This document shows, in pieces, positions 1-64,000 of a DNA stretch of 64,000 nt (its first letter is position 1; each line of letters begins with the position of its first letter). The stretch comes from Apostichopus japonicus. Lineage: Eukaryota > Echinodermata > Holothuroidea > Aspidochirotida > Stichopodidae. The notes under the pieces were generated by a model. That model saw only the letters and a program-made list of their open reading frames with translations. It was not told the origin of the DNA and searched no databases. The position numbers were made by a program, and so were the translations under genes. Location of the stretch: positions 43,903,611 to 43,967,610 of the forward strand of contig NC_092576.1 of NCBI RefSeq assembly GCF_037975245.1. The letters are read 5' to 3'.

Positions 1-349
1 TCATCAAAGAGACATATTGTCTCGGACATGGATGTATTGTTTAGTTAAATGTAACAGTGATGAACTTTCGTGTTGAAAGACTGGGTTCTATAATTTTGAA
101 CTTACACTGAAAAATAAACACTTGGTAAAATCCTTGTAACCAAATGAAACAAATTAAAAATGTGGAACAATAAACGAAACTAATGCAAGTAAATGAATTT
201 GAAAGTGTGTATCTATTTAAATTGTGGCATTTTTTTTCTTTCTTCTGAAACAGGAATGATGAAGTATCCATTCAAAGCTACTGCACAATATCAAACACCA
301 GTGGTATGCTATTGAACGAAAGATCCCAATATGCATGTTCTTTGTAGTA

Positions 350-820
350 CCTGATATGTTGTAACATACTAACTACAGAGTGGTTGGTATGTCTGTCAAG
401 GGGAGGTTGTGGACCAACACTTTTGACATAAAAGTGGTTCACCCGGCCTTACCACTATGTATGTGGCTTGTAATAACTTATATCTTGTAATATGCTAACT
501 ACAGAGTACATGGAATATCTGTAATGGGTAGATTGTAAACGAACAAATTGTGATATGAATCCAATATACACGTGGCTTGTGGTAACTTATATCTTGTAAC
601 ATACTAACTACAGAGTGCACGGTGTTTTTGTCAAAGGTAGGTTGTGGACGAACACATTATGATATGAGAGTGGTTCACTCGGCCGTATCCATTATGCATA
701 TGGCATATGGCCACTGATATATTGTAACATACTAACTACACAGTGCATGGTATATCTGTTAAGGGTAGGTTGTGAATGAACACATTGTGTCATGAAAGTG
801 GTTCACTCGGTCCTATTCCT
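350..820. repeat. Tandem repeat, four diverged copies of about 110-127 bp
   Basis: TTGTAACATACTAACTACAG or close variants recur near 358, 485, 594 and 721, each followed by GGTTGTGGACGAACACA-like and, in three copies, GTGGTTCACTCGG-like sequence. It lies upstream of both genes. Confidence 0.8.
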
Positions 821-2073
821 TGTCATGCCAAAGTATATTGGTGTATTGTTACCGCTAGAACAGCTAGCTTAAGAGTTAATTAACAAACAGTATCACAACT
901 CTTTACAAGAAAGAGAACTCTGCTTATTATAGTTTACGCCAAAAGTCCGTATTCAGAGAGACGTATTGATTTCAAATGTTGTTTATTAAGAGACCTGTAT
1001 GCATGTACTCTATAACTAACATTTGCTGTGTTTAGCCATATAATATGGGTAGTTTTTTAATACAGAAGACACTAAACTCATTTCTTATAATCTGTTTATA
1101 TGGTTGTAAATAACGTAATGTTTATTACAGGAAAGAAATATAGAAGGATTTGTAGTCATTCTGATATTCGCCTTGGGATACTAAACATATTGGCTTGTAT
1201 TAATTTTGTTATCTTACATTAATAATAGTTATAGTTATGGAACGAGAGCAGAAGGTAGAACGGACCGTCTGTAGCCATGGTGATAGGCGCCATTGGAATA
1301 TCGAATCTGTTGCAATTTCCCTGCTTTTTGTACATGTTAGTAATGTTCGTGTCTGGTATAGATATTCTCCTAGCCATTCAGATGTTTTTCTGTTAGGGTG
1401 CGTCAATCATTGCCGAGTTCCTGCTGTTCTTTTCTCTTTACATCGATATTGCTTGTTTTGAAATTCATACATTGTGCTATTTTTCTTCTGCTTTAAGAGA
1501 GTAAGTGCTAGGAAACGTCTGTCGATGACGAGGGTGCACTGTTTTACTATAATGAATTATAATTGTACACCTGTTCCAGAACTCATTCTTTGTTACTAAG
1601 TAGAATAACGTCATATATAATGTATGAAGGATGTCTAAGAATAAATACATAACCTTGCCTTTGTAGAATGGACTGTTGTCAAAATAATTTCTTGTTTAAT
1701 GTGCGTCAAATAATTTTAGCCGTAATATATATATGGAAAAAAATATGATATGTTCGACAGATTTCTGATTCCCAATAAACATTATTTTACCCTATATTTG
1801 TGACCGTGTTGGTACCCAACTGCTGGCAATGTTCCACAGATGGCCAAAAAAAGATTATTTTCCCAATATTTTTTTTTCTCAGAACAATTTAACATAATGA
1901 AATATGCAATAGGCTTGATAACTGCATAATATGTATTAATTGTAATAGTTGTTTTCCAAATTGCAATTATACCTTTGTTTCTTATTTCGTCTGTTTGTAA
2001 GCACTAAGCAACTAAACACAGAAAATTGTAAACAAATGACTACACTTTTAGGTTCTCGATCTCGTCCACATAC

Positions 2074-2204
<131 letters not shown>

Positions 2205-3539
2205 CAAGAATCAAGCTCAACTGGGAACGTTTGTGATAAAGATGGAGCATTTCTTACGGAAAGAAAGCTAGAGGAATAGTTGCTCTGAGCTACAGAGACA
2301 TACAGCAATAGTATCCACAACATCATAACATCATACTTCCGCACATGTCAATACAAGCAGATACTATGTAAGATACCCCCTCAGTTTGAGAAAATTGATA
2401 TCGATGAACGATAGTTTGCTGTTTGATATATTCGTATTGCTTTGAGTCTCACAATGTTGAACAATTATGTTTTGTTTTTCACTTTTTTATTCTATACATT
2501 CCATTAATTTATTGAATTCATATGTTAATCATTTTGAGTCATGTGACATGACTAGATTTCAATATTCAAATCCGAGAAGCCTTTCAACCATTCTTTAAAA
2601 ATAAAAACATTGGTAATGTAGGTTGTCAGAAAGTCGTCCCGTTATCAGTATGATAACACAAACGGCTAGGTTACTTATCCAGGGTTTGTAGTTAAGATAT
2701 TCGCTGAGCTAATACCAATATGAACTTTGATATCATAAACGCAATTGCGTGAGTTGCTTAAAATAACGTACCATCTTCAAAGGCGCGCCATGATTATTAT
2801 TATAGTATGACATAATTTCTGTATTGTATCCCTACAATGGAGAGTGACGCATGTTGCTGTACCTGATCTCAGTTGGTACTTTTCAGTTAAGGCAACATTT
2901 CTAAACTTTTTTGAATGATTTCAAATCACAGCATGCTTACAGTGCAATACAACATCCGGTATAAGGCGTATTATTCGTTTACGTTAAATATAGTAACTAA
3001 GTGTTTCAGGTTTAAAAATTAATCATCGCGTTTGTGACGAAACTAAAAATTCATCGTAAAGCACGTGTGCACAAAACGATAACTTCAATGAAAAACAAAA
3101 TAAAACAGGTCTTGCAAGCTTTAGAATTATTTTCAATTATTTATTAAAAGTTAGATCAATATCATCATGATAAATCCACTTACTAAATTAACTACAAAAA
3201 GAATCAAAAACATTGGTGAACTTAAAATAAACTTTTCAAAAAGCAAATCATTGCCATTTTGTTCATTGAAACGTAAGATTACAGTTTGATACTGTATCGA
3301 TCACCAATCTGAAAAAGTATCCTAAACTATACGTTAAACTGCTGTACTGGCATCACATACCCATAAGAACATTTTATATCCTTTCCGCCGAAAGAATAGT
3401 GGTTTTCTTCCATAAATATTTACTATTCATTTTTTACTGTTACCACTCACACAATCAGGTATGATTGTAAAGAAACTTAATGACATGACGTGACATTAAA
3501 ACTGTTCATAGTTATCTACAATTACACAAACGCCTGTAA

Positions 3540-3850
3540 GCTCTTATCTTGTGCAGGGTCTGTCGTTTACTTTTAAACAGAAAGTTTGCTTAGATTTCAA
3601 TAGATATGTAAATATCATAAACCAAAGTCCTACCGTGGTATATTACGCGTTTCTTTGCTTGAATCATACTGCTATGCATTTAGAACAGGATTGACTGTTA
3701 GCGCACATTACTCTCATTGGGAGCCAGAAATGGGAGGAGACCAGAAAGTGCCTCGTAAAGTAACAAACTATGAGACCGCAAGTCACAAGGAGAGATCAAC
3801 AAGTCTAGTCTAATCGAAGGTAAGATTACGTTGAGAGACATTCTGTAATA
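3540..3850 (+). other. Candidate 5' non-coding exon, copy 1 (duplicated with 6330-6610)
   Basis: Similar over roughly 300 bp to 6330-6610, including shared TTTACTTTTAAACAGAAAG, CAAAGTCCTA and an identical AAGTAACAAA stretch, and ending at a conserved donor GAAG|GTAAG (exon end 3819). It holds a 27-codon ORF (3730-3813). Conservation up to and across the donor suggests an untranslated first exon with promoter. Which gene it serves is inferred from position. Confidence 0.4.
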
Positions 3851-6329
3851 TTTACATTTAGCTACAGCAGTTATTTCCAGACGAAACTTGTAGAACTAAC
3901 CTACAGTATATATACATAGTGAAACCATTATAGCGTATTTACCAGCAGTGTATCTATAACATATACCGTAGTTTATGGGAACTGTATGAACTGATTAATA
4001 TGTGTGAAGGAACCGTGTAACTATTTTGATGCATAAACGTAAAATATGACACAATCAATTGAAACAATTTTATTTTAACGTTGACTATAACGACGGAAGA
4101 CAGCGCATGCTAACATACATAGGTGAATACAATATTTTATCGCATTGCTGGTTGAGCTACGGTATTCGTTTAGTATGCTAAATGTCATTTATCTAGTATG
4201 GTTGTCATTTCTTAACTGACCATAATTTATAAAAATAGCTTAGGTGTAGAAGAAAAACGTTACATTCCTTGTTTGATTAGTTGTAATATCAAGATACAGT
4301 ATTCATTGTCATTTCTGCGTCATTCATATAGTATCGGAGAACATGTTAAAATGTAATGAAAGAAAATAATGTAATCGATGAGTCCATTGATTGTCTGATA
4401 GTTTACTTTGTATGGATTAAAGGTCAACACGGAACTGGTGCATGAAATTCTTTCTTCTCTATATGTATTACTTCTATAAGGTCTAAGGTACTAATGGCAC
4501 ACTTCAGCTGGAGAAGAGCCATTTTTAAAACAGTTGGAAAACCAAGTAACGCAATATTCAATGATCCCATTAGATAGTATGCAGTAACGACATACATGAT
4601 TTAAATCCGATTACTATTGTTATTTAATAACCAAATCCAACAAGTCCACCCTTCGTCTTCGGCTGGACAACATATGCTACAGCTATTGTAACGACATTAA
4701 TATGATTTACATGGGCCAATAATGAAAAACAAAGTACCAAAATGAATTATCTTATGAAATAGCACACAGTGTTCGTGTGTGTCACTCTGATTAATGTTAA
4801 TCGTGATCGCTACAAATACGGTAACTTAATGATCAGATCAGGAATAACTAACATTCTCCTTGTTTCTAACGATAACTGTTAACTGATTGTAAAGCACGTG
4901 GGCAAAATATACTGAAAGTCATAAGGTCGAATCCGGATGAACTTGTTATGTGATTATGTATTACTTTGATATTTCCTGAGGTTATAGTAAAATCAATTTT
5001 CATAACGATATCACTATAACATAAATTATGAAGTATCATGTTACTTATTGTGCTTGTGTCTACAGTCCCACATAACTCGATTACATCAAGCAATATTGAA
5101 GTATTATTCATCTTACATTTTTTCTATTTGAATAGATAATACTATTGAAACCTCATCAGTATACTATTCTTCTCTACGACTTACAGTAACAATATGATGT
5201 TCACATTAACCTGGCATATTTAAAGTGTTCGTCATTTACCATTCAATTCTTTAAAAATGTACTGCAAAGTATATTGTGATACGTTTATTTTTTCGTTCAA
5301 GAGGACTTTTGGCACATGCCTTCTACATTTAACTATCTAACACTTAGCTTTAATGATAAATAAACAAACTACAAATATAAAAGCCAAGTATTACTTTATA
5401 ATTGTACAGTTATTTATCACACTAATAATCTAATATGACCATAACTAGTCGACCTACCCTTGCATTTTACGATATTAAATCAACTTAAAGGAGAGACACA
5501 CTCAACCATCATCATCGGTCTTAGTGATAGAGATAACTGCCATGAACAACCTTCTCCTAACATATCCAATAACAACTGTACTGTACTTGAGAGATGTCAA
5601 TGAGTATAATGTTCATCTACACTCAAGGCTGAAGAGTTGTTTAAGTCTAAATATGGTATTACATGTTTTCTTGATTTGTTTTTTTGTATGGGATTTTTCA
5701 AATACTGAAACTAAAATATAAATTGAAGCTGTTTACATAAACATAGGATGACATTGGTTTCAATGTCAACCAGGTGAACAATTTAAATAGAAAATATTGC
5801 AACAAAAAATGTATATAAAGTAAAAAGCGTCATATTATAGTGGCACTGTGATATTAAAAATGGGTGGGTAGGGGGTTACAAATTGAGAGCGTTTAGATTC
5901 GACTTTTAAACTAGAGGATATCTCCTCCTACCAATCGGAACACCATTTTTTCTTAGTTTTTGGGGGAGATGTATTTCTAAAAGATCTCTCTTCGATAAGG
6001 TACTTATTTATGGTTAGGTTATCGCCCATATAAACCAAAAACATTTATGGAATTACATCAAACGCATCAGATACATAAAAGGGAACAAATATATTTAAAT
6101 CAAGTGATTATAGTTTGCTGTAAAATCAGTCACAAGGTGACAAAGTACCCAAACCTACATGTAAGTTGTATTGGAATGAAACAACCCAAAACAATGTATG
6201 TCCTTGTCAAAAGAAAGAAAGAATACTAGTTTCATAGATATGTAAAGTATTATTATTGCATAGCATTATACAGAAAAACCAATATGTTCACAACTAATAC
6301 CAGACACAGAAATACATGTTGTTATCGTG

Positions 6330-6610
6330 TGCAGGGTATAATGTTTACTTTTAAACAGAAAGTTTGCGATTCCATAGACAAGTAAATACAATCAAAGTCC
6401 TATCGTGGCATATTGTATTCTTTGCATAGTTCATAATGCGTTATGCCCATAACAGGAATAACGGGCCGTGTACATTAACCTCGTTGGGATCCAACATGGA
6501 AGCAGACAGGAGATTTCCTCTGAAAGTAACAAATTATTAGACCACAAGACAGACGTAGAGAGTAACAAGATTCGTCTAACTGAAGGTAAGGTTACGTTGA
6601 ATATGTAACA
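6330..6610 (+). other. Candidate 5' non-coding exon, copy 2, likely for the NLR gene
   Basis: Second copy of the segment above. The donor GAAG|GTAAGG falls at 6585/6586. It contains a 14-codon upstream ORF starting at 6496 and closed by TAG at 6538-6540. It lies 3.5 kb before NLR exon 1, so it is the natural candidate for that gene's untranslated first exon. No TATA box is clear. Confidence 0.42.
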
Positions 6611-9600
6611 TCAGAAATATTCAGACTATAAATATTGCGGAAAACTTACATATAGTATCATTTTACCACTGCAGTTTATTTCTTAGCCCTGTAGGTATGC
6701 CGTACTCTCTTATCTTATGAACTATATTAACATCTTTACATGTTTGTAGTTACTTTGCCACTGGCTTGATGCATGAATGTACTGTAACATACATTAAAGT
6801 TACATGTACTTAACTAACGTTGCCTGTTCGTGAAGCCAAGCTAGCTTGTATCAGTGGAGTGCAAAGGATTTCAAAGATGGTAAATTATATTATCGGGAAT
6901 GCAGGAGGCAGATGAAAGAAGTTTTTAATGAAAACTGCGGGGTTGGTCTCATCGAAGCCAACCCTCTGATAGCGGACATGGGGTGCGTGCTCCCCTAGAA
7001 AATGAATATAAAGTTTGCATTCTGAGGCACGTAACACACAAATAAATATATAAATTAGCTTTATGATTGTCCTTAATGCAAGGTTGTACTAAAAATTATT
7101 CTTGATGTTTCATGTGTGTTTGGGTGCGTTTGTTTTTCTATCTGACCGAGGACTTGAACAAAAGAATTTCAGGTCCTCGGTTGTGATTTCTAAAGAATCA
7201 CCACGTTCTCGGAAAAATTCTATTGCATGGGGTATTGTTAAGGTTAGGGTACGTGGATTTGAACAATGGAAAATACAATGGGTTCCTCGGTTGGAATGAA
7301 ATACAAACATGTGTGTGTGAGTGTGTGTGGAGGGGGGGGGGTCTTATCATTCGCCGGTTGAACTTAATAATCCTCCTACCCAACCCTTTTGCCCGGACTG
7401 ACGATGGTAGGTGGGGCTATGTTTCACAACGACCCACCCACCCCCACCCCTACACACTCCCCTGTTAACCCTGTCCTCTTCCGCAATCTTATACCAGCCT
7501 ACAACTCCAAGATAAAATACAATAACAGATCTAAATAATGATTGACGAGTGATATGTTCGGTCAGTATGCGATGTTACATCGCTCAAGTATATTGTTATG
7601 TCCTTTAATTAAGTATCACGTGATTATCTCATTAACATAAAGTTGTAAAATAAAATCGTATTCTATAGAGCTTCCTATGTTTTGACGTAGGCCTAATATC
7701 AATATGCAGCTTAATGTTTAATTCATTGGGTTTATCCGTCCTTGTTGATATCATATTACAAATTATTCCCTGTAACGTTAGTCTGAATAATGTAAACCTG
7801 GTAAAATTATAACAATGGTACAATCAGTCCACTGTGTGGGTCAAAGGTGATCATGCTGCCAGTGCGTGATATCTGTATTTGTACCTTATCTCTATCATTG
7901 ACATAACAACCAGGGTGCACGGTTTAAATTAAAAAATGCAATATTGGTATCATATATTAGATATAAAATGAAACAAAATAGCATTGTGAGATCTGATCTC
8001 GATCCTCTTAACGCAAACCAAATGAACAGCAGTCTGTGATCCAAGTAAATGTAAGGAATTAATTTGTTTTCTATTGATAACTCACATAATATCAATGAAA
8101 GCTTTCGAATCTTGCGTAATACATAAAAAAAAAACACTATAAAACCATCAAATTTAAATACCCACCAACATTAATGGTTCTATTATGTGGTTTATGAAGT
8201 GATACTTAATGGTGAAACTTGTCATGAACGTCAGCAAAACATACTCTAAACTGGTACTACGGCAATTACATTTACTGTTGTAGCTTTCACCTTAATTTAA
8301 TATTTCATTCTTATACTATTAACTTTGCTTTAATCAGTTTGCCATTTTATTGAAATTACTTATCTGTATTTCCGATATGGAGCCCTTTGACTCCACAGTA
8401 CACATACTTGATGTGTAATAAATCTATGCATTTTCATGAGACTTAAACTGTTTAAACATACGCGTCCTTGGCTGTAACATGTCCAAACTTGGGCCACACT
8501 TTTGTCCGGGTCACGGATTAAAGGTAGCATTTATTTCTACTCGGAAGCAAAAAGGGAACGAAAAATAATCTGCGACTGCAATTTCTCTATTTTTTGATAG
8601 GTACATAGAGCTACCAAAGACGATCAATCGAGAACACCTAATATTCCACAAATATTTTAACGAAAATAATTAAATATATTAATCGATGAAGGAATGTGCA
8701 TGCATGTTATTCAACCTGAGAAACGTTTAAATTTTGGTTGGACCCTATCGTCGTTAATGAGTGGTACCATTCGTGTCACAACTCCAGAATCAATATCGAC
8801 AAGTTTCAACGAAATAGTTTGACTATTTAACGTCAGAGTGGTCATGGTTGACACTGATAGGTTAAATTAAATGTAAGAAAGAAGAAAACAATATCAGCGT
8901 TGCGTATATACTACGTGCTTTATTGTGTACACGCCATGTATCTTTCTTTTATGTTGATTGTGATAGTTAACTGATATAATATACAATCGATGAGTTAAAG
9001 GTCAGCTTTCGAGTCTAAGTAATATACTAGTTTTAGTTTATATACACAGTTTATTCTCCAGGGTCCTGCAGTGATAAGTCAGTGTTATGGTACCCACCTG
9101 TCTATATAATGTATTAGTGTGTAAACAGTGAACTTTGCTATATTTACCTTTGTGATATTCCAAAGTAAAGTTTCTTTTTGAGAACTCGTCCTTATTGGTG
9201 AGGATTGTCATGTGACCATTTTTATAAGTGTCTGCAATTTGAATTTTGCCAAACAATTGTTGTCGCTAATTGTTTGTTCTATATGGGGGCGTAACCAGCT
9301 GTACCTGGTAAAAATGCGGCTTGTATCTGAAGTTAACGCAGTGTTTCACCTGCATTAAAAATTACAATCATATTTACGGTTTTAGCCTACTGAAAAGCAA
9401 GTAAGGAAATAAAGTGCTTGTGTACATTTTAGTCAATTTTCCAACTTAGGTATAGTGTGCTCTTCTCTGTTAGACAAGATAACGAGATGGTTCTATTCAA
9501 TGCAGTACTGTTTTTATTCTCTTCTTTCAAATACTCTTTGGGGAGTTGGTCAATTTGCGTTCCTCTTTCGATCCTCCCTCCTAATCATACTGTTAGCTAC

Positions 9601-10065
9601 ATGACCGAGTGGGAATGGGAGAGGGAGGGGAAGGGTAATTTAAGAGAAGAGTCTCACTAGTCTACATTGTATTCCCTTCAAATATAAAATGCGTGAATCG
9701 ATGGTTGTTCTAGTGTAGTTACTGTTTGTTTAATGTTCTTTGACGGGTGTAATTGTCAAAGATGGTACAAACAGTGAAGTAATGATAAACATATTAAATT
9801 ACGGTATTATTTGATTAGTTATTGAAATGCGCTTCACTACTTCCTCCCATAATAATTATTTCCTGCTGATTTATTTTCTTCATCAATTATGTTAATGATG
9901 AAAACTGATAGAAGAGATAAACATAAATTTTATCGCATGATTAAATAAATCATATTTGTTCTGATCAATCCAATAGTTGAATCGAGTCGGTGAATTTAAT
10001 TATTTTTCTTTTCTTGCATTAATTTAATTTCTTTATTCATTTAATGTACTAGATTTAATAACAAG
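6611..10065. other. Non-coding stretch between 5' exon candidate and NLR exon 1
   Basis: Probably NLR intron 1. It holds a G-run and GT-rich patch near 7310-7345 and a C-rich patch near 7430-7460. No exon is recognised. Confidence 0.45.
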
Positions 10066-10073
10066 GGTGCACT

Positions 10074-10239
10074 ATGGGTAATCGTGTTGGAAAATCGAAA
10101 AGTCCGGCAGCGAAGCAGAAGGGCCAAAGTAGTAGCAGTACTCATCGACCTCCTTCTCCTCCTTCTCCTCCATCTCCTCCTGTTCATTCTGCTTCTACTC
10201 CAGTGACGTCACAAGAGGGTCAATCACTCAGTATGGAGG
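10074..10239 (+). CDS. NLR exon 1: N-terminal proline-rich leader, possible myristoylation signal
   Basis: Codes 55 residues plus one base. It begins MGNRVGKSKS, followed by Lys-rich and Ser-rich residues, then three SPP repeats (RPPSPPSPPSPPVHS), an SH3-ligand-like stretch. The start lies in a good context (CACTATGG). A donor G|GTCAGT at 10240 leaves phase 1. Joining to 'AA' at 10969 makes a Glu codon and keeps the NACHT exon in frame, which is the main reason for the call. The 5' splice acceptor of this exon may be at 10065/10066 (ACAAG|GG) or 10052/10053, after a T-rich tract. Gly2 with small residue Gly6 and following lysines fits the N-myristoylation pattern; this is inference. Confidence 0.65.
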
Positions 10240-13200
10240 GTCAGTATAATCAAGTTTTTTTTCCTGTTCTTAAAAAATAAAAATTAAAGGGGATCCGAGA
10301 AATAAACGTAATTAAGTTCAAGTCCCTTAAACCCTTATCAGTGATGATGAATCGATTATTATAATATAGTAGTAAGTTCTTCCTCTTTTCGTCATTTATC
10401 GCAGGCGGGTCTTATCAGCTTGCAAATACTATGTTATAAAGGTCATTGCACTCTCAACACTTATGTAGAAACCCCTGACGTCATAATTAATACGTTGCCA
10501 AGACAACCGTTTCCGACATTGGCAATATATTTAGACATTCATTGATGATATGAATTGTTTAATATTCGTTGATTAATTATAACGTCACAAATCGTCTGGT
10601 GAGATAGTTTCGTTCAAACCGATGATGTACTGATAATTTAAGTAAGACTTTACCTGCGTTCTTCCTTAAGCACCGGATAACAAACTGTGGGAGTAAATGT
10701 TTTATTGTTCAACCATTTCAAGTTAGTTAAACCATCTTAATATTTAAATGCTGATATTATATTTGTATTTGTTCATATTTAGATTCTGTGGCAAGTTATT
10801 AACAAATCACTAAGAAATTTCTCGTCCATGTTTCATTCTCACGCTGCGAGTCGTGCTATCTCGGAAACATTGTTTTCTCAATCAAATCGATTGAAACCAA
10901 AACGATGTGTGCCGCTCAATTGATTATTTATAGTTTAATGTCACTGTCTGTTATCATTATTATTTTAGAAATGAAGAAAATTTACCTCGCTGCCCTTAAG
11001 GGTATTTACAAAGAGCAGTATGACGCTGTACAACCCGTTCCTTACATCAAAGACAGACTCTACTGTGTAGACAGGGTATTCGTCGAGGGCGGTATACAGG
11101 TACTCGCTGGGGATGGAAGATTCCTTAAACAGGATGAATCATGGAGACGGTTAAAATCATACAAGAATGTATTTACTGATTCTGAGCTGAGAACAACCAG
11201 ACGTATATTAGAGGGTGAACCTGGGTATGGTAAATCAACTCTGACCCTGCAACTGGCATATGATTGGTGTAATGGGGTTAAAGATTCCCCCCTCTATGGG
11301 GTAGAGAATCTGATCGTTCTCAAGTTACGGCAGATGGGTAACATTAAGAAAATAGATCGAGCTATCAAAATGTTCCTATTGTCAAAGGAACCTCGTATTC
11401 GAAGAATTGACATTAATAAAATAATGGAATCATTTTCTTCAACTGTGATTATACTGGACGGTTATGACGAATATCCGGACAGAGACAATGACGCAGGAAA
11501 TGACGTAGGAAAAATCATCAGGTTCACGAAACTAAAGGATGTGGATGTTACCTTGACAACCAGATACCTACCAAAGAACTATTCAAAATCAAAGACGAAG
11601 AGAGTAAAGTTGACTGGGTTTGATGAGATCTCTCGAGATGAGTACATCCGTAAAGCTGTAACCGGACCAAATGATGAAGCTGCAGTTGATAAAATCAAAC
11701 GAGCTCTTAAAGAGAATGCCCTCCTGGATGACCTCTGTCAGGTTCCTCTCTTCTTCGTCATGTTTTCTCACATCACTCATGAAAGTGATATTTTCCAAAA
11801 GTTTAACACTCTCACTGACTTCTTCATGTACATGATCAAATGTTTCCACGATCACCAGAAGAACAAATCCTTGGATGAAAACACTTACCCATACATGATT
11901 AGATTCGAGACTCATTATGAAGAACTCTGTCAAATAGCCTTTGAGGGACTCAACAAAGCACAACAACAGATTCTGTGGGGAAAAGATGTCATGTGTAAAC
12001 GACTTGGTGAAGCATTATATGCACATTATGTGGCAATAGGTATTTTAGTAGAAGAAGCAGTCTTTGATGCTACAGACGGACAGATGAAGATCATGGTCAG
12101 ATTTTATCATAAACTATTCTGTGAATGGTATGCATCATACGTCCTCATAGATGTAGTTTCTGAGGCCGAGACTCCAGCTGAACTATCACGTGCTCTCAGA
12201 TACCTGGATCCGTTTGACCTCCAGTACTTTTATCGATTCGCCTGTGGAATCAACGGTTCAGTTGGAAGTAAAATCATCGACTACTTGAAGAGCAGGAAGG
12301 ATGGCGATAAGTTTGCAATACTCTGTATCCTGGAGAAATCTGGTGGCGTTGATGACATCAAGGGGACCGTTAGGGAGATCTGCTCTAAAATAGTTTATAT
12401 CAGGGAGGAAGACAGCAAGCTGCTACAGAGGTCTACAGTACAGCTACTACAGATAGCATCGAGTCATGACGTAAGTAATTATACATATGACGTACGCTAA
12501 GCGTTTATAATGCAACTCCGTTTAAGACAGAAAACCTGTACACCTTATTTTATTAAATAGGATTGTGTTTGCCTGTTTCAGCTAACAATCCAGTTTGTTA
12601 TATTAATTCAGTTACTAGGAATGCGTGAACCGTTTTGGTAACCTGGTGACGTGATGATACCATGAAACTACATCGATTGGTATTTTTTATTAGTTTCCCA
12701 CAGCAGGCTCACCATACGCTGTAATAATGTGGATTAAAGTAGCTTGATGTATTCTTTTACAATGTAACAGAGACGAGGTAAATATCTGTTTTGTCCCTAC
12801 GTATTTGTGATTACACAGTGTAAGTTATAGTATGATGAAATCTACAGACAGTGTTATAAAATATAACAGACACATATATCATGTCAGTATTAACAACATG
12901 AAACAACGTAGAAATACTTGATAGGAGAGATGTTACAAGATAAAGATAAGTAGGCTTGAAAACATACAAGCAAACCCTAACCATTATTATAACGTTACAT
13001 TGCAGTATCACGTGTTCATTATGAACAACGGATATTATACTTGATTAAAGGCTACTAATCTGACAGAGGTGATGTTATTTATTCATCAAGTGTCGGTGTC
13101 TGAGTGAGTCGTAATTAACACAAATGTGACACGACCTCCCGTTATACGCAGCCGAGAGTATCACTGTTTTTACTAGTTACACACCCCATGACACATCAGA

Positions 13201-16200
13201 AACATACATCCCCGGTAGCGTAGTTTTTCTTTCCTAGGACGAATAAGGGCATCGGCCAATCAAATCCCTGGATTCCAAACATGTGACGCTTTTTCAAAAA
13301 ACATGTTCTGAATCTTTTTTCCTAGTTTTGATCCTAGATTATGAACGACAATCCTTCTTTTTCTGAGGAACTGAATCCCTAACCCACTTTCTAAACCCTA
13401 ACTCTGATTTCAAACGAATTTGTAAATTCCTGAAAAACCTGAAACCCTTATCCGTCCTGGGAATAAAAATTAGGCCCCCCGGTATGACATAGTGACATCA
13501 TCATTTGCCTAAGAAATATTAGCATTAACCTAAGTGATGACACTTTCCTTAATGTATAGTAGACTATTAAACAAACACAAAAGGGGACAAATCATTTATC
13601 TCCAAAAGTTTCAAATGTATCATTAATTAGAAAATGAGTTGGAACCCTGCAGACTGTAAGGAAATATAAATTTATCATGAAGGTAATCGTTCCTATAGCC
13701 CTAGTCTTCATTCAACATTCGTCATCTGTAACATTTGTTTAGGAAGTGCGCCCTCTATTTAATCGATCAGTTGATATATTCGAGGATTTGAATATTCATA
13801 TTTACGAAAGCGCCGTTTTCCTTCTTTATTTTTGGATTAAAAAGGACATTTATTTGTGTTTTCCAACTAACATTGGTTAATTTAATAATCTATATAAGTT
13901 TCATGTAATTTGGTACAGTAGAAGAAACGTTTGAAGAAGAATAGCAAAAGCCTAAACAATTTAAAACATTTGGACGCTTCCTTTCACCAGTACACTCACA
14001 CAAAACACCTGTTCTCAAATTCAAACAAAGGCGCACAGTATAAACGTTGATCATCTGCACACGTAGACGTACGTAAAGATTCCCGCAGGGCGAGTCACGT
14101 ATAAAGTAGGGTACACTCTGTGTCGTTCGGTACTGCCCTTTGGCCGTGACGTTTTGTATCCCGCATGGCGGGTCACGTAAAAAGCACTCTGTGTGGAGAT
14201 TCAGTTCGTTGCTAGTTACACACATGTATAACGTTGCTAGTTACACACATGTATAACGTTGTACTGTACGAGTGGTAATGGAATTACACCGCGTATGGTT
14301 TGTTGTTGTTATTGTATTGACTTACGGTAATTACAGGCCTATTTAAAGTCATCAATTATAGGCCTAGTCATGCTTCAGAGATTTTGTCTTATTTGTAAGA
14401 TTGGTCGTTGCATGAATTCCAAAGGTGTTACTTCTTTAGGATAACATTGTCTGTCTGATTTGACTGTTTTAGCCAATAATTCATTATTGGCGTTAAACTT
14501 AGGCCTCTTGGTTGACGTGGTAGCCTAACGTTAGTTGTAAAAAAAATGTAGGTAGGCCTATAACAAATAACGTTAGATTTTTAAGGAAAATAAAATGTAG
14601 CAAAGAGTTTGTGATCTGATACATTTCACACGCGTAGGCCTAGGCTACGTCTTAAACACGTCACATGATACCGGACAGTGTCTGCGTTACATTCACGGTA
14701 TCAAGTGTTTCATTATCAATGTGTTAGCCTTCGTAATGTAACGTTAGACTTTAACCGTGAGCTACGGCTAGTATAAGATTCTCTTACCGGGAAAAGTAAG
14801 AGCTTAGAATATAGCAATATATTTAGCCTGTATATCCTCCGTCAGCCTTTTTTATTTTGTTTTAGTTATTGTCTCAGTCATAAGATTAGCTTCCTACTTT
14901 ATCCTAAATAAATTATATACTGTAGAGTGTGGGCCTAAATAGACAAAATAGGTAAAGTTGGTAGCAGTAAGGATGGATGTTTCTAACGGATCTAGGCTAG
15001 ACATAGGCTTACACTGTTACAGTAGGTCAAAAGTGAGAGATCAAAACAATACAGGTAAACGGTATCAAAATTTGGGGCGAACATTGAATGGGAAAGTAAA
15101 ACCCAATGAGTCTATAAAATAACATAATACGATATGACGGTAGCTTCGTTCATACTGTTTAGGCTTAAGCTATGTTATTTTAAACCGGTCCGGCTATATC
15201 TGCCTACGATACTGGTTTGTCGGTCAGCTGGCAAATGGAAGTCTTAGAGATGTACGACACGTAATTAATATAGCTCTATATAATTTTTGCGTAATTGCAA
15301 TGATTGGAAATTATTTTATTTTATTATAACGAAATTGATTGCAAGTAGGGTATAGGTCTATACGATAAACACACGTATCGAGATGCGCTGTATCTCCCGT
15401 GAAGGAAACTCATTTGTAGCGGGCCACTTACGGCAGGAGCGTTGTCGAGTCTCCGCTAGTGTGGGCTGTAAGAATTAATTAATGCACTGACTGACTGGAA
15501 TAAAACAATAGCATACATTATGAAAACTACAGAAATATTTAATGTATGTGCTAAATATAATATTACAGACCAAATATAAATATTTAGATATTGTTTTTTA
15601 CTTTTATCTGAATTTCTTCAGCATACGAATATTATTTTAATAAATTCATTGTTATATCATGCTTTTTTTAATGGTACGTTTGGCAAGCAAGTTTGAATAA
15701 GCCATCACTCATTCTTTTCTTTTTTATCAAATAACTTAAATGTAATACAATTCCTAATATTATGAACATTAAAAAAATAAGAAATCAGACAATTCTGTGT
15801 TAAAAATAATAATTATTAATTTTATAGCTTTTTAAGCTTGTGTTTGTTCTATTTCATATACGTTGGATATTCGTCACGTGTATTTATCCATCATGGATGA
15901 ACTATAAGATAAGTTAACTGTGATCTTTCTTTCCTATTCTTCAGATTCCAATATCTCATCTAAGCCTAAAATGGTCCTTCAGTGGATTTGACGGTAAAGA
16001 TATCAGACTTGAGTCCGGTCTTAGTTTATCGAGCCTATCATCAGTAGAGAAGATATCCATCAATGCAGGAACAAAGAAACAAGAATTTACAGAGGAAGAA
16101 GTGATCGGATTAATAAACTATGGAATCAAGTCACCAAGATTCAAGGAACTATGGTAAGAGGAAAACATCTTGTCAGGCCTTGACTGATAATATGTGGGTA

Positions 16201-19200
16201 AGAGGGGGAGGAGGGGTAGTCAGAGGGCTTGCGTATGGGGCATATATGAGGGGATAAGGTATCAGGCGCGTATCCAGGATTTTCTAACCCGGGGGGCGCG
16301 AATTACTATCTAAGCGGAGCGCCACCATCGGTTGGCGCGCAGCGTACAAGAAAATTTCTGGTTTTGATACCACCCAGATCACCGGAAATGGTACTTCTCG
16401 GCCTTGAAATGACCAACCAGATGTACACTTTTGCCTGAGAACCAAGTATTTCCCAATAGTTTTTTTTTTTCCATCCATAACCTTTTTGAATATTGTCACC
16501 AGTCACAAATCATGTTTGACCTCATCGCATGACCTGTGGATCATTGCTTCTGTAGGTGATTCTACGTCGCGGCCCACAATATCCGTCAGCCCCACTTTTC
16601 AAGGTTTCAAGCCCATTGTTTGTTGAGAATTTGAAAATTCACATTCTCACTTCAAAAAATACCCATAATGTCGCACAAAATTTCATCTATGGACAACCAA
16701 TATAGAAAAACCTCCATCAACCCCTAACAGACCGGTCAAAATTGCATAGCTCCCAACTCTTGAGAAGGCAAAAGCTGGTCCATGCCACGAATCGCCGTCC
16801 TGGGGGAGGGGTATAAGGGGAGGGGGTGTCCTCCTCCCCTTTTGAATTTTTTTGGAATCCTGGTGATGCCTACATGTAAAATGGTGGCACTCAGAAAGGC
16901 TTTTGACACCAAAAATTTTCTGAGAACTATGCATTTTTTTGGTGTGTAACATCAATAAATTGAATAGTAGGTGATAATTCATTCTTTCCCGTGGCATGAA
17001 AATGTTCGCTGCTCGCCCCAATGAAAAGAAATAGAGGCTAACTTGAGGTTCAAATGATGCTGTAAAGGAGGTTTTATACTCTATTATGCTAAATGCTTAA
17101 GCAATGATGGTTGCTAAGTCAAAATTTAATGCAATTTTTTTTTATGTATACTTGACAATTACAATGTGGGTTTTTCGGAAGCTTTCGCGGGTCAGCGGGT
17201 TTGGGTGTTAGAATGCGGGTCCAACCCGCGAATTGCGGGTCAGTTGGGAGCTCTGAAATTGCACGAGTAGAGGGAAGTGTGATGAAGAATGATGGTCAGA
17301 AATTTTCGAAAATTCAGACTCAGTTAATTTATTGGTGTAGAAATATTGCAACCTCTTATAACGGCTATTATAAAACTCCGAAACCGGACACTACACACAT
17401 AGGCGTAAGAGGCGAGGGGTGCAGTCCCTAATTCTCCATGACTAATGTAAAATATAGTTTTGACATAATTGGACCTCCATGCTTTTTCTCCATCTGCATA
17501 AGACATTTCGTTGTTTACATTATCATCCCGACGGACCGTACGGTACACGGTGGCATGTAATGTAGGCTAACAACCGCTGCTTGCTTATATGATATTGACA
17601 TCAACACGTTGAACGCGCGCGGAGCGCGCGAAAATTTTTGGTTATTTTTTTCGGGCAAGTCGGACAGTTTTGAGGCTGTTCATCCTGGAACGCCATTTTC
17701 ATGCTCACTGATATGATGTGATATCTGCTGTTTGCTTTACAAATTCGAACACCGGGCGCGTAGCGAGGAATTTGCCAAGGGAGAGGTGATGCCTGTAGGC
17801 AAAGTATCTAAGTGTTGCGTCACCATAAGTTGGCGCGATGCGTACAAGAAAAGTTTGGCCGAAAATCCCTCCCAGGTCGCTGGAAATGGCACTACCCAGG
17901 ACCATTTGTTGGCGCGAAGCGTAAAAGCAAATTTTGCCGGAAATGCCTCCCAGATCGCTGGAAATGACACTTCCCATGCCTTGTAAGTTGCATCTGAGCA
18001 CTTTCAATTTTGAAATTACTAGCAATATCATAAAAAAAATATGCTGAAGGGGGGGGGGCGGTCGCCCCCTTCCCGAAATGCGTAATGTTCCCCGACGACA
18101 CGGTCGAGTTCGAGACCAGCCACAGTTGGTTTCATAACACAATTCTACAATTGTTTAAGGCATATATACACACACGCGTTATGGTAGACCATATATAGTA
18201 TATTGATCACAAGTGAGAGAGGGAAAATGGAAACGTCAAAAATTGAGTTGTCGGTGTAAGGGGTAGGGTGAGGCACACGCCCCTTCCGAAATCCTTGATC
18301 CGTCACTAGCTACCCTGTGTATATAATAGGGATCAGCGCTGTAATAATGTCACTGTTCCTCTTTCTCTTCCCGGTGTCTTGGCGTTTTTCTTATCTCCCT
18401 CCTTTTCTCCCTTTTCTCTCTTTCTTCTTTTTCTTTTCTCTTCCTTCCTCTCCTCCTTCTCCTCTTTTTTCCCCCTCTTTTTTCTTTTTTCTTCTCTTTT
18501 TTTCTCTCCTCTTTTTCTTACCCGGGGGGCGCGCGCCCCCAACGCCCCCCCCCCTGGATACGCACCTGGGTATGGTAGTGTGCAGTGATATTTTTATTCT
18601 AGTTAAATGAACACGTCCTGTGTTGAGACGTGCGGTTTGAAATGTTGCAATATTTGGGAAATATGTTGATGTTTTATTCCATTACTGATTGTGTAGTATA
18701 CAGCACATCGTAAGGCTTTTCCACACATGATATAACAAAGTGATGTTGGTTGGGGGGGGGGGGTGCTTTTCAGTATAATTGGAACAACAAATAACCTTAC
18801 AACTTAAAATGAACCAGAACTACCAGAAACCAAAATTAAGTATTACTTAAAAACTGAAACAAAAGATGGTAAGAATTTCAAGTACATGGAAAACGAAATC
18901 TGTTATCGTTTATTTTCAAATACTACTAGTTGTAATAAAATGAATGATATTTGCAAGAGTCACGCAATTTTTATTAATAAATAGAAATAATTAAAAATAT
19001 CAAATCATCAAATGTTTATAGAAGGGCGTAAGGAGGTGTGGTGGAAGAGTTGTTTGGTCGTCATAACTAGTGACTGATACTTATAACTTGTCAACAGCTC
19101 TATTACCAAAATAAAGGAAAAGGCAAATTCATTGACTTCTATGTTATTTATAACAATGATGACATCAGATATTCATTTAGTTTATAAATATTATATATTT

Positions 19201-22200
19201 ATTTTCCCTGCTTTCTTTACCTTTGAAGGCTTGATAACTGTAAACTGCCGTCATCGATCAAGCCAGACATCATACCAGAAGAATCAAGATCAAGGAATAT
19301 TAAAGGTACGAGTTTTGCATAAGAATTAAACAAATTATTGATCAAGTAGATTGCTTTTATTGCAATGTTTCACAGATTTTGGAAAAGAGAGGGAAGTGTG
19401 GTAGAGGGGGGATGGGTCTGGGGGAGGGGGAGGGGGACTAGTAAAATGAGATAAATGTTGGTAAGAATTAATCTAGAATGGGGATCGGAAGAAAATCTTG
19501 CTAACAACAAACAGACTAGTCCTGTGTGGGGGTTGGGGTGGAATGGGGGGTAGGGGCGTGGTGTTGGAACTTCCTAAAAGTTCCTCCTCCTTTTGTGTTT
19601 CTTGAGCTTATCTAAGCAGCTTTCTATCAAGTCACTATATATATATTAAAATAAAATCTATGAGATTTTAGTGTTTTGAGTTACTTAATATATTATTGTT
19701 ACCCTATAAAATAAGGACTGTGAAGTAAGCCGGAAGTATTAGGTAACAAATGGAATACAATTATTGGTTGGATTACTAGTGACTGTTAATTTCTAGTACT
19801 TTATTACTAATTAATTAGTAGATATGCAATATCAACGGTTAAGTTTACTGATATTTGACCCCTCTAGTACAGGTACATTTACTTTGACTGTTAACATTAT
19901 AAGTATGTGAAAAAATATTGAGTCTTAGGTATTGTTTAACAATTGTCATTTATTTCTATGATAATTTATTAATTTATGATTTCATCTGTTTTTACAGTCA
20001 TATCATCGAATGAAGCTCGTTACCTTGATCTGATATCTGGTACATGGAGGAAGGTTTGTAATATTTTATATTTTTAAGTAAATTATGATCATTAATAATG
20101 TTAGTTGTTTTCACATTTCCCTGTGATACTGTTATTATTAGTAACATGCATAACAGTGAAGGGGTAGAGGGGTGGATCAATTTTCAAAACATAATAAAAA
20201 GCCAGCATCCTTGAGAGTTAAACATATATGTCTCCTGGTGTGGAATATTCCGGTGAAAGACGATATGATTCTTACAGGCAAGAAAACTATATTCCACATT
20301 CCTAGTCTTTAATATCTTGTTCTTAACTCTAGATACATTTATTTGGAGCTGATTAATTTCATTATTCCAGGAAATGTATCTCGGTTGAAATCGTGTAAAG
20401 TCATCATGTCGCGTGTTCTTTAAAATCCTCCTTTGTTTTGCTGGTTTTCTTTCTTCTATTATCCTTGGGAAATGTTTGTACTTTTTTTCTTTTTAAACAT
20501 AATTAAGATTAAAAGGTCACATAATCTTACTTTTCCAGAAGCATTCATTAAATTTAACTATATTAAAAAAGAAACTTTTTTATACCCATTAAACCTAGTT
20601 TGAGAGATTCACTGTGCAGGAAGTCAAACATACACATTTAAACAGTCAACATTAGCTAATTTAAAACTTAGTTTTTAAATATCTGCTGAATTAACCAATG
20701 TATTAATCTACATTATTAACACACCAAATTTCATTGTCTCCTTAACTCTTCAATTTTACATTAATATTATTATAGTTAATAATTACTATTTATTTATTTC
20801 AATAGCCTGATGACATCCAGACTATAACAGAGATGTGTTCAGATGGTTTGGTCATCCACAGAGACACCAGTGAGTCTGTACAGAGGTCAGTCATAGAGTT
20901 CCTGGTGGAAGCATCCAATCATGACGTAAGTAAAACATAAAGGGATATATCGAATAAATACATCAATTAATACAAGTTAAAATTAGATCAAACCGTTGAA
21001 TGTCTTAAGAAGAGATTAGATCGCTTAAGTTATTAAATATTAAACTGTTTAAATTAGAACAAGGAAATACAGGTTCAAATTGATATATATTTGTAAGCTC
21101 AAGATAACACAGAACCGTAAATGCAAAATATAAATAAATAAAACAAAAATAATAAACTACTGGATAGTGTGTGTAGGTTAATAAACAAATAAATAATCAT
21201 TTTGAAATTCTTTTTCATGGTGTTTATCCAACAAAAGTTCTGTTCATCTTAGTTTTATTAATTATATTTTTCAAAATCTTCCCAGAAAGTGAAGTATAAA
21301 ATAATAATTTAGGACAAAAAGGATCAATGAATTGTTTCCTGTTTTACGGATTCGACCAAATATTTTCCTTTCGTTTAAGTTTACATTTACATTAAAACAG
21401 AGGTAAATGAAGTGATTGATAAACATACCTTAGTAGTAGAATACCTCAAAAACAAACTGATACCTAAATATAATTTTTTGGAATTTACAGTTCATTGAAA
21501 ACCAACCCCACCTTAACCTGTTCTACCCATCACAAATTACATAAATAAAATAATACATATTAGTTCCGGCTCATATTACCCCCCCCCCCCTCCGCCATCA
21601 CTCTAAAAAACAAATTACATTAAATATGTTAAAGCCGTCTGAATGCTCCCCCACCCTCAAGCACCACTCATTACCCCTACCACACCCATCCCTACCCAAT
21701 ATGACACCCATCGGTCCATTTATCACTCACCCCTCGCACACCCTTTGATAATAACAACATAACATTCACGAGGGTAAACCATATCCACCCCCCCCCCCCG
21801 CACTAAGACACCCTCCTAATACCCGAACTAAATATCACTTAACCTTATCACACCCTTCCTTACCATAACACACCCCTCCCTACACCCCTGACATCCCTTG
21901 TACCGTCCACCCCTCACCCCTCTTACACACCTTTAATTCATTCTACAGAAATAACAATGACTGATCTCTGTTATAAACCTAACCCTCTTGTTTGCCCTTT
22001 AACATTTTGCAATAAAACAAACATAAAGCGAAGATAAAACAAACTTTACAGATAAAATCATCCAATTTTTACAAATTCAAACCACTAATTATTAAATAAT
22101 TAACAAAACTATAACAAAATAAGATTAAAATAAACATTATTATTTGATTAATATGAAATTAAAACAGTAAACTTAATATTCCTAAATTAATTATAATGTT

Positions 22201-25200
22201 ATTATTTTCGAGTATTTATCCTGTAAACAGACATGATGATATTAATTCTATTTATTATTTTCCTTTCTTCAGATTCCCATATTCCAGGTGGATCTAACCT
22301 GGTCCTTTAGTAAGATTGATGAAGATGGGAACATTATCCTCTCCTCTGGTCTCTCTCTACCAATCATAACATCAATAGAGATTATGTACATACAGACAGA
22401 GAAAGGGAGAGAAATGAATAAACATGAAGTTAATGGAATATTAAACTATGTACAACACTCTCAAAGATTCAAGCAACTGGAGTAAGTATAATTAATAAAT
22501 ATGGTCATACAGACAGAGAAAGGGAGAGAAATGAATAAACAGGAAGTTAATGGAATATTAAACTATCTACAACACTCTCAAAGATTCGAGGAACTGCAGT
22601 AAGTATAATTAATAAATATGTAAAAAATATTAGTAATTAATAAAATAACTAGTTAATATTAATGGTGTAAACAAGATAGGAATTATTAATATAGTTATAT
22701 TTAATAATTACTGTAGGTTTGTTGATAGGTTTAGATAATTGTAGATGTAAAACAAAACAAATGAAGAAGAAAATGAATAAAGAAATTAACAAACAATGAA
22801 AGAACAGTCATCAGGTAAGGAATATGATTAATGAGAGAGTAAAATAGAGACAAATAGAGACAGAAACACTTAAACAATTGAAATTTATTGAAATAAGGAG
22901 ATATAAGCCCTAGCTTAAAAGTAAGAAAACAATATATCTGATTGAAACATATAACAAAAAGTAGGATGTAATTAGACCAAGATATGAGGAATCAAGAATT
23001 CAAGTTATCATCATCTTAGAGTATGAAAATATACGTTTTGCCAAAATCTACCTAAAATAAATAAACACAAACTTTGATGAGTTAGATTAACAGAAAAATG
23101 ATAAGGAGATAAACTAGAAAGAAAAAACAAATAAAGTTTGTCATACTAAAGGTAAACACTTTCCTCTTTTCTTTATCAGGAGAAAATTTTATTTAATTAG
23201 ATTATAAATGAATGGATAATTAATGAACATTTATATTAAAGTAAAAACAAGACAGTGGTGTAAATTAAATATTGTAATTGGCTGCATCTATTAATATGGC
23301 ACCTCTCTCAACTGTACTACCCTAAGCTTTCCCTAATCAACCCCTCGCCCCCTCCCCAGCCCCCACCCCCACAACCAAACTATGCCAGACCACCTACCCC
23401 ATTTCGTTAATCTATGTTTATAGCACTTGGGAACTTACCTTGTTAACAACACCCCTGCCCCCCAACCCGCCACACTACCCCCCCACACACACTAACCCCC
23501 ACACACACACACACGCACACACGACTACTCAGCAAAGTCTCCTGTCATACTATTATTGTTCGCCTCTTCTGATCAACCTGTCGTCACCTCTTCCACTCCA
23601 ACCCCCGCCCCCACCCCTTGACTGACAACACTAGGTATATGCATATTATTAGCCCACATAACAGTACAGTCAATCCCCACACAGTAGAGACCATTAAAAC
23701 AGTATAACTGTAAATAACACTCAATATCACGTATATAGTTTTTCTCTTCCGATTCTCATTGTTTGCAGAATATACTAATATATAGAAACAAACACAGTAC
23801 ATGGATCTGTTTAAAGAATAATCTCTAAGATTTTAATGTAGATCCTTACTAACATTGCAGTATTCTTCTGTCTACCAAACAACCCCCCCCATTTTCCCAA
23901 CCCACCACCCTCCCCACCCCACTCCCCAATGCACCCTCCCTCCCAAACCTACAAGGCCAATAGCCCTGATGTTATCTCTATATACTCTACAGTGTGTTGT
24001 TGTCACCATATTCTCATTTGTTAAATCTAACCTGTCATATATACTCAATACTGTACACATTTATATCATACATTTGTACGTTAAAAAAATTCCACTCTTT
24101 TCTACTCAGAACACGTTTTATTTTATCGTAAAGTCTATTGAACTTGTTTCATCATATTTTTTCTTACTAAAGATGTACACTGACTGTACTGACACTTTCA
24201 ATAGTTTAACATTTTCTTTTGTTCAACACCTGTCAATCAAATACTTGAACAATACAATGAAAGAAGTTGTATTCAATGGAATAGACGCGTGCGCCTTCCA
24301 ATGAAAAGAAGTTGTGTTCAATAAAAGAGACGCGCGCGTGCTTTATAAAAACACCTGGAATTTACTGACAAACAAGTACCTGGATATTGCAATAAATACG
24401 TCACGTCTAGACACTGTCTGGTTTTAAATCTTTGGAAGGCCATGCATGATATTGACCCTAAATTGTGAAGATATTTCTATTTTTCTAAGTTACATTTGTT
24501 TATTGTTGTTTTTCTTCCTTTTGAGAAACAAATAATTATATAAGAAAGGATAAAGAGAAAATATAAGGGATGTATGAAATTAATTAGAAAGAAAACTAAA
24601 GGGAAACAAGTGTATAGGGAAAATGAAAAAAAAGAAGATCAAATTGTGATCAATCTGTAAAATATTTGACAGTTATTATACATACTTATTTTATAATTTG
24701 TTTTCATATGCACTAAAAATTAGTAAATGTTTAATTTTATACTAGTTAAGAACTAGGAAATTCCCAAAACAAACAAACCAGTCTCAGGAGTTACTGACTG
24801 TGATAAAGCTGTTCACTTTAAGTACTGTTACTGGAATTATCAGCAACAAACATCACATTGTGAATGAAGTTGTGGGCGTTCATGGATATCACGAATGGGG
24901 GTAAGGGGGAGGGGTTGTGATGGGAATTGGAACATAAATTATTGACAATACAACTTCACTACAGTTGTTAGTAAAATATTTCAAACTTGTTTGAATAAAG
25001 TGCTGGGTAACTTTCCTGCCAATCACCATGTCCTTTCTGAGAGTCCGTAATGGTTCAGACCTAGACAGTCTAATCTACGACATTATTTGAATATATGTAA
25101 AACATTACTACATCACTGAATGATAAAAAATAATCATGTTAACACTGTTTCTTAGCAAACTTGAACATTATGGAATACAGGGAATTGTTTATACTAGGCG

Positions 25201-28200
25201 AACTAGTTATTTGTCTATACTTGGTGTCATAAAGTCTTTAAACAAAAATTAACTTCCATGAGGGTTTTAGATTGGACAATAATTATTTATTTAAAACGGA
25301 AATAAATATTTGCATATTTACTAGCATATTCCCTCCTACATAAGTTATAACAATGGACCCAAGCCCTTGTAAGCAAGATCGACATAGCATTAAAAATTAC
25401 TTCATCTTTCAGACCTGTTTTAATCTCAATCCGTTAATATAACACGAACACATCTACCGCACCTAACCTTGTTCCATCCACCCCGTAACTACTCCCTATC
25501 TAGACCCTGTAATATATTACTTCCTTTACCTCCTTCTTTCCTTTTGCACAATAAGCTGTTTCCACAGCCCTCCCCACCTTACTCTAACCCCACCATGTTC
25601 CAATTGTGTTTGAACCACCATTCCCCTTCCTGCTGATATGTTAACATTTTTACAACGCCATAATTTATTTTCATTACTTATGTATTGGACCTTCGTTACC
25701 AAAAGGAAGTTTATTTCATTATTGCGATTGTCCATTATGTTTGTACTTTTATTTTTATTCATCTTTTACAATATCACCCGCCCCCCCCCCCCACCCACCA
25801 TGTTCGCCTCTAGTGAAAAAACGATCACAATCATTAATTTCATCCAGATACGACTGCCTCACCATACTCTGAAAAGTGTATCCATTGTTAGGAGTCATTG
25901 GCTACTATTATACTATCGTACGGTGATCACGCTGTATCTAATCACACAGTGTGTACATCTAACATCATACATCTTGTCAATCGCGGTAATAAGTCACGTG
26001 ACTAAACGCGTAACTGATCTGTTGTTCTGAAGGTCATTTTGACAAGTACTTAATCTGTCTCTATTTAACGCCACACGATGTTTGGAAGAAAACGATGCTA
26101 ACTACTAACATCTTATACGATTTCATTAGGCCTTCTATTATATCGAAAACGATCTTAATACATTGGGGGAATATGGTTCAATCGGCGGGTTTTTGTATTC
26201 TGCCAGGGAAGAATAGGAGCACATTTGTTTATAAAAATATTTCCTTCGCACCTGTAAGATAACATAATATGAACATTGTGTGTAAATGAAAAATCCAAAT
26301 AACTGAGACATACGCGTTTAACAACAAGTTACGATTGGCCGAAGAACATTGCACGAATAAAATTATTCTGTAAAATGACTTCGTAGGGGAATAAAGGATT
26401 TTACGTTACTTTATAAGCTGTGCTTTATTCATTGGTTTCAGGTAATTGAATTTACATAAACACACTAGGTCATTATGATGGTAGCTTTAGTGTACATATG
26501 TTGAAGGGAAACCATTTGGGGATTTCAGATTTAAATTCATTGTTAGGTTTGTGTTATTATTATTATTTGTTAACATGTCAAAAAGAAACCGAGAGGTCAA
26601 ATGAGCTGAGTAAGTGGACCGTATAGCAGACTGAGGATTCCCCCCACCCCTCCAGTTCGTCTCGTAAAAAAACCTGTATATATGTGTATTCACTGTGCAT
26701 CACTAGGGGTTAGGGTTAGACTTAATATATTTATGAACCGTATTTTCACATTAGACTACTCACTGTTCACGCAGTTTAAATGTTAGGAGCTCTCTACGTT
26801 TGTTATTGTATTCAAACTTGTGGAAACTAAAACAAATGCACGGTCATCGCATCCACGATCGTACATATATTCGTGAGGAGAGGCTAAAATAAACCTTTGT
26901 TGTGTTTTTTCTGTCTGTACGTCATTCCTATACGTGCCTAGAATATCGAGGTTGTACATTACTTATGAAATCACAAGAAATGATATTAAGATTTTCCTAA
27001 AATCTAACTGAAATAGCGCATATCACATGTACAGACATCCACATTATCGTAGGTCTAATTTCATTTTGGAAGTGGAAACTTTCAGCGGGAGGGAGGGTGG
27101 GGGAGGGGGGCGGTCCTGTTTTTATTTAATGGAATTGTTGAAAATAAGCCGGCACTTTCAGTAACTGAAAAACAAACATCAAGACAAAGCTAATCTTTGC
27201 ATCATGCACTGTTATAACATTTTCTTCCGCCAGGTAGAGTTGAATAAAATGTTTGATTATACATGGGCAGGGTTAGTCTTTTAAAACTGCAATAGCACGG
27301 TGCGGCATTTGAGCACTTAAAGAAAGAGTGTTAGTGGGGAGGGGTGGGGGTTGGGTCTGGGAAGGAGTTAGAAACAAGGTGAAAAGAATAGCTTATACTA
27401 TTATATAAATATGTATATTAATTGGTGGAGCACTTTATGAAGTAATATGTTCATATGTTATGTTTATGAAGAAATATGTTTCCCATTGAGAGCGCTGTGT
27501 CATAATGGAACCATTTCTTTTGTGATTCTTAAGGATTCGGATTTATAGCTTTGCCGTTTTTTCTAAAGCTACCATCATTTACAAACTCTTCATTCTCTGG
27601 CTCATTTAACCTTTTTTTAACGTTCTCCTATCTTAACCAACTGATAGGGATTGAAGACAAGCAAATGTTTAAACGTTCATATGTTCATCAGAGAACATTA
27701 CATTGCATTACGGTCCGGATAACGTAATGTAAATTTGCGATGTTAATTAACGATACATATTAAAAAAATAGTTGACGCTTGGGCGTGTGTGTGTCCGTTT
27801 TGTGTCGCCCAGCTTGTAAACACGACATCTCAAGAAGGGAATGTCGGACCAATTGCATATTTGGTGTGTAGAATTACCACAATAATTATAAGAGGCCTAT
27901 TGTCTTTGGTGGAGGCCACAAGTCATTTGGGGTCACCAGTGGTCAAATTTTGAAAACATTGTTAACACAATATTTCAAGAAGGGAACTTGTGCATACCTC
28001 ATATTTGGTGTGTAGAAGTAACACATTTAGTACAAGAAGTTTGTTGTTGTTGGTGGAGGTCAAATGTCATTTGGGATCACCAGAGTCAAATTGTGAAAAT
28101 CTTGTAAACACAATATCCCAAGAATGAGAGCTTGAACAGACCTCATCTTTGGTGAGTAGAATTACCACATTAATTTGAAGAAGCCAATTGGTTTTGGTGG

Positions 28201-31200
28201 AGGTCACAGGTCATTTGGGGTCACCAGGGGTCAAATTGTGAACACCTTGAAAACAATATATCAAGAAGCGAGGCTTGGGCAGATCTCATATTTGGTTGTA
28301 GATGTACCCAATTTAAGAAGCCTACTGTATTTATTGCTTTTGATGGAGGTCATAGGTCATTTGAAGTCAACGTGCGCCAAACAGTTACTTTGTTCTCCTC
28401 TTACCTGTCTCTCTACACTAACACACCTTACGAAACAAATTACAATTACGGGCAATACAATATACAAATACGGGCATGACAATACCGGGTCGAATACTCG
28501 ACTTGGTAACAGTTGTTCAAATACATGATCAAAGGAAATGTATCGATTGGAGATCGTAAAGAAAAACTCTGAAAATCAGTAGAGAAATTACCAAATGTGT
28601 ACGAAGAGTAAGTTCGGTCCTTTCAAATTTTACGAAAGATCCAGCAAAACACTTTCGAAAAATTTACGCGAAACTGGCATATCGTGCTAAATGCAACTAA
28701 TGTCATGTAAACATGGCTCTAGTACACCCATTTATGATAAACCGTAAGACCACATCTGGTGTTAAGCGGGGGGGGGGGAAGAAAGTATTTTCTAGAATTT
28801 CCAAAAATACGGAAAAAATAAGGTCCTACCATAGTTACAGTAAGTGAATAGCAAATAGCCTAACCACCTCGTCTGTTATGGATCTTACGTAACTACAAAA
28901 ACAAAACTAATTGTATTTTGCGAACTTGACGTTTTCTACAAGAACATGGAAATAATGTGTAGCATTAGTTAATCATGCCGTGTGACCTAAAACATATTTT
29001 ATTACAAGGTTTACTTTCATAAAGATGGCCATAGCTTGATATCTTGTGCTGCGTGTATGAACTGTGCCTCGTGTATCATGGGGAATACTCCATAAAACGT
29101 TTCTTGGAAATGTGCCAAAAATGTTAACAAACAGGTGTTAGACAGGGGATGAGCGCACAGTTGTTTGGCAAGTTACCTGGGAAAATTCTGAGCACATGTA
29201 CAGTATCCTACCGCAGTATTTAAGTTGGGTTAAACCGTACTGCAGTTGTAAAGTGATGTACGTTTAGTGCGCGCTATTCATTGTTAGGCAGTCTAGAAAC
29301 GGGGCTTTGCCGAACGTTTTTTGTTTCATAATATCGGAGGTTCTGTAAGTTCAACTTTTTAAAGATTGTAAGACAGATTAAATATCTTTTCATTTTATAA
29401 CATAATATAGCTACGCTAACTTGTCATTTAAAAATTTTCATCAGTTTCGTGACAATTTAAATTAAAAAAGTTGTCAGTATTTTGCATCCTCAAGTGCGAA
29501 TTTTTTTTTATCGCCAGACACGCAAAAATTTCCTTTTCCTTTTCCAGGGTCTTCGCTCCACCAGGGCCCTAGTCCGGTCCCCTGGACCCCACGCCTTTAT
29601 GCTCGCACAATATGCGTGCTCGGCGTTTTCTCGCGATTTCGCGAACGTTTAAACGTTTAAACGAACGAAAATCGGCCGTTTAAACGTTTAGGTCTTTAAA
29701 CGAAAACTCACAGCCCTAGAAACAATATCGCAAGGGAAGCTTGGACAGATCGCATATTTGATATGTACTTGTACCAGATTGAGTACAAGAAGCCTAATTT
29801 TGTGGGTGGATGCCAAGGGTCGTTTGAAATCAACAGGGGTCAAATAGTGGAGGAAAAAAAAATAACACAATATTTCAACAAGGACAGATGCCATATTTAG
29901 TATTACAGTTAGTACAAGAAGCCTGTTGTTGAGGTCAATTGTCATTTCAGGACAGCCTGTGTCATTTTGAATTTATTGTTTGTCACATAACACTGCTTTT
30001 CAATGTATTACTTAGACCAATACCAAGTATGTTGTACACCATCAATATACATTACGGTACGTCAGATTCATAAAGAAAACTGCTCAAACTGTCACATCAT
30101 CGAAACCACAATGCATCTTTGTATTCTGGTTATGTTTTTAGCTTAACGATGTATTGTTGAAGACGTAATGAAGGTTCATATCTAGTTTTATTTGTTTGTT
30201 GGCTTATTCGGGGGTCTGCTTATACGTTTGTGAGATAAACAAAACTCGCAGAAAATTAACTCAGCAATTTACAATTATATTCAAACGAATTGACAGGGAA
30301 AAAATCGATGTGATACTTGTTCTATGACGATTAATTCAAAATCCTCTTACTCTAGAAGAGATCACCCAGACCTCCTATATTCTCACCCCAAATATGCCCT
30401 CCCCCCTCCCTCCTTTCAAGCACCCTAGAGATATTCCTTCTATTTAAGGTATGTTGAAAATGATCGGTTATTTTCAATAACTGATAAACAAATATAAACA
30501 AATGGATAAGGTAAGAGCAAATCATTGCATGATTTACATTTTGTTAACTTTCTTCCTTCAGATAGAGTTGGAAAACATGTCAGGTCAGGTGACTATCTGT
30601 CTGTTTGAACAGGAATAGTGTGGTGCCGTTTATGAGCACGCGACAATGAACGGAACAGGCCGGGTGGGGAGGAGGGGGAGGGGTGGGGGTTAACACGGGT
30701 TGAAAAGAATGAAACAGAGCCGTACTTCAACTTATCTATTCACTGCTGCCCCACTGTAATTATTTATAACAAGTTTCCGATTGAGGCTCGATGTCTCAAT
30801 AGAACTTGTTTAGAGACTTTTGGATTTGGAGTTAAAATTTTGGCCTTAAAGAAAAAGCATCCATGATACCGCTTTAGTTGTTTTCAAGCTTTTCGGTAGC
30901 CGGTGTGTTCCTGATCCTTCCAAGAAACGGCTGTTACAGAGGGAGGGACTACTTTTGATGTAATGCGTTCATTTGGTTAATCTTTGTTCTGCAGTATCAA
31001 AAATAGTAACAATTAAAGAAGAATGTAATGGCAACTGACTGATTCTCTTTCTTTCTCTGATTTTAGCCTACAAGACTGTCTGCAGCCCTCGATACCCGTC
31101 GGACCATCTCTATCCACACTGAAATCTCGGGGAGTGAATGGTAAAGTTCTTACTTATTAATCACTTAATGACTCATGTGTCATGTTGTTTACAGTTCGAA

Positions 31201-34200
31201 CCATTCCCGTAGTCGACATTTGATTGGGTTTTAGTTCCAGTAAAACTGAGGGCGCCATATCAACGGGCGACATTGTTTGTTGTAGTAAACATGGACAGAT
31301 ATTCATGAGTCAGAAATTTGGGAGATATCAATCACTAATTGATGTTGTATAATACAGTGTATAGTGTACTTTGCAACAGGTAAAGTTAATTCGTTTTTTT
31401 TTTAAGTGGGACACTGCAAATGTTGCTATTTCATAACGAAATCTCGAAATTTCGGCTAAAATTCTTCAATTTTCAACTGTTTAATCATAAAGTAGTACCC
31501 CTGAAATGTCGACTACTTTCACAACAAGTCGACTAATTCATCTAAATTTTGACGTTTTTGGAAACTCTACTTGTTTATTATGACCGTAAATACGTTTTTA
31601 ATTAAAGTTTATCATTGGAATTGTGAAATTGTTGACAAAAGTTTCTTATAGACCCATCTATTAAATTTGACTTCTATGTTAGACTGATAGATTCTGTAGA
31701 TTCTGTCAAAAAGTTGAGAAAAGTCGAAACACGATGGATGAAGAAACGTATAGAAATCAACTCACACCATTACAGAGTTGCGACTAATGATCCAATTGTA
31801 TGATCTAGCACTGCCTTGTATTGCATCCTTTAGTTAAACATACAACGAAGGGCAGAAGATTAATTATGTGTCTTGCAAAACACATATTTTGAAAAGTGTT
31901 GGTATCCGCCCTTTGACCTGGTATTGTGCTATGAATACACGGCTATGAAAACGCTGAAAGTAATGACAAACACTATAAGATGGTTTCCAAAGTAAACAAA
32001 ATGACACATGTATTGCAACATCGTTAAAACTTTAACACTCGCAGACTAATATAGTGTGAGGTGTATGTGAAATAAATGTCTATTATTTTCCTAACGATTA
32101 ATATCTTTCCTCATCAATGGCGAGATAAAGGTACTCTATCTTTATATACCTGATGTATCGGAGTGTGTGATAGATATGCTTCGTGTTCATAACGGCCGAT
32201 ATTCAAGGTATATGTACAATGACGTTAAGGGTTTGAGAATTGATGGAATGGTAATCACTCGCAATTCTAAACAACTATTGAATATAGGTCAAATATTGCA
32301 GGAAAAAAAAACAACAAATTACAGTTTTAAAAATGTGTGATGATCTTATCGTATAACATTGAACAGATTTATAGTTTATTAAATATTTCATGGTAGCTGG
32401 GTGCTAACCAGGGACTGGAACGGATAGGGGGATTAATTGGGAACATCTACAGTTTGTTGTTTATAAAATATATCCTCAAGTGTAGTTTACCAACAGTATG
32501 TCTGTTTTCACCATGCTCTCCAAAACTACTTTTCTAAAGAACATGTGACACCATGACAACCACAAATATCATCAGCGAAAATAAATAATATGCATCCCTA
32601 GCGACAACAAAGATCTTAGTAAAACGTAATATGGTTGTTTCTATTGTGTATTGGTCAAAATGTTTCATTCACTAATACATCATTGATAATTTTGTATTCG
32701 TTAAAGCCTTAATATTGTTTGTTAATCTTACAGTTTTCTGGATTCCTGATTCTGCTAAGTATGATGAACAATATAAGCTTGATCTCGGTTCTGGTCGTTG
32801 GCGAGTAAGTAATCATTACATCTCCTGTATAATAATTATTTCGTCATATTTGTTTAAATAACATATCGATATTGTAATTACTAGCAGGAGCATCGAGATA
32901 CCACTGACATGGTACTTGAATACCCCAGATGTTTAAAATTTAGCGCACGTCACTGTGATAGCATGGCATAGTCAAAGTAACGAACAGGAAGTGACGTCAT
33001 CGGATGAACTAACTATAAATGTGATATATCAATAACTGTTTCATTGAGTCAAATGTCGGTTACCAGTTGATAGTTGCTGACATATAATTAAAAACAGAAA
33101 TTAGTGACATTTCGGGTGAGCAGAGACAAGTGAGGAAAACACGCTGAGTGTTTGGATGAAAGTTAATAGTAAGAAATATTTATAAATATGCAATAGGTTG
33201 ATTAAAATTATGTAGTTTACAAATATTACTGAACATACACTGAGTGGACTGAAGGGATGTAGTCAACAATTATAATTAAACATACAATGGGTGGGTTAAC
33301 GTGATGTAGTCAACTAATAATACTAACACACAATGAGTGGATTGGAGGGATGTAGTCAAGAAATATTACTAAACAAGCAATAGGTGGGTTAAAGGGATGT
33401 AGTCAACAAATATTACTTAACATACACTTAGTTGATTAAAGTGATGCAGTCAACATATAATATTAAACATACAATGGGTGGATTAAAGGGATGTAGTCAA
33501 CAAATATTACTAAAGAAGCAATGGGTGGATTAAAGGGATGTAGTCAAGAAATATTAGAAAACATACATGTGTGGGTTAACGTGATGTAGTCAAGAAATAT
33601 TACTAAACAAGCAATAGGTGGGTTAAAGGGATGTAGTCAACAAATATTACTTAACATACACTTAGTTGATTAAAGTGATGCAGTCAACATATAATATTAA
33701 ACATACAATGGGTGGATTAAAGGGATGTAGTCAACAAATATTACTAAAGAAGCAATGGGTGGATTAAAGGAGTGTAGTCAAGAAATATTAGAAAACATAC
33801 ATGTGTGGGTTAACGTGATGTAGTCAACAAATAATACTAACAAGCAATAGGTGGATTAAAGGGATGTAGTCGACACATATTACTTAACATACACTTCAAA
33901 ATAAAATAAAACTGTTGGCAAACTGCATATCCACCAGAGAGCCTGTATAAAAGTAAGTTGGCCTGCCGTTTCGATCCTAGCAGGATCTTCTTCAGAGGCT
34001 AAATGACAAGTACAGTGACAGAAGGGACAAAAAAATGTACAGAAAACAAACAGGTTAATGAGCACGGTGAACACAATGAGATAGATGAAAGGGGATTATA
34101 AGTAGACAAGGGATGGAGAGAAGAAAGCAACAGGGGAAGAGGAGAGGTAGGAGATAAACAGTGGAGGGACAAAGAGAGGATTAAAGGAACAGGGTAGGGA

Positions 34201-35667
34201 ATAAACTGGAGAGGGACAAAGACAGAAAGATGTGGAGAAAAAAGGAGGGGAAGAGAGCTGTGTTGATTAAAGTGAGCTGTAGTTGATTAAAGTGATGCAG
34301 TCATCATATATTACTAAACATACAATGGGTGGATTAAAGGGATGTTGTCAACAAATATTACTAAAGAAGCAATGGGTGGATTAAAGGGATGTAGTCAAGA
34401 AATATTACTAAAGAAGCAATGGGTGGATTAAAGGGATGTAGTCAACACATATTACTAAACCTGCAATGGGTGAATTAAAGGGATGTAGTCAACAAATATT
34501 ACTAAACATACAATGGGTGGATTAGATTGATGTAGTCAACAATTAGTATTAAACATACACTCAGTGGATCAGAGTGATGTAGTCAACAAATATTACTGGA
34601 CAAGCAATTGGTGCATTAAAGGGATGTAGTCAACAATTAGTACTAAAAACACTGAGTGTATTAAAGTGATGTAGTCAACAAATACAGTATTTCAAAATTT
34701 GCACTGAATTGATAAATAAGAAAGAAAGAAAGATATATGGCAGTGGGTTGATTAACATAAACATTAACAGATATTACTTAACATTGCATGGTTGGTTTAA
34801 AGTGTTGTAGTACCAATCATTGCTAAATATTGGGTTGATGTAAAATTTATAAACATTATTGAACATCAAAATGTAACTCATTCCATAGTAGGTATAGTAT
34901 AAAGTGTACTAGTAACAGTCACCGTGGTAACGTGATGACGTATTAGTATAATATATTACATACCTAACAGTAAGAGGTATAAAGTCTTGTAGAGAACACT
35001 TATAACTAAACAATCACTAAAATATTGGTTTAAATGATGAAGTGAACACAAACTTCTCATCATCCAATGAGTTGGGTAAAGTGATAGTAATCAATCATAT
35101 ATCTCTAACAATCCAATCAAGCACTTGGTAACTAAAGGTACATTTAAAAAAAACGCACACACACACATATATTTACATATCTAATGAGCAACTGAAATGT
35201 CATATTAATGTAGAAATGTCATATTAATGTATTCACTACTAAATAAACTACATTTAATTGATGGGTAAGGATTAAATATTTCAATTATGATATACACTGT
35301 TATACATCCAAATATCTAAAAGTTATGATTATTCCCCCCGCCCTCCCCCCCACCACCAATAAAAAAAAAACACATGTAAAATGATTAGGCTTTTTAACCA
35401 CGCATTTCAATAAGGTTTAATGTTTAGAGGAGAAAAGCAGTAACTTCATATTAAACATTTTTCGTTATATTATAATCCACTCTTATACATACACATATTT
35501 AAAAATTATGATAATATTAGGGGGAAAAAAACTGAAAATGATCATTACCCCTGCCCTCAACAAGAAAATAAAATAATAGTAATGTAAATGACTGGGCCTA
35601 TCACCCAAGCATTCTGTTTGCATGATTTTTATTCTTCTTTGTCCTGTAGAAGGCTGGATCCTGGTAG
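10074..35667 (+). CDS. NLR-like NACHT NTPase with LRR-like exon modules (whole gene, spliced)
   Basis: Multi-exon gene for a STAND-type NTPase of the NLR (innate immune receptor) family. Coding exons: 10074-10239, 10969-12470, 15945-16153, 19229-19305, 19998-20053, 20806-20925, 22273-22481, 31067-31140, 32734-32804 and a doubtful last exon from 35650. All joins keep one open frame (828 codons to 32804). Seen in the product: proline-rich N-terminus (1-56), NACHT domain with P-loop GEPGYGKST (138-146), Walker B ILDGYDE (D219) and a TTR sensor-like strand (252-254), then two LRR-like modules. NLR proteins use ATP-driven oligomerisation to signal; ligand and partners cannot be read here. No CARD, Death or pyrin domain is seen, so the N-terminus is unusual. 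Splice sites were inferred by eye. The 3' end is uncertain (frameshift-like). Alternative: a partly decayed paralogue in a tandem NLR cluster. Confidence 0.75.
10969..12470 (+). CDS. NLR exon 2: NACHT domain
   Basis: A single large exon of 1502 nt, entered after TTATTTTAG and left at GAC|GTAAGT, phase 0. It contains the nucleotide-binding NACHT module: a leader with QYDAVQPVPYIKDRLYCVD, the P-loop GEPGYGKST, Walker B VIILDGYDEYP, the TTR strand, and an all-helical C-terminal part ending in CSKIV...LLQIASSHD. An ORF in the same frame extends upstream to 10905, but that stretch is hydrophobic, contains the acceptor and probably is intron. The last 30 or so residues resemble the separate linker exon at 20806, so the linker motif is fused to the NACHT exon here. 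Confidence 0.88.
13210..13482. mobile_element. MITE-like element with imperfect TIRs
   Basis: Left end (TTTTTCTTTCCTAGGACGAA and TAAGGG) pairs with the inverted right end (CCCTTATCCGTCCTGGGAAT) over about 35 bp. No coding capacity; a target duplication is not clear. It lies in the NLR intron after the NACHT exon. Confidence 0.5.
14207..14260. repeat. 25-bp direct repeat, two copies
   Basis: CGTTGCTAGTTACACACATG followed by TATAA occurs twice in a row. An older, looser duplication (CCCGCAGGGCGAGTCACGTA / CCCGCATGGCGGGTCACGTA) lies just upstream at 14080-14190. Confidence 0.85.
14290..15100. repeat. TAGGCCTA-rich patch
   Basis: Many AGGCCTA/TAGGCCT occurrences and TAACGTTAG variants within a few hundred bases. 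Similar patches occur near 41200-41470 and 47380-47900. They look like simple-motif enrichment or remnants of one repeat family. Confidence 0.45.
15945..16153 (+). CDS. NLR exon 3: LRR-like module A, part 1
   Basis: 209 nt, phase 0 in, phase 2 out, flanked by TTCTTCAG and G|GTAAGA. It starts IPISHLSLKWSFSGFD and ends INYGIKSPRFKELW; regularly spaced leucines and a beta-strand-like VEKISIN suggest ribonuclease-inhibitor-like LRR units. Same length and phases as the exon at 22273, with clear residue similarity (IPI..L.WSFS..D, SGLSL, RFK.L). Confidence 0.8.
16263..18568. mobile_element. 2.3-kb non-autonomous DNA transposon with TIRs and 5-bp TSD
   Basis: Ends CAGGCGCGTATCCAGG (left) and CCTGGATACGCACCTG (right) are inverted copies with one mismatch, flanked by GGTAT at 16258-16262 and 18569-18573. 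Inside, a motif like GGCGCGATGCGTACAAGAAA recurs near 16334, 17832 and 17911. No transposase ORF is recognised. Superfamily unassigned: TIR style resembles hAT ends, but hAT gives 8-bp TSDs. It could be two nested elements sharing outer ends. Confidence 0.65.
18356..18524. repeat. Polypyrimidine (CT-rich) tract
   Basis: Nearly pure T/C over about 165 bp, inside the 2.3-kb element. ORFs on both strands (Phe/Ser/Leu- or Lys/Glu-rich) are composition artefacts. Confidence 0.9.
19229..19305 (+). CDS. NLR exon 4: LRR-like module A, part 2
   Basis: 77 nt, phase 2 in, phase 1 out, acceptor TTTGAAG, donor AAAG|GTACGA. Joined to exon 3 it reads ELWLDNCKLPSSIKP..., an LRR-type strand and turn, then ESRSRNIK. 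It matches the module B exon at 31067 (LDLQDCLQPSIP...LKSRGVN) in position, phase and residues. Confidence 0.7.
19386..19562 (+). repeat. G-rich tracts, quadruplex-like, in NLR intron
   Basis: Two clusters (19386-19440 and 19527-19562) with at least four runs of three or more G separated by short loops on the coding strand, between NLR exons 4 and 5. Confidence 0.6.
19998..20053 (+). CDS. NLR exon 5: LRR-like module A, part 3
   Basis: 56 nt, phase 1 in, phase 0 out, acceptor TTTTTACAG, donor AAG|GTTTGT. It encodes VISSNEARYLDLISGTWRK; the ending Y.LDL.SG.WR recurs in the exon at 32734. Confidence 0.7.
20806..20925 (+). CDS. NLR exon 6: linker between the two modules
   Basis: 120 nt, phase 0 on both sides, acceptor TTCAATAG, donor GAC|GTAAGT. 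It encodes PDDIQTITEMCSDGLVIHRD... ending VEASNHD. The C...V(I)....R..V..L..AS.HD pattern copies the tail of the NACHT exon, including the identical GAC|GTAAGT boundary. It probably folds as a short helical spacer; no function is known to me. Confidence 0.75.
21575..21925. repeat. C-rich degenerate repeat in NLR intron
   Basis: Runs of C (21579-21590, 21788-21799) and recurring CACCC/CACCCCT. Similar C-rich stretches occur at 23340-23620, 23880-23950 and 25785-25800, always on the same strand. Confidence 0.7.
22273..22481 (+). CDS. NLR exon 7: LRR-like module B, part 1
   Basis: 209 nt, phase 0 in, phase 2 out, acceptor CTTTCTTCAG, donor GGA|GTAAGT. It encodes IPIFQVDLTWSFSKIDEDGN... to SQRFKQL. 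It is homologous to exon 3. Its 3' 93 nt and donor lie inside a 117-bp tandem duplication (see 22389-22622). Confidence 0.8.
22389..22622 (+). repeat. 117-bp tandem duplication covering the 3' part of NLR exon 7 and its donor
   Basis: CATACAGACAGAGAAAGGGA at 22389 recurs at 22506. Copies differ at only a handful of bases and both carry CTGNA|GTAAGT. The unit is 39 codons long. Copy 2 has no acceptor of its own beyond a weak CATACAG. Confidence 0.9.
22623..27080. other. NLR long intron, first part
   Basis: No exon of the module type is found here. It holds AT-rich sequence, C-rich tracts and a two-copy direct repeat (24258-24340) centred on AGAAGTTGTATTCAAT and AGACGCGTGCG. Confidence 0.45.
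23340..23620. repeat. C-rich and (CA)n low-complexity tract
   Basis: CCCCAC-type runs and a CA repeat near 23498-23523 in the long NLR intron; the ORF across it is compositional. Confidence 0.8.
27088..27115 (+). repeat. Strong G-quadruplex-type motif
   Basis: GGGAGGGAGGGTGGGGGAGG and further Gs: more than four G-runs with 1-base loops, in the NLR intron. Confidence 0.65.
27130..27560. repeat. Intronic segmental duplication, copy 1 (with 30460-30880)
   Basis: Shares in the same order with 30460-30880: AACTGA(A/T)AAACAAA, GTAGAGTTG/ATAGAGTTG, a GGTGC(G/C)G..TTTGAGCAC/TATGAGCAC stretch, GTGGGGAGGGGTGGGGGTT-like G-tract, then ATTGAG(A/G)... and GGATT(C/T)GGA. Confidence 0.6.
27783..28390. repeat. 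Composite interspersed repeat with about 150-bp tandem units
   Basis: A GT-rich start then GCTTGTAAACACGACATCTC and four units containing CATATTTGGTGTGTAGAA, GGTGGAGGTCA.AGGTCATTTGG and GGTCAAATTGTGAA. The same family occurs at 29715-30000 and 38400-40260. ORFs inside it are not genes. Confidence 0.75.
29508..29714. mobile_element. Probable DNA-transposon terminus with clustered GTTTAAAC palindromes
   Basis: CGTTTAAACGTTTAAACG occurs near 29648, and TTTAAACG variants continue to 29702. The segment ends CACAGCCCTAG and splits the composite repeat (27783-28390 / 29715-30000). Subterminal repeats of this kind are usual in hAT-like elements; the partner end was not found. Confidence 0.4.
29715..30000. 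repeat. Composite interspersed repeat, continued
   Basis: Same family as 27783-28390 (GGAAGCTTGGACAGAT, GAGTACAAGAAGCCTA, AACAGGGGTCAAATAGTG). It looks like the continuation after an insertion. Confidence 0.65.
30460..30880. repeat. Intronic segmental duplication, copy 2
   Basis: Second copy of 27130-27560, ending about 190 bp before NLR exon 8. Diverged but colinear. Confidence 0.6.
31067..31140 (+). CDS. NLR exon 8: LRR-like module B, part 2
   Basis: 74 nt after an 8.6-kb intron, acceptor TCTGATTTTAG, donor AATG|GTAAAG, phase 2 in and 1 out. It encodes DLQDCLQPSIPVGPSLSTLK and on, aligned with exon 4. Phase and residue similarity justify the join despite the distance. Confidence 0.7.
32734..32804 (+). 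CDS. NLR exon 9: LRR-like module B, part 3
   Basis: 71 nt, acceptor TAATCTTACAG, donor GCGA|GTAAGT, phase 1 in and 0 out. It encodes VFWIPDSAKYDEQYKLDLGS then GRWR, matching exon 5 at Y.LDL.SG.WR. Confidence 0.72.
33215..33893. repeat. 46-47-bp minisatellite with higher-order 234-bp repeat
   Basis: Unit close to ACATACAATGGGTGGATTAA AGGGATGTAGTCAACAAATATT(ACTAA), about 14 copies. A block of five units (33358-33591) is repeated nearly exactly at 33592-33826. It lies between NLR exon 9 and the last exon. Confidence 0.92.
33894..34269. mobile_element. Insertion splitting the minisatellite
   Basis: About 375 bp unrelated to the minisatellite, including the palindrome GATCCTAGCAGGATC within CCGTTTCGATCCTAGCAGGA, then purine-rich sequence. 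The minisatellite resumes on the far side, so this is an insertion. Class unknown. Confidence 0.55.
34270..34690. repeat. 47-bp minisatellite, second block
   Basis: About nine more copies of the same unit (GGGATGTAGTCAACA...), more diverged toward the 3' end. Confidence 0.9.
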
Positions 35668-35885
35668 ATGAATTACGCAGGTACATGTTCCTGAAGACGA
35701 TCTGTTCTGATCCCGCTGGAGTTATTATACACCACTCAGTTCATCGAAAATTGCTTGCCCGAGGTTTACACACACAAGTTGGGAGTGTACTGGGAAACTT
35801 CACGGGAATTCGGGTCTCTATAAATAATTGTGACGTTGTTACAACATTGGCCATCGTCGTCTTTAAATATTTCATTTGGCTTTAA
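35650..35885 (+). CDS. NLR last exon or decayed third linker (ambiguous)
   Basis: Acceptor TTTGTCCTGTAG at 35649. In the frame demanded by exon 9 (phase 0) it reads only KAGSW and stops at 35665-35667. In the next frame a 78-codon ORF runs to TAA at 35883-35885 and contains KTICSDPAGVIIHHSVHRKL, resembling the linker exon (TEMCSDGLVIHRD). Either the gene ends with a five-residue tail, or a missed exon or one-base shift separates the pieces, or a later acceptor (for example CTGAAG|ACG near 35698) is used. The shifted-frame end is hydrophobic (LAIVVFKYFIWL). I see no convincing AATAAA in the following kilobase. Confidence 0.35.
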
Positions 35886-37120
35886 TAACCATCGCTGTTT
35901 TAAAATACTATGTGTCGATATTTGTTTACATTTCTTACTCAGGGGACTGTTAGTTATGTAGTTAATGGTTTAAATCATCATACTTCTTTTTAACTCACTC
36001 GATTTTATACTGAGATTTTCAAATTTGTTTCTTCTGTTAAGCATTTTTTTTCTGTATCACTTCATGGATATTTCTTCTGCCAATTATAAAGAAGGAACGA
36101 TTTATGTCAGAATGACGTGCTTATCAATAAGTTATTTCCGAAAATAATATTTAAAAAAAACTATTTGAGAAAAACACTTTTTCATCGGATTGTAGTTGAT
36201 GGAGTGATTACAAAGAAAATTGAATCTTGATGAGTTTGTCTGCCTCGGTTTTGAGATTTCACATTGTGATATAGGTATAGTTTAATAGAAGGTTACATAA
36301 CACTGTAGATAAAGTTACGGTTCGTGGTAGTATTAGAGAGACGTTAGTTTCACATTCCTAAGGTGTAACTGTGGGTGTCACATAAGTTCAGACACCCCCT
36401 ATCATGAACCCAGGAATCTTGAAAATGAAGAACACTGACCTAGCAGTATTTATGTAGTTTACCTCCGTGGTAATTAATTTAGAAGTACATATGTTGTCAT
36501 GGTAAATATAGTAATTCTATAACGAGAATCGATGCGTGAGTGGTTATGGATAGTCAGTAAGTGAATGGAGATACTGCATATGGTGGAGAGGATATTGAGA
36601 TTTAATTACACCATCAAATGTCCACACTGACGCATGTCTTCTCATCTCTTGGAAAACAAGAAGTAGTTATAATATAAAGCAAATAGAATAACTAAACTTG
36701 ACGCGAAATTTGGAAACAAAATTGTAGAAAAGATGAATAGTGACATATGGATATCAGAGGATGTGCATGTTAAGATATGTATTTTTGGTATTATAATAAG
36801 CAATTAAGTCAGTTTCTGTACAAATATGAATTAATAATTAATAATATTGAGTATCCAGTCAATTATTTTGCTCTTCGTGATATTTCATTTAAAGAGGGCG
36901 AATTTAATGAACGTTGTTAATGTCTCAGTACTTGTTTGCAAAATTTATACTTCGACCTTCCAGCTTACTGTACTAAAAGCTCAGAGAAAATGACACCGTT
37001 CTATGCATTTTTCATATCAATAGAAATTAGTTTCATTGAGTTATCTGTCGTTACCAAATTTGAGCTGAATAAAATTCGCCGGCTTTTATAACGAGTCCGT
37101 AGATTAAACAAACTTCAATC
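35886..37120. other. Intergenic stretch after the NLR gene
   Basis: AT-rich, no coding exon or clear element. The NLR 3'UTR presumably lies here, but no AATAAA stands out before about 37068. Confidence 0.4.
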
Positions 37121-37124
37121 AAAA

Positions 37125-37340
37125 TTTGCGAGCCCCGCCCACCAGATCATGCGCCAATCAAACCTGTCTGTTTTGTTTACGACCGTTAAGCCTAGTGTAA
37201 TGAACATGTTGAAATGGGCGGTTGCAGTGATTTTACGGTATATCGTTCGCGCCCTAAGGGTAACAGAAAATAAATGTCTTTCTTTCGATTGCGACAGCTT
37301 TTCTCTATTAACCCGTCTGGTCACAGTGCATGTAGAATAA
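37125..37340 (+). promoter_or_regulatory. Promoter-like GC-box/CCAAT island
   Basis: CCCCGCCCACC, CCAAT (37153) and GGGCGG (37217) within 100 bp, in otherwise AT-rich sequence, followed at 37393 by a possible donor TCAG|GTATTG. Small ORFs overlap it. No gene is assigned; it could drive an untranslated exon of the Rab11-FIP gene 12 kb on, or be chance. Confidence 0.25.
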
Positions 37341-37902
37341 CAACATTGAATCTACTTCGAAAGTTTGTTTTCCTAAATTCATCATCAAGTCAGGTATTGA
37401 GACTTTTACATAAAGTTTTGTTTTTATCTTTTTTTGATGTATTGTGCATAGTTCATACTTAAAATTAAGAAGTGCAAATATTATGAGGGTTTAACGGAAC
37501 CTCAACGCTTCTGTAACATATCCAGTCTTTGTTGCGTAGAAACATTTTACAGCAATGAATACATATATTAATATGTGATTGCATGTAACTTGTATTATAG
37601 CCTTACCTGTAGATTTTACTTACCTTTGGCTTTGACTGGTTTCCTAGAACCACTTCTTAGGATATTATATGATCGGTTGTCATATTTAGAGATAGCCAAA
37701 TTAAGTATCATACTACTCTGATTGGTGGAAAGTGAACATGTGATGGTTATTTAATATGTGATGGTTATATAGGCGAACTTTATTTCAACAAGGACGGTGT
37801 TCATTGTACGTCAAACTTTTAATAAAAGTAAAGTAAATCATCTGTACAGTTGTTATTTACTTTATTAAATCTGAGGAATCACACGAGGTTGCGTTGGATA
37901 CT

Positions 37903-38307
37903 ATGAATGTGCCATGTGAGCGTAAGAAAATTTCACATTTCGTTGAAGGGGATAGTATAGTAAAAAAGCTTCCAAAACTGTTGAAGGATACTAAGAAATT
38001 ATTGTCAGGGACAATTCACGTAATACACTCACTTGAAAATGAAAAATTGCACACACTTTTCCATAGCCCGTGTGCTTCATCAAAGTCCGACGTAACAGAT
38101 TACGCCACTGGAACTATTATTTTTGCAACTGCATGTGGTCACATTTCATCATATCCCTTGACTATGTTATACATTGTAGAAAAGGGTGGGGGTTCTTTTA
38201 AAATAGGACCAATATGCCAACCCTTCAGCAGCCGGCACTCCTTGCCCTCCCTACCTCAACATCCCGTTATCCAACACCATCCATGTTACCCAATTAAAAC
38301 TTACTAA
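37903..38307 (+). CDS. Unrecognised 134-codon ORF
   Basis: ATG at 37903, start MNVPCERKKISHFVEGDSIV, stop at 38305-38307. I recognise no family. Its last third overlaps sequence repeated near 40050-40210, which argues for repeat-derived origin at least there. Probably not a gene. Confidence 0.12.
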   Translation: MNVPCERKKISHFVEGDSIVKKLPKLLKDTKKLLSGTIHVIHSLENEKLHTLFHSPCASSKSDVTDYATGTIIFATACGHISSYPLTMLYIVEKGGGSFKIGPICQPFSSRHSLPSLPQHPVIQHHPCYPIKTY

Positions 38308-38399
38308 AACACTTATATCAGCCCATAATTCCCATACAAATTCCTTGTCTATTTTTGGTTTCGATGAAATCGTAACCTATGCATTCATGCAGGCGGAGA

Positions 38400-40260
38400 G
38401 TGTGTGTATGTGTGTATGTATGTATGTATGTGTGTGTGTGTGTGTGTGACGCCTGGCTTGTAAACACGGTATCTCAAGTAGGGAAGCTTGGACCAATCTA
38501 ATATTTGGTGGATATGAGTACCACATTGAGTAGATGTGCCCTATTTTTTGTGGTGCCTGTGAAGGTCACCAAAGGTCAGTTAGAGGCCAAAAACCAAAAT
38601 ATTAAAACAAGCAATAACTCCCATTGACAGGATCCGACATGGTTGATATTTTGGGACCAGTTGTGAATGGGGTAAGGGATCATTTCAAAACATAACGGTC
38701 ATGTGATCCAAGGTCAACAAAGGTCAATCAGGGGTCAAAAACTAGTATTTTTGCAATAACTTGAGAACCAAATGTCCGTGAAGGTTGGGAGTAACGCTAT
38801 TGTAATCAGGGAGTCGACCCGCATCTAGGTGACCTTTGACCTCAGGTTGACCTCCGGTGACCTTTAGCAGTTTTTTGGGTTATTTGAATTTTCGTGGCCA
38901 TAATCGGATCTCAAAGGTACCTTCCGATCAAAATGGTCCATAGTTGACCCCTGTGCGACCTTCGTGTGCGAAGTTATCAGAGGTCAATGTTTTTGTTTTT
39001 TAATAAGTACAGTTAGGATGGTCGCACAGACTTGTCATGTTGCTTTTTGGAATCAGCGTGTCAAACTACATCTGACCGCGAGGTCAAAAGGTCAAAGGTC
39101 AAATCTTAAAAAATATGCTCATTTTAGGAGATACGGGGCAAAACAAAACAGAACAAAGATAAGTTTAAAAATTTGGTGACATATGATAGAGCTTTATGTG
39201 CTGAATATAGGAAACTAACTCCCGCTTCAATCGGACACCCAGTTCTCAAGTTATGAGGGGCCAAAGGTTGGTTTTGACACATTTCTAGCCATAACATTAT
39301 GTGTGTCTTTGTAGGCCAAACAAATTTTAGGATAGAGTGCACCTCATCAAGAGGAACATTTTTGATAAAAACCATCAGGTCATCCAAGGTCATTCAAGGT
39401 TGATTATGTGCAAAAAACTGCCCGCTTATGCTAATTTTTGCAACAACTTCTAGTCACGAAGTCTGACATGGCTGGTATATTAGGACGAGTTGTGAATGGA
39501 GTAGGGACACATTTTCAAAAATAACCGTGATGCGATCCAAGGTCACCAAAGGTCATTTATGGGTCAAAATGTGTTTTTTCCTGATAACTTGTGAAACTAC
39601 CACTGACAGGGTTGAGAGTTACGCTATTGTAATACAATAGTCGAACTGCATTTTGGGTGACCTTTGACCTCAGGTTGACCTCCAGTGACCTGTATTAGCT
39701 TCTTTCAAGTTGATTCTTTGAAGTTTCTTGGGCATATTCCAATCTAACTTGTCCATAAGTGGACTTCTCTGCAACCCTAATGTGCGAAGTTATTAGAGAT
39801 TTGGTTTTGTTTTGTAATACTTGGTGCGTGGATTCATAACATTGAGTACAAGAACCCTATTGCTTTTGATGGAGGTGTGTTTAACCACGTAGAGTAGACT
39901 GGCCTGTGTTAGCATGCCATAGTGTTATTGTAACAGCTAGTTCTGGTTATACTAACAAGCAGAAGTCTAGTGCACTGAAGTCATCGAAACCTCAATGCAT
40001 TTTGCATTCTGGTTATACATTGCATCACATTGGGCGTTCTTTTTAAAAATGAACAAGACCAATATACCACCCCTTTCAACAGCCGGCTCTGTTTGCCCTC
40101 TTTACCACCTCCGCTCATCACATTTGAACCCATCCATGTAACTCAAGAAAAAATACTAAAGCACGTATGTTGTTTCCTGCGTATAACCCATGCAAATTCC
40201 TTGTCTATTTTGAACATTCGTCACTACGCCAGAACGGGGACGAGGTGTTTGGGTTGTGTA
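38400..40260. repeat. Composite repeat rich in AGGTCA half-sites
   Basis: Opens with (GT)n (38400-38448) and GCTTGTAAACACGGTATCTC as at 27783. Two similar halves follow (38560-38890 and 39470-39700) with repeated AAGGTCACCAAAGGTCA and GGTGACCTTTGACCTCAGG. The 3' part (39980-40210) resembles 38190-38350. ORFs inside are not supported as genes. Confidence 0.75.
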
Positions 40261-40734
40261 TTATAGTGACGTCTAGAGGTCGTTACACTGACCTAATATA
40301 AGGAGTGTGACTAATACCGTTTTTGCAAATTCATAAGATCAGGCCCCGAAAAATTCCAAGAAATCCCAAGGAAACTGTACTGTATGGATATTTAGCGATA
40401 GCGATATCTAGGGATGAAAATGCCAAGATCTTCCCTAAACTGGAGGCACTTCGAGAATCGAAACCTCCAGTGTGCAATGAACTTAAAACTGTGCGTCTTT
40501 TGAAATGATTAGAACGTGGAGCATTGAACAATGAACAGATGCAAGTTATTTATTTCAGTCTTACTTCAATTATTCGAATTTGTAAAGCAAACAGCAGATA
40601 TCACATCATATCAGTGAACATGAAAACAACTGTCTATGTGTGTAGTGTTCGGCCTCGGAAATATCTGGAATTTGTTCATTTTCTTCAACGAAATTTATTC
40701 CACGAGAAATGTGAAGTTTCAAATGCTGAACAAT

Positions 40735-41075
40735 CAAGCCCGAGAAGTGCCATTTCTGTCGGGTATTGTGGGCCGCGACGTAGAATCACCTACAAAAGCA
40801 AATGATCTACAGGGAGATGCGATGAGGTTGAACATGATTACTGGTGACAATTTTCAAAAAAGTTATTGATGAAAAAAAACTATTGGGAAATACTTGGGTC
40901 TCAGGCAAATGTGTAGCCTACATCTGGTTGGTCATTTTCAAGCCCTAGAAGTGTCATTTCCGGTTATCTGAGGGGGGGGGGGGGGTATCAAAACCAGACA
41001 TTTTCTTGTACGCTGCGCGCCAACTGGTGGCGCTCAGCTTAGATAGTAATTCGCGCCCGTGTTGGAAAATCCTCG
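40735..41075 (-). mobile_element. Inverted copy of the 16263-end transposon
   Basis: Reverse complement of about 16263-16600: shared GGGCGCGAATTACTATCTAA-type end, CCAACCAGATGTACAC, GGAAATGG and TGGGCCGCGACGTAGAATCA. The outer end reads AAAATCCTCGATACACC. The G-run at 40971-40986 differs from the first copy. The other end was not found. Confidence 0.7.
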
Positions 41076-42039
41076 ATACACCTTTACTACTTAGCACTAG
41101 TTAGAATTTCTTAGCTTTCCCTTACATTCTTGGCTCTTGCATTTACATTTGCAATCAAAAGTGCATAATTTAGGAAAAAGTAAGCCAAGTAACCTAGCAC
41201 TAGGGCTCATTATTACTACTAGGCCCAAGCTAAGCCTACTACTAGTATTCGGTCGCTTTAACATGATATTGACAAGAAGACCTAACATAACAATATCCCA
41301 AGGGCATTGACGGTTATTATAACAATTTACCAGTCTTTACAGTACTAAATTAGGCCTAGTCTTAACTTTTGGCTTAACATCTCAGTAGAACTAGTAACAT
41401 TGGCAGTCAGATATAGCCTAACCTAGTTAGCATTACAGTACTACTAGGTTAGGCCCATGCATGGCTACCGCGTTAGGTCTACGAGTACGACTGACGACCA
41501 CCGATCAATATCTTAATTTTTTTGGTTATTTTCCTTATATTGAGTATTAGCAAATAATTCCCGAAATGTATTAAATGTGAGACCATATTCTACCAACTCT
41601 CAATATTCGAAAATTTGTCATACGTTTGACAAACATTTTTCACCGCATGTCAATCACCCTGTCAGCTGAACGTCATCGGATGTTGTGTACAATGTGCCGT
41701 AGATTACCGTCAAATAATATTATTGCTCGCTACGTATACTGTACTGGACTACGAAGGATTTTTTTAGATCAGTGACCGCCAGTGTACATCTGCACAGAGC
41801 TTCCGATTACAGGAGTGCCTATTTAAAACAAAAATTCTCTGCTCAAACAAATGAAAGAGGTGGGGCGATCACCCTTAATCATTTGGGATATACACTTATA
41901 TAATCACCTAACATATTTAGGCCAGGACTCTCTCAATTCTCCATTACATATTTCTTACCCAAAGTTATTCACATGGCACGAGCGGTCGTTTTTTTCTAAA
42001 AATTGGCAGTAGTCTACTGTGCACCCACTTGGCCGTTCC

Positions 42040-42064
42040 GTGATCTCCCCCCCCCCCCCCCCCC
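42040..42064. repeat. Poly-C run
   Basis: About 18 consecutive C, then CTCCTCCC; simple sequence. Confidence 0.9.
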
Positions 42065-42801
42065 TCCTCCCAAACCTCAATTTTGTTTACGCAGTTCCTG
42101 TACAAAACGTTTAAAACACGGATTACCGCTCCGCCAATTGAGTTTTTAGCAGGTGAATAAACCCCAAATCGAAAAAAAGAACACCTCGTGAAATGCTAAA
42201 GTTTCGTTTAGTGTAGATACCTAAGGATTTGGAAGCCTTACAGTAACTCATTTGAAATTCTTTCCAATTGATGATCGTGAATGGAAATAAGCTTAGGCCT
42301 ATATTGAGTCTTCTCTTTTCGATGAGTGTTGGAGAACTACAATTAAATTTGTCATATAGTTTGCTTACAAGTCTATATACTCCGCATAGAAAAGGTATGT
42401 TTCTAAACAGAACTCAACACACCAACACACCAATGTGATGCATGTAGGCTATACAAACATTTTCTCAATGGACATAAGTTGTTTCATTTTTACAATTTCG
42501 TTTGTAACAAATGTTTTCGTTACAAGCTTGTATCTGTACAGAAAACGTGTGTGTTTCAACAGAAATTCAATTAAAATTGTATATACATGTTTAGATAGAG
42601 CTAACGTTCTCTAAATCAGAGATTAAATACAGATCAGATTAGTCCGTCCAGTAAATTAAATGAATAGTTGCCGGTCCTCCAGTACACAAAAAATACAGCG
42701 CAACGTCGCTCAATCCAAGCTTAGATCGATGGCGTGTCTTTACGCCGACCCGTGGTTGGAACTTCTCGAAGGTGGTGCGAAGTAGTAGTAGTATAGTCAG
42801 T

Positions 42802-43095
42802 ATTGCGAAGTTCGGAACACTGCGAAGTTCGGACCCCCTAGGAAATACACGATTTTACAATGACAACTAGTTATAGCAACAGCCTATTTCACGAAAAAAA
42901 AACTACAAAGCTAATTATTTTCTCTCCAAAATGACCCGTGTGTAAGTAAGTACTTACATATATATTTATCAAAAAAAAATGACGGAGATCTATGAAGTCT
43001 GTTATAATTACTGAAAAAGTGAAAAAGCCACTGCGCCACCAATTACATCACCAGCGCCACACTGTGGGTTGGGCGTCCGAACTTCGCACTACTCT
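42802..43095. mobile_element. MITE-like element with TGCGAAGTTCGGAC ends
   Basis: TGCGAAGTTCGGAC at 42821 (and a near copy at 42803) is inverted as GTCCGAACTTCGCA at 43075-43088. A related degenerate copy lies at 43273. About 290 bp, non-coding. TSD unclear. Confidence 0.5.
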
Positions 43096-43298
43096 AGCAA
43101 AGAAATACCCGTTCCACAATCACGAAGAATCTTCTTGAAATACAACGTGAAAACAGTTTGCAGGAAAGAAAGTTTGGTCGTGTATCGTATATAACACAAT
43201 TCTCCCACCATATCAAGTATATTTTCAGACGATTTATACCAGAAGATATAGTTTTGGGGTGTTTTAAGGCTTAGGTGTCGGAACTTCGAAGTGTCCAT

Positions 43299-43329
43299 GC
43301 TAGTAGTAGTAGTAGTAGTAGTAGTAGTA
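43299..43329. repeat. (TAG)n trinucleotide repeat
   Basis: About ten tandem TAG units; a shorter TAG run lies at 42783-42792. Confidence 0.9.
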
Positions 43330-45104
43330 CTGTAGGGCGACTAGGCTTACTAAACTTTGAATCGCAACCTGGTAGGCTACGCTGATCAACTATAATCACC
43401 CGTGACGCGGACAGGAGGTGATTGTTTGTTAGGTTACTAAGTCTGGTGAAAAGAGCCGGCGGAGTAGTGATTAACACGAGCGGGCAATGTCCGAACAGAT
43501 AAAGATAATGAAGGGTTGAAGTTCCCGCGGTAAAGATATGCTAGTATAGGTGAAATTAAGTATCTTAATACAGGTCAGCTACTGGTAATGATCCACATGT
43601 CGCGGAGGTACAAACCTAAGATGACGCGTGTATCCGAGCAAGTCCCTTAAAATCTATTCCAATCGGGGCAACCCGTCACCAAGAAAGTTCTAGTCTTCCG
43701 GAGATGAGGGTGCACGGAAATAAAACTTGCTACACATGTACGTTCTGTATATTAACAAGAATCTTTGTTAAGGGACATCAAATTATTGCAAATTTAAACC
43801 ATTTCTGACGCTGAATACTGAGAATTTGCTTTTTTGCAGATAAGGTATGTTTTGGAACAGGGGGTCAATATCATTTCAATAAACAAACATGTGATGTAAT
43901 TAAGACATTAAGTTATCGCAATTTTACAACAATTTTTAACAGTTTAACGAAGTAGCATTTTTAACAAATTTGAATCACATTTGTATCGTCAGTTACCACT
44001 GTTTGTTTAATCGATATCTCTGTCATAGCTTGATATAACGACTAGTCACTTAATATCACAAGACATATAAGCCTCTATAGTGGCAATAACAAGAAGCAAT
44101 GCAGTATCGTATAACCATAGGATGAAGAAGAGGGTTAAATTTGGAAAGGGGACGCAACTACGTCGGAAGTCAGTGGGACATGTGACTTTGTTTTGAGGAA
44201 GCAAAGCAAATTGGTGAGCAGATATCTTCATCAAATTAAGACAGTCATTGCATGAGTGAGTATCAATAAATAACTATCCAATTATTGAAAATAAGTTTCC
44301 TTTGTATGTGTTATACTTATCCCTATAGTAGTCATATATAAGCTTCAAATTTACTTTGCATGTTTATGCCTAAAGAGAATATCCAATTGTTCCTTTCTTA
44401 AAATGAAATGAAATCAATTTACACAAACATTAATGATTCATTCCACATTTTTAAATTGACAGATAGTTCAGGCTTTAGCAAGTTAATGAACGACGGCTTT
44501 ACTTGTACTGATAATATTTAAAACAGAACATACTCATGCAGTTGAACGGAACCCCTTAATGAAAGCCCCAATATATGCCATAATTGAATTGATTTATGAA
44601 AGTAATCCTAACTAGACAGAAAATAGCACTCCGAGGTTTCTCCGTTTTCTCTTATTTCTCTACAAGAATATATATTTCTTCTTCTTATAATACCTTTCTC
44701 TCCTCTTGAAGTTCCATCTGCTTCCTTTATTCATCTTCTATTAATTTTTGTTCCATTATGTTACTCTTTTCTCTCTCCCTTCTCACTTACCTCTCTGTAC
44801 TCTCTTTATGACGGCTTTCTACCCTAATCATCCTCCTTTGCTTCGAACTCATTTCGTCGACTAGTCTAATATGTTCATCGACAGCTGGCTGATTTCACAC
44901 AATGATTCCTTCGCGATCTTGCAATTGTTTAAGGAATTCGTCATGTACATAGTACAGTATAGCAGTCTCGAGTTGATCTCTCGTTTATTCCAGGTTTCAA
45001 TCACTGATAATCTTTTCGACTAATTCAATCTCCCATCCATTCCTCAAAGTCCATTGCCTTTGTCCTTTTTCATTCTAGCAACTACATGCATTACAATTTA
45101 CACT

Positions 45105-45352
45105 GTATGTTTGTATGTATGTATTTTAGATCCTCCTGCAGACAGGAACTCGCGAAGAAGCCTCATTGGCTTATCAAAGCCGCAAGCTGACCGAAGTCAG
45201 TCTCTTACATTCATATTTAACGTCCATGATTATGAATTGTCAAACAACTCTGTAACTGGACGACATACATTAATCTTGGAGTGACTCGAACCGGGGACCT
45301 TATGATTGGAAGGCACCGACGCCCCGAGCTTACACTCCACAACAGCTAACAC
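45105..45352 (-). mobile_element. tRNA-derived SINE
   Basis: On the minus strand it has a tRNA-like head with box A-like GTTAGCTGTTGTGGAGTG (45333-45350) and box B GGTTCGAGTCAC (45281-45292), 40 bp apart, then a body containing AAGCCAATGAGGCTTCTTCG and an (ATAC)n-like tail near 45105-45120. Pol III promoter boxes at tRNA spacing support SINE identity. An intact tRNA cloverleaf is not seen. Confidence 0.65.
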
Positions 45353-46184
45353 ACCAGTGCATATTACACTGGTATAAACATTTGGGATATTTTCTTTTAC
45401 AAGACGATATCAACCAACTTAATGATATTTCTTCTATTTTGTTCAAGCTTTTAAAAGGTTTTGTGGATTCAGTATTATCTTCTGCTACAACTCGCCATTA
45501 AATATCGTCCCCAAAAAAATTGATCAAAGTTGAGGCCCTCTTCTGTTGTAGCAGCTTTTTTTTGTTTAGCCTAGGTCTTGTATCCCGTGGTTACAATCAT
45601 AGTGAAGATACTTGTCCAGGGTCCTACCTTGTAATTCAGACTCTATAGTTTGTCGTATCGACTATAAATCTCGATCGACAAAAATCTCATGGCGGGGAGC
45701 AATAAAACCATGAGATAGTGAAATCTGTATCCTATTATACTTCCATACTAAAAGATTTGCAGCCAAAATACTGCTCTTTGCCAGTTGGTGGAACTTGGGA
45801 ATTGAAGACTCGCCCACCGCTAACCGCGTGCGGCCACCTGGAAAAGTTAACTTTCTGTTGTTTGCAAGTGACGTTTAGTTCGTGTCGCTACAAAATGCAA
45901 ACAGTAATGAAACGTGATACCTTCTTATCTTTAGCTGGATCTGCGATGTCCATCGCTGTATCGTGTGTACACTGTGCTGTTGGACCGCAGCTGTATGTAC
46001 TGACTCTGACTGTACACTAGTGTCTAATTACCGACGGTAGCAAGCTGTTTGTGTATTTTCTGGGATCGATGGTGGTGTCTACCACTTCTGTTGCACCTCA
46101 TTCGAAACTAGGTCAGATTACCGGCATTAGACGTTTCTTTTTGCGCGAGTCTTCACACCCTTTAAGCTTATTAGGTCCCGAGCA

Positions 46185-46520
46185 GCGGCGGATCCAGGAT
46201 ATATATTTCACGGAGGAGGGCGCTGTTGCCCTTGGATTCCTGAAGCCGACTCCTCTTGGGGGTGTTAGCATTTCCACCCACACTGAGAAACTGAAAACGT
46301 ATTTGCGGGTTGGCCTCCGTAAGGTAAACCCTGCTCATATAACTATCGATATGACACCTTTCATGTCACTCTTAGTAGATTACCATTCGCTTGGATTATG
46401 AAAGCTCTTCTCTCATAACGTAACGGTAGATATAGCCTACATATATCATTGTATCCGTAGAAAAATTCCCAGAGGGATGGTGGTGTCCCGCCTCCCTATA
46501 TTCCCCGATCCCTAGTCCGC
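46185..46520. mobile_element. GGCGGATCCAGG-ended repeat
   Basis: Left end CGGCGGATCCAGGAT and right end GATCCCTAGTCCGCC are imperfect inverted copies, of the same style as the 16263 element. No coding content recognised. Confidence 0.45.
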
Positions 46521-46592
46521 CTTCCACTCCCACCCCCTCCCCACCCCCAGATTGCCTAGGCTGGTGGCGCTGCTTTAGTCAGAAAGCCAGAG

Positions 46593-46705
<113 letters not shown>

Positions 46706-47979
46706 CTCTGCAGAAAGCTATAAAGAATGCAGAACAGTTTTATATAACTGTTCTGTAGGTCCTATTCCCATACGGTACCGTATACGTACATCAAGGACAC
46801 TCATACTTCTTCCTAGAATTAAGTTTTCAAAGTCTGAGGTTTATGAGTCATGGACTTGAGAGCTCTGCCAAGTAAACTGATAAACCGAATAACACTGACC
46901 AGGAAAACTGTGTTTACCAAACTTAATTCGTGAAAGTTGATTGCACCTTATTTTTGTAATGTAAGTTCATGTACGATAAATATAGCTCGGACGTCACAGC
47001 TGGGCTATATCCTTACCAATACCTTGTAACTTAAGGATGCACAATATATAATATATCTCTCGCAGTTGGTCATAAAATATGTTTTATCTAAAATAAAGGA
47101 GGTTTCATGTCGATATTTTCAAAACTGCAATGGTAAGTAATCTCTGACTACTGAAAAATGATATGCAATGTGATCCGTTATAGCTTTACGCCCCAGTTTG
47201 TACAGTTGTGTACCGTATCAAAACATTGATAGCAGTACCAAACAGGTGTACCTCTAATACTAACAGTCTATGACTAACACAAATGTGTAGACTGTACTTC
47301 ATAAATTAACATCCTATATATGCTACACAATACCTATTTCTAAATCTCACTGGTGAGGCAGCTAAGCTATAACCTACTGTACCTAGGCCTAGTCCGAGTA
47401 CGATGTCCTAAATCAGAAATTAGGAGAGGTTAGGAGACACTGAAAGACACCGAACTAGCTCGTTGGAGAAGATACTACCTGAACTTCTGGTTTTAGCATC
47501 GACTGGAATTTAATTTTCAGGTGTGAAAGCTGTCAAAATACTCTGTCACCTCTGTGGCATTGGTATTCATGAATGGATTAATACTAGTGACGAGTGTAAG
47601 AACAAGGAGAGTGTACGTCTCGTCCAAACAAACATTATGGTTAGGCTATATGTGATAGGGCTGATACCCAGGCCATACTACTACTACTAGGCTAGTACTA
47701 GGGCCTAGTACTACCTAAGGCTAACGTTGTAACAAACTGTTACTAAGTGGAGACTAATGTTAGTTCCTTTCATGTATCACATACTGTCAGTACTAGTGTA
47801 GAATAGCGTGTAGGCTAGTGTGTCAATTTCCAACATCAAATTCAAAGAGTTGACCAGCCCACAGTTCCACTAGGCCTGCAATCACACAGATAATTATAAT
47901 AAGGCTAGGCCTACTCAAAGTTGTGCAAGTGACTAACTGGAGCCTTGTCTAGAACTAAAGTCCATCAACATTAAAATAT

Positions 47980-48257
47980 CAAAGTGGCTATTCTTACGCT
48001 ATTCGTAAGAATAATTTCCGATTACGCATGCGCAGTTGCTATTTTTATGACAGGAGTACCATTTTTTACGACCAGGAGTAACAATACATTCCGGTTAGGG
48101 TTAGTGTTAGGGTTAGGATTGGGGTTTAGGGTTAAAGTTAGGGTTACGGTTACCCCTACTACATGCGCAGTTGCTTTATTTACTTTACTACGCTTGAATT
48201 CGCCTTTGTTGTAAGAATAAATAATTGTTACGACTAGTCGTAAGAATAGCCACGGCC
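47980..48257. mobile_element. MITE containing interstitial telomere-like repeats
   Basis: TIRs GTGGCTATTCTTACG (47984-47998) and CGTAAGAATAGCCAC (48239-48253), with looser similarity inward. TTAAAATAT flanks it at 47971-47979 and 48258-48266. The core (48092-48150) has repeated TTAGGG variants (GGTTAGGGTTAGTGTTAGGG). A subterminal ATGCGCAGTTGCT motif recurs as direct copies at 48028 and 48163. Confidence 0.7.
48092..48150. repeat. Degenerate TTAGGG array
   Basis: Several TTAGGG and one-mismatch hexamers in one strand orientation, inside the MITE. Confidence 0.8.
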
Positions 48258-49237
48258 TTAAAATATAGGATATCACTAATCTCTGTTTGGTGACCACATC
48301 AACCAAAGTATTGAACCGCAATTGCATCTTTGTTTAACTAAATAAGCTAGCCTAACACTAAGAGACCATGTCACAATATGTTACAAAAAGCAAAGAAAAG
48401 CTGCATAAAAATTCAATATTACTGCAAGGTGAAACAAGCCACATTGCTAATGGTGTAGTAGGCCTAGGCTTAGTATATATAGCATGGTGGGCTCATAATT
48501 GATGCACTTAAGGATTTGATCAACGATGACTATCAAGGAAAAATCCAAATCAATCAACTGTTTGCGTGGCCTAACTTTAGAATCCGTACCATATGAATGG
48601 GAAAGCTTACTTCGAATCGGCAGAATAACAACTGTATAATCCGGTTAGGATTAGGAGATAGAAGAACGGGAGGTGGAGATAGGGAGTGATTACATGAATG
48701 TGGGAGAGAGATAGTAAGCGGGATCTGGATTAACAGAAATAGTCGAATGGTATGGATTCTAAATTAGTACCGTTTGCATTTTTCATATGTGTAGTTACTC
48801 AGAAATGTATTGATAGAGAATATTATGTCCAGTCTAAACAATACAAAACAATGATTACAGTGTTTTCCTGTAACATATTTCGCAGTTGTGCAGATCTAAA
48901 GTTGCTATTTCATGCTGCGATTCAGCATAAGGAAGGGTCTTTGAGGCCAATTCTTGACCAATTATGTAACCATCTGAGAGCTGTGAGAGTGTTTTTTTTT
49001 TACTTTAATTATAAGGATAAGATGTGTCTCTTATTCAACATATATGTTATGTATTCAACAATTTAGATGCTTCAACTTGCCACAAGCCAATTTACATCAA
49101 ATAGAAATAATGTTCTGTTCTTGTTTCTTATCCATCTTCGTAGCTATGTAATTGTTCTGTGGAGAAATTGCGGGTTTCAGGTGACAGAGGTCGACTGTTT
49201 CTGTTGGTACCGTGAATCTAAGGACTGCAGTCACTAA

Positions 49238-49258
49238 ATGAAGAGCAATCCATTATGA
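49238..49258 (+). promoter_or_regulatory. Upstream ORF overlapping Rab11-FIP start (ATGA)
   Basis: Six codons (MKSNPL) with TGA at 49256-49258, overlapping the main ATG at 49255-49257. This arrangement can couple translation by termination-reinitiation. Function is inferred. Confidence 0.35.
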
Positions 49259-49309
49259 CGTCGATGGATAATATAGACTTAATAGATAAGAAGTCGTGCC
49301 GGGTGGTCG
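49255..49309 (+). CDS. Rab11-FIP exon 1 (start)
   Basis: Encodes MTSMDNIDLIDKKSCRVV plus one base; donor GTCG|GTGAGT. Joined to exon 2 it forms CRVVVHRARNLKPRG, the first C2 beta strand. An in-frame TAA at 49219-49221 excludes a longer N-terminus in this exon, so Met at 49255 is the start (Met4 possible). A 6-codon upstream ORF (49238-49258) ends in TGA overlapping the start as ATGA. Confidence 0.75.
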
Positions 49310-52300
49310 GTGAGTCAATTTAAAAATTAATGTACGTCTAAAAGTAATAATGTCTCACGACATCCGTTGATGCTTACTGTAGTAGACCTTCTCCGCGGAG
49401 AACGCGAGGCGATTCGGGATTACGGTTAAGTCTCGTCGTGGTATGATTAAAAGCCGCTGGGTGATGGACCAAAGTCTAACAGTTCAAGAGGATAAAGGAT
49501 GCAATTGGGTGATGATTGTTAATATGTATTTACACTAGCTAGTTATACAGTTGTTCTGTGCCTCACACCAGTCTGTGGTTAATATAGTGAAGAGATCTCA
49601 GGTGACAGACCTTACAGTAGAAGCTTCCACTCTTCAAAGTTTCCTAAATGTGATCCTTCTTATTTGAATTAATCTTGCTAATTTCTACATGTATCCTGTA
49701 CGAATCGTACAGCGTGAGTTTATCTGAGTCTAAAGGCCCGGTCACACTAAAGCGATATTATAATGGAATACGGTCCGATTTTTCCGATTTTAGGCCGAAG
49801 AGTGAGGTTTGTGGTAGTGAATGTAATGAATGCAGTGGAATATTCGAATACCTACTCCAAATCTGAGGGGTTCTGGAACGGACTACATTCTGAAGTGATG
49901 TCACATCGATAAAAAAACGATAAAAACGATACAAATCGGAAGAGAAATCGGATAGCTATCCGATAAAAGGAAACGGAGTCAATATCAAAAGTTAGGAGAG
50001 GGCTTTTCCACATCGGAATGGCTCAACAGATAGCAAATCAAGTCCTTTATCACTGTGGCTAGAAGACCCGAATGAAAAACTGGCTGTTTCGATTCCTCCA
50101 GGAAAATCGGATAGTATTCCGGAAAAAATCGGTATAGTGTGACCGGGCCGTAATGCTAACACCGCCGTAAACTAGGGTGCGTCGGTATACCGATATAACT
50201 GGTATTTCACTCATACCGTTAGTGACGTTACTGAAATGATCTGTCATCAAATCTTGGAATAAGTTGCTGCAAAAGGAAAAACATAGATGGGAAAGTCGTG
50301 GTCATAAAGCCGCAAATACATTAGTAGGCTAGACCAGTGCCCATACGGTTCATGCTAGTGTTTGACAGTACAGTTATCGCTGTAAGTAGCGGTTCCACGA
50401 AAATTCCTGGTATACCCGGTAATAGCAGGTATTGGTCAGCGGGTATATCGGTATCTGTTTTTGCTTAAATACCGACGCACCCTATGTATGATGCTGCAGA
50501 TGCCTTGTTCATTTTGTTTTCTTAATAATCAGTTTGAGGGAGGTTTTTGTTCTTTTTCTTAAGTTTGATCATTTTTGGCAATATCAACTTTATACGCAGT
50601 GCTCGGTGGGTTTGGCAAAATTGAACGAATCAGTGCACAATGCTATTGGTAATACACGAGACCTCTCTGTTTTCTGGTCGTACTTTCCTTCAGAGAATTC
50701 ACCTTGTTTAATCTTCTTGTATTTTTTGGCAGTTCATAGAGCAAGGAATCTTAAGCCCAGAGGTAAAGACAGTAAGAGCAGTCCATTTGTTACCATCTGC
50801 CTTGGAAAAGAAAAATTTGCGACCTCAGTGATCGAAAAATCCCAGAATCCGGAATGGAACGAAGACTGCGAATTGTAAGTGATGGCAAGAAAACTATTGA
50901 GTAGCAAAATTATGAATCTGTGAAATCCTATCGAACTGTGTTGATGTGTGTCGTTGAAAAAAACAAATGATTAGAACTTTTGTTGATGGGAGGGAGGCAA
51001 ACAGGTTTGAGCAATTTGTGTGCTTGAGAAGAGTCCCCAAAATGCTGAGTAGTTTTATCATCTGGTATATAGTGAGGACTATATAATACTTGAGTGGGCG
51101 AATGCAATTGGGAGGGTCTGAGTGGGGGGTAAGGCAAGTGGAGGGTTGTTAGAAAATAACAATAGGAAAGAAAATCAGTTGTTCATGAAGCAGGGGAGTG
51201 GGTCAGATGTTAGATTCTCACATGATACAGGGACAGGAAATTAATAGTGAAAATTAGGAATTGGGAAAGATTTAAGAAGAACCACTGGATAAAAGAAACA
51301 CTTTGGGTGAGGGAGGGTGGGGAATGTGGGGTCATTGACTGGTTGTGACTAGTCACTTTTTGGTGTTAATGTTCGGTGGTAAAAAATGACCAGCTCCATC
51401 TAGGCTCATCCCTTGTAAATATCTAAACATATCAGGAGACATGGTTAATGGTAATCAATAATAAACGCTACATACATTACGCACAGTCATTTCAAGTGGA
51501 ACCTGTAACAGGGCAATTTGCCATGAAAAGAGATATTTGATATGGTAAGTTTGTTGGTCAGTGTTAAAGATGTGACTGTTGGGTGTAACGACTGGAGGGC
51601 GACAAGGAATAACGACCTCTGCTCTGTGTGATGCTGTTACAGACACATAAGATGACCATAGAAGGAGGGAAATTACTGGTGTCTGGAGTATGTACAGCTA
51701 TAGAAGTGTTACCAGGTTGCTTGAGATATATGGTAGAGTGGAAATGTTGTGAGGAGATATGTTCGCTATTCTCTTGAATTACTTCCCCCCCCCCCCTCTC
51801 CCTGTTAAGGATTCTGTTATTCTTAGTAACAGTACCTCGCCTCTGTTTGCACATGAGTATACAGAGTTTATCAAGTTTCTCATGGTAATGACCTGTAATA
51901 CATGTATATGTGATTTGAGTCAGCATTCATCCTCCTCTCTCAGGATTGTCCGTCCAAGGGACTCCAAGCTGGAACTGACAGTTCTCCACCAAGATTTCTT
52001 CCTGGAGAGGTTCCTGGGGAAAGTTGAGATCCCCCTCATGGAGGTAGAAGCTGCACCAAAGAGATCAATTAGAGGGTAAGCTCATCCATTTTCCTGCTGA
52101 CAGCCCTGTCCCCCTTTCCCCTTCTCCTTCTCCCTTCCCTTCCTCTACCCCCTTCTCCCTTTCCCTTACCACTTTCCCCTTCACCCTTTCCCCTTCTGCA
52201 CCCTACCTAAATCTGATTTTAAAACTCACTGCTAAAATATGTTGAATGCAAACATCTAGTTGCATAGCTTGCCAGGTAAAATGTAACACTTCCTTCCCAT

Positions 52301-55300
52301 TTTGACTTTAGTTTTTGGACTAAAAGCAATGAAATGTCCAGCTTTTCCCTCTAACATTTGCTTTTTAGAATAAAGTGACTAATGGAATACAAAGCAATGT
52401 CTCTTTTAGAATTAGTTTTTGGAATAAAGTGACCAACTGAAAACAATTAACGTCCCTTTGAAATTTGTTTTTGGAATAAAGTGAATACAACTACTGTAAT
52501 GTCCCTTTTAGAATTAGTTTTTGGAATAAAGTGACCGAATGGAATACAGTTAATGTCCTTTTACAAATTTGTTATTGGAATAAAGTGACTGATAAGAATA
52601 CAACTAATGTCCCCTTCAAATTTGTTTTTGGAATAAAGTGACCAATAGAATACAAGAAATGTCACTTTTATAATTTTTTTTTTGAATAAAGTGACCAATG
52701 AAATACAATTACCGTCCCTCTTAAAATTAGTTTTTGGAATAAAGCTACCAATGCAATACAAAGCAATGTCTCTTTTAGAATTAGTTTTTGGAATAAAGTG
52801 ACCAACTGAAGACAATTTAAGTCCCTTTGAAATTTGTTTTTGGGATTAAGTGACCGATGGAAAACAATTAATGTCCATTTTAGAATTAGTTTTTTTTCAT
52901 TTTTTTATGAAAGTTACCAATGGAATACAACTAATATCTCTTTTAGAATTTGTTTTTGGAATAAAATGACCATTGTAGCTATCATTACCATGATTAATAC
53001 TTGTTAACCGGTTGACATCTGTTCTGGATTTAATTTGTGTCAACTAATTTTATCAATGTCAATATTTTCACACCTTTGATGAGCCAACTGCTGGCACATC
53101 CCGTAGAGCAATCACAAACAGATATGGTTACATGTGTGTGTCACCATTGAGAAATTTATGCGTTTAGAACTCAAACTTTACCTAGCCTGTATGACGAAAG
53201 ATGTGCAACTAACCAGATTTAGTACTGTAATACCACTGTACAGTACTTCCTCATATGGAGTGCCGCCTATTTCACTGACGAGGTTCGATTTGTAAATATT
53301 TCCGCACCACTGGTTCTGTGCAAACAACAGACTTTTAAGACTTGGATAATAAAACAAGGAATTTACGAGTCAGCCTGGACTCTCAACTCTGAATTGGTAA
53401 AAGGTCTGTATGTGCGACCGCGATGTTTGAACTGTATTCCTTTTCACAGTCACGGTTTGTAAGAATTTTGGTCTCAAAGTACCCACCCAACTCCAGTTAA
53501 ATTTATAGCTGTGTATAGACATTTTTTGGGGTAATTTAATGGCTGAATAGTCCAAACAGGTTCTCAACCTATAAAATGATATTTGTGGCTGCAGATGTTT
53601 GTCCAAAATTATTTGTTGACTCTTAACAAGATTTAAAGGTGGTGTATATTCCGGTGGGACGCCATGTAAAACTTTATATGGAAAAGTCAACTATTCCGCA
53701 ATGATAGTTGACAAGACTTCCTTATCTAAATTTTTTTGTCCTTAACTCAAGATATGGGTGATTGAATGAAACTTAATTTGGCTGGTTAAACCCTCGATTC
53801 TTCCGTGCGAAGGATCCCTCATTGATGGTCTGTGATGTCATAACCATGGTCTGTGATGTCATAACCATGGTCTGTGATGTCATAACCATGGTCTGTGATG
53901 TCATAACGATGGTCTGTGATGTCATAACGATGGTCTGTGATGTCATAACGATGGTCTGTGATGTCATAACAATGGACTGTGATGTCATAACGATGGTCTG
54001 TGATGTCATAACGATGGACTGTGATGTCATAACGGCAAATATTCTTCCAAAGCTTTACTTTCCTATGATACTGTTCTGGACGATTTATCATTGAAGCCCG
54101 ATGCATGTTGGAATGTTTCCTCAGCTGTGCAGGTTCTCCGTAAATTTAGAGTGTCATCAAAATTTAATTGTTTCAGAAATACTGTTTACCTCTGTGTTTA
54201 AGAGACTTGAATATTATAAAGAAAAATAAAAACCCTTCGGTGATAAGTTAAGATTGTAAAGGAATATTTAAAGAGGGACAGACTCCTTTGGAATACCTCT
54301 CTCACAATCTGGTCAGATTGAAGGGGGGGGAGAGTGGGATGGGGGAGAGGGGTGGCATGTTCAGCTAAGGGTCTCTTTGGAGTAACATCTCATGATCTTG
54401 CTGGATGACAGTATATAACATGTGTGTCTGTCTGTCTGTCTGTTCAAGTATTTCAAGAGTCTTTCTCTCTCTTTTTCTCCCATTTTATCTAGATGGTACA
54501 AATTATTAGGAAAAGGCAGCAAAACCAAAAAGGAAGATAAAAACCGAGGAGAAATAGAAATCACAGCACAGATGAAGGGAGACTCGAATAGGAGTATCCT
54601 ACCTACGGCCATCAACGTAAAGAGTGAGTGACCGCGTCCGACAAACCTCGGAATATTACTATTAGTAGATGACCAACGACACACTGGCCTCTGCGTCTAG
54701 CTCGCCGAAAATGTATACAAAATTACAAATGCACACCCCAGGAGGGTCTTACCCCTGCCCCCTCCCCACCCCCTTACCCAAATGCCTTCCTTAGATTGAG
54801 GAATGTTAGATTAGGTAATGAATTGCTCCAATGAGGTCAAATGTGTGGAGAAAGGCTGTAAGGTGTTTAACCATGGGTGACCATTTTGTGACTTTATAGC
54901 ATATTTGCCAGCAGCACAGAAATCCTTAATAAATTTACTTTGGCGGATAACAAATTTTCTTGTAAATTTTTCGTGGGGTGTGGGTGTGGTGCATGGGGGT
55001 GTGGGTGTGGTGCATGGGGGTGTGGGTGTGGTGCATGGGGGTGGGGGTTGAGTGAAGGAAGGGTTTTGCTATTCATCCTTGTAATATGTCAATAATATTT
55101 AACAATTAGCAGTGAACTGATGGAAAGAGACAAAGCAAGAATTATTTAAATGAAAAGTTTTTTAGTGAATCGGTCATTGAATCACAACCAATATGTTGTA
55201 CACGCTGTCCATGTATTATGTAGCTAGTGATACTAACAGCATTGTTACAGTATGTTGTTCACACTGCCTGTGTAATATGTAGCTAGTAAAACTAATAGCA

Positions 55301-58300
55301 TTTTTACAGTACGATGTACACACTGTCCATATGTATTATGTAGCTAGCAATACTAGCAGCATTGTCAGTATGTTCTACACACTGTCCATGTATTATGTAT
55401 TTGAACAGCATTGTTACAGTATTTTCTACACAGTGTCCATGTATTACATAGCTAGCAGCATTGTTATAGTATGTTGTACACACTGTGCCTGCGTATTATA
55501 TAGCTAGTAATACTAGCAGCATTGTTACAGTATGTTGTACACACTGTGCCTGTGTAATATGTAGCTAACATGTTGTACACACTGTCCATATGTATTAAGT
55601 AGCTAACAGCATTGCTACAGTATGCTGTTCACACTGCCTGTGTAATATGTAGCTAACATGTTGTACACACTGTCCATATGTATTAAGTAGCTAACAGCAT
55701 TGCTACAGTATGCTGTTCACACTGCCTGTGTAATATGTAGCTAACATGTTGTACACACTGTCCATATGTATTAAGTAGCTAACAGCATTGCTACAGTATG
55801 CTGTTCACACTGCCTGTGTAATATGTAGCTAATATGTTGTACACACTGTCCATATGTATTATGTAGCTAACAGCATTGTTACAGTGTTGTACACACTGTG
55901 CCTGTGTATTATGCAGCTAGTAATACAGCACTAGCAGCATTGTTACAGTATGCTATACACAGTGGCCATGTATTATGTATTGAGCAGCATTGTTACAGTA
56001 TGTTGCATATAAGTGTACATGTATATGGTATACAGATCATTGAATCAAAAGCAATATGCATAGCTAAACATAGAAAATATTGGCTAAAATACTATTCTTT
56101 TCAAACTGTTAAGTTGTGCAAAGAAATTACTGAACGCAAAAAACAAAAATTCTCGTAATGTATCGATGATTGTACTATAATTTCTACTTTTCCAGGTTTT
56201 GCCCGACTCAATGTCCATCCGTTGAGGAAAGCCACAAGTACGCCATATATTGCTAGCCACGAAGACACCAGTACGAACCCATTCGCAGAAACGCCAGATG
56301 ACGATAACTTAGAGGTAAATAAAATATGTCTCTAAAATATGAAAGAAAGGATTACGTATTTATATCAGCCAGTTATCAACTTTATCTTACATTCTCTATT
56401 GCTTCTAAAAGACATATCAAAGTTTTTAAAAGCTAAAAGGAGTTAACAAAAATAACTTTATTTTGCAGTGTTATGTTAATCATTTCAAGTTTAAAGAAAA
56501 AGATAAACAGATGTTTGTTAATTTCATCGTCCAATCATGTGTGACGTCACATACTATTGCAAAATGTGATAAATTTCTATGTAAAATGTATCTCTTTATG
56601 GTACACACTTAAAACAATCCGTTCTAAATAATTGTGTATTCTGAACCGCGTTGTGCATCACATTTCCAATTGATTTGGAATAGCTTTACGGTACACACTT
56701 AAAACGATTCATTCTAAATAATTGTGTATTCAGAACGGTGTTGTGGATTACGGTTTTCCATTGATTTGGATACAGCTTTACGATACACTTAAAAAACAAT
56801 CCGTTCCAAATAATTGTGTATTCAGAACCGTGTTGTGCATTATGGTTTCCCATTGATTTGGATATAGCTTTACGGTACACACATAAAATGATTTGTTCTG
56901 AATAATTGTGTATTCAGAACCGTGTTGTACATTACTTTTGCCCATTGGTTTGTATCTTTACGGTACGCCCATAAAATGACTCGTTCCAAATAATTGTGTA
57001 TTCAGAACCGTGTTGTGCATCACAGTTTCCCATTGATTTGGATACAGCTTTATGCTACACATAAAAAACGATTCGTTCTAAATAATTGTGTATTCAGAAC
57101 CGCATTAGCATTATGGTTTCCCATTGATTTACATATAGCGGGTCTCTGCCCCCCAGGACATACCCAAACCACCGAGGGGAGAGAATGAACCGCAAAAGAG
57201 TCCAATGTCCAGGCTCTCGGCTAGCAGCCCTCAGAAGGAACAATCACCGACATTCCAGAGACAGGGAATGGGACGGAAGATCGTGAGGACTTCCATCAGA
57301 AAGGACAAGGTAGGCTTATAGAAATGGAAAGTTATAAAAAATTACTTGGTTTAATCAGCTGCATGAGTCCAAATCCCCCCTTACAGAAATGGAAAGTTAT
57401 CAAAAATTACTTGGTTTAATCAGCTGCATGAGTCCAAATTCCCCCCTTACAGAAATGGAAAGTTATAAAAAATACTTGGTTTAATCAGCTGCATGAGTCC
57501 AAATCCCCCCTTACAGAAATGGAAAGTTATCAAAAATTACTTGGTTTAATCAGCTGCATGAGTCCAAATTCCCCCCGTACAGAAATGGAAAGTTATAAAA
57601 AATACTTGGTTTTATCAGCTGCAGGAGTCCAAATTCCCCCCTTACAGAAATGGAAAGTTATCAAAATACTTGATTTAATCAGCTGCAGGAGTCCCAATTT
57701 CCCCCTTACAGAAATGGATAGTTATCAAAAATACTTGGTTTAATCAGCTGCATGAGTACAAATTCCCCCCTTACAGAAATGGAAAGTTATAAAAAATACT
57801 TGGTTTAATCAACTGCATGAGTCCAAATTCCCCCCTTACAGATATGGAAAGTTATAAAAAATACTTGGTTTAATCAGCTGCATGAGTCCAAATTCCCCCC
57901 TTACAGAAATGGAAATTTATAAAAATACTTGGTTTAATCAGCTGCATGAGTCCAAATTCCCCCCTTACAGATATGGAAAGTTATAAAAAATACTTGGTTT
58001 AGTCAGCTGCATGAGTCCAAATTCCCCCATAAAAAAAACTTCTGTGTGCGATGATGATATTCAAGTAATTTTGGAACGGTACAGTTTATATCTTATCATT
58101 CAGAAAAAAGAAATGAACATGGTCTTTATTTGCTATTTTAGATTGGATCAGGAGTGGTATAAAAATTATCAAGTATCAATAAATGTTTAGAGAAATGAAG
58201 AGATATGGAATTAATAAATTGCTCAGGATTAATATCCTTAAGTTGGTGAAAAGTATTTACAGCAAGGTGAGGAGGGGGGGGGGGGGGGTAGATGGTAAAA

Positions 58301-61300
58301 AGTACCTACAGCAAGGTGAGGAGGGGGGGAGATTAGTTTTATCAATTTAGTATCTCATTTTGAGAGTTATTCTGCAAGTTCTCGTAGAATTGCAGACTAA
58401 ACGCAAAATTGTCTGTTTTAAGAAGAAGATAGAGATGAGTGAATCCAACATATAATGATACCAGCTTGGAATAAAATTATTATTGACTTGCAGTACTTAA
58501 TCACTATGAAAACATGACCATTAATAGTTTAAGTTTGAATCTCATAGCATTCTATATATTACTTTGAATAAATAGAATATTTTTTGGGCCCAAGCTATAA
58601 AATACAACATCCATTCATATTCTGTGTATCTGTTTTTAAGCGCCTTTGAACGGCTGTTGTTGATATTGTCGCTATAATAATGTTTTCTGATTGATTGATC
58701 GATTGATTGGTTGATTGGTTGATATGTGTATAAATTAATCGTTGACATCATTTTGCAAACGGCTAAAAGATATGGATAATGATACCTTGGAGAATGCTTT
58801 GTATTCCAAGGCAAACGTGTCATGGCTACAGCTATTAATTTATACCGTTGCTTGGTTACCCTTGTCTTTAGTTGAAGGTATACATTCTGTAACACTCCTG
58901 CTTATAAACCTGTACGAGTCCTCTACCCACCCCACCCCACCCCCACGCCTATCAGAACGAAGACATGATGGCATAATATTGTTAATCACTCCCGATCCAC
59001 ACTCTTGTTTGAAATTTCAACCTTTGGTTCATGAAAGAGTACCTCAAATACTGCCAATTTTTTCTCGCCCAGCTTGTGCATTTTTTTAAACCTGTCAGTG
59101 ACCGTGGGGTACATGTACAATAAGGTCTTTGCCATCTAAAAACATATTTGTGCAGAAGTCATGGTAACTTCACAGAATCGGTCTGTACACGAACTGTAGC
59201 CGTCCAGTCTGCTATAGGGCTCCTCTACCCCCTCCCCTTGCACCTCCTTCCATTGTTATCAGTACCATTGACTTCTCCAGGTTTTTGAAAGTTGTATGCT
59301 GTTATATATGTAAAAGCTCAATCCAGCTAATTGCTTTGTTATCCCTCGTAACTACAATACGATGGCTCATGTCTCTGTATTCATTATGTGAATTGAATTG
59401 TGTATTTGTCCCTAGCCTATATGCCTAAATGTTTTCTGCTTTACCTTATGGTCACACTGAGTGACTTACATCTTGTCACTGCTTCATTTGCCGTCTAGCT
59501 TAACTTGTTTTTTAACTACCGTAATTCCTCTGCTTTCCTGCAAGTGTCAATGTCTTGTCATTCGTCTGCATGTCCTGCGGTGTGCTTTTCGTTTTGTTGA
59601 CAGGAGACCCTGCATGGCAGCACACCTAACTTAGCCGACACAGCCCGGTCAGATCTGGACACCGCCCGGTCAGATCTGGACACCCCTTTTAAGAGGCAGG
59701 CTACCTATTCTAGCCAGACCTCTCTGGGTCCGATCACCGTCTCTAACAACAGTGCCAGATTCAGAAAGAAATCTGCCACCATATCTTCCCAGGAGAAACC
59801 CAAGGAGGTGGAGATGGCGATGAGGAAGGTGGAGCAAACGGCGATGAAGAGGGTCGAACAGCAATCAGGAGACTCGTCGCCAAGGCCGATATTACGCACC
59901 CTCTCGGAGGAATGCTTGTCCAAGTCTGCTGAGAAGCTACTGGAGGAAGACGCCAAAGCAGCAAATCAACCAGCTAAAAGGAGTAAGTTAAAAAAAGATA
60001 TATATATATGTAAATTGAGGTATAGTGGTGTAGCCCCTTCGCCTTCTTAAGAAGTTAATACTGAAGCATTGACCAATTTAACTAATTTCCATTGCCCCCT
60101 TTGCCCTTCCATCCCCCTCAACAATATTTCATCTCCCTCCCTCCCTCCATTTCCCCCATTTATCCCTTTAATCTCACCTATTACTCCCTCTCCTCTCACC
60201 CCCCTACTCTCTCTCCTTACCTCCTACTCTCACCCCCCTGCACCCCTTCATTTCTGCCCCCTCCCCATCACTGCACCTTCACTTCAGTTTTAAAGAATAT
60301 TAAAAACAAAATGGTTCCTCGATCTGAAAGCTAACTATTTTCGTGGAGTGTATTGGGAGTCGTAAACGGTATACATCGTAATGCCTTTTCAAACATAATT
60401 TTTTTGTTTATTCGTGTATGTGTGTGTGTGTCTCATTCTCAGTATTCTACAAGCCAACTTCCAAGTCTGCCAGGAGATCTAAGGCTACAAGCCAGTACTA
60501 TATAAGGGACACCCCATCACCTACCCATACACCCCCAGCAAGTCTTCCATCGTCACCGACTCACACCCTCGACGACGACCAACCACCGTTTCCTCCGTCC
60601 ACCCCTGAGGGCGAAGACACCGCGGACGGTATAGTGTTTGCAGCTCATCCTCTCCAAAGCCTCTCCAAGGAGGTAAGTACGCCACCTACCTTCATGGTAC
60701 TGTCCTCTCACAATCGCAATTGTTTTTTTTTTGGTATTTTTGCAAACACTACATTACACGATAAGCGTCCGATGTGTCGAGTTAGGTTATACAGGCATGA
60801 GCTTTTTCCGTGAATTCGCGGAATATCCGCTTGTTTTCTACCTCGGAGACAAATACTATTATCCTAACACACTGTAACATACGCAAACTGGAGCCTATAC
60901 TGCAATTTTTTCAAAGTTCTGTGATTTTGTTTTTACCCAAGGCGCATCACTGGTTATATCAAGAAGGAATAATTTATTCAATTATCGCATAGCAAAATGC
61001 TGATGCAACAAGGTGGTCAAATCTCTATACCAGTGCAAAGATGTATATAGCAGATTTTTTTTTTCTACAGGAATCGTAATATTTTAAAGATATTATAAGC
61101 TAGACAGCCTTCAAGCCTGTTACACAAAGATGTTTAAACACCAAGTCGTTACAAGTCAATTGACAGTCGTACCATGTTTGCCAAAGAAAAGAAAAACAGT
61201 CATTTTGTATACTTCCACGTTAGTGACTTTTGGTAGGGCCTTTATTTACTCTCCCAGATAAATGGATTAGTGGAGGAGTCATCTAAGCGGATAATGGATT

Positions 61301-62306
61301 ATACCCTAGTCTGGGGAGATTAGCATCTCATGTGTTATAAACAAAGGTCAATGGATAGTTGTGTGGTCATTGCTAATGTATATGTTGTAACACACACAAC
61401 AGTAAGATATAAGCTATATTAGTCAGGCTCGTGTAGGTTTGTCATGCCTAGAATTTCACAATTTATAGTCACTTGCTCAGAAATTTCAGTTCGTAGCAGC
61501 AATCCACTGGCTAAAAACCAATCCCACTCGCGGTTTCTTTGGATGCATACAAGAGCAACGTTTATTTACACTGGCAGGGAAAAAATGGCAGTTACTTGCT
61601 TCTAACTAGCAAATAAGGGATTCTACTGGCTTTCAGCCAGTAAGTATAGCATATTGTGAAAGTTGAGGCTTGCAGGGTATAAAACTATTACCTTAGGACT
61701 GGGTAAATAGGACATCCACTAGGGTGAAAAACTGACCATGTGACAGTCAGGTGTTGACTGTTTTAAACTGCAGGGTCCTCTCTAAGTCCGCAATTATTGT
61801 CTTGGTATTTTTTATGAGAGCTGGTAAAGGTATCGATAAACCTGGTATCTCTAACCCTCGAATCACTCGATAAATAACGATAATTTTCATGTTGTGAATT
61901 TTCTACTTTCAAATGACAAATTCTGCTCACCTATGGAGAGTCAGGGTAGGGCATTTCTGAGCCACCAGATACCAAGATCTGCTTGCCCACGATGAGGCGA
62001 CGAAACATAAGTTTGTCGAGGCCTAGTTAGAAATGAAGAACCAAATTGGGGGATATTTTTCACCATTTCCATTTTCTGCCAATTTTTATCTAGGAACTCA
62101 TAAAGAAAATTACTGACCTGGAAAACGAGGTGAAGGACAAAGACAAACAGCTGACTCTTCAGGAGAGATATATCGATGAACTTCTGCTAAAAGTAATCAC
62201 GGTGTCCCCTGGACTGCTGGACCAGGGCTTCCAACCTAAACCAAGTATCAAGGCCCGCTCACCGGTCCAAAGGTACCAGGCAAAGAAACAGGAGGTAGTT
62301 ATCTGA
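49255..62306 (+). CDS. RAB11FIP (class I, FIP2-like): Class I Rab11 family-interacting protein (whole gene, spliced)
   Basis: Nine exons (49255-49309, 50733-50874, 51944-52075, 54493-54623, 56196-56314, 57157-57309, 59604-59982, 60443-60672, 62094-62306) join in frame to 517 codons plus stop. Domains seen: C2 (about residues 13-125), NPF at 181-183 (EHD-protein ligand type), Ser/Thr/Pro-rich middle (195-445), C-terminal coiled coil and Rab11-binding domain with YIDELLLKV (473-481). Class I FIPs bind phosphatidic acid/phosphoinositides through C2 and dimerise at the RBD to recruit Rab11 and carry cargo from recycling endosomes to the plasma membrane. Length is close to vertebrate FIP2. The C2 loops lack the usual Ca2+-binding Asp (SSPFV in place of SDPY), as expected for Ca2+-independent FIP C2 domains. 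All splice sites were inferred by eye. Confidence 0.9.
49734..50150. mobile_element. PIF/Harbinger-like MITE in Rab11-FIP intron 1
   Basis: Ends AGGCCCGGTCACACTA and TAGTGTGACCGGGCCG are inverted, with TAA directly outside both (49731-49733, 50151-50153). A 3-bp TWA target duplication and GC-rich TIR fit PIF/Harbinger. 417 bp, no transposase. The short ORF at 49675-49866 is chance. Confidence 0.72.
50175..50482. mobile_element. TA-flanked MITE in Rab11-FIP intron 1
   Basis: GGGTGCGTCGGTAT at the left and ATACCGACGCACCC at the right are perfect inverted repeats of 14 bp, flanked by TA (50173-50174, 50483-50484). TA duplication suggests Tc1/mariner-type mobilisation. It lies 21 bp from the preceding MITE. 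Confidence 0.7.
50733..50874 (+). CDS. Rab11-FIP exon 2: first half of C2 domain
   Basis: Acceptor TTTTTTGGCAG, donor GAATT|GTAAGT, phase 1 in and 2 out. It encodes VHRARNLKPRGKDSKSSPFV then TICLGKEKFATSVIEKSQNP and EWNEDCEL. The LGKEKFATSV...PEW string is typical of class I FIP C2 domains. Confidence 0.9.
51944..52075 (+). CDS. Rab11-FIP exon 3: second half of C2 domain
   Basis: Acceptor CTCCTCTCTCAG, donor AGAGG|GTAAGC, phase 2 to 2. It encodes IVRPRDSKLELTVLHQDFF, then LERFLGKVEIPLMEVEAAPK. The usual D-x-D of Ca2+-binding loop 3 is absent. Confidence 0.9.
52310..52975. repeat. About 55-bp minisatellite in Rab11-FIP intron 3
   Basis: Roughly a dozen diverged units containing TTTTTGGAATAAAGTGACC, AATGGAATACAA and TGTCCCTTTTAGAATT. 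Confidence 0.88.
53825..54034. repeat. 21-bp tandem repeat, ten copies, with CRE-like TGATGTCAT
   Basis: Unit ATGGTCTGTGATGTCATAAC plus C/G/A, nearly exact. Because 21 is a multiple of 3, several frames are open; those ORFs are artefacts. Intron 3 of the Rab11-FIP gene. Confidence 0.97.
54493..54623 (+). CDS. Rab11-FIP exon 4: end of C2 domain
   Basis: Acceptor CATTTTATCTAG, donor AAGA|GTGAGT, phase 2 in, 1 out. It encodes GWYKLLGKGSKTKKEDKNRG and EIEITAQMKGD; the W-Y/F-K-L...RGEIE end of the C2 domain is a FIP hallmark. Confidence 0.9.
54970..55045. repeat. 22-bp GT-rich tandem repeat
   Basis: Three units of GTGTGGGTGTGGTGCATGGG-type sequence in Rab11-FIP intron 4. Confidence 0.9.
55190..56020. 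repeat. Minisatellite (about 60 bp) with 87-bp higher-order units, Rab11-FIP intron 4
   Basis: Repeated TGTTGTACACACTGTCCAT, TATTATGTAGCTA and ACAGCATTGTTACAGTATG. From about 55566 to 55840 a longer block with TGCTACAGTATGCTGTTCAC repeats three times nearly exactly. Confidence 0.93.
56196..56314 (+). CDS. Rab11-FIP exon 5: NPF motif
   Basis: Acceptor ACTTTTCCAG, donor GAG|GTAAAT, phase 1 in, 0 out. It contains STNPFAETPDDDNLE; NPF followed by acidic residues is the ligand type bound by EHD proteins, as in vertebrate FIP2. One NPF is seen where FIP2 carries several. Confidence 0.82.
56590..57140. repeat. About 90-bp minisatellite filling Rab11-FIP intron 5
   Basis: Six units with CTAAATAATTGTGTATTCAG, CCCATTGATTTGGATA and GCTTTACGGTACACA. 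The last unit abuts the polypyrimidine tract of the exon 6 acceptor. Minus- and plus-strand ORFs here are periodic artefacts. Confidence 0.93.
57157..57309 (+). CDS. Rab11-FIP exon 6: basic Ser/Pro linker
   Basis: 153 nt, phase 0 both sides, acceptor CTCTGCCCCCCAG, donor AAG|GTAGGC. It encodes a basic, Ser/Pro-rich disordered linker (RLSASSPQKEQSPTFQRQG). No domain. Minisatellites abut it on both sides. Confidence 0.75.
57310..58030. repeat. About 62-bp minisatellite at the start of Rab11-FIP intron 6, with acceptor-like motif per unit
   Basis: About eleven units: AAATGGAAAGTTATAAAAAA, TACTTGGTTTAATCAGCTGC, ATGAGTCCAAATTCCCCCCT, TACAG. It begins immediately after the exon 6 donor. Each unit ends in a pyrimidine run and TACAG. 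Confidence 0.95.
58031..59603. other. Rest of Rab11-FIP intron 6
   Basis: Holds a G-run repeat (58273-58330, GCAAGGTGAGGAGGGGGG twice) and otherwise ordinary sequence. ORFs at 58742-59089 show no similarity that I recognise. Confidence 0.5.
59604..59982 (+). CDS. Rab11-FIP exon 7: central linker with 7-residue duplication
   Basis: 379 nt, acceptor TTTGTTGACAG, donor AGGA|GTAAGT, phase 0 in, 1 out. It opens ETLHGSTPNLADTARSDLDT and repeats ARSDLDT at once (21-nt exact coding duplication), then has a Glu/Lys-rich stretch probably helical (EVEMAMRKVEQTAMKRVEQQ). It is the largest coding exon of the gene. Confidence 0.82.
60050..60290. repeat. C/T-rich tract in Rab11-FIP intron 7
   Basis: Pyrimidine-rich low complexity (CCCTCCCTCC, CACCCCCCTAC). 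The Pro/Ser/Leu-rich ORFs are compositional. Confidence 0.8.
60443..60672 (+). CDS. Rab11-FIP exon 8: Pro/Ser/Thr-rich linker
   Basis: 230 nt, acceptor CTCATTCTCAG, donor GAG|GTAAGT, phase 1 in, 0 out. It encodes FYKPTSKSARRSKATSQYY, then a Pro/Ser/Thr-rich disordered segment. It ends QSLSKE, directly before the coiled coil. Confidence 0.8.
60673..62093. other. Rab11-FIP intron 8
   Basis: No exon, RNA gene or element boundary recognised. Confidence 0.5.
62094..62306 (+). CDS. Rab11-FIP exon 9: coiled coil and Rab11-binding domain, stop
   Basis: 213 nt, acceptor AATTTTTATCTAG, ends at TGA. It encodes ELIKKITDLENEVKDKDKQL (coiled coil) then ERYIDELLLKVITVSPGLLD. The Y-I-D-x-L-L core followed by V and P-x-L-L is the Rab11-binding domain signature; the Ile after Tyr is the contact residue known from FIP2. 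A further 26 residues follow the RBD. Confidence 0.93.
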   Translation, partial: ELIKKITDLENEVKDKDKQLTLQERYIDELLLKVITVSPGLLDQGFQPKPSIKARSPVQRYQAKKQEVVI

Positions 62307-63190
62307 TGATGAGAAATTTTCCCTTTTCAGAAGCAGGAGAGAGCGGTTTCTGGAAAAGAAGTAGGCCCAAAAGTGCCTGTAATCTTTGTATACATGTAAG
62401 AAAAGTTTTATATTTTTAAACAGTAACAGAGAAATCTGTCAATAATAGATAAAAGGTTATTTACGGCTCTGAGGAGTCGATCCGAGATACTTAAAGGCTG
62501 GCAGTTGTGGTTCAGGGTGTATAAGTTTCTCACAAGACTCCCTACCAAATGCTGTGGGTTACAACATAATAAATAGGACTCAGTTAAAGAGCAGTTGTAG
62601 AGTTGGACAGTCAAGATGTGACTGAAATTTGGATGAAAATTTGTAGGCAAATTTGAGATATTATAAGAGATTGGAAGATAAATCCCCAGCTCATACAAAA
62701 GGCTAACCAAAATTGCAGTTTGACCTCTATAAATGAGAGCTTTATTGAGATCCATGCCAAGAAGAATTAATTGGTAGAAATGCTGATGTGTTTTGTTTTT
62801 AGTAATATGTAAGTTTCTTACTCAGTGATACATGTAACCAAGAGAAGCATTTGGGAACAACACAAGAAGTTTGTAGCAAATTTGGAGCAGATGATTTAAT
62901 TTTCTGCTAGTTCCTCCCCCACCCACCTCCTCCCAAATGCCCTCCCCCCCTTTTTGACATATCTAGTCTCCCTTTTCTATTAACTCACCCATCTGCCCCA
63001 CTTTATAAAAAAAATCAGGTTAAATAAAAACTTTTGCACAACTTTCTTTCCAAATCTTGCATTTCGTGTTTTGTAATTATAAACTGCTTTGTATTTCTTT
63101 CTTCTTCTTTTTCCCTTAAAAATGTTTTGTTTTTTTCTGTTTTTGGGGAAATGTTTCAAACATGAATAAACATTAATGTATCAACAGTTT
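62307..63190 (+). other. Rab11-FIP 3'UTR with candidate poly(A) signals
   Basis: Non-coding sequence after the stop. AATAAA hexamers occur at 62568, 63023 and 63165. I cannot tell which is used. A 115-codon minus-strand ORF (62408-62755) is judged chance. Confidence 0.5.
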
Positions 63191-64000
63191 TGCATGAATT
63201 AACCTAAACACCCCAAAAATTGCCAGCAAAAAATACTAATAGTATATTCTATATCGTATTCAAATAGTACTGTTCTTCTTCTTGACAAAAGTCTTGATAT
63301 ATAACAATGGGTTTTTTGTCTTTATATAACAATGGATTCTTTTGTCTTTATAGAACAAAAGAATGGAAAGGAAACAATTGAAGAGGCTTTTTGTTTTGTT
63401 TTGTTTTAAACCGCTGTAGCATTAGAGTCTGATATTGTTAATTCTTATATCCTCATGTATTTATGTAAATGTCATTTTATTTCTGTTTCCGAGCTCACCT
63501 TAATTCATCTCCTAGTCTCATTTTTCACAAACTTTTGTATTCTTCTCTCCAAACCTTTTTTTCCTTTGCTAGAATTATGTTTCTGTAAATTTAAAAGTAG
63601 CTGTTACTTTTGACCTTTTCTGATTTACAAAGTGTGAAATTCCTTCTTTATAAATGTATTCTTCGTATTCCCACCAGTAAACTACATCTATTTATTATTT
63701 TAACATTTTTATTTCCTGACGTATTGTCAGAGACAGTGGGATGTTTGCTCTGTTCTGCTCTCATATCTCTGCCTTTATAACATTTCCTGTCTTGTGAAGT
63801 TGTCACCTACCTGATTGAAGTTAGCAACCACTAACAGCTCATGTAAACCAAGACCCAATTCTTATAAATAGAGGGCAGCAATGCTCATTAAGAACTAACT
63901 GTAACTGTCATAAACACAACATTTCCTTCTGTTCTTTTCTGTTTCTTTATTTCTATTCTCTCTTTTATTATTTTGTTCTTTCCATTTTTCGTTTCTTTTC
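63191..64000. other. T-rich flank, nothing recognised
   Basis: Downstream of the likely Rab11-FIP 3' end. A short duplication, TATATAACAATGG(G/A)TT, occurs at 63298 and 63323. No gene seen. Confidence 0.5.

Follow-up and report, generated by a model that had tools for sequence, protein, structure and literature searches.

A four-exon cassette occurs twice behind the NACHT exon of an Apostichopus japonicus NLR gene and carries hypervariable strand-like positions

Results

The window, by which we mean the whole 64,000-nucleotide stretch of Apostichopus japonicus DNA analysed here (NC_092576.1, positions 43,903,611 to 43,967,610), holds an NLR gene on its forward strand, recognised by a NACHT ATPase domain (PF05729, E 7.2e-12, 45.9 bits against a cut-off of 26.7) that Pfam places on 10803-12475; the part of the NACHT exon taken as query is 10878..12470. 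Pfam found no death-fold effector domain in the NACHT exon, and Fisna and B30.2 are absent from its lists for the NACHT exon, the 225-residue join of the first to the second A exon and the module rows. One upstream open reading frame of 54 residues has a phage family as its best Pfam match (E 0.06, below the cut-off of that family).

Behind the NACHT exon, on the same strand, the gene continues in two modules of three exons each, A, B and C, with a linker between them. Module 1 consists of A1 (15945..16153, 209 nt, phase 0 to 2), which holds the putative LRR-like strands 1 and 2 and the start of strand 3, B1 (19229..19305, 77 nt, phase 2 to 1) and C1 (19998..20053, 56 nt, phase 1 to 0, encoding YLDLISGTWRK), the latter two also being matched by B and C exons in paralogues. 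The linker exon L1 (20806..20925, 120 nt, phase 0 to 0) has linker matches across the genome, and module 2 comprises A2 (22273..22481, 209 nt), again with genome matches, B2 (31067..31140, 74 nt) and C2 (32734..32804, 71 nt, encoding YKLDLGSGRWR), both of which have a like exon in the gene at C16:36.33 Mb and in the five-module gene described below. As read from the splice sites, each of the seven module and linker exons follows an AG acceptor and ends at a GT donor, and joined they form one open frame. The last 120 nt of the NACHT exon itself (L0, 12351-12470) are a linker-like stretch that ends in the donor GAC|GTAAGT. Pairwise tblastn within the window relates A1 to A2 (44% identity, E 3e-11; reverse search E 2e-5) and the linker to the end of the NACHT exon (42.5%, E 3e-6; reverse E 2e-5). 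The B pair and the C pair reach only E 3.2 and E 1.2; these exons are too short for stand-alone similarity, and it is motif, order and phase that argue for their kinship.

The duplicated triplets of 209/77/56 and 209/74/71 nt given in the preliminary description thus prove correct to the base in coordinates, lengths and phases, as do its phase-0 linker exon between the modules and its observation that the linker motif, with the boundary GAC|GTAAGT, also ends the NACHT exon. Its symmetric, frame-neutral duplicated module stands with one refinement, namely that the linker is part of the unit: the repeating unit is four exons, a linker of 120 nt followed by 209, 77 or 74, and 56 or 71 nt, entered and left in phase 0. 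Two further stretches were considered. A partial tandem copy (22501..22596, forward strand, 117 nt period), which repeats the 3' half of A2 together with the donor, lies behind a stop and is probably not a usable exon, and a decayed third linker near 35690, suggested by the reading frame, was rejected because shuffled sequences reach its alignment scores (248/500 for L1, 151/500 for L0).

The cassette belongs to a large family. Of 644 candidate matches to A1 in the genome 150 were scored, and likewise 150 of 645 to A2; the matches listed give at least 258 A-exon sites. At each of the 42 sites that both queries scored, the two scores lie more than 10 bits apart. The match is free of stops at 149/150 places scored with A1 and 150/150 with A2. 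For the linker, 150 matches were scored of 226 candidates, and 121 of these 150 lie outside long open frames. The exon boundaries are conserved as well: among 30 A1-type loci, the window included, the acceptor AG is present in 30/30 and a GT follows after 209 nt in 25 and after 206 nt in 5, while the 20 A2-type loci fetched have AG in 20/20 and GT at 209 nt in 19/20. The paralogous NACHT exons that were read are 38-55% identical.

Strand-like motifs, picked by eye, recur about every 31 residues along the two cassettes (spacings of 31, 30, 32, 36, 26, 30, 31, 31 and 41 residues), as compared with a period of about 28-29 in LRRs of the ribonuclease-inhibitor (RI) type. Comparison by hhalign of an A-exon profile with RI-type LRRs brings strands and helix into register (P 1e-3), and none of 100 column shuffles scored as well. 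From this we regard the cassette as a probable cryptic LRR-like solenoid that standard domain searches miss. It is also conceivable, if unlikely, that the fold is a beta-rich or alpha/beta one, as yet uncharacterised and unrelated to LRRs, in which residues 4-10 of exon A would form the binding strand. Such a fold would fit the absence of any above-threshold Pfam LRR match in the units (0/7) and the A rows (0/23), the absence of matches in PDB sequence searches and the low hhalign probabilities (22% for the A rows, 4% for the units, the unit score being beaten by 1/100 shuffles); a hand-written consensus reached only E 0.07 against LRR_1, below the cut-off, and in the same scan the unrelated YscJ_FliF did better (E 0.008, also below the cut-off). 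The variability of A2 residues 4 and 10, described below, points the same way. Against such a fold stand the spacing of the strand-like motifs, with 6/9 gaps of 30-32 residues within a range of 26-41, the helix-strand register with LRR profiles and an alternation that in A2 is not confined to a single strand.

The preliminary description had proposed that a unit which can be gained or lost in frame suits the diversification of an immune receptor, and the number of modules does vary among paralogues. A gene at C16:43.32 Mb has five, which overturns a number fixed at two, and two of these arose as a tandem copy, about 2.7 kb long and with introns included; most spacings are 2.73-2.81 kb, and the blocks share 72-88% identity. 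Candidate genes with three modules lie at C16:36.33 Mb and C16:38.30 Mb, and possible single-module genes at C12:24.95 Mb, with a single A exon in the 8 kb read, and at C6:10.85 Mb, where only part of an exon B follows in 10 kb. At C16:37.38 Mb a gene of three modules was considered and rejected, since the modules are separated by a second NACHT exon (55% identical); what looked like a 2-1-2 array proved to be two genes of two modules each. That cassette gain and loss is the main route of diversification nonetheless appears improbable to us. In the five-module gene a stop interrupts the NACHT frame and one C exon changes frame; in one third module the acceptor is lost, and no B or C was found in the 6 kb that follow. 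The exact order module 1, linker, module 2 is kept in 90/175 gene strings built from the listed matches, with many other strings incomplete and with 53/106 NACHT places taken in, those on C16, C7 and C21. The second modules of four C16 genes, moreover, form one clade (support 100/99). The tree does not resolve the deep module order (C7, C21, C12), and just 20% of bootstrap trees have a branch that sets first modules apart from second modules. Module gain therefore does occur but looks rare. Copy gain is thus seen, as had been proposed, but diversity is clearer in gene duplication and in replacements at alternating strand positions.

Hypervariable in this way are residues 5, 7 and 9 of the motif IPISxLxLxW in exon A. 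In the 30 A1 loci, sites 5, 7 and 9 have a pN of 0.48 against a pS of 0.16 (omega about 4 to 6), while sites 6, 8, 10 and 12 show no replacements (pN 0) and omega is 0.46 for the remaining sites and 0.91 for the whole exon. Changes counted at sites 5, 7 and 9 on the intron tree are 67 nonsynonymous to 2.8 synonymous (P 2e-4); the exon tree gives P 0.0016. The three sites were first chosen by eye from A1 and were named beforehand for the test in A2, where 23 exons give a pN of 0.57 against a pS of 0.12 (tree P 3e-4). In strand 2 of A2, sites 37 and 39 have 39 nonsynonymous and 0 synonymous changes. Residue 10 is variable in A2 (W in 15/23), as is residue 4, so that the set 6, 8, 10 and 12 has a pN of 0.107; an inward set redefined after seeing A2 (6, 8, 38, 40, 66 and 69) has an omega of 0.06, as against 0.93 for the remaining sites and 1.8 for the whole exon. 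No significant excess was found in A1 at the strand 2 sites (P 0.28) or at site 68 (P 0.17), and the only single sites of A1 to pass 0.05 are 7, 9, 41 and 43 on the intron tree and 7 on the exon tree. A set of 27 B exons has a single highly variable codon, number 2, which encodes the x of L-x-N-C; the exons were located, at 26/29 loci besides the window, with a regular-expression anchor whose own pattern prescribes most of codons 4 to 7. The best reading is that residues predicted to face outward change unusually fast under diversifying selection. Relaxed constraint, decay or gene conversion could be invoked instead, given that exchange of sequence may occur among related paralogues, that parsimony can overcount changes, that the family includes broken members and that omega over the whole exon is close to 1 in A1 and 1.8 in A2, but we consider this very improbable in view of the contrast between unreplaced and much-replaced neighbours in A1, its recurrence at the same three sites in A2 and the nearly complete absence of stops from the scored matches.

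Discussion

An explanation that we consider likely as a whole is that the gene encodes an NLR whose C-terminal part, after the NACHT exon, is two copies of a cassette of about 154 residues in the order linker-A-B-C, each probably folding as about five irregular LRR-like turns. Stacked into one solenoid, the cassettes would offer a ligand the outward residues of their parallel strands, the x of xLxLxW and ELxLxNC. Selection would alter these between paralogues while holding most inward residues, and the receptor, sensing its ligand by the variable face, would signal onward to the NACHT ATPase. The exon structure, the cassette order kept in many paralogues and the pattern of hypervariability are observed; the LRR fold, the ligand binding and the immune role in this scheme we infer.

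In plant NBS-LRR resistance proteins, the solvent-exposed x residues of the xxLxLxx strands are hypervariable; these proteins have NB-ARC instead of NACHT, carry canonical LRRs and are of independent origin. The present family resembles them in its hypervariable residues of putative strands, although it has a NACHT domain and no LRRs recognised by Pfam.

NLRP3, one of the vertebrate NLRs whose LRR exons are of the RI type, has such exons of 171 bp, each with two LRRs of 28/29 residues, a modularity that has been termed a precondition for alternative splicing (PMC6642158). The succession of NACHT and small modular repeat exons is common to both, and the exon borders, which lie inside the beta-strand in NLRP3-type genes, may do so here at the A/B border; the unit differs, however, in spanning four exons and about 154 residues and in containing no LRR seen by Pfam. 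The zebrafish NLR-B30.2 family numbers close to 400 NLRs, many of them located on a single chromosome arm, with single-exon domains, a variable number of LRRs and exon shuffling (PMC4852459). We liken the present family, with its putative LRR-like modules, to it in these features, whereas in the zebrafish genes positive selection is reported for B30.2 and not for the LRRs, and B30.2 is missing from the exons scanned here. Fungal NLRs with ANK, TPR or WD repeats carry highly conserved copies, LRR motifs not being found in them (PMC4986451). Both would combine a changing number of repeats in the sensor of an NLR with positive selection at particular positions of these repeats, but the modules here are divergent and multi-exon. 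The echinoderm Chiridota heheva has 53 NLRs, of which 22 are NACHT-only and 1 has recognised LRRs (PMC8913654); the part of that account available to us mentions no hidden cassette, and we liken the two sets by description.

One could tentatively go further and see in this family a possible animal counterpart of plant resistance genes, although we put the chance somewhat below even: a large NLR family, NACHT-only by domain search, with a hidden LRR-like sensor made of phase-0, five-turn cassettes with hypervariable strand faces, whose number can change by tandem duplication. If true, this would supply the missing recognition domain of an expanded animal NLR family, indicate the residues likely to contact ligand and allow a test of whether an animal NLR diversifies through substitutions on its strand faces and, as a second route, through gain of cassettes. 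Were it general in echinoderms, many NLRs listed without a sensor would actually carry one.

Exon structure and the repeating unit

Re-reading the NLR gene from its splice signals, we recovered exactly the lengths given in the preliminary description, 209/77/56 nt for the first module (exons A1, B1 and C1), 120 nt for the linker exon and 209/74/71 nt for the second module (A2, B2 and C2), and the phases (0-2, 2-1 and 1-0, with 0-0 for the linker) were borne out by one open frame across the exons. The boundary GAC|GTAAGT of the NACHT exon is present at window position 12470, and the last 120 nt of that exon do resemble the linker exon (E 3e-6; reverse search 2e-5), as had been proposed. Compared pairwise, A1 and A2 are similar (E 3e-11; reverse search 2e-5), and neither B1 and B2 (E 3.2) nor C1 and C2 (E 1.2) are significantly so on their own. 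The natural unit is a cassette of linker, A, B and C; in the first cassette, the end of the NACHT exon serves as linker.

In the window, the 3' half of A2 and its donor are duplicated in tandem over 117 nt (22392-22619; 95% over 110 nt), with a stop between the two copies. B1 begins 3.3 kb past the start of A1. Among 29 A1-type paralogues, the corresponding distance is 0.8-1.2 kb in the 24 for which a B exon was placed (the other five gave no placement), and the A1-B1 intron of the window (16154-19228) looks as if it has received inserted sequence. Upstream of the NACHT exon, an open frame (10074-10253) starts MGNRVGKSK, which we take to be a possible N-myristoylation start; it has no match in the paralogue loci compared. 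Further on lie a minisatellite-like array (33180-34690), with units around GGTGGATTAAAGGGATGTAGTCAACAA, and a C2-domain ORF (50492-50878; Pfam E 1.4e-11) that probably belongs to another gene.

Size of the family and number of modules

The genome searched comprises 671.6 Mb in 35 contigs, the window lying on contig C16. The NACHT search scored the best 106 of 487 candidates, and the A1 and A2 queries the best 150 of 644 and of 645. Merged, the latter two give at least 258 A sites, at least 115 of type 1 (A1-like) and at least 143 of type 2 (A2-like, the partial A2 copy in the window included). Both queries gave a score for 42 of these sites, the two scores differing every time by more than 10 bits, and the other 216 are typed solely by which query's list holds them. 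Among the best 150 of 226 linker candidates, 29 lie within frames of more than 150 codons and were taken as NACHT ends, and 121 were taken as separate exons. On contig C7, between 3.09 and 12.33 Mb, at least 17 type 2 A exons have near-identical scores, which suggests a recent amplification.

Joining linker sites, A sites and 53 of the 106 NACHT places across gaps below 25 kb gave 175 strings, many of them incomplete, and the counts are lower bounds. Among the matches listed, type 1, linker and type 2 follow one another in at least 90 strings (53 of these stand alone, 33 follow a NACHT end and 4 have an extra linker in front), NACHT with a single type 2 site occurs in 24, and NACHT for which no module was found in 17; the others are fragments or exceptions. 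In one C7 gene with such an incomplete string, the DNA reveals a first A exon missed by the queries. In five genes read as DNA (C16 at 36.7, 37.378 and 37.391 Mb, C7 at 3.91 Mb and C21 at 3.80 Mb), a linker separates two A exons, and all except that at 36.7 Mb yielded a reading of the NACHT-end linker; for some of their modules a B or C exon was not found. On the strength of both the string counts and these genes, two modules per gene is the usual state. Genes with a single module may exist: a gene on C12 (24.95 Mb) has one A exon within the 8 kb fetched, the 10 kb downstream of an A exon on C6 (10.85 Mb) yielded no more than part of exon B, and at 40.31 Mb on C16 no second A exon was found in the 10 kb past the first, with a linker match about 16 kb on. 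The first A exon of the C21 gene (locus L042) ends, read by eye, at an apparent GC donor, CTCTG|GCAAGT.

Gain of modules

Three loci on C16 bear on the proposal that the cassette can be gained. At 43.32 Mb, downstream of a single NACHT that shares 38.8% identity with the window's, lie five A exons, each preceded by a linker. Modules 1 and 2 are tandem copies, introns included, with blocks 72-88% identical at a spacing of 2.73-2.81 kb (for the linker, 2.62 kb); both B and both C exons were read by eye in this pair, and neither B nor C was found for module 3. The NACHT frame of this gene contains a stop, and in modules 1 and 2 one of the two C exons goes out of frame. At 36.33 Mb, the 16 kb read hold the B and C exons belonging to module 2, then one more linker, whose acceptor reads AC, and one more A exon, with no B or C found in the 6 kb past it and no NACHT in those 16 kb. 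At 38.30 Mb, a candidate three-module gene, grouped by position, reads NACHT, type 1, linker, type 2, linker, type 2; its further linker and A exon (401 and 501 bases read) are open with splice signals present, the A exon being, by eye, 15 nt shorter. The cassette can thus be gained, as proposed, with decay in two of the three examples.

Hypervariable residues and the fold of the cassette

In 30 type 1 A exons, the window's own included, out of the at least 115 sites, the variable positions of the motif IPISxLxLxW (residues 5, 7 and 9) have a pN of 0.48 and a pS of 0.16, with zero replacements at residues 6, 8, 10 and 12; residues 41-48 have an omega of 2.8, and the remainder 0.46. On a tree of the flanking introns, of which the downstream one aligns poorly (median identity 0.70), residues 5, 7 and 9 show 67 replacement versus 2.8 silent changes (P 2e-4) and residues 41-48 show 99.5 versus 7.5 (P 1e-4); the exon tree gives P values of 0.0016 and 0.013, respectively. 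Single sites passing 0.05 are 7, 9, 41 and 43 on the intron tree and 7 alone on the exon tree. Since residues 5, 7 and 9 were first spotted in type 1, 23 type 2 exons (20 fetched of at least 143 sites, the window, L039 and L047) constitute a fresh test, and there pN is 0.57 and pS 0.12 (tree P 3e-4). Of 65 such triples, this one varies most in both sets. Sites 37 and 39 of type 2 (N 39, S 0) and site 68, all picked after inspection, are likewise conspicuous; sites 6, 8, 38, 40, 66 and 69 have an omega of 0.06, the other sites 0.93. Variability at residues 4 and 10 of type 2 counts against strict alternation. Among 27 B exons, many residues occur at codon 2 only, the x of LxNC, codons 4 to 7 being largely fixed by the search anchor.

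In the window protein, numbered along the joined units, strand-like motifs picked by eye start at residues 15, 46, 76, 108, 144, 170, 200, 231, 262 and 303; of the nine gaps, six measure 30-32 residues. When a 23-row profile of exon A was aligned with eight fragments of RI-type LRRs, strands and helix fell in register (P 1e-3); none of 100 column shuffles was as good, and for the unit profile one of 100 was. Since a Pfam scan of the cassette sequences returned no LRR, PDB sequence searches with the cassette were empty, and a hand-written consensus matched LRR_1 in Pfam under the cut-off and below an unrelated family, calling the cassette LRR-like is something we infer from sequence.

No paper describing the cassette was found among titles and abstracts; the comparison literature comprised parts of PMC8913654, PMC4852459, PMC4986451, PMC6642158 and PMC12909245. 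Of the preliminary description, the exons, phases and boundary stand as observed, and its interpretation, a phase-symmetric module that could serve to diversify an immune receptor, is supported in part. Plant resistance genes are a parallel to this NLR family. Most likely, the cassette is a cryptic, LRR-like sensor whose strand face is hypervariable, and the NLR family that carries it has expanded.
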